Of a stretch of DNA of 64,000 nucleotides, positions 1-64,000 are shown piece after piece; the first letter of the stretch is position 1, and every line of letters begins with the position of its first letter. Both the position numbers and the translations under genes were made by a program. This stretch comes from an uncultured Bacilli bacterium. GTDB lineage: Bacteria; Bacillota_I; Bacilli_A; RFN20; CAG-826. The stretch is taken from contig CALVHN010000005.1 in assembly GCA_944327845.1 (NCBI GenBank), forward strand, positions 1-64,000, written 5' to 3'. The notes beneath the pieces were generated by a model that did not search any database, was not told where the DNA came from, and saw only the letters and a program-made list of their open reading frames with translations.

Positions 1-458
1 AGGGAAGCATCCATGTTAGTCTTATGATATAATCCAGTTAACAAACATTTAATGTCTAGGAAACTGGGTACCTCTCACCATATTTTGTTAATACTTCTTT
101 TTTAAATGAAGATTTAAAAAAGAAGTTCATAAATCTTATTGAAAAAAGAATGGATAATTTTAAGGTATAAAAACTTCGTATTTAATTAAAAGTAAATCTA
201 ATTTATCTTAATTTAATTAAATATAAGTTTATATTTTTTGTAAGATTAGCAAGGATTTTTACATGAATAAGCTATATTTAATATTATTGAATATTATTCT
301 AATTTATATAATTTAACTAGATAAGAAGCAATTAATTTATCTTTTATGATTTCTACGTTTACTCATAAAGATCAATTAAGAACAAATAATGAACCTTATT
401 TTCTTCATTCATATCACTGTTATACTTTATATTAATTTTTAAGAAATAAAACACAACA
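1..458. other. AT-rich gene-poor region, possible gene remnant
   Basis: No intact gene is visible. An open stretch at about 60-170 on the plus strand reads like a protein tail (its last residues are LIEKRMDNFKV) but has no start and is closed upstream by TAG at 57-59. In another frame the bases at 37-105 read as PVNKHLMSRKLGTSHHI. These look like decayed or interrupted coding sequence rather than functional genes. A degenerate copy of the dispersed repeat (AGCAAGGATTTTT) lies near 247-259, just before an ATG at 263 that opens only a very short hydrophobic frame. Confidence 0.35.
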
Positions 459-513
459 TGTAAAATTTATTTCTCCAATGAACCCCGAAATTTGTACCTA
501 ATGAGGAGGATTC

Positions 514-1013
514 ATGAAATTAGACTGGGAAACCAAAAAGAAAATAATTCAGCAACACCTGAATGACAAATTACCGTTATGTGTATTGGCGAGAAAATAT
601 AATGTATCAAGGGCAAATTTAGATTACTTTTATTCATTCTACTTAAATGGGGAAGCGAAACTTTTCAAAAGCAATACTCGAATTTTACTTTTGAAGAAAA
701 AACCAAAGCTATTCAAAGAATACTAGATGGTGAAAGTCCAAGAAACGTTGCGATTGAACTTAAATTAAGCGGAGTTGGTGTCCTTAAAAAATGGAAGTCG
801 AATTATTTGCAAAATTCGAATAAAATCATAGACATTAGTAAAGGCAGAAAGAAAAAACATTTGTCTTCAAATTCTTCTTCTTTGAATAAAGCTGAAAGCG
901 TTGATATTAAAAAACTTAAAGAAGAAAATTTAAGACTAAGAGCAGAGATTGATTATTTAAAAAAATTGGAAGTTCTAATGGATATAGAGAGCCAAAGACA
1001 CAACAAAAAGTAG
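514..1013 (+). pseudogene. IS3-family orfA, frameshifted
   Basis: This encodes the DNA-binding half of an IS150-type transposase. A good RBS (GAGGAGG) precedes the ATG at 514. The first frame has a helix-turn-helix (LPLCVLARKYNVSRANLDYF) but stops at 726. Reading resumes in the -1 frame from about 660 as FTFEEKTKAIQRILDGE, a second HTH, and runs to TAG at 1011-1013, ending in the leucine-zipper-like KLKEENLRLRAEIDYLKKLE. The switch near 655-670 lies mid-gene, away from the usual orfA/orfB frameshift site, so I read it as mutational decay. The end carries CAAAAAG at 1004-1010, a plausible slippery site for the normal -1 fusion into orfB. Confidence 0.75.
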
Positions 1014-1869
1014 CCGTATCTATGTTCTTAGAGCTTTATATCCATTGGCTTTTACTTGATATTAGTAAAGTTTCTAAATCACTTTATTACTATCATTTAA
1101 AGCAAAGTCCATATCTTGATAAGAATGCAGTTATTGTTCAGGAAATTAAAAAAGCGTTTAAAGATTCAAAAAATACCTATGGTTATTGCAGAATTACCGC
1201 TATTTTGAAGAAAAATGGTTATATTGTTAATCACAAAAAGGTTTTGAAAATTATGAATCTTTTAGAATTTCATCCTGAACAAAAGAGAAGAAAAAAATAC
1301 TCCTCATATCAAGGTGATGTAGGCAAAAAATTCGGCAATCTTTTGAAACGCGATTTCAAAGCTTTGACTCCAAATGAGACATGGATGACAGATGTCACAG
1401 AATTTAAAATAAACGATGGAAAACTTTATTTATCGCCTTTTATTGATGGTTTTAATCAAGAAATTGTTGGGTACTCTATTTCAATAAGACCATCTATGGA
1501 ATTGATTCTACATTCATTTAAAAAGGCATTAGAAAATCAAGAAATATATAAAGGCGACAAACTAATAATTCATAGCGATCAAGGATGGCAATATCAAAAT
1601 CATATATTCAACGATGCCGTTAGTAAAATTGGGGCCGTGCAAAGTATGTCAAGGAAAGGAAATTGCAACGGAATGGTTTAATAGAAGGCTTCTTTGGACT
1701 TATGAAAAGTGAAATGTTTTATGGAAAAGGAAACGAGAAAAAATCATACGAAGAACTTAAAGTAGAAATAGAAAGTTATATAAATTTTTACAACAACGAA
1801 AGAATAAAACTTACATTAAAAGCTCTTAGTCCTGTACAATATAAAAATCAAATGTTACAAATAAATTAA
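1010..1869 (+). pseudogene. IS3-family orfB transposase, frameshifted
   Basis: This is the catalytic half of the transposase, with an RNase H-like DDE integrase core (rve). The HTH_21-like lead (DSKNTYGYCRITAILKKNGY) is followed by the first Asp in WMTDVTEF and the second in IIHSDQGWQYQ. The frame then breaks at about 1665-1680: SMSRKGNCN should continue into NGLIEGFFG, which contains the catalytic Glu, but that stretch is in a different frame (1663-1869). One base appears to be missing between the second Asp and the Glu, so neither fragment has the full triad. The natural entry is by -1 frameshift from orfA rather than from the ATG at 1022. Confidence 0.75.
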
Positions 1870-1979
1870 TAGGAAAAATTTTGGGTTTCATGGGGGTTTT
1901 GCACAGATTTTAAAAAAATAAAAGATAATTAATTCTTTATATTTTTAAAAATTAAAGTATTTAAATTAACTTTTTCTTG

Positions 1980-2018
<39 letters not shown>

Positions 2019-2152
2019 TCGTTCTTGTTAAAATGTTTAATATCGGTTCATTAATAACTGATTTTATTTGGTAAAGGATTAAAAGTTTAATAAAAATTAC
2101 TCAAATAAACTGCTTTTTAAAAGATTTAATCAATAGTGAGAAGGAGAAAATT

Positions 2153-3703
2153 ATGAAAACAAAAAATATTTTAGTATTTTGTCTAGCTTTATTAGCAATA
2201 AGTTCATGTGGAGATAATTCAAATAATAATGATAATCCAGGAGAAACACCAGTTGTGCCAGTACTTACTCCTAAAGAAACATTTTTAAAAGCAAAGAATA
2301 ATATACAATCATTAAAAGGCTACTCATATACAGATTCTTTAGAAGTAAAAGTAGATACATCCTTAGATGATAATTTAGATTCTATTGGAATTAAAAACGG
2401 AACAGTTAATTACTCATCAACTTATGAAATAAATAAAGTTTCTTATTATCAGTTAAATGGAGCTTTATTTTTTGATGGAGAAAGATATGAAATCGATAAA
2501 GATAATACAAAAAGAACAATTGATTTAAAAGAAGATGGTTCATTAAAGAAAATTAAGGAAAATGATATTAATGAAAATGAAACTTCAACTTTTGCAAAGG
2601 CAATTTTTGAATATGATGATTCAAAAATAAAAGATGTCACTAAAGATGGAAATGTTTATACCATTATAACGACTGTTTCAGCTTCAACTGTCATTGAAGA
2701 TGCCATAAATATTATTGATAGTAATATAGTAAGAAATATAGTAGGGAAGGATTATCCTTCTTTAACTCCTAATTACACATTAACTGCAACGATTGAAAAT
2801 GATTTAATTAAAACTTTTAATTATTCGTTTAATTTAACAGTCTTAGGTCAAACTCTTGAAATAGATTATTCTTTAAACTTTAGTAATTATGAAGATAAAG
2901 AACCAAGTCTTCCATCAAATATACCTGGAATTAGTATATCTGATGAGGAACTAAAAAATGATATTAATGAATTAAACAATTATTTAAGTGAATTTAGAAA
3001 TTTAGAAAGAAGCGGTTATGAATATAAAAGCGTAGTTGACATTGATTTTATGGAAGGAGGGACGCTTTTTGTAAATGATGTTTCAACTACTATTCAAGGT
3101 GAAACAAAAAGAATATTAAATAATTCTAATGTATATTATGAAAATAGAGTAGAAATGGATACATCTATGCCTGATTTTGATTCAGAGGATTACGAAAGAT
3201 ATAGAGTCAAAACCTTAGGTAATAAAGTATATGATGTAGAAAATAAATTATTTGGGGATGAAGTGACAGAGGTTTTATCTCCTTTAGCAAGTGATGAATA
3301 CTATTTCTTAATTGGTAATTTAACTACTTCAGACTTATTTTATATTTTAGATAATATAAACGAAGATAATTCATATGAAGTAGTCTTAAACGATCAAGGA
3401 GTCAATAAAATATTAGAGTTTATTGAAAATAATTCAAGAATGGATGTAAATTTAAAAACTAATGAATCTCCTTTAGGTGAATATAAAGACTTAGAGTATG
3501 AGACTGCTGTTATTAATTTTGAAATTTTAAATAACAATTTAAATAAAATTAATATAAATATAGAAGGAGAATTTAATACAGTAATTTCAAATTATAAAAC
3601 GTCAGGTTTGGCTGATTTTAATATTAGTTTGGTAATAGAAATTGATAATTCATTAGCAGAAAAATATGAAATTCCTGAGAATGAAAGTGATATAAATATT
3701 TAA
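2153..3703 (+). CDS. Lipoprotein of unknown function
   Basis: The 516-residue protein has a lipoprotein signal peptide: a short basic start (MKTKN), a hydrophobic core and a lipobox ending AISSC at about residue 20. A low-complexity Asn/Asp linker follows. The rest is rich in beta-prone, acidic and Asn residues and has no motif I recognise. It begins with KETFLKAKNNIQSLKGYSYT, reminiscent of LolA/LppX-type lipoproteins that start with an averaging helix followed by a curved sheet; this is a fold guess only. The RBS is GAAGGAGA. It should be anchored to the outer face of the membrane. The TA tract upstream may influence expression. Confidence 0.75.
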   Translation: MKTKNILVFCLALLAISSCGDNSNNNDNPGETPVVPVLTPKETFLKAKNNIQSLKGYSYTDSLEVKVDTSLDDNLDSIGIKNGTVNYSSTYEINKVSYYQLNGALFFDGERYEIDKDNTKRTIDLKEDGSLKKIKENDINENETSTFAKAIFEYDDSKIKDVTKDGNVYTIITTVSASTVIEDAINIIDSNIVRNIVGKDYPSLTPNYTLTATIENDLIKTFNYSFNLTVLGQTLEIDYSLNFSNYEDKEPSLPSNIPGISISDEELKNDINELNNYLSEFRNLERSGYEYKSVVDIDFMEGGTLFVNDVSTTIQGETKRILNNSNVYYENRVEMDTSMPDFDSEDYERYRVKTLGNKVYDVENKLFGDEVTEVLSPLASDEYYFLIGNLTTSDLFYILDNINEDNSYEVVLNDQGVNKILEFIENNSRMDVNLKTNESPLGEYKDLEYETAVINFEILNNNLNKININIEGEFNTVISNYKTSGLADFNISLVIEIDNSLAEKYEIPENESDINI

Positions 3704-3828
3704 TCTTTACTAATAATTATTTTCTTCTAATAGATAAATATAGTTTTTCATCGGCCAATTTTTAAATTTATTTTTTGCTTATAATAAAAAGTTTATAATT
3801 AAATAAACAACAAAGGAGAGATAATTTT

Positions 3829-4014
3829 ATGATTGGAACTGCAATTCAAAGAGGGAATTATGTTTATGTTTATGATGAGAAAAATCATCAACTATATTCT
3901 CAATTTGGTGAACTTTATGGTTTTACTGGTTCAACAGTATCTATTAAAAGAAATAATTATGTTTATATGTATGATGAAAAAGGTCGCCAAACTGGATCTC
4001 ATTATTGTAAATAA
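3829..4014 (+). CDS. Small two-repeat protein of unknown function
   Basis: The 61-residue product is made of two similar units: RGNYVYVYDEKNHQLYSQFG and RNNYVYMYDEKGRQTGSHY. Each reads as a short beta-meander with a Tyr-Val-Tyr strand and a DEK(G/N)xQ turn. A strong RBS (AAAGGAGAG) lies about nine bases before the ATG, and the repeat structure argues that it is real despite its size. It has no signal peptide or membrane segment. From memory, similar tiny YVYVYD-type proteins occur in unrelated bacteria, with no function known to me. An overlapping frame starting at 3833 is a shadow. Confidence 0.7.
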   Translation: MIGTAIQRGNYVYVYDEKNHQLYSQFGELYGFTGSTVSIKRNNYVYMYDEKGRQTGSHYCK

Positions 4015-4050
4015 TAAATATAATAAAAAATAATTTATTTTATATTTATT
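4013..4050 (+). terminator. AT-only hairpin after the small two-repeat gene
   Basis: AATAAATATAA (4013-4023) pairs perfectly with TTATATTTATT (4040-4050) around a 16-base A/T loop. With no GC pairs and no clear U-run it would be a weak terminator. Confidence 0.3.
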
Positions 4051-4060
4051 AAGTTAAATT

Positions 4061-4094
4061 TTTAAAAACCTTACAAAACTATAATATTTTTTGA
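4061..4094 (-). repeat. Dispersed intergenic repeat, copy 1
   Basis: Read on the minus strand, this has an A6 box, then a TATTAT spacer, then AGTTTTGTAAGGTTTTT. It matches the copies at 14925, 46707, 55883 and 63826. It lies about 45 bp beyond the stop of the small two-repeat gene. Confidence 0.55.
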
Positions 4095-4266
4095 AATTTT
4101 TGGAATTTTATTTTTAAAATTTACCTCTTTATTTAAAATAATCTTAATTAATTTACAAGATATAAAATTTTTTTGTAATTTATATCAAAAAAACGAGCAA
4201 TTAATTTTGCTTAATGATATACTATATTCATATTTTAAATAAATTTTCGTTTTGAAATCTATTTAA

Positions 4267-4322
4267 CTACCTTTATAGATAATAGGAGGAATTGCCATTA
4301 GGTAGAAAAAAATAAATGGCAA
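4267..4322 (+). promoter_or_regulatory. Structured 5' leader with competing inverted repeats
   Basis: TTGCCATT (4292-4299) can pair with AATGGCAA (4315-4322), and CTACCT (4267-4272) with AGGTAG (4300-4305). The two pairings compete because AGGTAG lies in the loop of the first. The second encloses a strong GGAGG at 4285-4289 that is too far from the GH3 ATG (4332) to serve it directly. A seven-codon TTG-started frame (4292-4315) is possible but its spacing to GGAGG is only two bases. This could be an attenuator or translational switch; no known riboswitch class is recognised. Confidence 0.35.
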
Positions 4323-4331
4323 AGAGATAAT

Positions 4332-7301
4332 ATGAATAAATTTGCGAAAGTTGTTCTCAATTTCGCTCTCATTGGAATTGTTACAGCCGGCATTGTTATT
4401 GGAAACAAGATCGCTTTTCAGTTCGAGAACGAAATAAACACACTTCTTGCTCCACCAATTGTTGATGAAGAAACAGTTGAAGCTTCTTCTCAACTTGGAC
4501 AAGATATGTCAAAACGTATTATGGAAGAAGGAGCAGTAATGCTTCAAAATAAGGATAATACCTTACCTTTAGATTATAATACTGATAAAAAAGTCAACGT
4601 TTTTGGTTGGGGATCGGTTGACTGGGTTTATGGAAGTGAAGGTTACAATGCTTCTGGAGGTGTAGCTCCTGAAGATGATGATTTTTCAAAGAATGTTGAT
4701 ATCTATAAAGCATTAAATAAATATGGAATTCAATATAATCAACGCTTATATGATATGTATTATCAATATCAAAAACCAAATCATCAATCAGCAAATTTAA
4801 AAGGTACACATATTTCAACAGTAACACCTTTAATTGATCCAAAAATTGATGATAAAAATTATTATAGTGATGAATTATTAAATTATTCAAAATCTTTCTC
4901 TGATACAGCGATAGTTGTTATTCGAAGAATGGCTGGAGAAGGAATGAACTGTAATCCAAGTGCTCAAGAAAAGAAAGGACCTGGATCGATGAATGATTAC
5001 ACTCGACATTATTTAGAAATTTCGACCGAAGAAGAAGCTTTACTTAAATATTGTGGAGAAAACTTTAAAAAAGTTATTGTTTTATTAAATGTTTCTAATC
5101 CATTTGAATGTGGATTCTTAGAAACTATTCCAGGAATTGATGCTGCATTTTATATCGGATTTACCGGAACAAGAGGCGTAGAAGCTTTACCAAAACTTTT
5201 ATATGGTGATGTATCTCCTTCTGGAAGACTTGCTGATATTTTCCCTTATGATGCTTTTACTAATCCAGCAAATGTCTTTTTAGGTGGATTAACTTATACA
5301 GATAATGGAACTTCCTATACAGATTTTGTTGAAAATATTTATGTTGGATATAAATGGTTTGAAACTGCAGATGTTGAAGGAATATGGAGCAATGTTAGCA
5401 ATAATTTTGGAACAGGATATGATGGAGTAGTTCAATATCCTTTTGGATATGGTGCATCATATAATGATTATTCTTGGAGAGTAAAAGAAATATCTTTAGC
5501 TCCAGGAAGTAGTGTTGATGATAATACTAAACTTTCAATTACAGTAAGTGTTACTAATAATGGTAATGTTCCAGGAAGAGATGTTGTTGAAGTATATTTA
5601 ACCGCTCCTTATACTGATGGCGAAATTGAAAAATCAGCAGTTTCTTTAATCGGTTTTAATAAAACTAATATTATTGAACCAAAAGCAACACAAGATGTTG
5701 TTGTTGAAATTGATTGTAGCGATTTTGCTTCTTATGATTGTTATGATAAGAATAATAATGATTTTAAAGGATATGAAATTGAAGCTGGTGAATATAGTTT
5801 AAAATTAATGACTGATTCTCATCATATTAAAGAAGTTGGCTATAATACTGAAACCATTCCAGGAGAATTTAAATATAAAGTTGACAAAGACATTCAAATA
5901 AAAACTGATAAAGTAACTGGAAAAGAAGTTAATAATAAATTTACTGGAGAAGATGCTCTTGATATGACTCCAATCGATGCAAATGATGGAGATTTTGTTG
6001 CTGATATTCCTTGGTTTACAAGAGAAAATTTCATGAAACCTGAGGATTTTGCATCGAATTATAAAAAAAGAGCAATAACTCCTTCAGCAGTTGATCAAAA
6101 CTATGATGCTGAAAGAGCTAAAGCTTGGGATAATGCTACAGTTGATGAATATGGTAACGAAATTGAAGTTGATAAAGTTACTTGGGGTGCTAACAATGGT
6201 TTATCTTTAACTACAGGTGGTGGTTCAATTAGTGAATTAGGAAGAAAATTAGGAGCAGATTATAATGATCCTGATTGGGAACCTTTATTAGATCAATTAG
6301 TAATTAGTGAAATAATTAATGTTATTAATAATTATTATGGTACAAAAGCAATGCCTTCAGTTGGAAAACCTGCTTTAGCAGATTATGATGGACCTGCACA
6401 AATTAAAGGCTTTGTTAGTGGACCTAGAGGAACAGGTTATCCAACAATGGTAGTTATAGCTCAAACTTGGAATCCAAATTTAGCTTATGAATTTGGTAAA
6501 GCATATGGTGATGATATGAAATCACTTGGTGTTAGTGGAGTTTGGGGATGGGCAATTGATACTCATCGTACATCTTTCTTTGGAAGAAATCATGAATCTC
6601 CTTCAGAAGATGCAACTTTAGCTGGAACTATTATTAAAAATGCAGTTAAAGGTGTTTCAACAAGAGGAAGATATACTTTCTTAAAACACTTTGCTTTATA
6701 TGGTTATAATGGAACTAATACTTGGGTAACTGAACAAGCTTTAAGAGAAAACTATCTTAGACCATTTAGAGAAGCAATTGTTGAAGGTGGAGCATTAGGT
6801 ATAATGACTACTTATCAAGGAGTTGGAGCAGAACACTCTGAAACAACATTTGCTTTATTACATGGTGTATTAAGAGATGAATGGGATTTTAAAGGCGCTA
6901 TTACTACCGATTATATCGGTAATAGAGCTTGGATCGATTCGTTACTTAGATGTGGTGGAAATTTAGGAATGGGTGTTTCTCTTGGTTCATTAAGTGGAGT
7001 CACTTATGATGAAAATTCTTCACCTCGTTTACAATATCGTTTAAGAGAAGCAATGCATCAATTGTTATATATGTGGTTACATGCTGACTATTATGAACAA
7101 CAATATTTATTAAACCCAGATAAAAATGATAATTTTATTTCATCTGTTTCAATTAATTCTTGGGTTTGGTGGAAACCAATGCTTTATTCAATTGATATCT
7201 TTGCTTTCATTTTACTTGGATTATGGGCAGTACTTGTAATTATTAGTGTTGCTTGGAAGAAGAGTGAAATCGAAGAAATTTTCCCAGGAGCAATATATTA
7301 A
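4332..7301 (+). CDS. Membrane-anchored GH3 beta-glucosidase, swapped domain order
   Basis: This is a glycoside hydrolase family 3 enzyme of 989 residues, expected to release terminal beta-linked sugars outside the cell. The alpha/beta sandwich domain comes first (EEGAVMLQNKDNTLPL, then GDVSPSGRLADIFP and YPFGYGASYNDYSW), next a fibronectin III-like domain (LSITVSVTNNGNVPGRDVVE), and last the TIM-barrel domain, with RNHESPSEDATLAG, KHFA (Lys785) and the presumed nucleophile Asp860 in TTDYIG. The usual GH3 order is barrel first; the reversed order is known from Ruminococcus albus and Butyrivibrio enzymes. A hydrophobic segment at each end (residues 5-27 and about 955-980) suggests two membrane anchors. 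It lies 30 bp upstream of, and probably in one operon with, the next gene. Confidence 0.88.
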   Translation: MNKFAKVVLNFALIGIVTAGIVIGNKIAFQFENEINTLLAPPIVDEETVEASSQLGQDMSKRIMEEGAVMLQNKDNTLPLDYNTDKKVNVFGWGSVDWVYGSEGYNASGGVAPEDDDFSKNVDIYKALNKYGIQYNQRLYDMYYQYQKPNHQSANLKGTHISTVTPLIDPKIDDKNYYSDELLNYSKSFSDTAIVVIRRMAGEGMNCNPSAQEKKGPGSMNDYTRHYLEISTEEEALLKYCGENFKKVIVLLNVSNPFECGFLETIPGIDAAFYIGFTGTRGVEALPKLLYGDVSPSGRLADIFPYDAFTNPANVFLGGLTYTDNGTSYTDFVENIYVGYKWFETADVEGIWSNVSNNFGTGYDGVVQYPFGYGASYNDYSWRVKEISLAPGSSVDDNTKLSITVSVTNNGNVPGRDVVEVYLTAPYTDGEIEKSAVSLIGFNKTNIIEPKATQDVVVEIDCSDFASYDCYDKNNNDFKGYEIEAGEYSLKLMTDSHHIKEVGYNTETIPGEFKYKVDKDIQIKTDKVTGKEVNNKFTGEDALDMTPIDANDGDFVADIPWFTRENFMKPEDFASNYKKRAITPSAVDQNYDAERAKAWDNATVDEYGNEIEVDKVTWGANNGLSLTTGGGSISELGRKLGADYNDPDWEPLLDQLVISEIINVINNYYGTKAMPSVGKPALADYDGPAQIKGFVSGPRGTGYPTMVVIAQTWNPNLAYEFGKAYGDDMKSLGVSGVWGWAIDTHRTSFFGRNHESPSEDATLAGTIIKNAVKGVSTRGRYTFLKHFALYGYNGTNTWVTEQALRENYLRPFREAIVEGGALGIMTTYQGVGAEHSETTFALLHGVLRDEWDFKGAITTDYIGNRAWIDSLLRCGGNLGMGVSLGSLSGVTYDENSSPRLQYRLREAMHQLLYMWLHADYYEQQYLLNPDKNDNFISSVSINSWVWWKPMLYSIDIFAFILLGLWAVLVIISVAWKKSEIEEIFPGAIY

Positions 7302-7331
7302 TTGCTTATATAAATAAAGGAAATAATAATT

Positions 7332-10300
7332 ATGAGTAGAAATAAATCAAGAAAGGCCGTAATGACATTATTAACAGTTGCTGCGATTATTGCTGGAATT
7401 GGAGCATCTGCTGGAATAATTGTTCCTTCTTATCTTGAATGGAAGGAATATTACGATAGGGCCGAAGAAGAAAAAGAATATCAAGAATATTTAAATAGTT
7501 TACCTTTAGAATTTTTAGGAATCTCTGCAGAACTTAGCGATTCTGTAAGTTATTTTGATAACGGAAAAGCAAATCCTCAACCAGAAGATTTTACCGTTAC
7601 CGCTCATTTTACTGAAAAAGGTAAAAACTTTGATGAAATTTTAATGGCTGCAGATTATTCAATTGATGTTCCTGATAATTTTGCTTTAGATGGTGGAACT
7701 ATTACTGTTTCTTATACTTATACTCCTGTTGTTGGAGAAAATGAAGATCCAAAGGATCCAATCACTAAAACAGCAAGTATTGAAATTAAACTAATTGATG
7801 TTATTCCTTCAAGTATTAGGGTTATTTCTGATCCTTATCGAATTTATTATCAAGAAGGTATGACTTTTGAAAAAGAAGGAATGGAAGTTGAAGTTATTTA
7901 TAATGATGGTTCAACTCGTATTTTAGATTTTAGTGAAATTAATGTTGATACAACTACTGCATTAACTACTGAAAATGAAACAATAAAAGTTGGTTATGAG
8001 TTAGGAGATATTTCTTTGTCTACTGATTTAGATATTAGCGTTGTTAAAGAAGCAGACTATGATGAAGGAAGTATTTTATCACTTGAAGTTACTGATTTTG
8101 ATTCAATTAATGAAGGTAGTATAGTTTCAGATTTAAAACTTAATGTTAGAGGTGAATTCACTAGTGGAAATAGAATAACGCTAAATGAAGATCAATATTC
8201 TGTTAGTGGAAATGTTGAAAGAGCAACATTTAATAAAAAATGTATCGTCACTGTTGCTTCAACTGAAAATGCAAATATTGTTACTAGATTTAGTATTAAA
8301 GTTATTAATGGTTTAGAAGCTGAAAATTCTTCAACTCCTGAATTAACTACAAAAACTGTAGATGGTTATAATTCTTCATTTAATGGTGATTTAGTAAGTG
8401 TAGGAAATGTTTCAGGAATTGAAGTTGATAAAGAAATAAGCTTAACATTTAATCTTAATTCTTCAACTTTAGCTAAACCTAAATTATATTTAAGAGCTTC
8501 AAACAGAAACTTTACTCGTGATGAAAATCAAAATTATGTTTCAAATGATTTATATCTTAAAGATGCAATGAAGATTGAAATTAATGGAAGAGAAGTTTTA
8601 GTTCCTAATGATCTTAAACTTAGTAAATATAAAACATTAAGTGCAAATGAATTTGATAAATATGTATTTGAAACAATTTTAATGCCTTCATTAGTATTAA
8701 ATAATGGCGATAATACAATTACTCTTACCTTTAATAAGGATGCAAAATTATTTATCGATTCTTTATATTTTGAAAATGGTGAAAATGCAACTTACATTTC
8801 TTCATCTAGTGATTTAATTGTTAATTCAGCAATGCAAAATCAAAATTCAGAAATGGTTGCTTCAACTGTTGTTGATTGGAATGTAATAGAGGGTTATGCT
8901 CATGGATTATGTACCGATGGAAGATATATTTACATGGTTCATACATCTTATTCGAATTCTTTAAGACCTGTTTGGGTTTCAAAAATTGATCCTGAAAATA
9001 ATGAAATTATTGCTACTTCTCAAAGAATGGAAGAAATAACAACAGAAGATTATGCTGGTATCTCTTATTATGATGGTAAGGTCATTTTATTAAAGAGCGA
9101 TGGAAAGATGCTTGCTGCAGATGTTGAAACATTTAGTAGTGAAACTGTCTTTACTGAATATAATGGATTAGTTTTTGAAGGAAGTGAAAATACTTTATTT
9201 AAAGATTTATTCTATTCTGAATCAAGAAAAGTTTATGCAACTTTATCTGGAAATACGATTTTACTTTTCAATGAAAATTTAGAACTTTCTAATACAATAA
9301 GTGTTCCTAATGATCTTGGAAATGTTAAAAGATTAACTGCAGATAATAATTATATTTATGTTTTATATTCTAGCAATGGATTATATGAACCTAATATAAA
9401 TATTTATGATTATGATGGTAATTTTGTCGGAAGAACAAGAATTCCAATAATTTTAGGTGATTTAAATACTCCATATCCAGAAAACTCTAGTGTTCAAGGT
9501 ATAGTTATGTATGGCGATGATTTATATGTAACTATTTCTAGATGGAATAAAAATGGCGTTAACTACGATGGATTTAAACTTCTTAAATTATCTGTTCCTG
9601 ATATAACCGATGATATTGAAGCTAAACTTAATTTTGGTGAATATTTAAATGCATGTACTGATGCAAGTGTTGAGCCAAAATTAACTGCTACTCCTTTATC
9701 AGGAGCTTATGGTCAAGTTGAGACTAATTTAAGCGGAACAATATATTCAATGGGTGTAGTTAGTGATGGAGAATATGTTTATTATGCAGTAAATGGTGGT
9801 GGTAATAGCAATGCTACAATAATAAAAACTACAATTTCAGGTGATTTTGTTACAAAGAGTGCAACATTTAGTTGTAATACTGCGGGTACTGCTGGAGATA
9901 ATGCAAGATTATTTATTAAAGATGGTAAGCTTTATATGATTGGCTATCCTGATATTTATTCAATTGACTTAGATAGGTTTGATAATAATTGTACTTTAAA
10001 TAAAGATGAAGAGATTGATTTAAGTGTCCCTTATGATAATCCATTTGCTGCTTATTATAACGATAATAAAAATCTTACCTTTATTTTAAGTAGATCTAAA
10101 AAGGTTTATCTAAAAAACAATGATGGTTCAAATAAAGAATTATTTACTCCAACTTATAGCGGAATGAATGCATCATCTTTATTTGGTGATGATAATTATT
10201 TATATGTTTCATATAGTGTAAATAGCCAAGGTGTCTTACCAATTGATGTTTATACTTATGAAGGGGTAAAAGTTAGAACCTTTACAATTAGCGGAATTAA

Positions 10301-10457
10301 TCTTGGTACAAACGATGCAGGAACAGGTAATGTAAACTATAATATTCAATGCGTTAATCAAGTTGATGGAAGATTATATGCTACAGTTACTACCTGGGAT
10401 GCAGGCAAGATGCAATTATATGTCTTCACTATCAATTTTGATAAGAGTGGACTATAA
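7332..10457 (+). CDS. Large anchored Ig-like/propeller-like surface protein
   Basis: The 1041-residue protein starts with an uncleaved-looking signal anchor (residues 9-31) and a charged coiled segment (WKEYYDRAEEEKEYQEYLN). At least one bacterial Ig-like module is visible at about residues 155-245 (YYQEGMTFEKEGMEVEVIYN, Big_3 style). The second half has repeated Tyr/Asp-rich blade-like units such as GRYIYMVHTSY, NNYIYVLYSSNG and DNYLYVSYSVN, which suggest a beta-propeller; this fold is inferred. No catalytic motif is recognised. The tight spacing behind the GH3 gene suggests a shared role in glycan binding or enzyme organisation at the cell surface. Confidence 0.65.
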   Translation: MSRNKSRKAVMTLLTVAAIIAGIGASAGIIVPSYLEWKEYYDRAEEEKEYQEYLNSLPLEFLGISAELSDSVSYFDNGKANPQPEDFTVTAHFTEKGKNFDEILMAADYSIDVPDNFALDGGTITVSYTYTPVVGENEDPKDPITKTASIEIKLIDVIPSSIRVISDPYRIYYQEGMTFEKEGMEVEVIYNDGSTRILDFSEINVDTTTALTTENETIKVGYELGDISLSTDLDISVVKEADYDEGSILSLEVTDFDSINEGSIVSDLKLNVRGEFTSGNRITLNEDQYSVSGNVERATFNKKCIVTVASTENANIVTRFSIKVINGLEAENSSTPELTTKTVDGYNSSFNGDLVSVGNVSGIEVDKEISLTFNLNSSTLAKPKLYLRASNRNFTRDENQNYVSNDLYLKDAMKIEINGREVLVPNDLKLSKYKTLSANEFDKYVFETILMPSLVLNNGDNTITLTFNKDAKLFIDSLYFENGENATYISSSSDLIVNSAMQNQNSEMVASTVVDWNVIEGYAHGLCTDGRYIYMVHTSYSNSLRPVWVSKIDPENNEIIATSQRMEEITTEDYAGISYYDGKVILLKSDGKMLAADVETFSSETVFTEYNGLVFEGSENTLFKDLFYSESRKVYATLSGNTILLFNENLELSNTISVPNDLGNVKRLTADNNYIYVLYSSNGLYEPNINIYDYDGNFVGRTRIPIILGDLNTPYPENSSVQGIVMYGDDLYVTISRWNKNGVNYDGFKLLKLSVPDITDDIEAKLNFGEYLNACTDASVEPKLTATPLSGAYGQVETNLSGTIYSMGVVSDGEYVYYAVNGGGNSNATIIKTTISGDFVTKSATFSCNTAGTAGDNARLFIKDGKLYMIGYPDIYSIDLDRFDNNCTLNKDEEIDLSVPYDNPFAAYYNDNKNLTFILSRSKKVYLKNNDGSNKELFTPTYSGMNASSLFGDDNYLYVSYSVNSQGVLPIDVYTYEGVKVRTFTISGINLGTNDAGTGNVNYNIQCVNQVDGRLYATVTTWDAGKMQLYVFTINFDKSGL

Positions 10458-10473
10458 GAAATATAACGTCTAT

Positions 10474-10503
10474 AAAAGGATTTAGAGAAATCTAAATCCT
10501 TTT
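10474..10503 (+). terminator. Rho-independent terminator of the GH3 operon
   Basis: A perfect 13-bp stem, AAAAGGATTTAGA and its complement, closes a GAAA tetraloop and runs into a T-rich tail. It lies 16 bp after the stop of the surface protein gene. Confidence 0.9.
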
Positions 10504-10613
10504 AATTTTAATTTATTGTTAAAAAATATTAATCTCAACTCAAAAATTTTAAGTTTAATTACTTAATTAAAATATATTTATTTTAAATATTAAAAGAAAG
10601 TTGAGGAACAAGA

Positions 10614-11222
10614 ATGAAAAAGAATTTTTATTATAAGGTAATATTAAGGGATCAAGATTATCCTGAGAGATTTTATCGTGTCTTTTATGTTAAACAAGGA
10701 ATAAATCTTGAAGAATTTGATGCTGCAATTCAAACATTATTATTTACAGCGGCATATCATTTATCTGAGTTTGAAGATGAACATAATAAATATGTTAATC
10801 GTTTTGTAGATGATTTATTTCCAAATGATTTATTTGAATATGAGACACCTCTTGAAAGATTAATTTCTAAGAATTTAAATGAAAAGTCTGCTAAACTTAA
10901 TTTTTTTTATGATTTAAGTTCGAATCGGGAATTTGATGTTGAAATAGATTTAAGTGAAGAAAGAAGTTTTTATTCAAATCAAGTTGCTATTTTAATTGAA
11001 GGAAAAGGACAAATGATCTTTGAAGATTCACATAGTATTTTCTATGAATATATGGATGGAAAAGACTTAAGCTATCTTGAAGGTTATAAACCAATTAATT
11101 TTTATGAAGTTTTAGATGATGTTGATTATTCATATTTTGATGAACCTCTTGATATTGTTAAAATAAATGCTGAATTTAATCATTACTATAGGTTAGCATT
11201 GAATGCTTATAAAAAAGGTTAA
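10614..11222 (+). CDS. pRiA4b ORF-3-like protein
   Basis: This 202-residue soluble protein resembles the plasmid pRiA4b ORF-3 family (PF07929). The start FYYKVILRD is followed by an RFYRVFYV strand, a helix beginning NLEEFDAAIQTLLF, then HLSEFE, and later a beta segment with FEDSHSIFYEYMDG, which fits the family's repeated L-x-E-F and DG-x-x-x-Y pattern. The family's biochemical function is not established. The RBS is TTGAGGA. It converges on the methylase gene, with only 17 bp between stops. The family call is from memory of its pattern. Confidence 0.5.
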   Translation: MKKNFYYKVILRDQDYPERFYRVFYVKQGINLEEFDAAIQTLLFTAAYHLSEFEDEHNKYVNRFVDDLFPNDLFEYETPLERLISKNLNEKSAKLNFFYDLSSNREFDVEIDLSEERSFYSNQVAILIEGKGQMIFEDSHSIFYEYMDGKDLSYLEGYKPINFYEVLDDVDYSYFDEPLDIVKINAEFNHYYRLALNAYKKG

Positions 11223-11239
11223 TTACTAGTATCTTAGGA

Positions 11240-12484
11240 TTATTTTTCTTTATCTATAATTTTTTTAAGTTCATCACCAATTTTTTTAATTATTCCACAA
11301 ACTAGTGCGTTACCCATCATAAAATATCTTCGTTTTGTGGTCATACCGGTGTTTGTCCAATTGTCAGGGAATTCGTTTAACCTTTCACATTCAACAGGTG
11401 ATAATAATCTTAATTTATTTTGATTTAAATCTCTTATTATATGAGTAGAACGATTTACTGTGCCTTCGGAGGTTAACATCGTTCTTCCTGGTAAATTTAA
11501 ATCATCAAAAGGAGCCATTGAACCTTCAGAATATGTATATTCAAAACCATTTTTATCGATTCTTTTAATTTTTTTACTTCCTCTTAAATATTTAAATTTT
11601 TCTATTTGCTCTTGGCTTAAAAAACAATATGTAGGAATGTTTTGAGTAAGAATTATTTGATTAAGAGCGGTTGGAGTTTCAAAAATTGGCGTTGTTTTAC
11701 ATGTATAAACTTTATTATTAATCATGTATCCAGATTTTTCAAATGCAGCTGAAAAATTATCAGAAAAAGAGACTAAATCTTCATAAGTATCAAGAGAAAT
11801 AACAGAAGGTTTATTTTCGTTTTTATTTATTGGGAAACATTTAGCAAAAATACCCTCATTGAATATAATTGATATTGCTGATTTAGATTTTGTCGCTTTA
11901 TAATAGTTTGTTTTTTTGCTATATGCAAATATATAAATCCTTCTTCTTCTTTGTGGATGACCATAATCTGCTGCATTTATTACTCTCCATTCAACTGCAT
12001 AACCGAGCTCATTAAAACATTTAAGCATGATTCCAAAGTCTCTTCCTCTTTGTTTAGATGGTGATTTTAATAGACGATCCACATTTTCTAAAAGAACAAA
12101 TGGAGGACGTTTAATTTTTAATATGTCCCTTATCTGCCACCATAAAACTCCTTTTTTTCCTTCAATGCCTTTTTCTTGAGATAAACTTCTTGCAACAGAA
12201 TAATCCTGGCAAGGAAAACCTCCACATAATAGAGTATGATTTGGAATAGAGGCTTTGCTGATTTGAGATATATCTGTATTTGAATTGTTTTTATGAGGGA
12301 AACGTGTGTTATAGCAATTAAATGCATCTTGAGATTTTGTGGAAGGTTCCCGTTGATTTGCCCATAAAAAAGACCAAGGCCCATTTTCAATAGCCTCGCC
12401 TTTTGAATTTATTGATTTTATGTTGTTTAAACCAACTCTAAAACCTCCAACCCCAGCAAATAATTCAACTACAGTTTTATTCAT
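11240..12484 (-). CDS. DNA (cytosine-5)-methyltransferase of an RM system
   Basis: The 414-residue C5 methylase transfers methyl from SAM to cytosine. The motifs appear in canonical order: I (ELFAGVGGF, residues 7-15), IV with the catalytic Cys92 (GGFPCQDYS), VI (ENVDRL, 133-138), VIII (QRRRRIYIF, 178-186), a variable target-recognition region, IX (RLLSPVECERLNEFPDNW) and X (MGNALVCGII). The early NQREPSTKSQDAFNCY block is typical of methylases paired with Sau3AI-like endonucleases. It is divergent from the endonuclease gene across 132 bp. The likely target is GATC, inferred only from the partner. The gene looks intact and should protect the chromosome even though its nuclease is broken. Confidence 0.93.
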   Translation of the reverse strand: MNKTVVELFAGVGGFRVGLNNIKSINSKGEAIENGPWSFLWANQREPSTKSQDAFNCYNTRFPHKNNSNTDISQISKASIPNHTLLCGGFPCQDYSVARSLSQEKGIEGKKGVLWWQIRDILKIKRPPFVLLENVDRLLKSPSKQRGRDFGIMLKCFNELGYAVEWRVINAADYGHPQRRRRIYIFAYSKKTNYYKATKSKSAISIIFNEGIFAKCFPINKNENKPSVISLDTYEDLVSFSDNFSAAFEKSGYMINNKVYTCKTTPIFETPTALNQIILTQNIPTYCFLSQEQIEKFKYLRGSKKIKRIDKNGFEYTYSEGSMAPFDDLNLPGRTMLTSEGTVNRSTHIIRDLNQNKLRLLSPVECERLNEFPDNWTNTGMTTKRRYFMMGNALVCGIIKKIGDELKKIIDKEK

Positions 12485-12600
12485 AATTCATTTCCGCAGG
12501 TCTAAATTTTATCATAAAAATAGTCATTTGATCAAGGAAATTCGAACTTATTAAGTTAAATAGATTTTTAGAAAAACTTTTTTCCTTTTGCTGAATTTTG

Positions 12601-12606
12601 TATTAT
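12601..12606 (+). promoter_or_regulatory. -10 element just upstream of the restriction gene
   Basis: TATTAT lies ten bases before the ATG at 12617, and there is no Shine-Dalgarno sequence. Transcription would start four to five bases before the ATG, giving a near-leaderless mRNA. The -35 region is only T-rich. Confidence 0.4.
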
Positions 12607-12616
12607 ATTTTTAGTT

Positions 12617-14010
12617 ATGAGTGTAGAAGCTTCTAATCTTTATAATAGCATTGAAGAAATTCTTGAAACGGCTAAAAAAGCAAACAATCATCGAATTGGA
12701 GAATTTAATATCCATAATCGAAGCTTAAATAAGAAAGCTAAAGGTTCGATTGGACAAATAGTTGAAGAAGGTATTTTTCATTATCCTGTTAATTCTAAAG
12801 CAGAAGCAGATTTTAAAAATCTTGGAGTTGAATTAAAGGTTACAGGATTAAAAAAATTGAAAAATAATAAGCTTGTGATGAAAGAAAGACTTGTTTTAAA
12901 TATAATAAATTATTTTGACGAGGCAAAAGTTGATTTTGAACATAGTTCATTTTGGGAAAAAATAAGCTTCTTTTAATAATGTTTTATCTTTATGACTATG
13001 ATTTAGAAGATGCAAATTATTTAATTTTAGATTCGGCTTTGCATAGTTTTTTCGAAAAAGATTTAGAAATAATTAAATCTGACTGGAATATAATTCATCA
13101 GAAAATACTTGAAGGTAAAGCTGATGAAATTTCTGAAAGTGACACAATGTATCTTGGAGCTTGTCCAAAAGGAGACGATTCATTATCAAATTATCGTGAG
13201 CAACCTTTCTCGAAAGTTAAAGCAAGGCAAAGAGCGTATTGCTTAAAATCTTCATATATGAATGCTTTCATAAATAAAATATTTGAGAATAAAACTTATG
13301 AAGAAATTGTTAGCTATAATGAAATTAAAGAAGATTCTTTTGAAAATATTATTAAGAAAAGGCTTTCAAGATATTTTGGGAAATCCGAAAGTGTTTTACT
13401 TAAAGAATTTAATGTAAGTAATAGATCAAATGCGAAATTTAATCTATTATGTGGAAAAATGCTTGGAATAAAAGGCCGAATTAATTCTTCTGACGAATTT
13501 GTTAAAGCGAATATTTGTTTAAAAACTATTAGATTAGAAGAAAATGGTGAAATTAAACAGCATATGTCTTTTCCTTATTTTTATTATAAGGAAATAGTCA
13601 ATCAAGAGTGGGAGGATAGTGATATTTATAAATTACTTTCATCCTCAAAATTTCTATTTGTAATTTTTCAAAAACGTAATTATGAATATGTTTTAGATAA
13701 GGTGGTTCTATGGAATATGCCATATAATGATTTAGAAAAATATGTTAAGCCTGTTTTTGAGAATACAAAAAAAGTAATTTCCGAAGGAAATATTGTACAA
13801 GATATTAAAAATGGAAAATTTAAAACGAACTTTTTAGGCTCTACATATAATAGAGTTTGTCACGTTAGACCTCATGATGGAAAAGGAATTAATAAAACAA
13901 AAAAAGGTTTTGAGCTGCCGGTTCAAGATAAACTTACTCATTTAACACGTTATACTAAACAGTGTTTTTGGCTTGATAGGAGTTATATTAAAAAAATAAT
14001 CTTAAAATAG
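12617..14010 (+). pseudogene. Sau3AI/MutH-type type II restriction endonuclease, frameshifted
   Basis: Two frames together encode one Sau3AI-like endonuclease. The first (12617-12976) is the N-terminal MutH-fold nuclease domain: KGSIGQIVEEGIF, then the catalytic Asp65 in ADF and Glu72/Lys74 in GVELKVT, then KERLVLNIINY and SSFWEK. The second (from about 12957) continues exactly where Sau3AI homologues do, KNKLLLIMFYLYDY, and contains the C-terminal domain (SESDTMYLGACPKG, QPFSKVKARQRAYCLKSSYM). The break is in the A6 run at 12957-12962; seven A's would give one 464-residue protein, close to Sau3AI's 489. Homologues cut at GATC. Alternatives are a phase-variable tract, slippage that restores some full-length product, or an assembly error. 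Confidence 0.85.
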
Positions 14011-14108
14011 AATATTTTTTAAAAATAACCTTTACATGTTTAAATTTTGTTTTTTCGTTTACTTTCCAAAAAAATAGAAATAAAATAATAAGTAGGAGAT
14101 AAAATTTT

Positions 14109-14843
14109 ATGAAAAAAGAATTATCATTAAAGTCGTTATTACAAACAATTGCTATATGTTTAATAGCTTTTATTTTTGCTTTAGATTTAATTGGAGCAAT
14201 TGCTAATTTTGCTCAAGTTTTACAAGTTATGGGACAAGGTGGAACAGGAATTGAATATTTACTTGTTACTTCAATTGTTGAATTAATTGCTTGTATTTCT
14301 TGCTTAGTATTTGCCTTTTTAGATGAAAGGAAGATAAAAACAAATAGCCTTGATATAAGCAAAACATCAAATAAAATTACTGCAATCTTTTTTGGTGCAA
14401 TTACTATTGCTTTTATTGCTGTTTTAGCTAGTGTTGGTATAGCAGTAGCTGGAATTATAGCTTTAATTATTTTATTTATACTTTTAATTGCTTTTAATTT
14501 ATTTATGTTGTTTGTTGATAAAGTTAATTTAACTGATTCAGTTAAAAATATCTTAAGAATAGTTGCTGATGGTATTAACTTTATCTTCTCAATTGTTCTT
14601 CTTGTTTCATTTTTATCAGCAAGTGTAATTGGAATTATCGTAGGAATCTTCTTATTAATCTTTTATATGTTAGTTATAGCAATTGATGTTATGGTAGGTT
14701 TCTTCCCAAAAGCATTAGAGATTATTCTTACTAAAAAGCAAAATAATTCTAATGAAAATAATGACATTAAAGAAATTGAAACTAATAATGAAGAAGGAAC
14801 TACTAAAGAAGAAAATAATAACGAACCTGATAGCGATAAATAA
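14109..14843 (+). CDS. Multi-pass membrane protein of unknown function
   Basis: The 244-residue protein has about five or six hydrophobic segments. One is near the N terminus (ICLIAFIFALDLIGAI), one at 58-75 and a cluster at 93-200. A charged Asn/Glu-rich tail (residues 209-244) is probably cytoplasmic. No family motif is recognised. The start has a good RBS (TAGGAGA, then AAAATTTT). It stands alone, with a strong terminator after it. Confidence 0.7.
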   Translation: MKKELSLKSLLQTIAICLIAFIFALDLIGAIANFAQVLQVMGQGGTGIEYLLVTSIVELIACISCLVFAFLDERKIKTNSLDISKTSNKITAIFFGAITIAFIAVLASVGIAVAGIIALIILFILLIAFNLFMLFVDKVNLTDSVKNILRIVADGINFIFSIVLLVSFLSASVIGIIVGIFLLIFYMLVIAIDVMVGFFPKALEIILTKKQNNSNENNDIKEIETNNEEGTTKEENNNEPDSDK

Positions 14844-14874
14844 TTAAATAAACTTATTAAAATAATTAAAATTT

Positions 14875-14909
14875 AAATACTTACTTTTAGAGCTTAAAAG
14901 TAAGTATTT
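14875..14909 (+). terminator. Rho-independent terminator
   Basis: A perfect 15-bp stem (AAATACTTACTTTTA and its complement) closes a five-base loop and is followed by T-rich sequence. It ends the membrane protein gene. A copy of the dispersed repeat begins 15 bp later. Confidence 0.9.
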
Positions 14910-14924
14910 TTTATTTTTTGGTTA

Positions 14925-14960
14925 ATTTTTAAAAAATAATTGAGTTTTGCAAGGATTTTC
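14925..14960 (+). repeat. Dispersed intergenic repeat, copy 2
   Basis: This is one of the clearest copies: T5 then A6, then a TAATTGA spacer, then the core GTTTTGCAAGGATTTT. It follows the terminator at 14875-14909 and lies about 120 bp before the transporter-hydrolase fusion gene. Confidence 0.6.
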
Positions 14961-15048
14961 TTTAAAATTTAGAAAATAATATTAAATAAATTCTAGTTAA
15001 TATTCGTTATTTTTAATATATCTTATTTATAAATAGGTATATAAAAAG

Positions 15049-15054
15049 TATAAT
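15049..15054 (+). promoter_or_regulatory. Consensus -10 element for the transporter-GH2 gene
   Basis: A perfect TATAAT sits 26 bp before the ATG at 15081. A weak -35 candidate (TTTATA, 15026-15031) lies 17 bp upstream. An AGAGGATA-type RBS follows. Confidence 0.5.
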
Positions 15055-15080
15055 TTAGTTAAATTTTAAGAGGATATCTT

Positions 15081-18000
15081 ATGACAGAAGTAAAAAAACA
15101 AAATAGTAAAGTAAGCTTAAGAATGTGGATTACTTTTATTTTAGTTGGTTTAATTGGACAATTTGCCTGGGCAATTGAAAATATGTATTTAAATTCATAT
15201 ATTACGTATTTAAATTTTACAGATGTTAATGGTGGTGGGTTCAATTATTCTTTAATGATTGCTTTAACTACAGCTTTTAGTGCAATTGTTGCTACATTAA
15301 CCACAATTTTTATGGGAAGTTTAACGGATAAAGTTAATAAAAGAAAAATCTTTATAAGTATTGGTTATATTGTTTGGGGTTTATCTACTGCATCTTTTGG
15401 ATTATTAAATGTTAATTCAAGTAGTTCATTATTTGCTTTATCTATGACCGCTCAATCAGCTGCAATAATGGTAATTGTTATTGATTGCATCATGACTTTT
15501 TTTGGTTCAACAAGTAATGATGCGGCTTTTTCAAGTTATGTAACTAAAAATACAACTAATCAAAATAGAGGAAAAGTTGAAGGAGTTTTATCGATTTTAC
15601 CTTTAATTGCAATGTTAATTATTTTTGTTGGTTTAAATGGATTAACTACTGAAGCTAGTGGATATCGATGGGATTTATTTTTTTATATTGTTGGTGGTTT
15701 GGTTTTAGTTGTTGGATTAATTTCTGTATTTTTAATTCCAAAAGAAAAAGAAGAAAAAAGTGATAATGAAGGTTATATAAGAATTTTAACTAATGGATTT
15801 AAAGTTCAAACAATCAAGGATAATAAATTATTATATTTAGTTTTAATTGCTTATTTTATATATGGTGTTGCAATTCAGGTTTATTTTCCATATTTAATGG
15901 TTTATGTTGAATATACTTGTAATATATCAAATACTGGAGAAGGTGGATTTTTAACTCCTTTTGCAATAGTTATGGCTATTGCTTTATTAATTGGATCTTT
16001 ATTATCTGTAATAATTGGATTTATTTCAGATAAGGTTAAAAAAGAAAAGATGATGATACCGGTTATTATCGTTTTAATTCTTGGTTTATTTTTAATGTTT
16101 TTTGCTCCATTAATTCAAAATGAAATATTAAGAATAATTTATACTTCATTTAGTGGACTTATTATGATTTTAGGTTATGTTTCTGTTCCTACTATTTTAA
16201 ATAGTATGGTTAAAGATAATATTCCTAAAGGTAAAGAAGGTTCATTTATGGGTGTTAGGATGCTTTTTGTTGTTGCCTTACCAATGTGTATTGGACCTTT
16301 TATTGGTGATGCTTTAAATGCTTGTTTAGGAAAAACTTATGAATCAAATTTTGGAGTTAGTTCATATATTCCTAGTGAATATGGCTATTTAGTAGCGATT
16401 TTAATTTTATTACTTAGTTTTATTCCTATTTTCTTTATTTTTAAAGAAATAAAAAAGAAGAAAATTAAGAATCAAGGTTATTTATATAATGATTTAAAAG
16501 AAATTAAAGAAGAAGAATTAGAATTTAATTTAGATTCTCATCCACGTCCTCAGTTAAGAAGAGATAATTTCTTATTATTAAATGGAGAATGGGATATAAA
16601 GATTAGTAAAGATATTAATTTACCAAGTGAATATTTAGATAGAGTTATTGTTCCTTATGCGATTGAATCTCCATTAAGTAAAGTTAATCATTTATTAGAA
16701 GTTGATGAATATATTTATTATCATAAAATCATTAAGATTCCGGATAATTTAATAAATGATCATATCTTTTTAAATTTTGAAGGTGTTGATCAAGTCGTTG
16801 ATATATATTTAAATAATAAATTTATTTTTACTCATATTGGCGGGTATACTCGTTTTAAGGTTGATCTTAAAGAATATTTAGATGTTGATAATAAGGTTGA
16901 AATTACTTTAAGAGTAAAAGATGTAAGTGATGATTCTTATTATATGGCTGGAAAACAAAGATTAGTTCCTTCTGGTTGGTTTTATTCTTCAAGCAGTGGT
17001 ATTTATAAACCTGTATATTTAGAATCAACTCCAAAAGAATTTATTGAATCGATAAAATATGAATCTTTATTTGATTTAAAGTCAATTAAAGTTTTTATTA
17101 AAACAAATGTTGATGGAATGGTTAATTTAATAATTGATAACGAATCTTATTTGATTCATTCAAATCAAGAAGAGATTATTCAATTAAAAGATTTTAAACC
17201 TTGGTCAATTGAATCTCCTTATTTATACCAAGTTAAATTAATATTTATGAGTGATATAGTTTATTCTTATTTTGGAGTAAGAAAGATTGAAATAAAAGGT
17301 GAAGCTAAAAAAGAAATATATTTAAATAATAAGCGTATTATTTTAAATGGTTTACTTGATCAAGGATATTATTATTTAGGAGGATTAACTCCTAAAAGTT
17401 ATGAGGATTATTATTTAGATATTAAAAATATTAAAGATTTAGGTTTTAATACTTTAAGAAAGCATATTAAAGTTGAATGTGATTTATACTATTATTTTGC
17501 TGATAAATTAGGGGTTTTAATTATCCAAGATATTCCTTGTGGAGGAGATAGAATTAAATTTTTAGATGTTGTTATTCCTCGAATATCATATAAATATTTA
17601 AATAATGAAAAGTTTTTAAGTTATAAAAAATATGGAAGATTGAATGAAGTAGGAAGAAATGAATTTATTAATGAAATGAATGAGATTATTGAAAATACGA
17701 CATCATTTCCTTCTGTTATTATTTATACAATTTTTAATGAAGCTTGGGGAGAATTTGATCCTTCAAAGATCTATTTAAATTTAAAGCCTAATTTAAAGAA
17801 TCAATTAATTGATACAGCTAGTGGATGGCTTGATACAGAAAATTCTGACTTTTTCTCAATTCATTCCTATACTTTACCTCTTTTAAAAAGAAAAGATCCT
17901 TTAAAGAAAAATAGGCCTTATATTTTAACTGAAGTTGGTGGAGCATCTTTAAAAATTAAGAACCATTACGATTATCCTTCTTTATTTGGTCATGGTAAAT

Positions 18001-18218
18001 GTAAAAGTAAAAAAGCTTTAGAGAAAAAATATATTAAGTTATATCAAGGTTTAATTAAAAGAATTAAAGATAATAATCTTAATGGAATTATTTATACAGA
18101 ATTAAATGATTGTGAAACTGAAGCTAATGGTATTTATACTTTAGATAGAAAGGTTTTAAAAATAGATAAAGATATTATTATTAAACTTAATAAAGAAATT
18201 GAAGATTCTATTAAATAA
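15081..18218 (+). CDS. Fusion of MFS/SLC45-like sugar transporter and GH2 glycosidase
   Basis: One 1045-residue frame joins two proteins. Residues 1 to about 470 form a 12-helix transporter: the start WITFILVGLIGQFAWAIEN is typical of SLC45-like MFS sugar carriers, and loops such as GSLTDKVNKRK and GFISDKVKKEK occur after helices 2 and 8. A charged linker follows (EIKKKKIKNQ, then KEIKEEELEF). Residues 487-1045 are glycoside hydrolase family 2: SHPRPQLRRDNFLLLNGEWD, sugar-binding and Ig domains, and a barrel with Asn886-Glu887 (acid/base, FNEAWGEFD) and the likely nucleophile Glu951 (LTEVGG). No stop, frameshift or internal start with an RBS separates the halves. The hydrolase should sit in the cytoplasm and split the sugar as it enters. 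Members of GH2 cleave beta-glucuronides, galactosides or mannosides; the substrate here is unknown. Confidence 0.88.
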   Translation: MTEVKKQNSKVSLRMWITFILVGLIGQFAWAIENMYLNSYITYLNFTDVNGGGFNYSLMIALTTAFSAIVATLTTIFMGSLTDKVNKRKIFISIGYIVWGLSTASFGLLNVNSSSSLFALSMTAQSAAIMVIVIDCIMTFFGSTSNDAAFSSYVTKNTTNQNRGKVEGVLSILPLIAMLIIFVGLNGLTTEASGYRWDLFFYIVGGLVLVVGLISVFLIPKEKEEKSDNEGYIRILTNGFKVQTIKDNKLLYLVLIAYFIYGVAIQVYFPYLMVYVEYTCNISNTGEGGFLTPFAIVMAIALLIGSLLSVIIGFISDKVKKEKMMIPVIIVLILGLFLMFFAPLIQNEILRIIYTSFSGLIMILGYVSVPTILNSMVKDNIPKGKEGSFMGVRMLFVVALPMCIGPFIGDALNACLGKTYESNFGVSSYIPSEYGYLVAILILLLSFIPIFFIFKEIKKKKIKNQGYLYNDLKEIKEEELEFNLDSHPRPQLRRDNFLLLNGEWDIKISKDINLPSEYLDRVIVPYAIESPLSKVNHLLEVDEYIYYHKIIKIPDNLINDHIFLNFEGVDQVVDIYLNNKFIFTHIGGYTRFKVDLKEYLDVDNKVEITLRVKDVSDDSYYMAGKQRLVPSGWFYSSSSGIYKPVYLESTPKEFIESIKYESLFDLKSIKVFIKTNVDGMVNLIIDNESYLIHSNQEEIIQLKDFKPWSIESPYLYQVKLIFMSDIVYSYFGVRKIEIKGEAKKEIYLNNKRIILNGLLDQGYYYLGGLTPKSYEDYYLDIKNIKDLGFNTLRKHIKVECDLYYYFADKLGVLIIQDIPCGGDRIKFLDVVIPRISYKYLNNEKFLSYKKYGRLNEVGRNEFINEMNEIIENTTSFPSVIIYTIFNEAWGEFDPSKIYLNLKPNLKNQLIDTASGWLDTENSDFFSIHSYTLPLLKRKDPLKKNRPYILTEVGGASLKIKNHYDYPSLFGHGKCKSKKALEKKYIKLYQGLIKRIKDNNLNGIIYTELNDCETEANGIYTLDRKVLKIDKDIIIKLNKEIEDSIK

Positions 18219-18561
18219 TTTAAAAAATATTTGATTTTAGAAACTTTTTTGGGAAATTTAGCCTTCTTTTGGCATCTTGTTATATGAAAGGAGGTGATGA
18301 TTTAATTTAGAATAATGCTAATTTGTTAATTTGATTTTTAAAATTAAATTAGTTTAATAATACCTTTAAAAATTATTAAATTTATTAAAAACAAAAAGGC
18401 ATTATTTTTTATTCTCTTAATAATAATCTTAATCATTATTATTTTAAAAATTAATAAAAGAGAAATTGCTTATGCTTAATTAAAAAATATACAAAAAATC
18501 ATTAAGAATGTTTCAAAACTTATGAATCTAAAGAATTTTTATGATAATATTATAGAGGCTT
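18219..18561. other. Intergenic region with a perfect anti-SD complement but no gene
   Basis: This stretch of 343 bp has no convincing gene. It contains AAAGGAGGTGAT at about 18288-18299, fully complementary to the 16S rRNA 3' end, but the nearby ATGs open frames of only two or eight codons. Farther on are AT-rich inverted repeats (AATAATGC near 18311 with GCATTATT near 18398, and AATAATAATC near 18420 with a nearby near-complement). A degenerate dispersed repeat lies at about 18225-18258. A 30-codon minus-strand frame is present but has no RBS. It may be a decayed small gene or a structured RNA. Confidence 0.35.
18548..18553 (+). promoter_or_regulatory. -10 element abutting recX
   Basis: TATTAT lies eight bases before the recX ATG at 18562, which places the transcript start within a couple of bases of the start codon. 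The -35 region is weak. Confidence 0.4.
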
Positions 18562-19377
18562 ATGAATATAGAAATAGACGAAACAAAAGATAAGACATTA
18601 TACCTTGCTAAGATTAAATTTAGAGATAATACAGTTATTTATGATTTTGGCAATGAAAAGTATAAAGTTTTTGCTACTGAATATTCACATTTAAATTTTA
18701 ATGAAGGTGAATATTATTCTAAAGATGAAATAAAAAAACTTGTCGACTTAAACTATGAATACAAAATAAAAAAATATTTATTTAAATTATTAAATAAAAA
18801 TAATTTATCAATTAACGATGTCAAAGCTTCTATCTATAAAAAGTTTGGAAAAAATGATATTTCTAAAAATGTTTTAAAAGAAATAATTATTAACGAAGAT
18901 AGAGATATTAGATTTGCTGAAGAATATTTTGAATATTTAAATTCTCAAAATTATGGAAAGTATTTTATCCTTAATTTTTTAAAAAAACACGGGATTAGTG
19001 ATAAAATTATTGAAAATCTTGAGTTTAATAATGAGTCCGAACATAATAAATGTCGTACATTTTTTGAATCAATTAAGCATAAGTACGTCTCAAGTAATTA
19101 CATAAAACAAAAAAGAAAACTTTATGATTTAATGCTTCTTAGAGGATTTGATGTTGATTGTATTGTAAGTGTTTTAGATAGCTTAAAAATTGATGAACAA
19201 TCTGAATATGAAAAATTAAAGAAAGATTACGAAAATTATAAATATAAATATTCCTCAAGATATGTTGGAGCTAAATTAAAAGATAAAGTAATTAATGCAT
19301 TAATCAATAAAGGGTATTCTTTTAAGATGATTTATGAAATTATTGCTGAATTAGAGGAGGAAGATGCATATGATTAA
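18562..19377 (+). CDS. recX: RecX family regulatory protein
   Basis: RecX proteins bind RecA filaments and limit RecA activity. The 271-residue product has the RecX layout: a beta-rich N-terminal part (KDKTLYLAKIKFRDNTVIYD), then repeated three-helix units with the family spacing (YKIKKYLFKLLNKNNLSIND, LYDLMLLRGFDVDCIVSVLD, LKDKVINALINKGYSFKMIY). The length is close to Bacillus RecX (about 264). Its last codons overlap yhaM, so the two are probably cotranscribed. Sequence conservation in this family is low. Confidence 0.7.
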   Translation: MNIEIDETKDKTLYLAKIKFRDNTVIYDFGNEKYKVFATEYSHLNFNEGEYYSKDEIKKLVDLNYEYKIKKYLFKLLNKNNLSINDVKASIYKKFGKNDISKNVLKEIIINEDRDIRFAEEYFEYLNSQNYGKYFILNFLKKHGISDKIIENLEFNNESEHNKCRTFFESIKHKYVSSNYIKQKRKLYDLMLLRGFDVDCIVSVLDSLKIDEQSEYEKLKKDYENYKYKYSSRYVGAKLKDKVINALINKGYSFKMIYEIIAELEEEDAYD

Positions 19378-20299
19378 AGATTTGAGAGAGAATTCCACAA
19401 TAGAAGATAAGTTTTTAGTTAAAGATGCAAATGTTATGGTTTCTGCTAAAGGAACTAATTATTTGTCTTTAGTTTTACAAGATGCTTCAGGAACTATTGA
19501 AGCAAAAAAATTTGATTTAAAAGAAAAGGATGTTGAAATTTTACAAGCTGGAAATTTTGTTGAAATTGAAGGCAATACAAGTCTTTATCTTGAAAAATTA
19601 CAAATTATTGTTCGCTATGCATCAAAATTAGATGAAAATAAAATAGATTTTTCGTATTTTGTTCAAACTGCTCCTTTATCTGAGAAAGAATTATCTGATA
19701 ATATTGCAAGTTATATTAATTCTATTCAAAATGTGGACTGTAAAAGTATTGTAAGAGCAATTTTTAAAAAATATTGGAAAAAATTTTTAATACATCCAGC
19801 AGCTGTGAAAAATCATCATGATTATTGTGGTGGTTTAGCTTATCATACTTTAACAATGTGTAAAGTTGCTGATTCTATTTGTAATATTTATCAAGATATG
19901 AATCGAGATTTATTAATTAGCGGTTGTTTGTTGCATGATATAGGAAAAATGGTTGAATTATCTGACGCAGTTTTGCCTAAATATACAGTTGAAGGAAAAT
20001 TATTAGGACATCTTGTTATTGGAACAGAGATAATTAAACAAACTGCAATTGAATTAAATATTCAAGGCGAGATACCTTTATTATTACAACATATGATTAT
20101 TGCACATCATGGGAAACTTGAATATGGTTCTGCTGTTTTACCACAATTAAAAGAAGCTTATGCTCTTAGTATGATCGATGAAATGGATGCTAAATTAAAT
20201 GCCATTGATAAGGCATTATCAAATATTGAAGAAGGAACCTTTACTGAAAGAATCTTTTCTTTAGATAATCGAGTTATTTATAAACCTTTTAAAGATTAA
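19370..20299 (+). CDS. yhaM: 3'-5' exoribonuclease YhaM family
   Basis: YhaM is an OB-fold plus HD-domain 3'-5' exoribonuclease of Firmicutes. Residues 1-95 are the OB fold (FLVKDANVMVSAKGTNYLSL, then LQDASGTIEAKKFD). The HD domain carries HHDYCGGLAYHTLTM, the metal-binding CLLHDIGKM and the later IAHHGKLEYGS. The length of about 310 residues matches the family (B. subtilis 314). Two ATGs are possible. I prefer 19370 because GGAGG at 19356-19360 is nine bases away; from 19364 the gap is only three. It overlaps the end of recX and converges on the HIT gene. Confidence 0.93.
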   Translation: MIKDLRENSTIEDKFLVKDANVMVSAKGTNYLSLVLQDASGTIEAKKFDLKEKDVEILQAGNFVEIEGNTSLYLEKLQIIVRYASKLDENKIDFSYFVQTAPLSEKELSDNIASYINSIQNVDCKSIVRAIFKKYWKKFLIHPAAVKNHHDYCGGLAYHTLTMCKVADSICNIYQDMNRDLLISGCLLHDIGKMVELSDAVLPKYTVEGKLLGHLVIGTEIIKQTAIELNIQGEIPLLLQHMIIAHHGKLEYGSAVLPQLKEAYALSMIDEMDAKLNAIDKALSNIEEGTFTERIFSLDNRVIYKPFKD

Positions 20300-20304
20300 A
20301 ATAA

Positions 20305-20724
20305 TTAATCATCGATTTTTAATTTTTCAACAACTTGTAAGAAATTAACATTTTTAAGGTCTTTCATTTCTAATTTAAAACCATCAGCTGCTTCATAACG
20401 TGGGATAACATGAACGTGATAATGTTTAACGACTTGTCCAGCAGCTTCATAACAATTAATTAAAATATTAACACCTTTTGCACCTAATGCTTTTATTTGG
20501 ACTTGTCCAATTCTTTGAGCAACATTCATTACTCGATTCATTATATCTTTGGGCGTTGATAAAAATGAATCATAGTGACTTTTTGGTATTACAAGTGTGT
20601 GTCCATAAGTGACTGGATTAGCATCTAAAAAAGCAAGAACATAGTCATCTTCATATATTTTATATGAACTAATTACATTATCTGCTATTTTACAAAAGAT
20701 ACAATTTGCATCAAAATTTTTCAT
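20305..20724 (-). CDS. HIT family nucleotide-binding protein
   Basis: The 139-residue protein belongs to the histidine triad superfamily, which hydrolyses nucleoside phosphoramidates or dinucleoside polyphosphates. It opens with CIFCKIADNVISSYKIYEDD and carries the triad HYHVHVIPRY. The two early cysteines (CIFC) suggest the zinc-binding Hit subgroup. The RBS is GGAGGAAATT. The exact substrate cannot be told from sequence. Confidence 0.93.
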   Translation of the reverse strand: MKNFDANCIFCKIADNVISSYKIYEDDYVLAFLDANPVTYGHTLVIPKSHYDSFLSTPKDIMNRVMNVAQRIGQVQIKALGAKGVNILINCYEAAGQVVKHYHVHVIPRYEAADGFKLEMKDLKNVNFLQVVEKLKIDD

Positions 20725-20743
20725 AATTTCCTCCTAAAAGAAA

Positions 20744-20773
20744 AGAGAGCTTTTCTTTATCATTAAGCTCTCT
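20744..20773 (-). terminator. Rho-independent terminator of the foldase-lipoprotein operon
   Basis: On the minus strand, AGAGAGCTT pairs with AAGCTCTCT around a 12-base loop and is followed by TTTCTTTT. It separates the two large lipoprotein genes from the HIT gene. Confidence 0.8.
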
Positions 20774-20805
20774 AATTATATCATGATTAATCGTTTTATA
20801 ATTGT

Positions 20806-22713
20806 TTAATCGAATAAATCTGGATATGTTTCTTGGAAATATTCAAATACATCTTGGTCAAAGTATGTTAAGTAAGATTGATCAAGGAAGTATTCAATAG
20901 CTGAAGAAGTATAAGTATCTGAACTTGCAATTTCATAGCCAACTTCAAGGGCATATGATTCAATTTCTCTCATTTCTTCAGCAGTGGTACTTTCATCAGA
21001 AGTTGTTTTTGATGGAGTGATGTAATCATAAACAGCAATAATATAATATGTAGATTCATCATCATTGCTCCAAATGATACTATCATATTCATTCCATCTA
21101 TCGTATGTTGCTTTCTTTAAGAAAGTAACTCCACCAGGTTCAAATGATTTTAAATAAGTCCAATCAATAGCATTTGAAACGCTATTAGCTGAGTTTAATT
21201 CATTGACAATTGAAGCTGAGAATAATCTATCAGTAATTGAAGAAGGAAGAGAAGAGTAATCACTCTTTGTACCCCAACCGTAAGTTGTATAATCTTCAAT
21301 TCTTATTTGGTTAGTTCTAATTTCAAGTCCATCTTGTGGTGAATAAATACGATCATTAATATTTGTAAATGAATCATAATTTGTAGTGTTATTTGTTGAT
21401 GGATTATCTGTTAAAGTAGAATAATCTTTAATTAAATCTCCATAAACAGAATTTCTATAATAAGAATATCCATTATAAGCTGTACCATCGATATAAGTTA
21501 CAGGGTTTCCTGTATTTGGATTATTACCATCTTCATCAACAAGAACTTGTGTATTTTGCCAATCAGTTGTAATGTTTCCAAATGTATTTTGAGCTAAAGT
21601 TTTGGCTAAAGCATTTTCTTCAAGATCTAAATCTTCAGGAATTCCCATCCAAGCGGTACAAGCACTATCAAATGTAAAGTTTTCTTCATTTATAGTAGTT
21701 GAATCGCTATCAAGATAATTACTAGCAAAATTTCTTAAAAGTTGATATGCGTTATTTTGTGTATTGTTTTGAATTTGGACGTATTCAATTCTTCTTTGTT
21801 GAGTTCTACCAATAGCAGCATATTGATTTTGCATAATGTATAACTCAGTAAGAAGGTTATTAACAATAGTAGGAATAACTTGATTATTAATGTAAACAAC
21901 ATAGTGTTCTAAGTGAATTAAAGCATTGTCACCATCAATAATGTTGTTATAGTTCTTTTCAGGATCATAACTTGAATCAATGAAGACACCTTGTGTAAAT
22001 TCCCCGTCACTAGAAACTGTACTCTCAACTTGATAATCATTTTCTTTGAGTTGATTAATTTGATCGTTTACATAAGAGATACTTAATTCAGTAACACCAG
22101 ATTCAGTATTAACTGAATAAACTGGGTATAAGCTATCCATTAATGATTCAACATATAAAATTTCATAAAAACTACTATTATATTTATATGAATCATTGTT
22201 GATGTTGTTAAACATAGTGACAACAACTTGTTTTTTAATTAATTCTTTATACATGTTAATTCTAGTTGTATAAGAATCTAAATTTTCAAGTTTAATATCA
22301 TCTATATCTTCATATGTAATACGAATACCAGCATCTGTCCAATTCCAGTATGCTTGATGTGATTTGATGAATTCAATTTTTTCATCATCAGTTACAGTAG
22401 TTGTAGCATCACCAGTAGTGTATTTATAATCCCAATTTTCTAATAAGATATCACCGTTTTCATCGATTGTATAATTACCTAAGTAATTTTTTGCAACTTC
22501 ATTTGTTAATAAGGAAGCAACTTCGGAATTATAATTTTCATCATTATGAATGATATCAAATAAATCTTTTAATGTATTATTGTCAACTTGAACATTATTT
22601 GTATTAAAAGCAGGATCATTTGGATTTTTAATAGTAGCAACAGCTACATCACAAGATGATAACAATAATACTGATGCGGCTAAGACACTTAAAATTGCAT
22701 TTCTTTTTTTCAT
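20806..22713 (-). CDS. Large lipoprotein, partner of the parvulin-like protein
   Basis: The 635-residue protein has a lipoprotein signal peptide with lipobox LLSSC at about residue 21. The mature part is acidic and rich in Asn, Asp, Ser and Tyr, with helical segments but no motif I can assign. It follows the parvulin-like lipoprotein gene by 14 bp and shares its size class and leader style, so the two form an operon. It may be a diverged relative of SurA/PrsA N-terminal chaperone domains without the isomerase part; that is inference. Confidence 0.65.
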   Translation of the reverse strand: MKKRNAILSVLAASVLLLSSCDVAVATIKNPNDPAFNTNNVQVDNNTLKDLFDIIHNDENYNSEVASLLTNEVAKNYLGNYTIDENGDILLENWDYKYTTGDATTTVTDDEKIEFIKSHQAYWNWTDAGIRITYEDIDDIKLENLDSYTTRINMYKELIKKQVVVTMFNNINNDSYKYNSSFYEILYVESLMDSLYPVYSVNTESGVTELSISYVNDQINQLKENDYQVESTVSSDGEFTQGVFIDSSYDPEKNYNNIIDGDNALIHLEHYVVYINNQVIPTIVNNLLTELYIMQNQYAAIGRTQQRRIEYVQIQNNTQNNAYQLLRNFASNYLDSDSTTINEENFTFDSACTAWMGIPEDLDLEENALAKTLAQNTFGNITTDWQNTQVLVDEDGNNPNTGNPVTYIDGTAYNGYSYYRNSVYGDLIKDYSTLTDNPSTNNTTNYDSFTNINDRIYSPQDGLEIRTNQIRIEDYTTYGWGTKSDYSSLPSSITDRLFSASIVNELNSANSVSNAIDWTYLKSFEPGGVTFLKKATYDRWNEYDSIIWSNDDESTYYIIAVYDYITPSKTTSDESTTAEEMREIESYALEVGYEIASSDTYTSSAIEYFLDQSYLTYFDQDVFEYFQETYPDLFD

Positions 22714-22727
22714 ATTATCATCTCCTC

Positions 22728-24887
22728 TTAATTAGTAGTTCCTGTATCAGAACCACCAGTTTGATTTGCACTTGATGAATAGTAGCACATACTTCCTTCA
22801 GCATAGTATTTACTATCACCAAAATGAAGAGCACAAGTCTCTGGAATTAAGCCATTGTCTCTTTCTCTTTCTTGGTTGTTAATAGTATTGAAATAAGAAA
22901 GCCATGCATCATATAAAGTATCGCTAACGCCATTATTATATTGAAGGTTAGTATGTTCAATATATCTTTGAATTAAAGCGTCAACATCAGCATTATTTGA
23001 TTTAACACTGATTGTGATATTGCTTGCATCTTGTAACCAATTAGTAATAACAAATTCTTTGATACTTGCAGTTGAATTACCAGCGCTTGATTGGAAGTTT
23101 TCATATTTTTCTTTTAATAATGGATTAGCACTATCTCCAGATGAAATTATAGATTCATAACCTTCTTGGTTAGTTACAGTATCACCATAAACATAAGTAA
23201 TTTTTGGTGTACCATCAACTTCACCGTCATTATTTGTATCTACGCCAGGGAACTCAACATTGTAGTCTGGTATACGTTGTCCATTTTCATCAGTTGTATA
23301 ACCATTTGAAACAAGTGGATTAACTGGAGCAAAGTATTCAGCAAGAGAAACATCTCTTGGATCAACCTCGTCGTGTCTATTTTCTTTTTGAGTTTGAATT
23401 AAACCAGAACGTTCAACAACAATAAAGTGAATGCCTCCAGATGAAGTAGCATTTAATGTAACTAAAATAGGATTACCATTTTCATCACATAAAACTTTTT
23501 TAGGTGTTCCATCAATTGTTATTGATTTAAAGTTTTGAGTATTTAAACCTGAATAAGTGGTATTACTTGTAGAATATTTTCCATCAACAATATCACTATA
23601 ACCTGTTGTTCCATCTGTATAGGTAACTGTTCTTCCCATTGAACCATTGAAATCTTCAGGAGCATTAGCATATGAGACATCTTCATCAGTGATGAAGGCA
23701 ATATTATGTCTGTTGAAATATTTATTGAAAATAATATTTCTTGGATAATAAGCTGCATTTCCTTCATTAACGGTTTGGCCGTTATATGTTTCAATAGATC
23801 TTAAGTTATATAACTCTTGGAGTGCCCCATATGGGATAAATGATGCACCTAAATCTTGGATATAATTAGCAATTGAACCATCTTTAGTTGTTCCGTCTTC
23901 ATTATATCCTGGAATATTAAATAATGATTTATTGGAAGAATCATCGCTAGCTATTCTGTTATTGTATGCTTCTTTAGAAGCGTTGTTAGTTTTTGCAGGA
24001 TTTGTATCAGATGGCTCCATATTTAACAATGTTTCATATGCATAAACACCAAGTTTAAATTCGTTAACAAAACTTGTTGATGTATCCATAATATAACCAT
24101 TTGGATTTGAAGCAATTCCAGTATCATCTGACCAAATTTTAGCAGTAGAAGTAAATGTAGTTCCTTCAGAAGGATTTACATTAATTAATGCATTTACAAC
24201 GTTATATAATTTTTCAACATTATCAGCTGTTACTTCAGATCTTGTATAGTTGTCTTCACTTGATCCAATTTTTACAAGAATATGTTTAACATGATAAGGG
24301 ATACGTTGATTGATGTAGCCATTATCACCCCAAACAATATTATATTGTTGTTGTAATTCCCAATCTTCTGCTGTTGAATCTTGACGCCAATTATTAAAGA
24401 CTTCGTAGTATTGATCATCAACACGATCTTCCATATTTTCATATTGTCTATCTAACCAGTATTGATGTTCTTTTTCAGCTTCATCCATATTTGGATCGTC
24501 ATATCCGAGAGTATCAGTTAAATAATCTTCCCAACTTACATCACTTTCTTCTGCAGTATCTTGAGCTTCGATAATGTCGTTATCGGTTGTTCTATTAACT
24601 TCATTTAGATAATCATGCATTGCTCCGTTTTCATCGACAAAAGCTAATCTAATTTGAACTTCATACATTGCATCATAAAAAGCTTGAGCATGATTACTAG
24701 GATTTTGTTCAAGATATCTTTCAAAGATGTCATCTGCAGTAATTTGCTTAGTTTCTACATTTCCATCTGGATTTACATAATTGTATTCAATGATGTAGTT
24801 GTCTTGAGTGGTAACACCACAGCCAGCTAGAGAAACAAGACCCAATGCACATATTGCAAGAGACAAAGGTTTCTTAAATTTCTTCAT
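22728..24887 (-). CDS. PrsA-like foldase lipoprotein with parvulin-like domain
   Basis: The 719-residue protein is probably an extracellular foldase. The signal peptide ends in LAGC at about residue 23. The next block (KQITADDIFERYLEQNPSN, then FYDAMYEVQIRLAF) looks like the SurA/PrsA N-terminal region. A parvulin-like start follows, YHVKHILVK, with a helix, TTFTSTAKIWSDDTG and FVNEFKLG. The closing strand appears only about 200 residues later as GGIHFIVVERS, so the isomerase fold seems to carry a large insertion. Parvulins help fold exported proteins. It is the first gene of the operon. Confidence 0.7.
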   Translation of the reverse strand: MKKFKKPLSLAICALGLVSLAGCGVTTQDNYIIEYNYVNPDGNVETKQITADDIFERYLEQNPSNHAQAFYDAMYEVQIRLAFVDENGAMHDYLNEVNRTTDNDIIEAQDTAEESDVSWEDYLTDTLGYDDPNMDEAEKEHQYWLDRQYENMEDRVDDQYYEVFNNWRQDSTAEDWELQQQYNIVWGDNGYINQRIPYHVKHILVKIGSSEDNYTRSEVTADNVEKLYNVVNALINVNPSEGTTFTSTAKIWSDDTGIASNPNGYIMDTSTSFVNEFKLGVYAYETLLNMEPSDTNPAKTNNASKEAYNNRIASDDSSNKSLFNIPGYNEDGTTKDGSIANYIQDLGASFIPYGALQELYNLRSIETYNGQTVNEGNAAYYPRNIIFNKYFNRHNIAFITDEDVSYANAPEDFNGSMGRTVTYTDGTTGYSDIVDGKYSTSNTTYSGLNTQNFKSITIDGTPKKVLCDENGNPILVTLNATSSGGIHFIVVERSGLIQTQKENRHDEVDPRDVSLAEYFAPVNPLVSNGYTTDENGQRIPDYNVEFPGVDTNNDGEVDGTPKITYVYGDTVTNQEGYESIISSGDSANPLLKEKYENFQSSAGNSTASIKEFVITNWLQDASNITISVKSNNADVDALIQRYIEHTNLQYNNGVSDTLYDAWLSYFNTINNQERERDNGLIPETCALHFGDSKYYAEGSMCYYSSSANQTGGSDTGTTN

Positions 24888-24938
24888 AGATTTTTCCTTT
24901 CATAAAAAATACTATTCCTAAATAAATAGCTCATTTAT

Positions 24939-24956
24939 TTTATACTAAAGTATAAA
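24939..24956. promoter_or_regulatory. Palindrome overlapping the foldase promoter
   Basis: TTTATACTAAAGTATAAA is a perfect inverted repeat with 8-base arms and a 2-base spacer. On the minus strand its right half provides a TATAAA -10 element with TTGTTT about 15 bp upstream. It could be an operator or just a symmetrical promoter. Confidence 0.35.
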
Positions 24957-25054
24957 TTAAAACAATACGAAAAATTGAGCCGAAAATATCGATAATTTTT
25001 TACATAAAACATTCACTATTTTGTCGAAAACGATAACTAAAATGATTATAAAAA

Positions 25055-25082
25055 TTGTATTCTTACAAGAAAATGCTATAAA
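25055..25082 (+). promoter_or_regulatory. Promoter of the suf operon
   Basis: TTGTAT and TATAAA are separated by 16 bp, and TATAAA ends 27 bp before the sufC ATG. An RBS (AAAGGAGG) follows. I see no IscR- or Fur-like operator. Confidence 0.6.
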
Positions 25083-25109
25083 ATTATTGTCTAAAAAGGA
25101 GGATTTACC

Positions 25110-25937
25110 ATGAGTGAACTGATTATTAAAAATCTTCATGTAGAAGTTGAAAATAAAAAAATCTTAAAAGGTATCAACTTAACTGTTAAAAATAACGAAT
25201 TGGTCGCAATTTTAGGGCCTAATGGACATGGTAAATCAACGTTGTTATCCGTTATCATGGGAAATCCAAAATATAAAGTTGTTGAAGGCGAAATTCTATT
25301 TGATGGTGAAAATGTTTTAAAGATGAGTGTTGATGAAAGAAGCAAGAAAGGAATTTTTTTAGGTTTTCAAAATCCATATGAGATTCCAGGGTTAAATACT
25401 TCAGATTTTTATAAAGCAGCTTTAAACGCTCATGAAGAAAAACGTATCCCACTATTTAAGTTCTATAAAGCTCTTGAAAATGGATGCAAGGATGTGAAAT
25501 TGGACTTTGATATGATGAATCGAAATTTAAATGATGGATTTAGTGGTGGAGAAAAGAAGAGAAATGAAATTTTACAAATGCTTTTATTAAATCCAAAGCT
25601 TGCAATGCTTGATGAAATTGATAGTGGATTAGATGTTGATGCTTTAAATATCGTGTCTGATGCTATAACCAAGCAAAAAGAGAAAGGCTCAAGCTTTTTA
25701 GTAGTTTCTCACTATGATAAGTTTTTGAATTCATTAAAACCTGATAAAGTTGCTGTTATTATTAATGGCCGAGTTGCTTGTATAGGCGGAGAGGAGATAT
25801 CAAAAAATATTGCTTCCTTTGGATATCATTGGGTTAAGAAAACATATGGTATTGAGATAGAAAAAGAAGAAACTTCAATGAATCAAGTTAGTATTGGCGT
25901 TTGTGCAACAAAAGAGATTATTAAAGATGAAAAGTAA
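25110..25937 (+). CDS. sufC: SufC, Fe-S assembly ATPase
   Basis: SufC is the ABC-type ATPase of the cytosolic SufBCD scaffold for iron-sulfur clusters. Walker A (GPNGHGKST) is near residue 36, the SufC-type signature is FSGGEKKRNEILQ, Walker B is LAMLDEIDSGLD, and the switch His is in VVSHYDKFL. The length of 275 residues is slightly over the usual 250. It is the first gene of the operon, and its stop overlaps the sufD start by 11 bases. Confidence 0.96.
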   Translation: MSELIIKNLHVEVENKKILKGINLTVKNNELVAILGPNGHGKSTLLSVIMGNPKYKVVEGEILFDGENVLKMSVDERSKKGIFLGFQNPYEIPGLNTSDFYKAALNAHEEKRIPLFKFYKALENGCKDVKLDFDMMNRNLNDGFSGGEKKRNEILQMLLLNPKLAMLDEIDSGLDVDALNIVSDAITKQKEKGSSFLVVSHYDKFLNSLKPDKVAVIINGRVACIGGEEISKNIASFGYHWVKKTYGIEIEKEETSMNQVSIGVCATKEIIKDEK

Positions 25938-26730
25938 AATAATTGAGGTTAACGATAAATTAATTTTAACTGAAAATGATTCAGGCGAACTGATATTAGA
26001 CTTAAAGAAATGTAATGAAAAAGTCGATTTTTTTATTAAACAAAATTTAAAATTCGTACTATCTTTGATTAATATCCCTTCAAATCTTGCTTTAAATTTT
26101 AATTTAGAAGAAAATTCTAATTTAAAATTAAAGATTATCAATGATTCTTCAAATAAAAGCCTTAATTTTAATGAAAACCTTGCAAATTCTTGTTATTTTT
26201 CTTGTTTTTTAGTTGATTTATCTAAGTCTAATACTGAAATCAAAAATTTATGTAATATGAATGGTGAAGGTTCTTCTTTTGATTTTGAGATATCTTCTTT
26301 ATCTAATAAAGATACAGTTAAAAAATATGAAATTTCTTGTAATCATAATAGCTTAAATCAAAATTCAAATGTTTCTTTACATGGAGTTGCATTACAAAAC
26401 GGACAAATTATCGGTAAGGGTGTTACTTGGATTAAAGAAAATTCGATTAAATCAAACGCTAAACAAAATGAAAGAATTATTCTATTTGATAAAGAGAGTG
26501 CGGGTAAAGGTTATCCTACTTTAAAAATAGATTGTAATGATGTTAAAGCAAGTCATGGGTGTGCTATTGGTTCTTTAAATGATAATCATTTATTTTATTT
26601 ATTAAGTAGAGGTTTATCATATAATGAGGCAAGAAAACTAATTACTTTAGGTTATCTTCAATCAATAAAAGTTAATTTTAATATAGATGAACAAGAAACA
26701 ATTGATTCACTTATTAATGGAGGGTTTTAA
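25927..26730 (+). CDS. sufD: SufD-like Fe-S scaffold subunit
   Basis: This is a diverged, short SufB/SufD family protein (267 residues from the ATG at 25927, versus over 400 in Bacillus). The C-terminal half carries the family pattern: GVALQNGQIIGKGVTWIKEN, NERIILFDKESAGKGYPTLK, and KASHGCAIGSLNDNHLFYLL followed by SRGLSYNEARKLI. With SufB and SufC it forms the SufBC2D scaffold. An upstream TTG start in frame would lie inside sufC and is less likely. Its short N-terminal half suggests a reduced beta-helix. Confidence 0.88.
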   Translation: MKSKIIEVNDKLILTENDSGELILDLKKCNEKVDFFIKQNLKFVLSLINIPSNLALNFNLEENSNLKLKIINDSSNKSLNFNENLANSCYFSCFLVDLSKSNTEIKNLCNMNGEGSSFDFEISSLSNKDTVKKYEISCNHNSLNQNSNVSLHGVALQNGQIIGKGVTWIKENSIKSNAKQNERIILFDKESAGKGYPTLKIDCNDVKASHGCAIGSLNDNHLFYLLSRGLSYNEARKLITLGYLQSIKVNFNIDEQETIDSLINGGF

Positions 26731-26731
26731 A

Positions 26732-27952
26732 ATGTTAGATCCTATAAAAATAAGAAAAGATTTTCCGATGTATAAGAATAATCCAAATATTGTTTATTTG
26801 GATAATGCTGCAACCACTTTTAAACCTTACTCAGTAATAGATGAGTGCAATAGATATTATTTAAGTGAAACTGCAAACGCACATAGAGGTGATTATGACT
26901 TAGCTTATAAAGTTGATATAGCAGTAGATAGTGTAAGAGAAAAAGTAGCAAAATTTATAAATTCAAAGAAAATTGAGGTAGTTTTTACTTCAGGTGCATC
27001 AATGTCAATGAACATGATTGCCTATGGGTATGGAAATAAGTATTTAACATCCGATGATGAAATCTTATTAACTGAAGCAGAACATGCTTCTAATGTTCTT
27101 CCTTGGTTTAAAGTAAGTGAAGTAACTGGAGCAAAAATTAAGTATATTCCTTTAACTAAAGAAGGAAGATTAACAATTGATAATTTAAAGAAAGTATTAA
27201 ATGAAAAAACTAGAATTGTTTCAATTGCTCAAGTAACTAATGTTTTAGGTTATATAGTTGATATTAAAGAAATTGCTAAATATGTTCATGAAAATTCTAA
27301 CGCAATAGTAGTTTGCGATGGTGCACAATCTGTTCCACATATGAAAATAGATGTTAAAGATTTAGATTGTGATTTTTTAGTGTTTTCTGGACACAAACTT
27401 TGTGGTCCTACTGGAATAGGGGTTTTATATGGAAAGTATAACTTGCTTCAAAAAATGGAACCATTAATGAGTGGAGGCGGAGATAATGCAAAATTTGATA
27501 TGTGTGGTAATGTTGCTTATCTTGAACCACCAGCAAAATTTGAAGCAGGGACAATGAATTTAGCAGGAATTTATGGTTTAGGTGGAGCTATTGATTATCT
27601 TATGAATATTGGAATGAATAACATTGAAGAATATGAAAGATATTTAAGAAAATATGCCATAAATAAACTAAAAACCTTGCAAAACCTTATTATTTATAAC
27701 GAAAATGCAGAAACTGGAATTATAACATTAAATGTAAAAGGTGTGTTTTCTCAAGATGAAGCAAGCTATTTAAATAGCAAAGGAATTTGCGTTAGAAGTG
27801 GTGAACACTGTGCAAAACTTCTAAAGGATAGATTAGGAGCTAGCGGAACTGTAAGAGTATCACTATATTTTTATAATACCGTAGAGGATATTGATAAACT
27901 TTGCTTAGCTTTAAAAAATGGAGGTGACTTTTTAGATGCCTATTTCAATTGA
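26732..27952 (+). CDS. sufS: SufS cysteine desulfurase
   Basis: SufS is a class II PLP-dependent cysteine desulfurase that takes sulfur from cysteine and passes it to SufU. It has YLDNAATTFKP at the start, the Schiff-base Lys222 in FSGHKLCGPTGIG, and the catalytic Cys360 in RSGEHCAKLL. The ATG at 26732 is chosen because GGAGGG lies just upstream and the family starts at this point; a longer in-frame start at 26687 is inside sufD. At 406 residues it is full length. It overlaps sufU by 17 bases. Confidence 0.96.
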   Translation: MLDPIKIRKDFPMYKNNPNIVYLDNAATTFKPYSVIDECNRYYLSETANAHRGDYDLAYKVDIAVDSVREKVAKFINSKKIEVVFTSGASMSMNMIAYGYGNKYLTSDDEILLTEAEHASNVLPWFKVSEVTGAKIKYIPLTKEGRLTIDNLKKVLNEKTRIVSIAQVTNVLGYIVDIKEIAKYVHENSNAIVVCDGAQSVPHMKIDVKDLDCDFLVFSGHKLCGPTGIGVLYGKYNLLQKMEPLMSGGGDNAKFDMCGNVAYLEPPAKFEAGTMNLAGIYGLGGAIDYLMNIGMNNIEEYERYLRKYAINKLKTLQNLIIYNENAETGIITLNVKGVFSQDEASYLNSKGICVRSGEHCAKLLKDRLGASGTVRVSLYFYNTVEDIDKLCLALKNGGDFLDAYFN

Positions 27953-28382
27953 TCAAAAGATATTGCGTGAAATTATAATGGATCATTATTCGCATCCTTC
28001 GCATAAAAATAAACCAGTTAATGAGAATGAATATTTTAAAGTTGAGATGAATTCTGCTAGTTGTATTGATGATTTATTTATATATTTAAAGGTAAAAGAC
28101 GACATTATTGTTGATGCTTTATTTGATGGAATTGCTTGTACTATTTCTACAGCTTCGACAGATATTTTGTGTGACCTTTTAATTTCAAAAACAAAAAGGG
28201 AAGCTTTATATATAATTGAACAATATCAAAATATGATTTTTGAAAAACCTTATGATGAAGAGTGCATTGGAGAACTTATTGCCTTTATAAATACACATAA
28301 ACAAGCATCACGAATTAAATGTGCAACGCTTGGAAGTGAAGGATTTAAAAAGCTTTTGGAGAATAACGAAGATGAAAAATAA
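27936..28382 (+). CDS. sufU: SufU sulfur-transfer protein
   Basis: SufU is the zinc-dependent sulfurtransferase that accepts persulfide from SufS in Gram-positive bacteria. The 148 residues include [14 protein letters not shown] and the zinc ligands in SASCIDD (Cys and Asp), [10 protein letters not shown] and RIKCATLG. The usual NPxCGD is changed to SASCIDD, keeping Cys and Asp. The RBS (GGAGGTGA) lies within the end of sufS. Confidence 0.93.
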
Positions 28383-29769
28383 AAAAGTTGATATAAACAA
28401 TGAAAAATATAATTTTATTGATGATGTTGAATCAATTTTTTCAACTGGTCAAGGCTTGAATGAAGATGTAGTTAGAGCTATTTCAAAAGCAAAAAACGAA
28501 CCTGATTGGATGCTTGAATATCGTTTAAAAAGCTATAATGCATTTAAAAAGATGCCTTTTCCTTCTTTTGGTCCAAATGTTTCAAATCTTAATTTTGATA
28601 GTTATACTTATTTTACTCGTTATGTAAAAGGGGAAAAAGAAAGTTGGGAAGATGTTCCTGAAACTATAAAAAATACCTTCAAAAAGATAGGAATTCCTGA
28701 AGCTGAACAAAAATTTTTATCTGGAGCTGCAACTCAATATGAATCTGAGATGGTATATCATAATATGTTAAAGGAAACTGAAGAAAAAGGTGTTATCTTC
28801 CTTTCAACAGATATGGCGTTAAAGCTTTATCCAGATTTATTTAAAAAATATTTTGGAACTGTTGTTAACTTTGCTGATAATAAATTTTCTGCTTTAAATG
28901 GAGCTTGCTGGTCTGGAGGAAGTTTTATTTATGTTCCAAAAGGAGTAAAAGTAGATAAACCTTTACAGTCCTACTTTAGAATTAATAATCAAAAAACAGG
29001 ACAATTTGAAAGAACATTAATTATTTGTGATGAAGGAAGTGATGTTCATTATATTGAAGGATGCACCGCGCCTATTTATTCAAAAGAATCGTTACATGCT
29101 GCAGTTGTTGAAATTATTGTTTTAAAGAATGCTAAATGTAGATATTCTACTGTTCAAAATTGGTCTAATAATATTGTTAATTTAGTTACAAAGAGAGCTT
29201 TTGTTTATCAAAATGGTTCTATGGATTGGATTGATGGAAATATTGGTTCTCAAATTAATATGAAATATCCAGCATGTGTTTTAAAAGAAGAAGGTGCTAA
29301 AGGTACATGTATATCTATTGCTGTTGCAGGAAAAAATCAATTCCAAGATGCTGGTGCAAGAATGATTCATGAAGCTAGCAATACTTATTCACAAATTATC
29401 TCTAAAAGTATTGTTTCTAATGGTGGAATCGCTAATTATCGTGGTACAGCAAGAATTAAAAAAGATGCTTTTAATTGTAAAAGTCATGTTGAATGTGACA
29501 CTTTAATTTTAGATGAATATTCTAAATCTGATACTATTCCAAAAAACGAGTGTTTAAATAATTCGAGTTTTATTGAACATGAAGCAACAGTTAGTAAAAT
29601 AGATGAAGAGTATTTATTTTATTTAATGTCTCGAGGAATAAAAAAAGAAGAGGCAATTCAAATGATTGTTATGGGATTTATTGAACCATTTTCTAAAGAA
29701 TTACCTATGGAGTATGCAGTTGAATTAAATCAGCTTATTAAAATGGATATGGAAGGAAGCGTTGGTTAA
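28372..29769 (+). CDS. sufB: SufB Fe-S scaffold subunit
   Basis: SufB is the main scaffold subunit for cluster assembly with SufC and SufD. The 465 residues match the family length, with [20 protein letters not shown], the conserved [27 protein letters not shown], and the C-terminal [20 protein letters not shown] followed by [10 protein letters not shown]. The ATG at 28372 is preferred to the in-frame start at 28321, which is inside sufU. Its stop overlaps the mnmG start by one base. Confidence 0.97.
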
Positions 29770-31646
29770 TGAATTACGATGTTATTGTAGTTGGTGGAGG
29801 ACATGCAGGCTGTGAAGCTTCTTTAGCCTGTGCAAAATTAAAAGCCAAAACGCTACTTATTTCATTAAATATTAAAATGATGGCAAATATGCCATGCAAT
29901 CCTTCAATTGGTGGTAGTGCAAAAGGAATTGTTGTAAGAGAAATAGATGCTTTAGGTGGGACAATGGGAATTTGTGCTGATCAAGAGTATCTTCAAATGA
30001 AGATGTTAAACACTACTAAAGGGCCAGGTGTTCAATGTTTAAGAGCACAAGCTGATAAAAAAAGATACCCTGCTCACATGCAAGAAATTATTCTTAATCA
30101 AGAGAGTCTCGATGTAATTGAAGGTGAAGTTGTTAAGATTTTACATGATGAGAATAAAATAACTGGCGTTCAACTAAAAGATGGAAGAAAGTTTGAAACA
30201 AAAGCAATAATTTTAGCCACTGGAACGTATATGGAAAGTGAACTTTTAGTTGGTCATACAAAAACTAAAGGTGGACCCGATGGTGAAAAATCTTCAATCG
30301 GTTTATCTTCTTCGCTTCTTGAAATGGGAATTAAACTTCAACGATTAAAAACAGGAACGCCACAAAGAATCGCAAAAGAATCTATCGATTTCTCAAAAAG
30401 TGAAATTCAACTTGGAAATGTTGAAGATCAAGGCTTTTCATATTTATCAACAAATTTTATCAAATTAGAAGATCAAATCCCTTGTTATTTAACTTATACA
30501 ACATCAAAAACACATGAAATAATTAAAGAACATTTATTGGATAGTGCGATGTATGGTGGAATTGTTGAAGGGGTAGGACCAAGATATTGTCCTTCAATTG
30601 AAGATAAAATCGTAAGATTTTCAGATAAACCTCGTCACCAATTATTTTTAGAACCAGAAAGTTACGACACAAATTCAATATATTTACAAGGTTTTTCGAC
30701 CTCAATGCCTAAAGATGTCCAAGAAGAAATGGTTCATTCTTTACCAGGTTTAGAAAACGCAAAAATTTTAAAATATGCTTATGCCATTGAATATGATTCA
30801 ATTGATGAGTTTCAATTTGATTCAAGTTTAATGATAAAAAAATGGCCAGGATTATTTATTAGCGGTCAAATTTGTGGAACAAGTGGTTATGAAGAAGCAG
30901 CTGGCTTAGGATTGATGGCTGGAATTAACGCTTACAGATTTATTAATAATTTATCTCCATTTGTTTTAAAAAGAGATGAAGCATATATCGGTGTAATGAT
31001 CGATGATTTAGTTACAAAAGGCACAAAAGAACCTTATCGTTTATTATCATCAAGAGCTGAGTACCGTCTTTTATTAAGAAGTGATAATGCTGATATAAGA
31101 TTAACAGAATATGGACACGAATTAGGACTTATTGATGAAGAAAGATATAGTAAGTTTAAAAAGAAAAAAGAAACTTTGGATTATTTAAATAAATATTTAG
31201 AAAATATCTATTTAGGAGAAACATCTAAGATTAATAATTACTTACCTGAACTTGGCTTTGAAAAATTAAAAAGTGGCACTTCTGCAAAGAATTTACTTAA
31301 AAGAAATGGAATTTCATTTAAATTTTTAAAACAATTTATTGATCTTCCAAAGAATTTAGAAATTGATAATTTTATTGAAGAAGAGCTTGAAATTATGATT
31401 AAATATGAAGGATATATCGAAGCTCAAAAAAGAGAAGTTTTAAAATTTAGGAAACTTGAAAATATTAAATTATCAAAAGAATTAAACTATTTTGAAATGG
31501 ATGGTCTAGCTTTAGAAGCAAGACAAAAACTTGATCTTATTAAACCAACATCTATCGGACAGGCTTCAAGAATTAGTGGAGTTAATCCTTCAGATATTAA
31601 TTTCTTAGTTTTATATTTAAAGAAGAATAGATTGTATGAAAATTAA
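29769..31646 (+). CDS. mnmG: MnmG (GidA) tRNA uridine-modifying enzyme
   Basis: MnmG is an FAD protein that, with MnmE, makes cmnm5U at tRNA wobble position 34. At 625 residues it is full length. The FAD Rossmann motif is VVVGGGHAGCEASLA at the N terminus. Other family blocks are MPCNPSIGGSAKG, GPRYCPSIEDKI, LFISGQICGTSGYEEAAGLG and SRAEYRLLLRSDNADIRLT. It overlaps sufB by one base and rsmG by 11, so it is translated with the suf genes. Confidence 0.97.
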   Translation: MNYDVIVVGGGHAGCEASLACAKLKAKTLLISLNIKMMANMPCNPSIGGSAKGIVVREIDALGGTMGICADQEYLQMKMLNTTKGPGVQCLRAQADKKRYPAHMQEIILNQESLDVIEGEVVKILHDENKITGVQLKDGRKFETKAIILATGTYMESELLVGHTKTKGGPDGEKSSIGLSSSLLEMGIKLQRLKTGTPQRIAKESIDFSKSEIQLGNVEDQGFSYLSTNFIKLEDQIPCYLTYTTSKTHEIIKEHLLDSAMYGGIVEGVGPRYCPSIEDKIVRFSDKPRHQLFLEPESYDTNSIYLQGFSTSMPKDVQEEMVHSLPGLENAKILKYAYAIEYDSIDEFQFDSSLMIKKWPGLFISGQICGTSGYEEAAGLGLMAGINAYRFINNLSPFVLKRDEAYIGVMIDDLVTKGTKEPYRLLSSRAEYRLLLRSDNADIRLTEYGHELGLIDEERYSKFKKKKETLDYLNKYLENIYLGETSKINNYLPELGFEKLKSGTSAKNLLKRNGISFKFLKQFIDLPKNLEIDNFIEEELEIMIKYEGYIEAQKREVLKFRKLENIKLSKELNYFEMDGLALEARQKLDLIKPTSIGQASRISGVNPSDINFLVLYLKKNRLYEN

Positions 31647-32301
31647 TGAAATTTTATTAAATAAAAAATTAGAAGAATATTATTCATTAGTAATTGAATA
31701 TAACAAAGTAATGAATCTTACTTCAATTACTGAAAAGAATGAGTTTTATGATAAACATTTTTATGATTCTTTATTTATTGATGAAATTTATGATTTTCAA
31801 AATAAAGTAATTATGGATCTTGGAAGTGGAGCAGGTTTTCCTGGAATCCCTCTTGCAATTTGTCATCCTGAAGCAAAATTCTTCTTAGTTGAACCAATTA
31901 AAAAAAGATGTAATTTCTTAACTTTAGTAAAAGAAAAACTTGGTTTAAATAATGTTTATGTTATTAATAAAAGAAGTGAAGATTTAGATGAGACTTTTAA
32001 TGAAAAATTTGATCTTATTTTATCTCGTGCTGTAGCTAAACTTAATATTTTAGTTGAGATTAGTGTGAAATTTTTAAAAATTAATGGCATATTAATCTTT
32101 TCAAAAGGCTTAAATTATCAAGGAGAGATTGATGAAGCTAAGAATGCTTTAGACATTTTAAAATTAAAATATGAAAAGACAATAAAAGCTTACCTGTCAT
32201 TTTCAAATGAAACTAGATTTTATATAATTATTAAAAAATTAGGAAAAACTCCAAGTAATTATCCTCGTAGATTTTCTTTAATTAAGAAAAAACCTTTGTA
32301 A
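31636..32301 (+). CDS. rsmG: RsmG (GidB) 16S rRNA methyltransferase
   Basis: RsmG methylates N7 of G527 in 16S rRNA using SAM. The 221-residue product has VMNLTSITEKNEFYDKHFYD, the SAM loop IMDLGSGAGFPGIPLAI, FFLVEPIKKRCNFL and LILSRAVAKLNILVE. It follows mnmG, the standard order near the origin in Firmicutes. Confidence 0.96.
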   Translation: MKINEILLNKKLEEYYSLVIEYNKVMNLTSITEKNEFYDKHFYDSLFIDEIYDFQNKVIMDLGSGAGFPGIPLAICHPEAKFFLVEPIKKRCNFLTLVKEKLGLNNVYVINKRSEDLDETFNEKFDLILSRAVAKLNILVEISVKFLKINGILIFSKGLNYQGEIDEAKNALDILKLKYEKTIKAYLSFSNETRFYIIIKKLGKTPSNYPRRFSLIKKKPL

Positions 32302-32309
32302 ACTGACTT

Positions 32310-33074
32310 ATGAAAATTATCGCTATTGCTAACCAAAAAGGTGGTGTTGGAAAAACAACTACCGCCATTAATTTAGCTGCCGGACTTGCACTAAATAAAA
32401 GAAAAGTATTATTAATCGATCTTGATCCTCAAGGAAATTCTTCTCGCGGGTTTGGAGTTGATATTACTTTATTAAATAAAACTATTTTTGATGCTTTAAT
32501 TTTAGATACAGATATTAATAAAGTCATACGTAAAACTATGATGAAAAATCTTGATTTAATTCCAGCAAATTTAAAGCTATCTAATTTAGAGAGTGAAATT
32601 AATCTAAAAAGTTTGACACCTTTTTTAACATTAAAAAATGTCTTAAAAAATGTTAAGAAAAATTATGATTATGTTTTAATTGATTGTCCACCTTCTTTAG
32701 GAATTTTATGCATTAATGCTTTAACTGTTTCTACTTCAGTAATAATTCCTGTTCAATGCGAATATTTTGCTCTTGAAGGTGTAGCTCAAATATTAAGTGT
32801 CGTATCACAAGTCAAACAATCATATAACCCTAATTTAGAAATTGAAGGCTTTTTATTAACAATGTTTGAGCAAAGGAGCAAATTAGGAGTTGAAGTTGTC
32901 AATCAAGTTAGAGATTTATTTAGAGAAAATACATTTAAAGATGAAATTCCAAGAAATATCTCGCTTTCTGAAGCTTCTGCAAAAGGAATTCCTGGAATTT
33001 TATATAAACCAACAAGCGCTGGAAGTATAGCTTATATTAATGTTGTAAAAGAGATATTATCGCATGAAAAATGA
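32310..33074 (+). CDS. parA: ParA/Soj chromosome-partitioning ATPase
   Basis: This Walker-type ATPase works with ParB in chromosome segregation and origin control. Its deviant Walker A is [10 protein letters not shown] at residues 8-17; [14 protein letters not shown] and [11 protein letters not shown] follow. The 254 residues match Soj. Its stop codon TGA shows that TGA is a stop in this genome. It overlaps parB by 11 bases. Confidence 0.96.
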
Positions 33075-33894
33075 GAATAAAATTATAACTTCTAACCTTA
33101 ACGCTTTAATTAAGAAGTTTTCTAAAAACGATGTTATTACTAAAATTGAAAAAAATTATGCTCAAGATAATATTAAAATTTTACCTACATCTTCAATTTT
33201 AGATAATTGGGTATTAAAAGATATCAACTTTAAAGAGGAAGAAATTGATAATATTAAAACTTCTTTAAAAGAAAATGGAATTTATAATCCTTTAATTGTT
33301 AAACCAAAAGGCGATAAATTCGAACTAGTACTTGGAAGAAAAAGATATTTAGCAGCAAAATCATTAGGTATTTTAGAATTACCTGTTTTAATTAGTAATT
33401 TTACTGATGAAGAAATGCTCTTAATTTTATTAGCTGATTCAAGAGAAAGAAAAAACTCTTCATCTTATGAAATAGCAGTTATTTTAAATAATCTTAAAAC
33501 TAAATATAATTATTCAAATAAAGATTTATCGATTATCTTAAAACAATCTGAATCTCAAATATCAAACATAATTACTCTTTTAAAATTGCCAAAAGAAATC
33601 GTCAATAGTTTAATTAGTGGAGAAATATCTTATGGCCATGCTAGATGCCTTGCTAGGATCGAGGATATAGATTTTCAAAATGAATTATTTCAAGAAATTA
33701 TTAAAAAGAAGTTAAGTGTAAGAGAACTTGAAGAAAAGATTAGCACATTTAATAAAAATAATAAAATAAATAAGAACTGCGAGGTTATTGAAAAAAATAA
33801 TGAAATAATTATCAAAATAAAAGATAAAAAAAATAAAACAGAAATTGTAAATTTAATTAAAAATTATTTAAATAATTTAGACATTAAAAAATAA
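33064..33894 (+). CDS. parB: ParB/Spo0J chromosome-partitioning protein
   Basis: ParB is the CTP-dependent clamp that loads at parS and partners ParA. The 276 residues contain the ParB/Srx nuclease-like domain ([20 protein letters not shown], then [11 protein letters not shown]), the diverged box [20 protein letters not shown] in place of ENxQRxxLNPxEEA, the HTH ([20 protein letters not shown]) and [15 protein letters not shown] found no consensus parS in the window. Confidence 0.93.
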
Positions 33895-33912
33895 AGGTTT
33901 ATTATTAATATA

Positions 33913-34028
33913 ACTTCAGGGAGAGGTGTGATTCCTTACTGGTGGTATACTCCACGAGACTTATTTATAAATAAGTTCGAATTAGTGAAATTCTAATAGC
34001 AACAGTTAAAGTCTGGATGAAAGAAGTA
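33913..34028 (+). ncRNA. FMN riboswitch (RFN element)
   Basis: The conserved blocks appear in order: GGGAGAGGTGTGATTCCTTA, CTGGTGGTATACTCCACGAG, a variable arm, GTGAAATTCTAATAGCAACA, then AGTCTGGATGAAAGAAG. P1 closes as ACTTC (33913-33917) with GAAGT (34024-34028). It precedes the riboflavin transporter gene, its classic position. FMN binding should lower expression of the transporter. Confidence 0.95.
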
Positions 34029-34042
34029 GTTTTTTCCTTGAA

Positions 34043-34062
34043 GGCCTATGGAGGTCTTTTTT
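34043..34062 (+). terminator. FMN riboswitch expression platform
   Basis: AGGCCT pairs with AGGTCT (one G-U) around an ATGG loop, followed directly by a T-run and the ribU ATG at 34064. The 3' arm carries the ribU SD (GGAGG). One hairpin could therefore act both as terminator and as SD sequestrator. Confidence 0.7.
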
Positions 34063-34063
34063 T

Positions 34064-34702
34064 ATGAAATTAACCAAAAAAGAAAGCATCAAGCTTATCG
34101 TTAGTAGTGCCATTTTTGGAGCACTTGCAATAATTTTATATTGTTTTCCTGCTTTACAATTTTCTTTGCCTTTTACACCTACATTTTTAAAAATGCATTT
34201 TGATGAAATTCCAATATTTGTTGCAGGATTCTGTTATGGTCCAATTCCAGTAATTATTATTACTATTGTTAAATTTTTGTTTAAATTGATTCAAGATATT
34301 GGAGAAACTGGTGGAATTGGAGCAACAGCAGATGTTATTTATACCTTAGCTTTTGTTTTACCAGCTGTTTTAATTTATCGAAAACAAAGAAATTTTAAAT
34401 CTGCAATTATAGGTTTATCTATTTCATTAATTTCACAACTGTTATTTTCGTCAGTTATTGGTTTATATACGATATATCCTTTGTTTGGATTTTATTATAA
34501 TCCGCAAGCATCTTCTTATAATGAAGCGATGTTAACAATTGGAGCATTATTTAAAGTTTTAGATCCTAGCATTAATTCGGCAGGTGATCCTAAAGTTATA
34601 TATGAATTTTTAATTCCTTTTAATTTAATAAAAGATGTTATTGTTCTTGCTTTTACATTGATAATTTATAAACCATTAAAAGTATATATTGAAAGAAAAT
34701 AA
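34064..34702 (+). CDS. ribU: RibU riboflavin ECF transporter S component
   Basis: RibU is the riboflavin-binding S subunit of an energy-coupling factor transporter. The 212-residue product has about six membrane segments, starting IVSSAIFGALAIILYCFPAL, with FLKMHFDEIPIFVAGFCYGP and VKFLFKLIQDIGETGGIGAT typical of RibU. The FMN riboswitch in front confirms the substrate class. The ECF ATPases and T subunit are not in this window. Confidence 0.95.
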   Translation: MKLTKKESIKLIVSSAIFGALAIILYCFPALQFSLPFTPTFLKMHFDEIPIFVAGFCYGPIPVIIITIVKFLFKLIQDIGETGGIGATADVIYTLAFVLPAVLIYRKQRNFKSAIIGLSISLISQLLFSSVIGLYTIYPLFGFYYNPQASSYNEAMLTIGALFKVLDPSINSAGDPKVIYEFLIPFNLIKDVIVLAFTLIIYKPLKVYIERK

Positions 34703-34731
34703 AAAAATCTTGCATTTTAGCAAGATTTTTT
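34702..34731. terminator. Bidirectional terminator between ribU and ferredoxin
   Basis: A perfect 12-bp stem, AAAAAATCTTGC and its complement, closes a six-base loop. A-rich and T-rich flanks suit both directions. The two genes converge here. Confidence 0.88.
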
Positions 34732-34737
34732 CAATTC

Positions 34738-34914
34738 TTATTTAGAGATTGCACCAACTGGACAATTTGCAATAGCATCTTCTGCACTTGCTTCGTCAAG
34801 GTCACTAATTACAACAGCTTTTCCATCACCATCAAATTCGAAGGCAGTGTCATATGTGCCAACACAAAGTCCACAACCAATGCAAGTATTTTCATCAACA
34901 GTAAGTCTAACCAT
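34738..34914 (-). CDS. Ferredoxin, single [4Fe-4S] cluster
   Basis: This 58-residue low-potential electron carrier binds one [4Fe-4S] cluster through CIGCGLC and a distant Cys in ANCPVGAI, like Bacillus Fer. It is strongly acidic (FDGDGKAVVISDLDEASAED). I start at the ATG at 34914 (MVRLTVDEN), which has GGAGG eight to nine bases upstream. The longer TTG-started frame begins inside that RBS. Confidence 0.94.
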   Translation of the reverse strand: MVRLTVDENTCIGCGLCVGTYDTAFEFDGDGKAVVISDLDEASAEDAIANCPVGAISK

Positions 34915-34993
34915 TTTTAATTCCTCCAAAACTTAATATTATTATACTTTTTACTTTTTATTTTTCAATAACGTAATGAACAAGAATAATTGT

Positions 34994-34999
34994 TATGAT
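34994..34999 (+). promoter_or_regulatory. -10 element close to a small membrane-protein gene
   Basis: TATGAT lies 11 bases before the ATG at 35011 with no SD in between. It predicts a leader of about five bases at most. No good -35 is seen. Confidence 0.35.
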
Positions 35000-35010
35000 A
35001 AAATACACTC

Positions 35011-35298
35011 ATGGGTAAAAATTCAAAATTAACAAGGATGGAGAAATATTATGAATATCGTAAAAGTATTCAAAAATATGATTTTCTTGATATTGATAGT
35101 GCACCCACAATTAGTAAACCTGAGTATGAAAATCGAAAAATTAAGAACTCATTTAAAAATCGTAGAAATTTTAAAAAAGAGGTAAATATTTTTCATTTAT
35201 ATTTGAAAAAAAGAAGAATTAAAATGTTTTTATACATTTCATTATGTATAATTCTTACAGGTTTATTAATAACCTTAATCGTCATTTTATTTATTTAA
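35011..35298 (+). CDS. Small basic membrane protein of unknown function
   Basis: The 95-residue protein has a basic, Lys/Tyr-rich soluble part (KYYEYRKSIQKYDFLD) and one C-terminal membrane helix (FLYISLCIILTGLLITLIVI), so it should be a tail-anchored single-pass protein with its N terminus in the cytoplasm. I do not recognise a family. It precedes cmk by six bases and is probably in the cmk-der-gpsA operon. Confidence 0.6.
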   Translation: MGKNSKLTRMEKYYEYRKSIQKYDFLDIDSAPTISKPEYENRKIKNSFKNRRNFKKEVNIFHLYLKKRRIKMFLYISLCIILTGLLITLIVILFI

Positions 35299-35304
35299 TT
35301 GTTT

Positions 35305-35994
35305 ATGGTAGAAAAAAAGAATATTTCAATTTCAATTGATGGTCCAAGTGCAAGTGGTAAGTCAACCATCGCAAAAATTTTAGCTAAAAGATTAGGCTAT
35401 ATTTATATCGATACAGGAGCAATGTATCGTGCTTTTACTCTTGCTTGTTTAAATAATGATATTAATTGTGAAGATGAAAAAGCTAGTTGCTCATTAATTG
35501 GAAAGATTGAAATTGGTTTCAATGACTTAAATCATGTCACTTTAAATGGAATTGATGTTGAAAATGAAATAAGAAAAAATAATGTAGCAGATAATGTTTC
35601 TTATATTGCTTCATATAAAGACATAAGATTAGATCTTGTTAATCAACAAAGAAAATTAGCTGAGAATAATAATGTAATAATGGATGGAAGAGATATAGGA
35701 ACATATGTTTTACCTAATGCAAATGTAAAAATATTTCAAATTGCTGATGTAAAAGAAAGAGCAAGAAGAAGATATCTTGAAAATTTAGAAAAAGGCATTC
35801 AAACGACATATGAAGAATGCTTAGCAAATTTAGAAAAACGTGATTACATCGATTCACATCGTTCTTTTTCACCTTTAAAACCTGCTATAGATAGTATTGA
35901 AATAAATACAACAAATCTAGGAATTAATGAAGTAAGCAATATGATAATTGCTTTACTTAAAGAAAGAGGGATAGTAACCAAAAATGAGCAATAA
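35305..35994 (+). CDS. cmk: Cytidylate kinase
   Basis: Cmk phosphorylates CMP and dCMP with ATP. The 229-residue product has the P-loop ISIDGPSASGKSTIAK, YIDTGAMYRAFT, VIMDGRDIGTYVLP and RRRYLENLEKG. The ATG at 35305 is preferred to the TTG at 35299; neither has a clear SD, so translation probably depends on the gene just upstream. It overlaps der by 11 bases. Confidence 0.96.
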   Translation: MVEKKNISISIDGPSASGKSTIAKILAKRLGYIYIDTGAMYRAFTLACLNNDINCEDEKASCSLIGKIEIGFNDLNHVTLNGIDVENEIRKNNVADNVSYIASYKDIRLDLVNQQRKLAENNNVIMDGRDIGTYVLPNANVKIFQIADVKERARRRYLENLEKGIQTTYEECLANLEKRDYIDSHRSFSPLKPAIDSIEINTTNLGINEVSNMIIALLKERGIVTKNEQ

Positions 35995-37294
35995 TTTAGT
36001 TGCCTTAGTTGGTGCTCCAAGTGTCGGAAAATCGACAATTTTTAATCGTATTATTGGAGAAAGAAAATCAATTATTGAAACCCAACGTGGCGTTACAAGA
36101 GATCGAATTTATGCAAAAGCTTCTTGGCTTACTAAAACTTTTAATTGTGTTGATACTGGTGGAATAGAAATTGAAAATCGACCTTTTCAAGAACAAATTA
36201 GGATACAAGCAGAAATTGCAATTGATGAAGCTGATGTAATTATTTTTGTTGTTGATGGTAAAACTGGACTTACAGATGATGATAAACTAGTCGCTTCTAT
36301 TTTATATCGTTCAAAAAAACCTGTTGTTTTAGCAGTTAATAAAATTGATAGTGGTGATTTAAAGAATAATATTTATGAATTTTATTCATTAGGACTCGGA
36401 GATCCAATTGCTGTTAGTGGAGTACATGGTATTGGGATTGGTGATTTACTTGACGAAGTAATTAAAAATTTGCCAGAACAAGATGCTAAAAAAGAAGAAA
36501 GTGATGAAATAGCATTTTCAATAATTGGGAGACCAAATGTTGGTAAATCTAGCTTATATAACGCTTTAATAAAAGAAGAAAGAGTAATAGTTTCAAATAT
36601 TGAAGGAACTACTAGAGATGCAATTGATACTCATTTTATTCATGATGGACAAAAATACTGTATCACTGATACAGCTGGATTAAAAAAGAAAGGCAAAATT
36701 TATGAATCAATCGATAAATATGCCGCAATTAGAAGTTTAAAAGCTATAGAAAATTCTGACATTGCTATTTTAGTTATTGATGGTGATAAAGGAATTACTG
36801 AACAAGATAAACATGTTGTTGGTTATGCGATGGATCAAAAGAAAGCAATAATTATCTGTGTTAATAAACGGGATCTTGTTAAAAAAGATACAAATACCAT
36901 GAATGAATTTAAAAAAGAAATTAGAGCTCATTTTAAATTTTTAGATTATGTTCCAATTATTTTTGTCTCGGCTCTAACACATTTAAGAGTAAAAGATTTA
37001 TTTACTTTAATAAATCAGGTTTATGAATCATATACTTTTACAATTCAAACTTCAGTTTTAAATAATATCTTGCAAGAAGCTCAAATGATGAATGAAACTC
37101 CAGATTTTAATGGAGGAAGATGCAAAATTTACTATGCTCAACAAGTAGGACATAAACCTTTAAGCATTGCTTTATTTTGTAATGATCCTAACTGGATGCA
37201 TTTTTCTTATTTAAGATATTTAGAAAATAAAATTAGAGATACTTTTGAATTAATAGGTTCTCCAATTAACTTTATTTTAAGGAAAAGAAAATAG
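35984..37294 (+). CDS. der: Der (EngA) ribosome-assembly GTPase
   Basis: Der has two tandem GTPase domains and helps assemble the 50S subunit. G domain 1 has GAPSVGKST and DTGG; G domain 2 has GRPNVGKSS, DTAGLKKKGKI and NKRD. A KH-like C-terminal domain follows (GGRCKIYYAQQVG). The 436 residues match the family. G1 of domain 1 reads GAPSVGKS where GRPNVGKS is usual. Confidence 0.97.
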   Translation: MSNNLVALVGAPSVGKSTIFNRIIGERKSIIETQRGVTRDRIYAKASWLTKTFNCVDTGGIEIENRPFQEQIRIQAEIAIDEADVIIFVVDGKTGLTDDDKLVASILYRSKKPVVLAVNKIDSGDLKNNIYEFYSLGLGDPIAVSGVHGIGIGDLLDEVIKNLPEQDAKKEESDEIAFSIIGRPNVGKSSLYNALIKEERVIVSNIEGTTRDAIDTHFIHDGQKYCITDTAGLKKKGKIYESIDKYAAIRSLKAIENSDIAILVIDGDKGITEQDKHVVGYAMDQKKAIIICVNKRDLVKKDTNTMNEFKKEIRAHFKFLDYVPIIFVSALTHLRVKDLFTLINQVYESYTFTIQTSVLNNILQEAQMMNETPDFNGGRCKIYYAQQVGHKPLSIALFCNDPNWMHFSYLRYLENKIRDTFELIGSPINFILRKRK

Positions 37295-37298
37295 AAAC

Positions 37299-38291
37299 AT
37301 GAATTATGGAGTTATTGGAGCTGGAGCGATGGGCTTAGCTTTAGCAAATGTTCTTTTAGATAATAATAAAAATGTCTTAGTTTATGGAAGAAACCCTGCA
37401 AAAGTAAAATATTTAAACGAAAAACATCAATCTGAATATTTAGATAATATTAAATTAAATGAAAAGTTAAAAGTTATTGATTCATTAGAAGAATTACTTA
37501 ATTTTAGCGATGCTTTAATTATCGCTGTACCTTCAAAAGAAGTAAAAAATATAATTAAAGAAATTAATTTAATAATTAAACATAAAGTATTAATTATTAA
37601 TGCTGCAAAAGGATTAGAACATAATTCAAAAATAGGAATGCAAGAACTTATTAAATTAAATTTTAATAAAGATTATTTTTTAGGAGTTGTTTCTTTACTT
37701 GGGCCTGGATTTGCAAAAGAAATTATCAGACGAAATATTACTTTAATATGTGCAGTCAGTGAAGATCTTAATCAAGCTAAATTAATCCAAAATGATTTTT
37801 CAAATGATTATTTTCGAGTATATGTTAGCGATGATGTAATTGGAGCTGAAATTGGTTCAGCTATGAAAAATGCAATTGCAATAGCTAGTGGAATTTTAGC
37901 TGGATTAGGATACGGAGAAAATTCAAAAGCAGCTTTAATTACTCGAGGGCTTGTTGAGATTCAAAGATTAGGAAAAATTTTAGGAGGAAAATCAACAACC
38001 TTTTTAGGATTAACCGGAGTTGGAGATTTAATCTTAACTTGTAACTCATTAAATTCAAGAAATTATTCTATTGGATATGAAATAGGTAAAACTAACGATT
38101 CACTTAAAGCATTAAGTTCAAATCATCTAACAATTGAAGGTTATGATACTGTTAAGGTTTTAAAAGAATTAGCAAACGAAAATGAGATTGAACTCCCTAT
38201 AATTAATGGACTATATCGAGTTTTATATTTAAATGATAAACCTTCTATTGTTATTAATGAATTAATGTCTCGACCTTTAAAAGAAGAATAA
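37299..38291 (+). CDS. gpsA: Glycerol-3-phosphate dehydrogenase [NAD(P)+]
   Basis: GpsA makes sn-glycerol 3-phosphate from dihydroxyacetone phosphate for phospholipid synthesis. The 330 residues include the N-terminal dinucleotide motif GVIGAGAMGLALA, NAAKGLE, LGPGFAKEI, the catalytic Lys region EIGSAMKNAIAIASG and TGVGDLILTC. It follows der by four bases, an order common in Firmicutes. Confidence 0.96.
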   Translation: MNYGVIGAGAMGLALANVLLDNNKNVLVYGRNPAKVKYLNEKHQSEYLDNIKLNEKLKVIDSLEELLNFSDALIIAVPSKEVKNIIKEINLIIKHKVLIINAAKGLEHNSKIGMQELIKLNFNKDYFLGVVSLLGPGFAKEIIRRNITLICAVSEDLNQAKLIQNDFSNDYFRVYVSDDVIGAEIGSAMKNAIAIASGILAGLGYGENSKAALITRGLVEIQRLGKILGGKSTTFLGLTGVGDLILTCNSLNSRNYSIGYEIGKTNDSLKALSSNHLTIEGYDTVKVLKELANENEIELPIINGLYRVLYLNDKPSIVINELMSRPLKEE

Positions 38292-38383
38292 TGCGATGAC
38301 ATCGATATTTTTAAATAAATATTGTTGATAAATTTTATTTTATATGATAGTTTTTTATTAATAAAAGAAAGGGGAAATATAAT

Positions 38384-38656
38384 ATGAATAAACAAGAACT
38401 TGTTGCTAAAGTAGGAGAAGCTTGCGAATTTACTAAAAAAGACGCTGAACTTGCAGTTAATGCTGTATTTAATGCTATTTCTTCAGCTTTAGAAGATGGC
38501 GATGATGTTAAAATTTCAAGTTTTGGAAATTTTGTCGTCAAAGAAAGACAAGCAAGAACAGGAACAAAGCCAGGAACAAATGAAAAAATTGAAATTCCTA
38601 GTAGAAAAACTGTTACTTTTAAGGCTTCAAAAACTCTTAAAGATTTAGTTAAATAA
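38384..38656 (+). CDS. hup: HU family DNA-binding protein
   Basis: This 90-residue nucleoid protein has the HU signature GNFVVKERQARTGTKPGTNE and a dimerisation half starting MNKQELVAKVGEACEFTKKD. The arm keeps the DNA-intercalating Pro. Its own RBS (AAAGGGGA) and a following terminator suggest independent, high expression. Confidence 0.97.
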   Translation: MNKQELVAKVGEACEFTKKDAELAVNAVFNAISSALEDGDDVKISSFGNFVVKERQARTGTKPGTNEKIEIPSRKTVTFKASKTLKDLVK

Positions 38657-38684
38657 TTAAAATAAAAAAAATATTAATTATTAA

Positions 38685-38708
38685 AAGAAGGGTTTAAATA
38701 CTCTTCTT
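38685..38708 (+). terminator. Rho-independent terminator after hup
   Basis: AAGAAGGGT pairs with ACTCTTCTT (one G-U) around six bases and is followed by a T7 run. Confidence 0.85.
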
Positions 38709-38714
38709 TTTTTA

Positions 38715-38720
38715 TATAAT
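38715..38720 (+). promoter_or_regulatory. Consensus -10 element abutting the CCA-enzyme gene
   Basis: A perfect TATAAT lies nine bases before the ATG at 38730, right after the hup terminator, and no SD is present. Transcription should begin within about three bases of the ATG. Confidence 0.5.
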
Positions 38721-38729
38721 AATCAAGCG

Positions 38730-39374
38730 ATGAATGAGATTTTTGATTACTTAAAAAGCGTATTTAATGAAAACGGCTTTAGGCTTTACATGATTGGCTC
38801 ATGTAGTCGAGATTTTTTATTAAATAGGCAAATTAAAGACTATGATTTTGTAACTGATGCCACGCCAAATGATATATCTAAATTTTTAAAAGTTGATCAA
38901 ACTTTTGCTAAATTTGGAACAGTTAAATTTAAATTTCAAGGAGAATTAATTGATATAGTCACATTAAGAAAAGAAGAAAACTATTTAGATTATCGTCATC
39001 CATCTAAAATCACATTCATTAAAGATATAAATGTTGATTACTTAAGAAGAGATTTTACTATTAATGCAATTTATATTGATGAAAATTATCAAATAATTGA
39101 TCCTAGCGGTGGATTTAATGATTTAAAAAACAAGATACTAAGAGCAATTGGTGATCCACTAGAAAGAATCAAAGAAGATCCTTTAAGAATTTTAAGAGCT
39201 GAAAGATTTAAATTAGAATATAATCTTCAAATTGAAAAAAGTTTAGAAGAAGCTATAAAATTAAATTATTCATTGCTTAATAAACTGAATCCAAATAAAG
39301 TAAAATTAGAATTACAAAAATTAGAGAAATTAAAAGAGGGGGGACAAAATGAAATACGAGGCAAATGCAGTTAA
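38730..39374 (+). CDS. Short CCA-adding enzyme/poly(A) polymerase-like nucleotidyltransferase
   Basis: This is a class II tRNA nucleotidyltransferase head and neck. The motifs are LYMIGSCSRDFLL (motif A, normally GGxVRD), the metal-binding KDYDFVTDATP, RRDFTINAI (motif B/C), PSGGFNDLKNKILRAIGDP and EDPLRILRAERF. It ends at 214 residues where B. subtilis Cca has about 397, so the body and tail domains that hold tRNA are missing, and the dnaD gene starts within its last 26 bases. It could be a reduced CCA enzyme or one half of a split A/CC-adding pair. No SD is visible. Confidence 0.82.
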   Translation: MNEIFDYLKSVFNENGFRLYMIGSCSRDFLLNRQIKDYDFVTDATPNDISKFLKVDQTFAKFGTVKFKFQGELIDIVTLRKEENYLDYRHPSKITFIKDINVDYLRRDFTINAIYIDENYQIIDPSGGFNDLKNKILRAIGDPLERIKEDPLRILRAERFKLEYNLQIEKSLEEAIKLNYSLLNKLNPNKVKLELQKLEKLKEGGQNEIRGKCS

Positions 39375-39909
39375 TTTTTCTTACTTATTATTGGAATATT
39401 ACAAGTTTTTAAATTTAGATGAGAAAGAAGTAATGGTTATTTTAATGATTGATCATTTGCTTTCCTCTCAAAATGATTTTGTAACAGTTGATTTATTATC
39501 TTTAAAAATGAATCTTGATGAATCTCAATTAGATAATATTATGGCTTCTTTAATTATGAAAAAATATGTTGAATATAAAACTGATACTGGTAAAGCAAAA
39601 ACATCGATTGAGCCAATTAAAAGAATTTTATATCGCAAATTTCAAGAATCAGTACTTTCTGAAGAAGAATTATCTCAAAAGGAAGATATTGAAGATTTAA
39701 GAGAAAAAATATATACCACAATTGAAGAAGGATTTGGAAGAACCCTAAATCCAATCGAACAAAATAGAATCGATCAATGGCTAAAAGATGAAATAGATGA
39801 AGATATAATTTTAAATTCAATTAAGGATGCATTAATTAAAGAAAAATATTCAATTACTTACATCGATCGATTAATTCTTAAAAAGTTAAATATTCAGCAA
39901 AATGGATAA
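39349..39909 (+). CDS. dnaD: DnaD-like replication initiation protein
   Basis: DnaD helps load the replicative helicase in low-GC Gram-positives. The 186 residues show a winged-helix N-terminal domain (DEKEVMVILMIDHLLSSQ, LKMNLDESQLDNIMASLIMK) and a DnaD C-terminal domain (FGRTLNPIEQNRIDQWLKDE, then KEKYSITYIDRLIL). A strong RBS (GAGGGGGG) lies inside the preceding gene. It overlaps nth by eight bases; dnaD-nth is the Bacillus order. Confidence 0.88.
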   Translation: MKYEANAVNFSYLLLEYYKFLNLDEKEVMVILMIDHLLSSQNDFVTVDLLSLKMNLDESQLDNIMASLIMKKYVEYKTDTGKAKTSIEPIKRILYRKFQESVLSEEELSQKEDIEDLREKIYTTIEEGFGRTLNPIEQNRIDQWLKDEIDEDIILNSIKDALIKEKYSITYIDRLILKKLNIQQNG

Positions 39910-40528
39910 TAAAATAAAAATTATTGAAGATTATTTTAATGAGTTATTACCTGATGCTAAGTGTGAGCTAATTTATAATAAAGATTATGAATTTTTAATT
40001 GCAGTTATGCTTTCAGCACAGTGCACTGATAAAAAAGTTAATTCAGTAACTCCGATTTTATTTATTAAATATCCGACAATTGATTCATTAAAAAATGCAA
40101 ATATTAATGATATTGAAAATATTATTAAGCCACTTGGTTTATTTAAAAATAAAGCTAAAAATATTATAAAAATAGCTAATTTATTAGCTGATGAATTTAA
40201 TAATATTCTTCCATCTAATAAAGAAGATTTAATTAAATTTCCAGGAGTTGGAAATAAAACAGCAAATGTTGTAAGAGCTGAGATTTTTAAAATTCCAGAA
40301 TTTCCAGTTGATACTCATGTTAAAAGAGTTTCTTTAAGATTAGATTTAACTAAAAGTGAAGATGTCGACACAATTGAAAAAGATTTAAAAAGAATATTTA
40401 AAAAAGAAAATTGGATTAAATTGCATCATCAATTTATTCATTTTGGAAGATATTATTGTAAGGCAATAAATCCAAGTTGTAAAAACTGTAAACTAACTAA
40501 AATTTGTAAATATAATGCAAAACCTTAA
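39902..40528 (+). CDS. nth: Endonuclease III
   Basis: Nth is a bifunctional DNA glycosylase/AP lyase for oxidised pyrimidines. The 208 residues carry LSAQCTDKKVN (catalytic Lys), the helix-hairpin-helix FPGVGNKTANVV, PVDTHVKRVSLRL (catalytic Asp) and the [4Fe-4S] loop C-x6-C-x2-C-x5-C at the C terminus. It converges on recU with six bases between stops. Confidence 0.97.
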   Translation: MDNKIKIIEDYFNELLPDAKCELIYNKDYEFLIAVMLSAQCTDKKVNSVTPILFIKYPTIDSLKNANINDIENIIKPLGLFKNKAKNIIKIANLLADEFNNILPSNKEDLIKFPGVGNKTANVVRAEIFKIPEFPVDTHVKRVSLRLDLTKSEDVDTIEKDLKRIFKKENWIKLHHQFIHFGRYYCKAINPSCKNCKLTKICKYNAKP

Positions 40529-40534
40529 TATTTT

Positions 40535-41086
40535 TTAAAAATTTAAAGCTTTTAAATAATCAATAGGACAAGAAACATTACCTTTTATTTCAATTCCATT
40601 TTCTTTAAAAAAAGATAGTGGAATTGATTTTTTATTAGGATATTTATTAATAAAGTTATTAAAGTTTTCAAGAGAAAGAAAATAAACTTCATTAATTTTA
40701 GAAAACATAATAATAAAAAAAGCTATACCTTGATGTTTTAAGATTAATTTTAAATATTCTATTTGATGAGGCTTAATATTTTTTAAAGGAAAAGAAGTTT
40801 TAATTTCAGTAGATTTAGCTTCAAAATCAAGATATCTTCCTTTATAAATCCCATAATAATCAGTTGTAGATTTCTTTTCAAAAAAGGCATTGGTAATTTT
40901 ATTAATTTCATAATTATAATTAACTACCTTAATTGGAGTTGGTCTTTTATCAATTAAAGCAATATTATTTTGATAATAATAAATATTTGATTTATTAATT
41001 AAATATTCAAGCTCTTGTCCACGATTTTTATAGGAAAAAGGATTAGAAGTAATTAATAAATTTGAATTAAGATTTAAGCGAGACAA
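40535..41086 (-). CDS. recU: RecU Holliday junction resolvase
   Basis: RecU cuts Holliday junctions in low-GC Gram-positives. The 183 residues have NRGQELEYLINKSN, KRPTPIKVV, a nuclease core YKGRYLDFEAKSTE (Asp, Glu, Lys), the FPLKNIKPHQIEYLKLIL helix and FFIIMFSK. The start is TTG: the only good RBS (GAGGAGG) ends eight bases before it, inside the end of the exonuclease gene, and there is no early ATG. Confidence 0.92.
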   Translation of the reverse strand: MSRLNLNSNLLITSNPFSYKNRGQELEYLINKSNIYYYQNNIALIDKRPTPIKVVNYNYEINKITNAFFEKKSTTDYYGIYKGRYLDFEAKSTEIKTSFPLKNIKPHQIEYLKLILKHQGIAFFIIMFSKINEVYFLSLENFNNFINKYPNKKSIPLSFFKENGIEIKGNVSCPIDYLKALNF

Positions 41087-41806
41087 TTATAATTCCTCCT
41101 CAACATATTTTGATAAATCATCTTTACTAATTGTTTTTCCTTTTAATAGATCTTTCATTAATCTATGAATTGGACGAGGAAGTTTAGGATTATTTAACAA
41201 TACTTTTATATATTGTTCTTTTAAAATTCCTCTTTCTTTTAAAAATGCTTGATAAAGCAACATTAAATTAATTGCATCAGCTTCAGGATCATGATTATTC
41301 CCTTGAAAAGTAACATTTAAAACATCTAAAGCTTCGGTTAAAGACAATAATTGATTTTTATCATCACGAATAAATTGTGAAAGAATTGTACTAAAATCAA
41401 TATAATTATGATTTATTCGATTAATAAAAGCATTTTCAACTAAATCATTTATGTTGGCTGTTTGATGCAATAATCTTAAATCAAAAGCACCATAAGATAA
41501 AAATTTAGAATTTAAATCATTTCCAACATAATTTTGAAATTGCAAAAGTGCATCTTTGAAATTAATACCTTCTTTTTGTAATAAATCCTCGCTAATTCCA
41601 GTTAAATTTTCTACAACTGGTCCTATTTTTCCTTTAGATTTAACATATCTTTTAAAAGGGGCAAATTTCTTTTTGATATTATTTTTATTATCTAAAGTTA
41701 CTTTAACAGCACCAATTGCTATTATTTCTTGAGTGAGTTGTGTTCCTTCTAAATCAAAGAAGATTAAGGTTTTTGAATCTTTTAAATATTTATTAAGAAA
41801 TTTCAT
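41087..41806 (-). CDS. DEDDh-type 3'-5' exonuclease
   Basis: This 239-residue RNase T/DnaQ-fold exonuclease shows the acidic residues in order: FFDLEGT (Asp, Glu), LSYGAFDLRLL (Asp) and HDPEADAINL (His, Asp). It resembles KapD-like or stand-alone DnaQ-like nucleases; the substrate, DNA or RNA, cannot be decided. I use the ATG at 41806 rather than the TTG six bases earlier. It sits between tetR and recU in one minus-strand operon. Confidence 0.85.
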   Translation of the reverse strand: MKFLNKYLKDSKTLIFFDLEGTQLTQEIIAIGAVKVTLDNKNNIKKKFAPFKRYVKSKGKIGPVVENLTGISEDLLQKEGINFKDALLQFQNYVGNDLNSKFLSYGAFDLRLLHQTANINDLVENAFINRINHNYIDFSTILSQFIRDDKNQLLSLTEALDVLNVTFQGNNHDPEADAINLMLLYQAFLKERGILKEQYIKVLLNNPKLPRPIHRLMKDLLKGKTISKDDLSKYVEEEL

Positions 41807-41812
41807 AGGCAA

Positions 41813-42391
41813 TTACAATATTCGAGAAATAAAATCTTTCACGATTCCTTCGTTTAAAGTAAGAATTAAATTAGTAAAATAATCTAAATCTTTAAGTCTT
41901 CCATCTCTTATTACTTTTACCATTAAACCTAATGTTCCATTAATTGTATAAGTAGATAAATCAGTAATTTTTTCAGATGGAATCGATGGATAAACATCAT
42001 GAAAATCATTAATATATTTATTTTCAGTATAAGCAATTAGTCTACTTAATAATTTTGAATTATAAAATTCTTTAATTATCATTTTGGCGATAATATCATT
42101 TTGAGCAATATAATGTAATAATTCTTTAAAGAATGCTCCATCTATTACCGTAACATTTTTAGTTTCTAAACGAGATGTAATATTATTATAAAAATCATCT
42201 TGAATAGTTTCGTAAACATCATTTATATCGACAAAATGATTGTAAAAAGTTCCTCGATTGATATTTGCTTTTTTACAAACTTCAGTCACTGAAATTTTTT
42301 GAATTTCTTTCTCTTTTAATAACTCAATAAGTGAATTTTTTATAATTCCTTGAGAGATACGAGTTCGAATATCGTTTCCTTCCTTTTTCAT
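41813..42391 (-). CDS. TetR family transcriptional regulator
   Basis: The 192-residue repressor-type protein has a TetR N-terminal HTH (ISVTEVCKKANINRGTFYNH) and a ligand-domain C-terminal half like the TetR_C group that follows FYNHFVDINDVYE. The ATG at 42391 has GGAGG 11 bases upstream. It is divergent from the ABC exporter genes and probably represses them. Confidence 0.9.
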   Translation of the reverse strand: MKKEGNDIRTRISQGIIKNSLIELLKEKEIQKISVTEVCKKANINRGTFYNHFVDINDVYETIQDDFYNNITSRLETKNVTVIDGAFFKELLHYIAQNDIIAKMIIKEFYNSKLLSRLIAYTENKYINDFHDVYPSIPSEKITDLSTYTINGTLGLMVKVIRDGRLKDLDYFTNLILTLNEGIVKDFISRIL

Positions 42392-42493
42392 CAATAATAG
42401 TCCTCCAAATCAACAAAATTTTAATTAATGTTTAAATTATATACATATTATATATATTAAAAGAAAAAATAAAAATATATTTTTAGACATGTG

Positions 42494-42524
42494 TTGACTA
42501 TTTAAACTTTTGTTGTAGTATAAA
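42494..42524 (+). promoter_or_regulatory. Promoter of the ABC exporter operon
   Basis: TTGACT (42494-42499) is followed by TATAAA (42519-42524) at a loose spacing of 19; TAGTAT at spacing 16 is an alternative. CAACAAAA near 42412-42419 and its complement TTTTGTTG near 42508-42515 flank the divergent promoters and might be TetR half-sites. Confidence 0.4.
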
Positions 42525-42544
42525 TTACATAAGAGGTAAATACT

Positions 42545-43258
42545 ATGGCTTCTAAGAGAAAAGTTATTATTGTTGAGAATTTAAGTAGAGTGTTTAAAGT
42601 CGGCGATTCTGAGATTCACGCTTTAAATAATTTATCTTTTGATGTTGACGAAGGTGAGTTAGTAATTATTTTAGGACAAAGTGGTGCAGGTAAAACCACT
42701 CTTTTAAATATTATTGGTGGAATGGATCAAGCAACAAGTGGCAAACTTATTGTCGATGATATTGATATTACTAAATATAGCAAAAAACAATTAACTGATT
42801 ATCGAAGAAACTATGTTGGTTTTGTCTTTCAATTTTATAACTTAATGTCGAATTTAACAGCTCTTGAAAATGTCGAATTATCTGTTGAAATGTGTAAAGA
42901 CGCATATTCTCCAAAAGACATTTTAGAGAAAGTCGGATTAAAAGAACGTATGAATAATTTTCCTGGTCAATTATCTGGGGGAGAACAACAAAGAGTCTCA
43001 ATTGCTCGAGCAGTTGCTAAAAATCCAAGAATTTTATTATGTGACGAACCAACCGGAGCACTAGATTATAATACTGGAAAACAAATTCTTTCATTATTAT
43101 CTAATATGTGTAAAGAAGAACATAAAACTGTAATTATTGTTACCCATAACTCAGCAATAAAAGATATGGCTGATAAAGTTGTATATATTAGAAATGGTAG
43201 TGTTGAAAAAGTTCAAATAAATGAAAATCCTAAAAAGATTGAGGAGATTGAATGGTAA
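42545..43258 (+). CDS. ABC exporter ATP-binding protein (LolD/MacB-like)
   Basis: This 237-residue ATPase of the FtsE/LolD/MacB class has Walker [10 protein letters not shown], signature [15 protein letters not shown], Walker [13 protein letters not shown], and the class-typical [20 protein letters not shown]. It powers the FtsX-like permease encoded next, whose start overlaps by seven bases. Such pairs export peptides or antibiotics or handle lipoproteins; the substrate is unknown. TetR control is likely. Confidence 0.95.
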
Positions 43259-45102
43259 AGATGAAAGCTTATACAAAAACAATCTATCGTTCGATAAAAT
43301 CAAATTTAGGAAGAATTATTTCGATTGTTTTTATAATCCTTATTGGAATAACTTGTTATTCTGGTTTAGGAACTTTAACAACTGAAGTTAAATCATCTTT
43401 TAATAATTATTATAATGAAAGCTTTTTATCTGATTTAAATGTTAAAACAACATCTGAAACAGGATTTAGTGAAGAAGAAATTTTAAAGTTTAAAAATGAT
43501 GAAACAATCGATGAGGTCGATGCTTTTACATCTTTAGAGTTTGATAATTATGAAGATAATACTCGTTTATATATCTTTAATAAGGACGATCATGATTTAA
43601 ATAAACTTGAAATAGTTTCAGGAAGAGATATTGAAGATCCATTAACTGAAATTTTAGTTGAACAACCTTCTTCAACAATTAAAACTATTCCTTTAAATTC
43701 TACTTTAAAGATTAATTTATTAGGATTATTTACTTTTGAAGCGAATGTTGTTGGAACAGTAAAAAGCCCATTAAATATTTCTCAAGATGGCGATATTAAT
43801 TTACAAACCCAAGAAACGCTTGATGTAATGATTTATTCTTATTTTGATTTACTTGAAAATAATTTACCTTCAATCCTTTTAAGTCAAATTCCAACTACTG
43901 ATTTGTATATTTCTTTTAAAAAAGACGCAGAAGTCGATTATTTTTCTAAAAATTATCAAGAATTGATTGATGATCAAAAGTATCGTTTAAGTTTATTATT
44001 TAATGAAGAAAATTATGTTTATTTATCATTATATGAAAATAAGTCTTATAGCATATTAAATTCTTATTGCGATAAAGTTGATATTATTGCAATTTTAGTT
44101 CCTATTTTCTTTTTAGTTGTTGCTGCATTAGTTGTCTTAACTACAATGACTCGAATGATTGACGAAGATAGAGCTTCAATTGGGTGCTATGCATCTTTAG
44201 GAGTACCTAATTATAAGATTAAATTAAAATATATGTTTATTTGTGGAGTTTTCACATTTTTAGGATCTGTTTTAGGAATGATTTTAGGTTTAACCATTCT
44301 TCCTTCAATCATTTATCCAGGTTTTGAAACCTTAGCTTTTATGCCTCCTAGAGCGTATCATTTTGATGTTGTTCCAGGAATTATTGCAACATTAGTAGTT
44401 ACCATAATTACTATGTCTATTACTTTTTATGCAATAAGTAAAGATTTAAGAACAAGTCCAGCAAATTTACTTTTACCAAAATCACCTAAAGCTGGTAAGA
44501 AGATATTATTAGAAAGAATAACTTTTATTTGGAAAAGATTGCCTTTCCGATATAAATCTTCTTTAAGAAATATTTTTAGAAATAAAAAACATTTTTGGAT
44601 GACAGTATTATCTTGTGCTGGCTCAACTGTAATAGTTTTCTTAGGTTTTTCTTTATTAGATGTTGTAAATTATTCTGCAGATATTGGGATTGAAGGATTA
44701 GCAGATACAATGGTCCCTATATCTATATTAATTATCTTTTTAGCAATACTTTTAACTATTTTTGTTGTTTATAACTTAACAAATATGAATATTGGCGAAA
44801 GAACAAGAGAAATTGCTACTTTAGGTGTTTTAGGTTACCGAGATCGAGAAATTTGCATGTATATTTATCGTGAAATTTCATTAATGGGAGCAGTAGGAAT
44901 TATTTTGGGTATACCACTTGGTGCATTAGCTACTTATGTATTATTAAATTATCTTGATTTTGGAAGTATAAGTGATGTTCGATGGTACACTTACTTTTTA
45001 AGTGGTGCATTAGTTGTTCTATTTATTGTTATTGTTGATATGTTATTGATTAGAAAAATATTAAGAATAGATATGACTACGTCGTTAAAATCTGTTGATT
45101 AG
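43252..45102 (+). CDS. FtsX-like ABC transporter permease
   Basis: The 616-residue permease has an N-terminal membrane helix (IISIVFIILIGITCYSGLGT), a large extracytoplasmic domain (about residues 45-280), a three-helix FtsX block (about 280-400), then a second FtsX block near the C terminus containing NIGERTREIATLGVLGYRDR, the classic coupling segment. It partners the preceding ATPase. Its stop overlaps that of the opposing XRE gene. Confidence 0.93.
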   Translation: MVKMKAYTKTIYRSIKSNLGRIISIVFIILIGITCYSGLGTLTTEVKSSFNNYYNESFLSDLNVKTTSETGFSEEEILKFKNDETIDEVDAFTSLEFDNYEDNTRLYIFNKDDHDLNKLEIVSGRDIEDPLTEILVEQPSSTIKTIPLNSTLKINLLGLFTFEANVVGTVKSPLNISQDGDINLQTQETLDVMIYSYFDLLENNLPSILLSQIPTTDLYISFKKDAEVDYFSKNYQELIDDQKYRLSLLFNEENYVYLSLYENKSYSILNSYCDKVDIIAILVPIFFLVVAALVVLTTMTRMIDEDRASIGCYASLGVPNYKIKLKYMFICGVFTFLGSVLGMILGLTILPSIIYPGFETLAFMPPRAYHFDVVPGIIATLVVTIITMSITFYAISKDLRTSPANLLLPKSPKAGKKILLERITFIWKRLPFRYKSSLRNIFRNKKHFWMTVLSCAGSTVIVFLGFSLLDVVNYSADIGIEGLADTMVPISILIIFLAILLTIFVVYNLTNMNIGERTREIATLGVLGYRDREICMYIYREISLMGAVGIILGIPLGALATYVLLNYLDFGSISDVRWYTYFLSGALVVLFIVIVDMLLIRKILRIDMTTSLKSVD

Positions 45103-45773
45103 TTGTTAGTTTTATCGTCTTTATCTTCAATATTCTCAATTTGTTTATCATTATCTTTCTTTTTTAAAATTGGTATATCTAATATTAAATAACGATAGAA
45201 AATTGGAGTAATAATCACAATAATTTGAAGAAGAATCGCAATGATATAAATATAATTTATTGAATATTCCCAAAATAAAAGATTTAATCCAATTGTTAAG
45301 TTCCAAATTAATAATGTTAAAAGTAAAGTAATATATTTTTTAACTTTTAAACATATTTGAATAATTAAAATAATTGCAATAACACCAGCTCCATCAAGTA
45401 ATAAAATTGTAATTACATTATTTCTTGATAATTGAGGAATGATTGAAAATATTAATGCAATAAAAGAATAAACTAGTAAACCAACAATTGTTACAAGAGA
45501 AGTATAAAAAATAATTTCCTTTTTTCTAATTTTATTAGCCTGTTCTTTATTCAATATAACTTCATCATGATTTGTAAATAAATATTCTATGGAAACATTA
45601 AAAAATTTAGCAATTTCATATAATGTTTCTGCATCCGGAAGTGAATCACCTTTTTCCCATTTAGATATAGCTTTATTTGAATAATGTAAAGCATCAGCTA
45701 ATTCAATTTGAGTTAATCCTTTTTCTTTTCTTAAATTTACAATATTTCGTGAAATAATCTCTTTTATTGTCAT
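45099..45773 (-). CDS. XRE-type regulator with membrane domain
   Basis: The 224-residue protein starts with a Cro/CI-type HTH (LRKEKGLTQIELADALHYSN, then KAISKWEKGDSLPD) and ends in four or five membrane helices (from about residue 88) plus a charged tail. Such membrane-tethered XRE proteins are common in Firmicutes, and their inputs are mostly unknown. It converges on the exporter permease with overlapping stop codons (TAA on minus, TAG on plus). Confidence 0.85.
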   Translation of the reverse strand: MTIKEIISRNIVNLRKEKGLTQIELADALHYSNKAISKWEKGDSLPDAETLYEIAKFFNVSIEYLFTNHDEVILNKEQANKIRKKEIIFYTSLVTIVGLLVYSFIALIFSIIPQLSRNNVITILLLDGAGVIAIILIIQICLKVKKYITLLLTLLIWNLTIGLNLLFWEYSINYIYIIAILLQIIVIITPIFYRYLILDIPILKKKDNDKQIENIEDKDDKTNN

Positions 45774-45779
45774 AGAATA

Positions 45780-45785
45780 ATTATA
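45780..45785 (-). promoter_or_regulatory. Consensus -10 element abutting the XRE gene
   Basis: On the minus strand, TATAAT lies six bases before the ATG and no SD is present. Transcription should start at the A of the ATG. The -35 is weak. Confidence 0.5.
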
Positions 45786-45879
45786 AATAAAAATTTATGT
45801 TTTAGATATATTTTTACTTATTGAATATTAGCTGATATAGATAGATAAATATATAGTGTTATGATATAATTAAAACAGT

Positions 45880-45914
45880 TTTTATAAAAAATAGTTGAAA
45901 TTTGCAAAGATTTT
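45880..45914 (+). repeat. Dispersed intergenic repeat, copy 3
   Basis: ATAAAAAATAGTTGA is followed by AATTTGCAAAGATTTTG, a diverged copy. It ends about 19 bases before the cysQ-like ATG, so it would be part of that gene's leader. Confidence 0.45.
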
Positions 45915-45932
45915 GTAATTTTGGAGGTATTT

Positions 45933-46715
45933 ATGAATTTTAAAAAAGAATTAGAAGCTTCAATTGAAGCAGGTAAAAAAGCAAGATTAGTAGCTCTTAA
46001 ATATTATAATGAAGGGTATCACGTTGAAATAAAAAATGATAATTCACCTGTAACTGAAGCAGATAAGGAATGTGATAAAATAATTAGAGAATATTTAAGT
46101 AATTTATTTCCAACTTATTCTTTTTTAACAGAAGAAAGCAAAGATGATTTAAATAGATTAAATAATGATTATTGTTTTATTGTTGATCCAATTGATGGAA
46201 CCGAAGATTTTATTCATAAAGATGATGAATTTACTATTAATATTGCCTTATGTTATAAAAATGAAATTGTAGTTGGGGTTGTTGTTAGCCCAGTAAAAAA
46301 TGAAATATATTATGCTTTAAAAGGTGAAGGAGCATATAAAATTTTAAGTAGTGGAGAAGTTATTAAAATAAAAGTTAATGATAAATTAGATGATTTAACA
46401 GTTTTAAAAAGTCGATACCATTCTAAACCAAAAGAATTTGAAATTTATAATAAATATAAAGATAGAATTAAACACATTGTTACTGCAGGAAGCTCATTAA
46501 AAGCATGTTTAATTGCAGAAGGTAAGGCTGAACTTTCATATCGAGTAAGTGATGGAACTAAGGAATGGGATACTGCAGCTTTTACAATAATTGTTGAAGA
46601 AGCTGGTGGACATGTTCTTAAATATGATGGAACAAGAATAAAATATAATAAAAAAGATGTTTATAATCATGATGGATATGTCGTTATGAACAATTTAAAA
46701 AACTTTATTTTTTAA
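45933..46715 (+). CDS. CysQ-like inositol-monophosphatase family phosphatase
   Basis: The 260-residue metal-dependent phosphatase has FLTEES, the metal-binding FIVDPIDGTEDFIHKDDEFT, NIALCYKNEIVVGVVVSPV and the second metal site DGTKEWDTAA. FTINIAL points to 3'(2'),5'-bisphosphate nucleotidase (CysQ) rather than SuhB. The ATG at 45933 has GGAGG five bases upstream; a longer TTG start would begin inside that RBS. Confidence 0.88.
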   Translation: MNFKKELEASIEAGKKARLVALKYYNEGYHVEIKNDNSPVTEADKECDKIIREYLSNLFPTYSFLTEESKDDLNRLNNDYCFIVDPIDGTEDFIHKDDEFTINIALCYKNEIVVGVVVSPVKNEIYYALKGEGAYKILSSGEVIKIKVNDKLDDLTVLKSRYHSKPKEFEIYNKYKDRIKHIVTAGSSLKACLIAEGKAELSYRVSDGTKEWDTAAFTIIVEEAGGHVLKYDGTRIKYNKKDVYNHDGYVVMNNLKNFIF

Positions 46716-46745
46716 AAAAAATAATTAGGTTTTGCAAAGGTTTTT
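46707..46745 (+). repeat. Dispersed intergenic repeat, copy 4
   Basis: T6A8 is followed by TAATTAG and then GTTTTGCAAAGGTTTTT. It starts in the last codons of the cysQ-like gene and lies about 100 bp before the metalloprotease gene. Confidence 0.6.
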
Positions 46746-46842
46746 ATTATTTTAATAGATATCTTTATTTATATCTATACATTTTTATAGAAAAAAATAT
46801 TAATTAATTTAAAATAATCAAGAGAAAATTAGGAGAAAAGTT

Positions 46843-48642
46843 ATGAAGAAAAGATTTTTATTAATTTTATGTATATCTAGTTTAACTTTATTATCAGGTT
46901 GTAATCCAAGTAAAAATAGTGAAGATGATAATAAAGAAACAACTACTAATAATTATGATTATATATCTTTAAATAAAACTACTCTTAATTTAAAAAGCAA
47001 CGAAACTTTTACCCTTGAAGTTTATGACTCAAATAATAAATTAATTAATAACGATAATTTAAATTTTACTTCTTCAAATGAAGATGTAGCTGCTATTAAT
47101 GATCAAGGTGTAATTAGTGCAAAAAATAATACTGGAGTTTCAGCAATTACTGTATCGTTAAGAGATAATGAAGAAAATAAAGTAATTTGTAGTGTTTATG
47201 TTAATGATGAAAGTTTAAAAAATGAAAATTTAACGACTAAATTTACTTATCAAGATGTAATGCAATCATTAGATACAGGTGGAATTCCATCTGTTTCAAG
47301 TGAAAATAAAGAAACAAATGTACTTGTTGTTCCAATTAACTTTACTGATTTTTCTTTTTCAGATTTTGTTGGTAATGAAAATACAAATCAAAAAGTTATT
47401 GATAATTTAAATATTTTATTTAACTCAAGTGGAGAAAAAGAAACAAAATATTGGGAAAGTGTCTCTTCATATTTTTATAAATCTTCTTATGGAAGATTAA
47501 ATTTAAATTTTGATGTTATGCCAGTTTATGAATCAAATGTCAAAGCTGTTAGTTTACTAAATCAAAATTTTGGTGAAATTGATTTAATTAAAAATGCAAT
47601 TAATTCATATTTAGATGATAGTAATTTTGACTTAAACAAATATGATAATGATAAAGACGGTCAAATTGATGCTGTTTGGACAATATATAGTGCTCCAAAT
47701 ATGGCAAATGAACCAATGTTAACTAATGAATTACAAACTTTCTGGGCTTATTGTTATTTTGCAAATAATGAATCTTTTGGAAATAATTTACCAACTTTAA
47801 ATCAATATGCTTGGGCTTCATATGATTTTATCTATGAAGGTTTGTCTAATTCTCAAGAAGGTATTGATGCTCATACTTTTATTCATGAAACAGGACATTT
47901 ATTTGGACTTGATGATTATTATGATTATAGTGGTAATACAGCTCCTATTGGTTGCTTAGATATGCAAGATGCAAATGTAGGAGATCATAACTCGTGGACA
48001 AAAGCAAGCTTAGGTTGGGTTGATCCATATATTTATGATGCAGAGGTAAATCAAAGTGAAACTGTAATAATAAGCAAAAATCAACCTTTATTTATCTCTA
48101 ATAATTATCGTGGAACAGCTTTTGATGAATATATTATTTTTGAATACTATTCTAATTCTCAATTAAGTTATTTAGATTCTACGCATGATTATAACGGTTA
48201 TGGAAGATTACCAAGCACTAATGGTGTGAAAGTTTATCATTCTGATGCAAGACTTGTTGAAGTTAATTTAAGACAAGGATATATGCAATTCGATCATTAT
48301 TTAACTGATAGTGAAATTAATAGTTTTAAAGATAATAAATTAAGAAATACTTATACAATTGGTGCAAATAATACTCCATCTAGAAGTTTTGTCGACCGTG
48401 ATTTTGATCAAATTTCTTTAATCTCAAGAAAACAAAGAGGTGGAAATTTCTTAACTGATAATGAAGCTTCTTGGACCGGAGCAGATTTATTTAAAGAAAA
48501 TGATAATTTTGATTTATATACTTATCGAGTTAACACAAAAAATTTATCTGGTAATTTAAATGATGGTTCTTCTTTAGATGTAAATGTTGAAATAGTTGAA
48601 GTCAAAGAAGAGTATGCAATATTAGAAATTTCTCAAAAATAA
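46843..48642 (+). CDS. M6-like secreted metalloprotease lipoprotein with Big_2 domain
   Basis: The 599-residue surface protease has a lipobox (LLSGC, about residue 20). A bacterial Ig-like Big_2 module at about 42-125 ends in VISAKNNTGVSAITVSL. A metallopeptidase domain follows with the zinc motif His348-Glu-Thr-Gly-His352 in FIHETGHLFGLDDYYDYSG and the Met-turn-like GCLDMQDANVGDHNSW, as in the immune inhibitor A (M6) family. It should be membrane-anchored and cleave extracellular proteins; targets are unknown. The RBS is AGGAGAAAA. Confidence 0.9.
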   Translation: MKKRFLLILCISSLTLLSGCNPSKNSEDDNKETTTNNYDYISLNKTTLNLKSNETFTLEVYDSNNKLINNDNLNFTSSNEDVAAINDQGVISAKNNTGVSAITVSLRDNEENKVICSVYVNDESLKNENLTTKFTYQDVMQSLDTGGIPSVSSENKETNVLVVPINFTDFSFSDFVGNENTNQKVIDNLNILFNSSGEKETKYWESVSSYFYKSSYGRLNLNFDVMPVYESNVKAVSLLNQNFGEIDLIKNAINSYLDDSNFDLNKYDNDKDGQIDAVWTIYSAPNMANEPMLTNELQTFWAYCYFANNESFGNNLPTLNQYAWASYDFIYEGLSNSQEGIDAHTFIHETGHLFGLDDYYDYSGNTAPIGCLDMQDANVGDHNSWTKASLGWVDPYIYDAEVNQSETVIISKNQPLFISNNYRGTAFDEYIIFEYYSNSQLSYLDSTHDYNGYGRLPSTNGVKVYHSDARLVEVNLRQGYMQFDHYLTDSEINSFKDNKLRNTYTIGANNTPSRSFVDRDFDQISLISRKQRGGNFLTDNEASWTGADLFKENDNFDLYTYRVNTKNLSGNLNDGSSLDVNVEIVEVKEEYAILEISQK

Positions 48643-48672
48643 TAGGGATTTACATAGTTTTTTAAAAAAAAT

Positions 48673-48690
48673 AGACGATTTTAATCGTCT
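48673..48690. terminator. Bidirectional terminator overlapping the nfu stop
   Basis: AGACGATT and AATCGTCT form an 8-bp stem with a TT loop. T-rich sequence follows on the plus side and an A-run lies before it, giving U-runs in both directions. It contains the nfu stop codon. Confidence 0.75.
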
Positions 48691-48974
48691 GTTTTATTTT
48701 CTTTTAATTCATTCATTGCCTTTTTAATTTCTTCTTTTTGTGAAGCTAGACGCACCGCAACAACACCTGGTACTTCTTCCATTAAAATTACTTCAACACC
48801 TTCTTCTAAATCTTCATTAATTAAAGCACAGCCTTCACAAGCTCCATGAATATTTACATAAACTATACCGTCTTCAAAAGAATCAAAAGTGACATCGCCA
48901 CCTTCTCTTTGCATGAATGGTCGAATCTTATCTAAGGTATCTTTAATTAATTGAATTGTTTGTTCGTTTTCCAT
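48681..48974 (-). CDS. nfu: NifU C-terminal domain (Nfu) Fe-S carrier
   Basis: This 97-residue Fe-S carrier has IRPFMQREGGDVTFDSFEDG and the cluster-binding GACEGCALIN (CxxC). It would accept clusters from the SUF scaffold encoded about 20 kb away and deliver them to targets. It has no SD, and its promoter's -10 is seven bases from the ATG. Confidence 0.95.
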   Translation of the reverse strand: MENEQTIQLIKDTLDKIRPFMQREGGDVTFDSFEDGIVYVNIHGACEGCALINEDLEEGVEVILMEEVPGVVAVRLASQKEEIKKAMNELKENKTDD

Positions 48975-48981
48975 AGTGAAT

Positions 48982-49009
48982 ATTATAATTTTTAATTTTC
49001 TAAAATCAA
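48982..49009 (-). promoter_or_regulatory. nfu promoter predicting a leaderless mRNA
   Basis: On the minus strand TTGATT and a perfect TATAAT are 16 bp apart, and TATAAT ends seven bases before the ATG. Transcription should begin at or next to the start codon. Confidence 0.65.
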
Positions 49010-49145
49010 ATTATATGAACATTCTTTTCACTATAAATAGAATTTATACTTTAAGTATTAAGATAATGTTAAAATATTGATTTATTTTCTTTAATTTTAT
49101 TAATTAAAAATTAAAGTTTTAGCAAAAAGTTTATGGAGGATAGAA

Positions 49146-51491
49146 ATGAAAAAGAATAGTGTTTTAATATTATCTGTTATTTCATTACTTAGTTTTGTCG
49201 GTCTTTCTAGTTGTAATAATGAAACAACTTCAACTGTTACAGATGATAAAACGTATAGTTTATCATTAAATGCTCAAACTGGAACAAAAATCGAAGTTGT
49301 TAGCAAAGGAGATAGCGAAGGAAAATTTAAAGCTGGTGAAGAGGTTGAATTTAAAGTTACTTTAGATGATCCAACGTTGTATGAAGTATCTTTAGTTACC
49401 ATTAATGATGTAAGTTTAGCAGTTGAAGAAGATGGAACATATCTTGCAATAATGCCAGGAGAAGATGCAATAATTACAACTGCTTGTACTTTAATTGGAG
49501 ATGTTCCTGATAAAGCTTATTCTTTAACAGTTACTGAAACTCATGGAGTTGAGGTTGAAATTTTATCTGCACCAATTGAGAGTAATCAATTTATTGCTGG
49601 AAGTGAAGTTAGATTAAGCGTTAATTATGATGAAGATTTAATAGTTCTTAATGCTTTAAAGGTAAATGGTGTCGAAGTTAATGAAACTGAAGGAATTTAT
49701 TCCTTTACAATGCCAAATCAAGATTCAGTTATCACAACAGAAGTTACTACTTTAGGTGATGGAAGTTTACTTAATATTACTGAAGTAGATGCTAGAAACT
49801 TAGCAACAATTACAACAAGTAACGCAGTTAGAACTTTAATTGAAGACTCAGCTGATTTAGAAGCAACTTATTTAAATTCAGCTCATCTTGAATTTATTAC
49901 TACTGAAAATAGTGAGAATTATGAATATGACTACACTTTTGGAAGCAATGATGTAATGATTCAAGATGGAATAGTTACACCATATACATCTTCAGATATC
50001 AATGAATATCATTATGATATTTATGGAATATTAAATGATGAGAGATATTATTCAATTGAAGAAGAAGGAAATTTTAAAAATTTCGATTTAAGAGAAATAG
50101 TTGAAGAAGGTGGAAGTTCAACTAACCATACAATTAATAGAAGCGAAGCCGAAACAAATTTAACTGCGAATTTAAGTAGTCAAATAATTTCTGAAGCATT
50201 TAATTCAACATATCCTTTAGATTATCAATTTACTAGTGATGATATTACTTTAAATGATGAAGAGACAATTTTTACTCTTACAATGACTGGAGATTATTAT
50301 TCCTCTTATAGTGGCTATCGAGTTGGAATATTAACTGTTTCTATCGATGGAGACGGAGTTTTACATGCAGCTGATTTTGTTTTAGATATATATGAATCTA
50401 GTAGTTATGATGAAGAAAATGATACTTTAATTGAAGATCCAATTCTTGAAGATCATGAAGAAATGCATTTAACAGCAACAAGGGGTTATAAAAAAGAATT
50501 AACTCCTAAATATGATATTCACGACTATGTACTAAGTGATTATGATGTTAGAGTTAATCAAAGTTTAGAAGGAACAAGTAAAATTATGGGCGAAGATAAT
50601 AGAGTTGATAATGGCTCATTATTAAGCTTTACATATCGTTCTAATGTTTCTCAAGAAATTGGTGTTACTCCTTGGTTTGTTGGAGTTGATGAAGGAGAAG
50701 ATGATTTCGTCACTTTAAATTATTCTCGAAATCCTACAGTACAAAAAGAAGGAACATTCCATTTATTATTTGATAATGGATTAGGTGAAATTAAAAAAAT
50801 AGAAGTTACTTCTGTTCAACCTACTGCAGGTACATTAAATGTTTCATTATCAAATAGTTCTATGTTTGTTGGCGGATCAATTAGTTTAAGTGCAAGTTTA
50901 ACACCTTCAACTGCTTTACAAGATGTTAATGTTACTTTAAGAGATGATTCAACATGCGAAGCAAATATTACTAAAAATGAGGATGGAACATATACTATTA
51001 CTGGAAATACTGCTGGAACTGGTACATTAGTAGTTACTTCAGTTTCAAATCCAAGTTTAGTAAGAGAAGTTGCATTTGAAGTTAGAGAAGCTCCAGATTA
51101 TAATACTGTTTACGCATTTATGACTCAAAATACATTATCATCTTCGTTTACTGAGAATAAAAGCTTTGCCCATACTTTATTTATTAATTTTAATACAGAT
51201 GGAACTGGTGAATTCTTCTATACTGATGATATGAGTGGTTTTGCTTCTGATACTGGCGAAATTGAGACATTTACTTGGACTTTAGATGAAACAACATTCG
51301 CTATTGAAATAACATATGATGGGACAGATTTAAGTTGTGGATATAACTTTGCTTCATTAACAGTTAGTGGAAATAATTCTATTGAAGTATTAACTGAGTA
51401 TCGTCATGGTACAAATCAATATCCTTCAACTTTAGCAGTATATGGAGAAAGTAAAGTCGAACTATCAACAATTCATTCAACACTAAAATAA
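49146..51491 (+). CDS. Modular lipoprotein with InlB-repeat-like and Big_2-like domains
   Basis: The 781-residue protein has lipobox LSSC (about residue 23). Two tandem InlB B-repeat-like modules follow (about 35-115 and 122-200), each ending in a F/I-x-MP-x-x-D pattern (TYLAIMPGEDAIIT, YSFTMPNQDSVIT). A central domain of about 250 residues comes next and ends near KYDIHDYVLSDYDV. Then a Big_2-like module (SLSNSSMFVGGSISLSASL) and a C-terminal beta-barrel-like readout domain (FINFNTDGTGEFFYTDDMSG). It belongs to the lipoprotein cluster here. The function is unknown; adhesion or ligand binding is plausible. The RBS is TGGAGGA. Confidence 0.78.
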   Translation: MKKNSVLILSVISLLSFVGLSSCNNETTSTVTDDKTYSLSLNAQTGTKIEVVSKGDSEGKFKAGEEVEFKVTLDDPTLYEVSLVTINDVSLAVEEDGTYLAIMPGEDAIITTACTLIGDVPDKAYSLTVTETHGVEVEILSAPIESNQFIAGSEVRLSVNYDEDLIVLNALKVNGVEVNETEGIYSFTMPNQDSVITTEVTTLGDGSLLNITEVDARNLATITTSNAVRTLIEDSADLEATYLNSAHLEFITTENSENYEYDYTFGSNDVMIQDGIVTPYTSSDINEYHYDIYGILNDERYYSIEEEGNFKNFDLREIVEEGGSSTNHTINRSEAETNLTANLSSQIISEAFNSTYPLDYQFTSDDITLNDEETIFTLTMTGDYYSSYSGYRVGILTVSIDGDGVLHAADFVLDIYESSSYDEENDTLIEDPILEDHEEMHLTATRGYKKELTPKYDIHDYVLSDYDVRVNQSLEGTSKIMGEDNRVDNGSLLSFTYRSNVSQEIGVTPWFVGVDEGEDDFVTLNYSRNPTVQKEGTFHLLFDNGLGEIKKIEVTSVQPTAGTLNVSLSNSSMFVGGSISLSASLTPSTALQDVNVTLRDDSTCEANITKNEDGTYTITGNTAGTGTLVVTSVSNPSLVREVAFEVREAPDYNTVYAFMTQNTLSSSFTENKSFAHTLFINFNTDGTGEFFYTDDMSGFASDTGEIETFTWTLDETTFAIEITYDGTDLSCGYNFASLTVSGNNSIEVLTEYRHGTNQYPSTLAVYGESKVELSTIHSTLK

Positions 51492-51498
51492 TTTAAAT

Positions 51499-51530
51499 AA
51501 ATAGAATGAATCATTCGATTCATTCTATTT
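51499..51530 (+). terminator. Rho-independent terminator
   Basis: A perfect 14-bp stem, AAATAGAATGAATC and its complement, closes an ATTC loop and ends in T6. It follows the previous lipoprotein gene by seven bases. Confidence 0.9.
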
Positions 51531-51562
51531 TTTAATAATATATCGATTTTGCGAGGATTTTT
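51528..51562 (+). repeat. Dispersed intergenic repeat, copy 5
   Basis: T6 then AATAATATATCG then ATTTTGCGAGGATTTTT, ending at the ATG at 51563. The core's GAGG is the only RBS for the next gene, so here the repeat supplies the translation signal. Confidence 0.5.
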
Positions 51563-53395
51563 ATGAAAAAACAGATTATTTTTCTATCATTAATAACTTT
51601 ATCATTTACTTTATTTGGGTGTGATAATACAAATAAAGAAAGTAATACTGATCCAGTAACAAGTTCAATAACATTAGATGAGGCAATTACATTACTTCAA
51701 AATGATTTATATCAAAATGAAATAAATAGTTGTTCTAAAGTTAATGTAACTGAAACGGATTCTAATAGTACTGTTGAAACAGTTACTAAAGAAGAATTTA
51801 ATATTTATAATGACGATGTTTCTTTAGGAAATGGTGAATATACCATTACATATAAAGATGAAAATCAATCTCAATATAACCGAAATGATTCTTATGTTTT
51901 AGAAGCTGCAGTTCAAACAATTGATAATATTGATTATTTTGTTCGAGTTATGGATTATGATAAAGGAGATTATTCATCATTTGTTGATTCTGCTTATCGA
52001 ATTCCAATTTTAGAAGAAGAGGATCCTAACTTAATTGAAGGAAGTGATTATTTATTAAAGAATAATGTAAAAGGTCAACTTGCTAAACAAGTTTCTTATT
52101 CTATAGCTAATTTCATTATTACTTATTTAGTAAATAATCCAGATTTAGCTTCTTATGTTTTACCATCAATTGAAGTTACAACTTATTCTGATCATATTGA
52201 TTATATTTTTAAAGATTTTACTTATTCTTATCAAGATGATGAATATGATAATCGTTTAACCTATAATTTTAGTTTTACAACTGATTTAAATAAAACAATT
52301 TTATCTGGTAAAACATCATATTTATCATTAACTTCAAGAATTGATGATCCAAGTGATAACTATAGTGATGATTTAATTAATGAATATAGTTTAAGTTACG
52401 ATGAAAAAGTATCTTCAAGCACTAATTCAAATATTTTAAATCCTGATGATTATTTTTTAGCTTCAGTTAGTGAAACTAAAGCATCAAATTCAGATGGAAC
52501 AACAATTTATCAAAAAGATAATTTACCATTAAATACTTATATTTGGTTTAATGCTTCTAAATACGCTCCAGCAAAAGCAATAGATTTATTACTAAGGCCA
52601 GTTTCTTCAACAGATGAAACTGTCATTGAAATAAACGAAGAAAATATTTTTACTGTTGGAAGTGGAACAGCAACTGTTACTTTTGAAACAGTAAATGGTA
52701 TTGTGATTGAAGAAGAATTAACTGTTGAAGAAAATAGTGTAACTTCAGAAATTATTTATTTAGATTCTTCATCAAATATTGAAAACGATGAAGGAGTAAG
52801 ATCTATTTATACTAATACTCAATATAGCAATATTTATTTATATTCTGAACCTGATTCAATCGATGTAAGTGAAGATTTATATTGGGAAATTTCTGATCCT
52901 TCAATTTTAGAAATAACCGGAGAAGTTAATTCATATAATATGTATATTCTTACTTATAACGTAATTGGAGGAAGTGAAGGGAATAATGTTACTGTTACAT
53001 TTAAATCTCGTTCTAATCCTGATGTAAGTGTAAGCATTACATATAATATAAAATTAAAATTATCAGTTGAAGAGTTATACACTAAATTAACTTCCAATAC
53101 CTATACTTTTAATAGTTTATATGATGAAAATTTTGGCGGTGAATTAACATTTAATAGTGATCGAGAAACTTTTGATATTAGTTTTAATTATGGAATAGAT
53201 AGTGAAACTATAAGCTATCGCTATACTTTAAATGAAACAACATTTAATTTAAATATTGCTCGTGTTACTACTCCATTAAGTGAACTTAATCAAATGACTG
53301 CATATAATGGTGGAGAAATAAGCTTCGATGGTGAAGAAATTACTTTCAGGGTTAATGATACAGATTTTGTTCATCATTTCTATATAGAAGGATAA
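51563..53395 (+). CDS. Modular lipoprotein of the cluster
   Basis: The 610-residue protein has lipobox LFGC (about residue 20). A helix-rich start (TLDEAITLLQNDLYQNEINS) leads into a central beta domain that ends at NILNPDDYFLASVSETKA, the same junction style as in its neighbours. An Ig-like region and a C-terminal readout domain follow (LTFNSDRETFDISFNYG, then GGEISFDGEEITF). No enzyme motif is seen. The start uses GAGG nine bases upstream, within the dispersed repeat. The next gene follows by four bases, so they are cotranscribed. Confidence 0.75.
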   Translation: MKKQIIFLSLITLSFTLFGCDNTNKESNTDPVTSSITLDEAITLLQNDLYQNEINSCSKVNVTETDSNSTVETVTKEEFNIYNDDVSLGNGEYTITYKDENQSQYNRNDSYVLEAAVQTIDNIDYFVRVMDYDKGDYSSFVDSAYRIPILEEEDPNLIEGSDYLLKNNVKGQLAKQVSYSIANFIITYLVNNPDLASYVLPSIEVTTYSDHIDYIFKDFTYSYQDDEYDNRLTYNFSFTTDLNKTILSGKTSYLSLTSRIDDPSDNYSDDLINEYSLSYDEKVSSSTNSNILNPDDYFLASVSETKASNSDGTTIYQKDNLPLNTYIWFNASKYAPAKAIDLLLRPVSSTDETVIEINEENIFTVGSGTATVTFETVNGIVIEEELTVEENSVTSEIIYLDSSSNIENDEGVRSIYTNTQYSNIYLYSEPDSIDVSEDLYWEISDPSILEITGEVNSYNMYILTYNVIGGSEGNNVTVTFKSRSNPDVSVSITYNIKLKLSVEELYTKLTSNTYTFNSLYDENFGGELTFNSDRETFDISFNYGIDSETISYRYTLNETTFNLNIARVTTPLSELNQMTAYNGGEISFDGEEITFRVNDTDFVHHFYIEG

Positions 53396-53399
53396 AAAT

Positions 53400-54461
53400 A
53401 TGAAGTATTTATTAAAAAACCTTGCTATTTTGATGTTTTTTCCTTTATTTTTAGTAAGCTGTGATAATACTACTAATCCAATTATTAATGTTGAGTCATT
53501 TAATATTACTTTAAATAGAGGAATTGGAAGTGATATTAAGATTTTAACTGAAGCAATAGATGGAAAATATTTATTTAATAGTTTAATAGTATTTGAAGTA
53601 AATATAATTGATGTAAATTATGAATTAAGTGAAGTTTATTATAATGATAATAAATTAGAACTTACTAATAATAATCAATATTCTTTTTATATGTTAGATA
53701 GTGATGTTGAAATTAGAACTATTACTAAACAAAAAGATTTATCTGATACTTATATTGATTCAATTGAAGAATTTAATGCTGTTTTACCTAAAATTTTTAA
53801 ATATAGTGATAACATTGTTTCTCAAGAATATCAAATTTCACAAACTGATAACTATGGTGGAGTAAGTGTTGATTCTTCGCAAGGCGGAACAAGGACTAGA
53901 TATTTAAATAACTTTTATGAGGATCAATTTGTTCAAAGATTTAGTGATTCTGAAACTGATGAAATTAGTGGCATTACTCAAAGAGGGATTATCAATCAAA
54001 ATAATTTAGATTATTTTTATGAAGTGACTGATTATTTAAATGATGATTCAGGGGATAGTGCAAGTTATATTCCTTATCAAGAAGAAAATATTGATTTAAA
54101 TTTAAATGTTGGATTTGGCTATTCTTATTATCGAGATTATTTAACTACTTTATTTGGAATGATGAGTAATAACCCTAGCGGAAGATTAGTTACTAATTTT
54201 AATGAAGAATCCTTTATTGATGATGGCAACTTAACTTTATCGATAAGATTTACTGTCGAAGAAGATAATGTAGTTTCAATTCAATTAGAAAGAGATGATG
54301 TTTTAACAATTGAAAATGGAATAGTTATAGAAGATGAAGTTACATCTTTAGTTAGTTATATGGATGGAGCAAACTATATTTATCAAGAAGCAAGCTATAA
54401 CTTTATTGAAGGAGAATTAACTGAATTTACTGGCGCTAGGCTTGATCCAACAGAATTTTAG
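53400..54461 (+). CDS. Truncated modular lipoprotein of the cluster
   Basis: The 353-residue protein has lipobox LVSC (about residue 21), one InlB-repeat-like module (ITLNRGIGSDIKILTEA to YSFYMLDSDVEIRT) and the central domain. It stops at GARLDPTEF, which aligns with the point where paralogues continue into YF(L/I)(A/S)(S/D) and further domains. It therefore lacks the Ig-like and readout parts. It may be a naturally short family member or a deletion product; no homologous sequence is seen after the stop. The RBS (AGAAGGA) lies at the end of the previous gene. Confidence 0.72.
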   Translation: MKYLLKNLAILMFFPLFLVSCDNTTNPIINVESFNITLNRGIGSDIKILTEAIDGKYLFNSLIVFEVNIIDVNYELSEVYYNDNKLELTNNNQYSFYMLDSDVEIRTITKQKDLSDTYIDSIEEFNAVLPKIFKYSDNIVSQEYQISQTDNYGGVSVDSSQGGTRTRYLNNFYEDQFVQRFSDSETDEISGITQRGIINQNNLDYFYEVTDYLNDDSGDSASYIPYQEENIDLNLNVGFGYSYYRDYLTTLFGMMSNNPSGRLVTNFNEESFIDDGNLTLSIRFTVEEDNVVSIQLERDDVLTIENGIVIEDEVTSLVSYMDGANYIYQEASYNFIEGELTEFTGARLDPTEF

Positions 54462-54527
54462 CTTTTAAAGTATTTTTTAAAAAAATATATTAGGTATAAT
54501 AATGTATTATGTTTATGGAGGCATGTT

Positions 54528-55883
54528 ATGAATAAATTTTTTAAAGTATTATCACCTCTTATTATTGCAACTTCACTTATCGGTTTAGCAAGTTGCGGTG
54601 AAGAAGAAAGTTTTTCTTTTGAAGCAAATTCTATTAAAGAAGCATTAACTAAATTACAAACTATTAATGATTATACTTTAAATGTTGATGATACATATCA
54701 AGAAAGAAGTGGAAAAATTTATTATACTGAATCTCGTTTTTATAATGAGCTTGAAGGTTCAGGCTATATTAAATCTATTAATGGTGTTTTTGATTGTTAT
54801 TTAGATAATGAAGATAATCTTGTTGGAGGAGAAATTCTTTTAAATGATGAAGGAAAAGCGATAACTAATATTTATACCAATGATTTAGTTAAAACTTTTA
54901 ATGTATTTGATTTATCTAAAATTGAATCTAATGATCCAAATTCATTAGTTTTAATTGACAATCAATCAAGAAATTCATTTTTAAGTTTATTAAATGTTCC
55001 ATATAGTGCATTATTAGAGATTTCTTCATTTGAAATCACAATGAAAAATAATGATTTATCAACCTTAACATTTGATATGCAATTTAATAATGAAACTTAT
55101 ATTAATATGACTTTAGAAAATATTAATAGTAGTAAAGTTGATATTGTTGATAATTATATTAGAAGTGGCGGAAGCTATTTTACACCAAATGAAGATTTAA
55201 TTAAGATTAGAAATTTATTTGCTAACAATAATTATACTCGTGAAGTATATAGTGGGGGAACAAATCCTGAATATGTTGGAAAAGAAATATTCAATAAACA
55301 ATATTATGCAGGACTTTATGAACCAGAATTTATGGCAAACTCTAACATGTTTGTTGGAATAGATAATCAAGAAATTGAAGTTACTTATGTTGATGAAGAT
55401 AATAATTTTTTAGGAGTAGAATCTAAAACATTATTTGGTATTTATATTTGTATTCCAGTTTATGATAGTGTTAGTGGAACATATGTAGATTTTAATCCTA
55501 TTTTATATAGAGCATATAATGATGAAACTGCTAATTTAAGCGAAGCAATGATGTATCCTTCACGTTCTATTTTATTCGATCAATACGAAGTTTTTGAGTA
55601 TAACGAAGAAACTAATGAATATGTTACTGATGAATTTGATGTCGCTTATGATTTTTATCAAAAAATGTTTTTAAATTATCATGAATCTTATGAGACCGCT
55701 CTTTTACATTTACGTTTTAAACTAGAAACTATTGATAATAAAGATGTAGTAACTTTTACTTTAAACATGACTTTAAACGGTATACCTTATAATCAAGACT
55801 TTATCTTTACCGATTTTAATACAACTAGTTTTGAACCATTAGAAGAATTTGTAACTACTTGGAAATATACTAGTGTTCAATAA
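54528..55883 (+). CDS. Lipoprotein of unknown function
   Basis: The 451-residue protein has lipobox LASC (about residue 23). The mature part begins SFEANSIKEALTKLQTINDY, the same helix-then-sheet opening as the lipoprotein at 2153, and is beta-rich, acidic and Asn/Tyr-rich. It could be a LolA/LppX-like fold, but no motif proves it. It has its own RBS (TGGAGG) and probably its own promoter, since 66 bp separate it from the previous gene. Confidence 0.72.
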   Translation: MNKFFKVLSPLIIATSLIGLASCGEEESFSFEANSIKEALTKLQTINDYTLNVDDTYQERSGKIYYTESRFYNELEGSGYIKSINGVFDCYLDNEDNLVGGEILLNDEGKAITNIYTNDLVKTFNVFDLSKIESNDPNSLVLIDNQSRNSFLSLLNVPYSALLEISSFEITMKNNDLSTLTFDMQFNNETYINMTLENINSSKVDIVDNYIRSGGSYFTPNEDLIKIRNLFANNNYTREVYSGGTNPEYVGKEIFNKQYYAGLYEPEFMANSNMFVGIDNQEIEVTYVDEDNNFLGVESKTLFGIYICIPVYDSVSGTYVDFNPILYRAYNDETANLSEAMMYPSRSILFDQYEVFEYNEETNEYVTDEFDVAYDFYQKMFLNYHESYETALLHLRFKLETIDNKDVVTFTLNMTLNGIPYNQDFIFTDFNTTSFEPLEEFVTTWKYTSVQ

Positions 55884-55916
55884 TTTTAAAAAATAACCTA
55901 GTTTTGCAGGGAATTT
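55883..55916 (+). repeat. Dispersed intergenic repeat, copy 6
   Basis: TTTTAAAAAATAACCTA is followed by GTTTTGCAGGGAATTT. It begins at the stop of the lipoprotein gene and precedes its terminator. Confidence 0.55.
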
Positions 55917-55929
55917 AAATAAAAATAGT

Positions 55930-55962
55930 AGGATTTTAGTAAATATATAGTACTAAAATCCT
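55930..55962 (+). terminator. Rho-independent terminator (plus strand)
   Basis: AGGATTTTAGTA pairs with TACTAAAATCCT around a nine-base loop and is followed by TTTTTATT. Confidence 0.85.
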
Positions 55963-55982
55963 TTTTATTATGTAAAAAAAGA

Positions 55983-55998
55983 GGATACTTTCGTATCC
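55983..55998 (-). terminator. Rho-independent terminator (minus strand)
   Basis: On the minus strand GGATAC-GAAA-GTATCC is followed by TCTTTTTTT. It ends the large Big_2 lipoprotein gene. Confidence 0.8.
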
Positions 55999-56038
55999 AC
56001 TTTTTAAGGAGGTATAATACTAGAAAATCTAATTAGCG

Positions 56039-59000
56039 TTAATTAGCTTTTCCAAAGTATTCATATAAGTCTGTTGGGTAATCTTCATCGCCATCAGTTT
56101 CACCCATGAAGTAAGTTGTAGTAACGACAGCTTCTGAACCTTCTTCAGCATCCCAACTGCTCATTTCGTATAAGATTCCTAATCTTGAGGTTTCAGGATC
56201 ATATAAGAAAGAGATTCGATCAGTTAATTGATTTTCTTCTAAAACTCTACCTTCAATTCTGCCATTAACAATTCTCCAATAGAAACCTTTACTTCCAGCA
56301 GAAGTTCTTAATGTTCCAGTGTGATAAGTTTCAGTTGTATCAGCATCTATTTGAACTTCTTCAGTTTCTTCATTAAATTGAGCGGTGTGAGATTGTAAAT
56401 CTGTATGAACATATTCGACAATTTGATCTTGTTCGCCTTGAATTTTCCATGTACCATACATACCTTCTTCTGTAAGAGCATATCCTTTAACAAAATAGAT
56501 ATATAATTCATCTTTCTTTGAACTTGTATCTGGATCCCAGTTATCAGAAGTAATAGTTAAAGTAACTTTTTCACTATCATCAGTTACATGATAATTTGTT
56601 GCATCGATTTCTAATAATTCAGTGTCAGGATCATAGCTAAATTTAACGTTTTCATTAGATGAAGTAAATACAAGTGAAGTATTATCAGCACCAAGTGGTG
56701 AGGCTTTTAATGTAACGTAGGATTTTTTACTATCATAAACATAGACATAACCTGCGCCAGATTCTTCTGTTTCAACTAAATCATCTGTATTACCAGTCAT
56801 GGTGGTATCAAAATAGACAGATCTAACTGGAGTTGAATCTACTGTAACATCAATGTCCTTAGTATGTTCATTTGTTGTTTGATTACCGACTGTAAGAGTA
56901 GAAGTACCATTTTTAAGTGCACGATATTCAGAATAATTACCTCTTCCAATAACATCTTCATTAGTACTATTAATAATTTCATATTGCCAAATATCTAAAG
57001 CTGTTGTTGGAGAATAATCAATATCAAAGTTATCACCTTTTACGATTCTGTCACCTTTTTTAAGAACATTTTTAGTGTCATCAGAATTAAAGATATCGTT
57101 ATTAATTGTTACTTTTGAAATATCTGAGATGAAATATTGAGACATATCCATTGAAGGCATTTGATCTAAAGTTTCAGAATATTCATAACTAAATTCTAAT
57201 GTTTTAACTAATGTTCCTCTATTTTCTCCACCTGGAAGGAATCCTTCTTTACCTGCGTCAAAGTTATAATCATTTTGGTTGTAGACTTTTTCTTGATAAG
57301 TTCCAGCTAGTAAGCTTCCATCAGAGGTAAATGATAATTCAACATCATATTCATAATGTTCATAAAGATTACTTGATGCATCAACTAAAGTCTTATAAGA
57401 ATCAATAGTTGTGGTAAATGTTGAATCTGCATTTGCTGTAGTTGAGATATCAATATTTGAAGATTGTAAGTAATCAGAAGCAAATCCAACACGATATGCA
57501 TACATAATATCAAATTCAATAGAATTCATATCATGAGAGTAGTGATTTGCATCAAATGTAGCTTCTCTTAAAGAAGTTTCAACTCCTCCCTTATCTGGGA
57601 AGTTTTTCCAATTAGATGCATCAGCTTCAGCTTGAGTATCAAATACTTTAATATTAGCTGATTTTGCTTCAGTATCATCTTTCTTAGTTGGATCATTATC
57701 ACCCTCAATATAGGTATCGACAAATTGATAATTATCATCTTCTAAAGATTTATAAACAATTGCTTGTTGAACGCCTTGTAAATTAGTAACAGTTGCATAT
57801 GATTTATTATCTTGATAACGAGTAAATTCATAATGTTCTTGAGTTAATGAATTCTCATATGTTACTTTTTTAACATTTTCAGGATAAGTAGTTTCACTAC
57901 TTTTACCATGGTCGAATAGATTCTCTAAAGTTGTTGTGCTATTTGGTAAAGTATCAACTGAAACCCTTTTAATGTAAGCTGGTCTTAATTCAGCAGAAGG
58001 ATCATAGTAAAAATCATATGTAAATCCACCAGGAAGTTCGAATGATGTATCATCATCTCTTGATGTTTCAATACTTGCAAAACATTTATAGAAATCAAGA
58101 TCTTGATATGTTAATTGAGTTGGTTCATCTGTATCTCCTAATAGAGTGGTCCAATAAGCAAAGCTTGAATCTTCATTTAATTGAATACCTTTTGCTTCAT
58201 AAAGTCCTGTTTCAGTATTTTTAACTAAAGGAATATAATCAGCACCAGTTAAGACAACTTCACTATCTGTTGTTAGCCAAGTTAATTTTGCACGAATTGT
58301 GACATCTCTATCTGGCATTGTAAATGAATATTGGTTGTTACCAGTAGAAGTAAGTGGAGTATTATTCATTGTTATTTCTTCAATAGAAACAAGGTTGATA
58401 TCTTTAACTTTAGCAGTGAAAGTTACTGTTGAACCAACAGTAGCAGAATCTGGTCCTTCAAAAGTAACGCTTGTTGCAGTAATGTAATTAATTTTATATG
58501 TTGCAGGAGCAATTTCGCCGCCTTCAACTGTGATATCAATATATCCTGGATTATATCCATCAAGTTCAGCACTGATTCTTGCTTTTCCTTCACCTAATCC
58601 AGTAACAACACCGGTATTTGTGACCATTGCAACAGAAGAATTATTTGAACTAAATGTAACATTATTTAAAGCTACGCCTTTATCATCTTTAGCAGTTAAT
58701 TGAACTCTTTCATTAACTTTAAGTGTAGTGACATTATTTTCTGCAGTTAAAGTAATTGATTGAGTAATACTTGGATCAACGACTGTTAAAGAAAAAGAAG
58801 CAGTTTCATATCCATTAAGTTCAGCGCTAATTACTGTACTTCCTACATTAATAGGAGTAACAGTACCAAGTTTAGAATCAATAACAGCAACAGCTGCATT
58901 TGAGCTTCTCCATGTAACTTCTAAAGTTTCTCCAGCACTATTTTTAGCAGTTAAAGTTAAAGTATCACCTAAATTTAATGTATCTTTACTTCCTTCAATA

Positions 59001-59116
59001 GTAATTAAGTTTTGTGTTTCTTCAGTTGTATTATTATCACAAGAAGTAAAAGCAAAAGCTCCAAGACTTAAAATACCCGTTAAAGCTAATACATTTAATA
59101 ATTTAATTTTCTTCAT
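56039..59116 (-). CDS. Large Big_2/InlB-repeat-like lipoprotein
   Basis: The 1025-residue protein has lipobox FTSC (about residue 26). Two Big_2 modules (about 37-112 and 116-198; VTWRSSNAAVAVID, VTFSSNNSSVAMVTNTGVVT) are followed by an InlB-repeat-like module ending YSFTMPDRDVTIRA. A long central domain, apparently duplicated or enlarged, ends at SMDMSQYFISDISKV. Ig-like segments follow, and last a C-terminal readout domain starting MYGTWKIQGEQDQ. It shares its module set with the genes at 49146 and 60490. It is probably a surface adhesin or glycan-binding protein; no catalytic motif is visible. Confidence 0.8.
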   Translation of the reverse strand: MKKIKLLNVLALTGILSLGAFAFTSCDNNTTEETQNLITIEGSKDTLNLGDTLTLTAKNSAGETLEVTWRSSNAAVAVIDSKLGTVTPINVGSTVISAELNGYETASFSLTVVDPSITQSITLTAENNVTTLKVNERVQLTAKDDKGVALNNVTFSSNNSSVAMVTNTGVVTGLGEGKARISAELDGYNPGYIDITVEGGEIAPATYKINYITATSVTFEGPDSATVGSTVTFTAKVKDINLVSIEEITMNNTPLTSTGNNQYSFTMPDRDVTIRAKLTWLTTDSEVVLTGADYIPLVKNTETGLYEAKGIQLNEDSSFAYWTTLLGDTDEPTQLTYQDLDFYKCFASIETSRDDDTSFELPGGFTYDFYYDPSAELRPAYIKRVSVDTLPNSTTTLENLFDHGKSSETTYPENVKKVTYENSLTQEHYEFTRYQDNKSYATVTNLQGVQQAIVYKSLEDDNYQFVDTYIEGDNDPTKKDDTEAKSANIKVFDTQAEADASNWKNFPDKGGVETSLREATFDANHYSHDMNSIEFDIMYAYRVGFASDYLQSSNIDISTTANADSTFTTTIDSYKTLVDASSNLYEHYEYDVELSFTSDGSLLAGTYQEKVYNQNDYNFDAGKEGFLPGGENRGTLVKTLEFSYEYSETLDQMPSMDMSQYFISDISKVTINNDIFNSDDTKNVLKKGDRIVKGDNFDIDYSPTTALDIWQYEIINSTNEDVIGRGNYSEYRALKNGTSTLTVGNQTTNEHTKDIDVTVDSTPVRSVYFDTTMTGNTDDLVETEESGAGYVYVYDSKKSYVTLKASPLGADNTSLVFTSSNENVKFSYDPDTELLEIDATNYHVTDDSEKVTLTITSDNWDPDTSSKKDELYIYFVKGYALTEEGMYGTWKIQGEQDQIVEYVHTDLQSHTAQFNEETEEVQIDADTTETYHTGTLRTSAGSKGFYWRIVNGRIEGRVLEENQLTDRISFLYDPETSRLGILYEMSSWDAEEGSEAVVTTTYFMGETDGDEDYPTDLYEYFGKAN

Positions 59117-59159
59117 ATATTATAAAAACTCCTTTCTAAATTAAGTTATTTTTTGAAAA

Positions 59160-60137
59160 TTATTGTTTATTCATTTGAGGAGAATAAAAGTCGATTGAGT
59201 GTCCTTCACTATTATAAAATATAATTTCTTTTCCGTGGGTAAATACTGCTAAGGTATCTAAAACCCAAGTAGTAGTTGATTCAACGTTATTTACCGAAAA
59301 ACTAATCATATTTGGATATGGGAGAGTACTTACTTCATCTTTTTTAATTGTAAAAGTAATTGGATCAAAAGGTTCAATGCAATTACTTTGAGATGATAAA
59401 ATGCCACTTCCATCGTTTAAAAATGTAACTCTTGTTGAACCAGCTTGTCCATCATATCCGCCTAAACCAGTCCAATAATCATATTTTGATAATGTATATA
59501 AATAATCTTCCTCAGTTTCTAAAGCTGGAACAACAGTTAAATTTTGTCGATATAATAATGAACCAGTTGCACCATAAATTTCTAAAGTAGATTCTCCAAC
59601 ATTATGAGGAATAAGAACATTTTTTCCATTAGAATTTATGCTACTTTCAAAAACAGTTGGATTAGAAGAACGAACTTGAATAGGTAAATCTTTAGAATCT
59701 TTTGGTATTAAAGAAATTACACATTCTTCATTTTTAGTTAAGTAAGGAGTAACAGATAAATCAATTAAACCATCACCTACTGTTCCTGAACTGACTTTTT
59801 CAACTGGATCAAGTTTTGTATAACTAACAACATCAAGATTAACGGTATACAAAGTTGATGTAGCACTATTAACGCTAAGAACTGAATGACCAACTTCATT
59901 TCCAAAAATTCTATCCCCAACAATAGTAGCGACATTATTATTACTTGATGAGAATGTTAATTCTTCTTCATTTTCTATATCTAACTTAAGAGTATTAAGA
60001 ATTGAAGAAATCTCAACAGCGTCGGTTTCAGTAATATAATAAGTTAGTGGTTCATTAGGTTCTCCACATGAGGCAAGAGCTAATACGCTCGTTACGCTAA
60101 AACAAATTATTGCCCCTTTTTTTAAAAAACTACGCAT
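59160..60137 (-). CDS. Big_2-like lipoprotein with C-terminal readout domain
   Basis: The 325-residue protein has lipobox LASC (about residue 24). Two compact Ig-like modules follow (LTFSSSNNNVATIVGDRIFG, and IPKDSKDLPIQVRSSNPTVF), and a C-terminal domain with VTFLNDGSGILSSQ, similar in pattern to those ending the larger neighbours. It probably starts at the ATG at 60137; GGAGG is 12 bases upstream. A TTG nine bases earlier is only three bases from GGAGG, so the start is not certain. It lies 43 bp upstream of the 1025-residue gene and is likely cotranscribed with it. Confidence 0.72.
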   Translation of the reverse strand: MRSFLKKGAIICFSVTSVLALASCGEPNEPLTYYITETDAVEISSILNTLKLDIENEEELTFSSSNNNVATIVGDRIFGNEVGHSVLSVNSATSTLYTVNLDVVSYTKLDPVEKVSSGTVGDGLIDLSVTPYLTKNEECVISLIPKDSKDLPIQVRSSNPTVFESSINSNGKNVLIPHNVGESTLEIYGATGSLLYRQNLTVVPALETEEDYLYTLSKYDYWTGLGGYDGQAGSTRVTFLNDGSGILSSQSNCIEPFDPITFTIKKDEVSTLPYPNMISFSVNNVESTTTWVLDTLAVFTHGKEIIFYNSEGHSIDFYSPQMNKQ

Positions 60138-60489
60138 AAAATACAAATACCTCCTAGTATGTTTAAAAGTTTAGATAGTAAAAGCGTTGAGAGATATTTA
60201 AATTTAAAATCTTAATACTAACTTAATATAAAAATAACAAGAAAATAAATAAGTTTGTTTTTACATAAAAATCGATGAAAAAAAGAAAGTAATATATTTA
60301 TATAATAAGATTATTAAATAGTAACTTGTATTTAATAGTTACTTTTTAAAAACTAGTAAAAAATAAACAAGTAAAACAGATAAAAATAAAGGCTAATAAC
60401 ATTAAGTTAAAATTAAGATTAGAAAATAAGAAAAGATATAAAATTTTAAAACAATAAACTTTTAATAATTAAGTTTGGAGGATTTTTAT
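60138..60489. other. Divergent intergenic region between lipoprotein genes
   Basis: This stretch of about 350 bp is very A-rich with no gene. AGTAAC near 60320 and GTTACT near 60338 could form a short hairpin followed by T5. The promoters for both flanking lipoprotein genes should lie here, but I cannot place them confidently. The sequence just before the RBS of the next gene (TTTTAATAATTAAG, then GGAGGATTTTTAT) resembles repeat copy 5. Confidence 0.4.
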
Positions 60490-63400
60490 ATGTTAAAAAG
60501 AAAAATATTCTTAACGTTATCATCGTTTGCAATAGTTTCTGCTTTAGGATTTAGTTTATCTTCATGTAATGAAGAAAAACCAAGCGAAGTAGTTGAACAA
60601 AAATTTGATATTACTGTTGCATCGGTTAGTGGAGCAAAAGTAACTGTCGATAAAGAAACTGCTGTTGCAGGAGAAGCAGTAACAATTACTGTTAGTGAAG
60701 TAACTGAAGGGAAAATGGTAAGCGAAGTTAAAGTAAATGACATGGGTTTAGCTTTAACTACTACTAATAAATATACCTTTAATATGCCAGCAAAAGATGT
60801 AACAGTAACTGTTACCTTAGCTGATATTCCAGTTGAAGCAACTTATAAAGTAGATGTAAGTAAAGTTGATTCAAAAGTAAAAGTTACACCTGATAAAGCT
60901 GAAGCTCATGCTGGAGAAACTATTGAACTAGATGTTAAGTTATTAGATACAAATTTTAAAATTAAGTCGGTTTTTGCAGGGAATTTTAACATAGGACTTG
61001 ATTCTAATAATAAATATTCCTTTGTTATGCCTGCAAATGATGTTGTAATTCAAGTTAATTTAGAAGAAATTGTTCCAGTAGTCGTTGAAACTTTTGATGT
61101 TATTTTACCTACTGAAGAAAGTCCACTTTATGAAATTACTTGTGATGATTTATATGAACATGAAGCAGGTGATGTTGTAAGTTTTGATATTGTTAAGAAC
61201 TTTACCTATACCGATATTGTTGAAGTTAAAGCTAATGATATTGTTTTAACTTATACAACAAGTAATACTGAAACAAATACCTTTACTTATACATTCACTA
61301 TGCCAAAAAGTGATGTAACAATTACAGTTAATGCTATTGAAGATCCAACCTTAAAAACTTATCAATTAGTAGATGGAGAAGCTGAAGGAACATCTGGATA
61401 TAGCGTTAAATATGCTGTTGCTACAAGTTTATATGAGTCACCAACTGAATATATAACTAATGCCATTCCAGGACAAAAAATTGATATTTGGGTTACTGGA
61501 ACAGGGACTGATGCAACTAAAACTCCTGATAGATTGCGTATTGAAGTCGGAGAAGGAGAATCTAGAAAGGTTGAATGGCTTGATTTAGGTGATGAAAGAT
61601 TTAACTCAATTGAAAATAAATATTGTAAAGTTTATAAAGGCTATGTAATGCCAGTAGGAAATGTTAATACAACCATTTCTTTAATAGATGTTAAATATGA
61701 CATCAATTATCGTAGCAATGATGCTTATGAATTTTTTGATATGGTAGAAGCTGCTGAAGAAGGTGATTCAGTTTCATTAAGACCTGTTGCATATAAAGGA
61801 TATTATATAACCGGAGTTAAAGTTACTAACGACGATACAAAGGAAGAAATCGAAGTAACCTATAATGAATCAAGTAATTATTATTCATTTAGAATGCCTG
61901 CAAGTGAAGTTACTGTTGAAGCTTTATTTGAAAGTAATAAAGTTCAAGTTGGTATTAAAACTGATGCTCATGCTTCAATTTCTAATTTAAGATTAGGTTC
62001 TTCAAGTAACGATCCTATGACTGATAAAGTATTTGGACAAAATACTGATGATGACTTGGCTGTTTTAATTCCTGGAGATGAGTATTTCTACTTTGATGTT
62101 GTTGTTGATGATGGTTTTGTAATGCAATCATTAACTATCTTAGATAGTTTAGGAGAAGAAGTACATTATAGCGAATCGGGTAGTGCATATTATCTAAGAG
62201 AAATTCCTGAAGGTTCATTCACAATTGAAGTTAAAACTATTGCTGAAATTGCAACTGTTAGCTCAGTTAAAGTTGTTGATACAGAAGGAAATGATATTAC
62301 ATCTAATTTAACTGTTACTTATTACAATACTGATACTCCAATTGAAGGAGTTGGAATTCCAAGAGATGACAATTTAAGACTTGGTATTACATACACAGTA
62401 AGTGAAAGTATAACTAATGGAACTTATATTCCAACAAGTATTCAAGTTAATGAAGAAAGTCCAGATACCTTTTCTTACAATACAAGTGAAGGATTATATC
62501 TTGCTTCAATTGGTGATACTTTAACTCTTGAAGATAATGTTCAATTAGTACTTACTTTTGAATTTAAAGAAAACATCTTTGAAGAAAATTCTCCATATGT
62601 TGGTGATTTTAAAGGAAGAACAATTTCTACAAGTGGAAGTAATGCTTTCTTAAGATTTAATAGAACTGGAATTTATGGATATGGAAGCAGCGAAACATAT
62701 TTAGGAGATCAAAGTGGTACATTTAATGCCGATACTGAAGCTGTTGGATATTTAACTGGTGAATCTAAATATGGTAGTGATAGATTTTTAGTTGAAGATG
62801 AAGGCTATGTTTTCTATATTGAAAGCACAACTTCAATGAGTAGTAATGCTTTATTGTTAAAAGGAAATACTGAAAACGTAAAAATTAATACCGCACAATT
62901 CTATGAGGATGGTAGTTCAACTACTAGACATCTTGTTCAATTTAATGCAGGAGATTTAACAACATATGCTATTGTTGATCCAACAAATAAAAAATTAGAT
63001 GCTAATTTATCTATTGAAATTGTATCTGGAACTCCATTTAAAGTTGGTGCAGTTGTTAAAGTTAAAAATAGTACTGGAGAAGATGTAACAACATTAAAAT
63101 TTGATAGAGCTAATAGAGTTATTGAAGTTACATTAGATAATATGCAAGGTGAATATACTGCAGCGACTGATTCAGCTAATCAATATGGAACATTAGTTCT
63201 TGATGGTGCAGGAAGTGCAAGATTTACTGGTGAAAATGCATATTCTTATGCAAGCTTTGATTATACAGTTTCAGGAACAAGGATTACTTTAACTAATCCT
63301 TCAAGTGGTGTTTCTCAAATTATAGAATTTACTGTCGATACCAGCGCTAAAACTTATAGTGGTGATAACCTAGGAATGATTGATTTAGAAAATGTTGGTG

Positions 63401-63774
63401 GAGAAGGAGTAAGTTCTCGTGCTAATTATGATTCACCTGTTATTACAATTGGTGAAAATAAATATGTATTCAGATTCTATAATTATGGAGATGGTGATTC
63501 TAGATTTAGTTATGCTACTGTAGATAGTGAAGGTGGAGTCGGTGAGTTCACATATATTGGTTCCTCTAGTTATTGTGATTTAGTAGCTGATTTAAGAGGA
63601 GGTGAAGTTATCCTTACTCTTAATCCTACATCATCTGTTTATGATAGATATCAAAATCCAGAATCCGTTCAAATCAATATAAGTAATGGAACATTCGTTA
63701 TTAGTTGTACAGATTTCGGAGATGATAATATTAAGTTTACCTTCGATAATGTCACATTAACTAAGGCTGAATAA
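60490..63774 (+). CDS. Giant lipoprotein with repeated InlB-like modules
   Basis: The 1094-residue protein has lipobox LSSC (about residue 26). At least four InlB B-repeat-like modules follow, each closed by an F-x-MP-x-x-(D/E)-V motif: YTFNMPAKDVTVTV, YSFVMPANDVVIQV, YTFTMPKSDVTITV and YSFRMPASEVTVEA. A related unit carries GYVMPVGNVNTT. The C-terminal part has two or three readout-type beta domains (FLRFNRTGIYGYG, GTLVLDGAGSARFTG). I start at the ATG at 60490; the longer TTG frame begins inside the RBS (TTGGAGGA). It probably acts as an extended stalk presenting binding domains. No enzyme motif is visible. Confidence 0.8.
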   Translation: MLKRKIFLTLSSFAIVSALGFSLSSCNEEKPSEVVEQKFDITVASVSGAKVTVDKETAVAGEAVTITVSEVTEGKMVSEVKVNDMGLALTTTNKYTFNMPAKDVTVTVTLADIPVEATYKVDVSKVDSKVKVTPDKAEAHAGETIELDVKLLDTNFKIKSVFAGNFNIGLDSNNKYSFVMPANDVVIQVNLEEIVPVVVETFDVILPTEESPLYEITCDDLYEHEAGDVVSFDIVKNFTYTDIVEVKANDIVLTYTTSNTETNTFTYTFTMPKSDVTITVNAIEDPTLKTYQLVDGEAEGTSGYSVKYAVATSLYESPTEYITNAIPGQKIDIWVTGTGTDATKTPDRLRIEVGEGESRKVEWLDLGDERFNSIENKYCKVYKGYVMPVGNVNTTISLIDVKYDINYRSNDAYEFFDMVEAAEEGDSVSLRPVAYKGYYITGVKVTNDDTKEEIEVTYNESSNYYSFRMPASEVTVEALFESNKVQVGIKTDAHASISNLRLGSSSNDPMTDKVFGQNTDDDLAVLIPGDEYFYFDVVVDDGFVMQSLTILDSLGEEVHYSESGSAYYLREIPEGSFTIEVKTIAEIATVSSVKVVDTEGNDITSNLTVTYYNTDTPIEGVGIPRDDNLRLGITYTVSESITNGTYIPTSIQVNEESPDTFSYNTSEGLYLASIGDTLTLEDNVQLVLTFEFKENIFEENSPYVGDFKGRTISTSGSNAFLRFNRTGIYGYGSSETYLGDQSGTFNADTEAVGYLTGESKYGSDRFLVEDEGYVFYIESTTSMSSNALLLKGNTENVKINTAQFYEDGSSTTRHLVQFNAGDLTTYAIVDPTNKKLDANLSIEIVSGTPFKVGAVVKVKNSTGEDVTTLKFDRANRVIEVTLDNMQGEYTAATDSANQYGTLVLDGAGSARFTGENAYSYASFDYTVSGTRITLTNPSSGVSQIIEFTVDTSAKTYSGDNLGMIDLENVGGEGVSSRANYDSPVITIGENKYVFRFYNYGDGDSRFSYATVDSEGGVGEFTYIGSSSYCDLVADLRGGEVILTLNPTSSVYDRYQNPESVQINISNGTFVISCTDFGDDNIKFTFDNVTLTKAE

Positions 63775-63781
63775 GAATCTT

Positions 63782-63820
63782 AAAATGTTCAAAGAGGATA
63801 TTCTCCTCTTTGAACATTTT
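63782..63820 (+). terminator. Rho-independent terminator
   Basis: A perfect 17-bp stem (AAAATGTTCAAAGAGGA and its complement) closes a five-base loop and is followed by T-rich sequence. It lies seven bases after the giant lipoprotein's stop. Confidence 0.92.
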
Positions 63821-63825
63821 TATTA

Positions 63826-63862
63826 TGAAAACCTTGCTAAAATCCATTATTTTTTTAAAAAA
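63826..63862 (-). repeat. Dispersed intergenic repeat, copy 7
   Basis: Read on the minus strand, T6A7 is followed by TAATGG and then ATTTTAGCAAGGTTTTC. It follows the terminator at 63782-63820. A weaker plus-strand core (GATTTTGCGAAAATT) lies at about 63924-63938. Confidence 0.55.
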
Positions 63863-63994
63863 GTAAAATATTAGTCGAAATTTAATATCTATTTATTAAT
63901 CTACAATATTAAATTAGCATTAAGATTTTGCGAAAATTAATTAATCTATTATATATATACTATAAATTATTGAAATATTTTTGGAGGGGGTATT

Positions 63995-64000
63995 ATGAAA
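63995..64000 (+). CDS. Start of a gene cut by the window end
   Basis: Only ATG AAA is visible. A strong RBS (GGAGGGGG, 63983-63990) lies four bases upstream of the ATG. An MK start behind this spacing would fit another lipoprotein of the cluster, but nothing more can be said. Confidence 0.4.

Follow-up and report, generated by a model that had tools for sequence, protein, structure and literature searches.

A Sugar Carrier Fused to a Family 2 Glycosidase in an Uncultured Bacilli Bacterium: A Candidate Route for Galactofuranosides

The Fused Gene and Its Domains

The window, a stretch of 64,000 nucleotides with a GC content of 27%, contains a gene in which a carrier of the major facilitator superfamily (MFS) continues in frame into a glycosidase of glycoside hydrolase family 2 (GH2). 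The gene apparently stands outside any operon; it has no obvious operon partner, and recX and yhaM lie downstream. Its features and those of related genes are summarized in Table 1, where positions with an L number refer to loci in other genomes.

Table 1. Positions of the fused gene, its parts, and DUF2804 genes of related loci
Feature	Position	Strand	Basis or remark
Fused gene, MFS carrier and GH2 glycosidase	15081..18218	+	One unbroken frame from ATG (15081) to stop (18218), 1045 aa
Promoter-like TTTATA-17-TATAAT 5' of fused gene	15026..15054	+	Inferred by consensus scan; score within shuffled background
Ribosome-binding-site-like GAGGA, 6 nt 5' of ATG	15070..15074	+	Read directly
MFS carrier half, residues 13-456, 12 transmembrane helices, N and C termini inside	15117..16448	+	MFS_1 4.9e-31, 12 hydrophobic segments, positive-inside 29:2, AlphaFold2 model and PDB matches
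Charged cytoplasmic linker, residues 457-486	16449..16538	+	Holds N-x-G-Y-L motif; no in-frame start codon
GH2 half, residues 487-1045, group III (furanosidase-like)	16539..18215	+	Profile, sequence and fold comparison
E887, acid/base, NE motif with N886	17739..17741	+	Aligned to NE of 9J6N and E464 of ORF1110; invariant in 64 halves
E951, nucleophile	17931..17933	+	Aligned to conserved Glu of 9J6N/7SF2; 63/64
T1006, loop-8 YT[EQ]L motif	18096..18098	+	0.98 conserved; aligned with ORF1110
MFS-DUF2804 fusions	L039:5841-8270, L040:2061-4508, L041:702-3149, L042:3044-5464, L043:2930-5341		
DUF2804 near GH2	L091:1795-5952, L158:2200-6366, L163:226-3006, L168:4019-6780, L101:9184-10218		

Pfam profiles place MFS_1 (PF07690) at residues 37-406 of the window protein, followed by Glyco_hydro_2_N at 503-651 (6.2e-16), Glyco_hydro_2_N2 at 543-611 (2.2e-8), and Glyco_hydro_2_C at 743-1023 (1.6e-5), all above cut-off; the middle Glyco_hydro_2 domain falls slightly below it (21.9 versus 23 bits). 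The sugar-binding, sandwich, and TIM-barrel domains of the family are thereby represented, the middle one at this slightly sub-cut-off score, along with the acid/base and nucleophile glutamates. A preliminary description of this DNA had reported a 12-helix MFS carrier that passes through a charged linker into a complete GH2 enzyme, and these domains and the 12 hydrophobic segments bear it out.

Lysine and arginine residues number 29 on the inside loops between these segments against 2 on the outside loops, so both ends of the MFS half, and with them the linker and the entire GH2 half, are cytoplasmic, the side on which the linker and enzyme had been expected. AlphaFold2 models of middling confidence (mean pLDDT about 70) match MFS folds in the PDB for the carrier half (Z up to 34.8 over 372 residues) and resemble GH2 enzymes for the other. 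The label "SLC45-like" originally attached to the carrier is unsupported: the window protein matches MFS_1 alone, with no Pfam or NCBIfam match to the SLC45-like (GPH-type) subfamily, a weak MFS_2 match occurs in one relative only (L018), and the fold search leads to the general MFS fold. SLC45-type carriers are not among the fold matches listed, which excludes nothing; the best of these matches include exporters and are general to the MFS, not diagnostic of a subfamily. No solved sequence matches the carrier half; it has no characterised near relative, and the fold does not reveal its substrate.

Elsewhere in the window, a GH3 protein (4332-7301) has a swapped order, with the C-terminal GH3 domain (69-340) and an Fn3-like domain before the N-terminal barrel (690-863). 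A Sau3AI-type restriction enzyme gene (12617-14010) occupies two overlapping frames (12617-12976 and 12952-14010), is apparently frameshifted, and adjoins a C5 cytosine methylase (11240-12484). Large frames at 7332-10457, 20806-22713, 22728-24887, 56039-59116, and 60475-63774 have no NCBIfam match, and the first three also have no Pfam match.

Fused and Split Forms among Relatives

An intact copy of this fusion occurs in each of 24 species-level genomes drawn from five families (f1, f2, f5, f22, and f29), at identities to the window protein down to 35%. Full-length open frames from four family codes account for 23 of these, one of which (G127), close to the start of a contig, lacks part of its N-terminal side; the twenty-fourth (G643, the fifth family) was found with the distant G365 member as query. 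Across five close fused pairs, whole-gene dN/dS ranges from 0.058 to 0.16 and is about equal in the two halves; the fused gene is under purifying selection in both. That carrier and glycosidase form one polypeptide, as first proposed, is confirmed by the single open frame and its repetition. The preliminary description had allowed for a stop lost by error at the junction, and for homologues that always encode the halves as separate genes; neither is what the genomes contain, since 24 carry an open junction. Loss of a stop through faulty assembly or sequencing is ruled out by the presence of the fusion in 24 separate genomes of five families; nothing was found in its favour, and its probability is negligible. 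Also rejected is an internal translation start that would yield a separate enzyme: an in-frame start with a ribosome-site-like sequence before it was found in none of 23 fused junctions.

We found no description of a transporter-glycosidase fusion in the open-access literature, in keeping with the original impression that the architecture was new. The closest named contigs belong to uncultured Bacilli or Mollicutes, and a roe deer omasum is the source of one, so a "gut" habitat for the whole group is partly presumed.

Most other relatives have neighbouring, overlapping genes instead of a fusion. In 31 split loci the halves are adjacent, on the same strand, and in the order seen in the fusion. 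In 28 of them the start of the GH2 gene, read in the +1 frame, falls within the final part of the MFS gene, with overlaps mostly of 8-29 nt and an AGGAG-like sequence commonly within the MFS coding end; the overlap is 4 nt in the remaining three. This near-constant +1 frame (e.g., L047:3901-3911 and L055:4097-4113) is partly inherited. The N-x-G-Y-L motif forms the N-terminus of the stand-alone GH2 protein and lies in the linker of main-clade fused proteins. At three loci (L051:4011-5422, L059:1812-3103, and L162:2961-4258) the MFS gene is in two frames and the GH2 gene is intact, reflecting decay or sequencing error.

Trees force at least six changes between the fused and split states for the GH2 half, at least seven for the MFS half, and at least six for both joined, minimum counts that rest on starred branches. 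Grouping all fused proteins as one clade is rejected by the AU test (p = 1.9e-5), which rules out a single origin of the fusion. Ten fused genomes fall in two clades that have no split member inside.

The partnership of carrier and enzyme is real and old, and the covalent link is optional: near relatives are split and the state has changed at least six times, so the link is not needed, and the halves work together whether in one chain or two. Repeated switching counts against a strict requirement for the link and hints that joining the halves brings little by itself. These relatives with two overlapping genes speak against the "vectorial" mechanism first envisaged, which needs a covalent link; the related suggestion that fusion keeps the product from competitors also loses its force, since a separate cytoplasmic enzyme would do equally well. 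A further step would be to regard the fusion as an accident of overlapping genes, close to neutral, in which the halves cooperate and the single chain has no consequence. We take this seriously, at somewhat less than even odds: the two forms are intermingled on the tree and split pairs are one indel away from fusion, but the fused state persists in the deep clades above, no fused gene retains a usable internal start, and a second domain, DUF2804, is likewise fused to related carriers. The question here is the meaning of the link, and such an accident would be compatible with the substrate and route proposed below.

Enzyme Group and Gene Context

Both catalytic glutamates lie at the residues originally given, 887 and 951, and are near-invariant across 64 GH2 halves, fused and split; the preceding N886 shares the invariance of E887. 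A 2025 division of GH2 assigns 9J6M (GH2_18) and 7XYR (GH2_19) to group III, in which the known activities are directed at furanosides and a loop-8 Trp is replaced by Thr (PMC12243196). The closest solved sequences to the GH2 half are 7SF2 (7e-70) and then 9J6N/9J6M (1e-54), and 9J6M comes first in the fold search (E 3.5e-31); 9J6M/9J6N and 7XYR rank among the first four sequence matches and the first seven fold matches. By sequence and modelled fold, the half is thus placed with the furanosidase group (group III) and not with the glucuronidases. T1006, which aligns with ORF1110, is a candidate for the marker Trp-to-Thr change. The Streptomyces enzyme ORF1110, whose acid/base is E464 (PMC11084152), is specific for galactofuranose (Galf), cleaving beta-D-Galf and being inactive on alpha-L-arabinofuranosides (Araf) and pNP-beta-Galp (PMC4560423). 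Identity of the window half to solved enzymes is only about 26-28%, so its specificity may have shifted. A counterpoint to Galf as substrate is that this enzyme is cytoplasmic, whereas about 80% of GH2_18 enzymes are secreted (PMC12243196).

Galactose genes recur beside the pair. At three split loci, galactokinase adjoins it (L067 and L069) or is one gene off (L099). The pair in L068 and L099, and GH2 in L097, have an aldose epimerase of galM type as a neighbour. UDP-galactopyranose mutase immediately follows the pair in L074 and is two genes off in L069, and in L164 the GH2 relative ends a LacI-GalT-GalK-GH2 run. These neighbours occur at a minority of loci, partly in related genomes, and none is beside the fused gene itself; in the window's genome, galK, galT, and galM are together on another contig. 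Within the genus, galK is present in 26 of 26 genomes and the arabinose isomerase gene araA in none. Together, neighbours and gene counts favour galactose as the product. The mutase was detected in 17 of the 26, including the window's genome, so synthesis of Galf by the organism itself is not a condition for the fusion.

Substrates other than galactofuranosides fare less well. The protein could be an alpha-L-arabinofuranosidase, or a mixed Araf/Galf enzyme, with a carrier importing arabinofuranosides from plant fibre; both activities occur in group III, and a ruminant-stomach genome is among the relatives. Arabinose isomerase, missing throughout the genus, turned up in 5 of 14 control genomes, though, and the neighbours are galactose genes, and we consider the arabinofuranoside alternative unlikely. 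Beta-glucuronides, beta-galactosides, and beta-mannosides, the substrates first suggested, are probably wrong given the grouping with GH2 furanosidases, and a glucuronide, galactopyranoside, or mannoside system seems to us very unlikely. The best NCBIfam match is indeed a beta-glucuronidase model (9.5e-29), but it scores 100 bits against a cut-off of 544 and stops at residue 898, the NxK glucuronidase motif is absent from loop 8 (residues 1000-1030), and the nearest solved enzymes are of group III; we reject a GH2 beta-glucuronidase on account of the sub-cut-off match and the missing motif. A different purpose is conceivable for the same substrate, namely salvage instead of feeding, with the protein recovering Galf-glycosides that the cell has lost from surface glycans of its own. 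The distribution of the mutase, present in the window's genome and adjoining one pair, is in line with salvage, but six fused genomes of the genus (G002, G010, G013, G017, G023, and G025) have no detected mutase, and we regard this purpose as quite unlikely.

DUF2804 (PF10974), an uncharacterised domain (PMC8151288), is fused to the C-terminus of an MFS carrier in five related genomes, in proteins of about 803-815 aa. As a stand-alone gene it lies between MFS and GH2 (L091 and L158), directly 5' of GH2 (L163 and L168), or near the fusion (L101). Common operons and a common type of fusion partner suggest that DUF2804 would act in the same pathway as the carrier and GH2. We tentatively envisage a dedicated system for Galf-glycosides, in which a carrier subfamily has repeatedly been fused either to a GH2 galactofuranosidase or to DUF2804, the latter perhaps a second, undescribed enzyme of galactofuranoside breakdown; we hold this with less confidence than the route proposed below. 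An apparent triple fusion, an open frame of 1390 aa in G431 and G625, is an artefact, the DNA there encoding three neighbouring genes (MFS-DUF2804-GH2). UDP-galactopyranose mutase is found beside DUF2804 or one gene from it at L118:3413-5552, L119:4055-6196, L120:3625-7463, and L121:3734-7569; this may reflect conserved local order and not function, as the Nudix neighbour persists without the mutase in other genus members.

Proposed Role and Known Systems

Galactofuranose is made by many microbes and fungi and not by animals. We propose, with a probability of roughly 0.6, that one protein imports small beta-D-galactofuranosides and cleaves them in the cytoplasm, with Leloir catabolism to follow. 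Architecture, topology, recurrence, selection, catalytic residues, nearest enzyme group, and galactose-gene neighbourhood were computed; Galf as the substrate, transport direction, ion coupling, and the benefit of the fusion are what we infer. No description of an importer for galactofuranosides was found in the open-access literature.

The MFS half would bring in a small glycoside, most likely a beta-D-galactofuranoside, and the GH2 half, tethered to the inner face of the membrane by the linker of about 30 residues, would take off the terminal Galf by a retaining two-glutamate mechanism. The freed galactose would ring-open, convert to the pyranose form, and enter the Leloir pathway through the products of galK, galT, and galM elsewhere in the genome. 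Hydrolysis would keep the cytoplasmic glycoside low and so favour net import, as with any cytoplasmic hydrolase; fixed 1:1 amounts and membrane anchoring are what the fusion would add. The fusions probably arose repeatedly from the overlapping pair: the enzyme's start, in the +1 frame, lies within the last part of the carrier gene, so one small indel can join the genes.

Natural fused and separate versions of one carrier-enzyme pair make the effect of a tether on uptake directly testable. Should galactofuranose prove to be the substrate, a nutrient route of small-genome gut Bacilli would come to light, and DUF2804 would gain a candidate function.

Close counterparts include the split MFS-GH2 pairs of related Bacilli, which have the same two families, adjacent and in the same order, and differ in being two overlapping genes with the enzyme in the +1 frame. 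The MFS-DUF2804 fusions (L039-L043) share a related carrier with an extra C-terminal domain, but the partner is not GH2. Among characterised enzymes, the ORF1110 beta-D-galactofuranosidase of Streptomyces sp. JHA19 (GH2_18; 9J6M/9J6N) is the best fold match and resembles the window protein in its GH2 fold, both catalytic glutamates, and loop-8 YT; it differs in its length of 786 aa, its AbfB domain (PMC4560423), its lack of a transporter, and an identity of about 26%. The Bacteroides cellulosilyticus GH2 protein 7SF2, the closest solved sequence, spans the full GH2 half but is a stand-alone enzyme, a putative beta-galactosidase according to its PDB title. Carrier-glycosidase operons of the LacY/LacZ kind also combine import with cytoplasmic hydrolysis, but their polypeptides are separate and their substrates are pyranosides. 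SulP-carbonic anhydrase and LplT-Aas are precedents for a transporter fused to an enzyme that uses its substrate; they differ from the protein described here in transporter family or enzyme, and their enzymes are not glycosidases.
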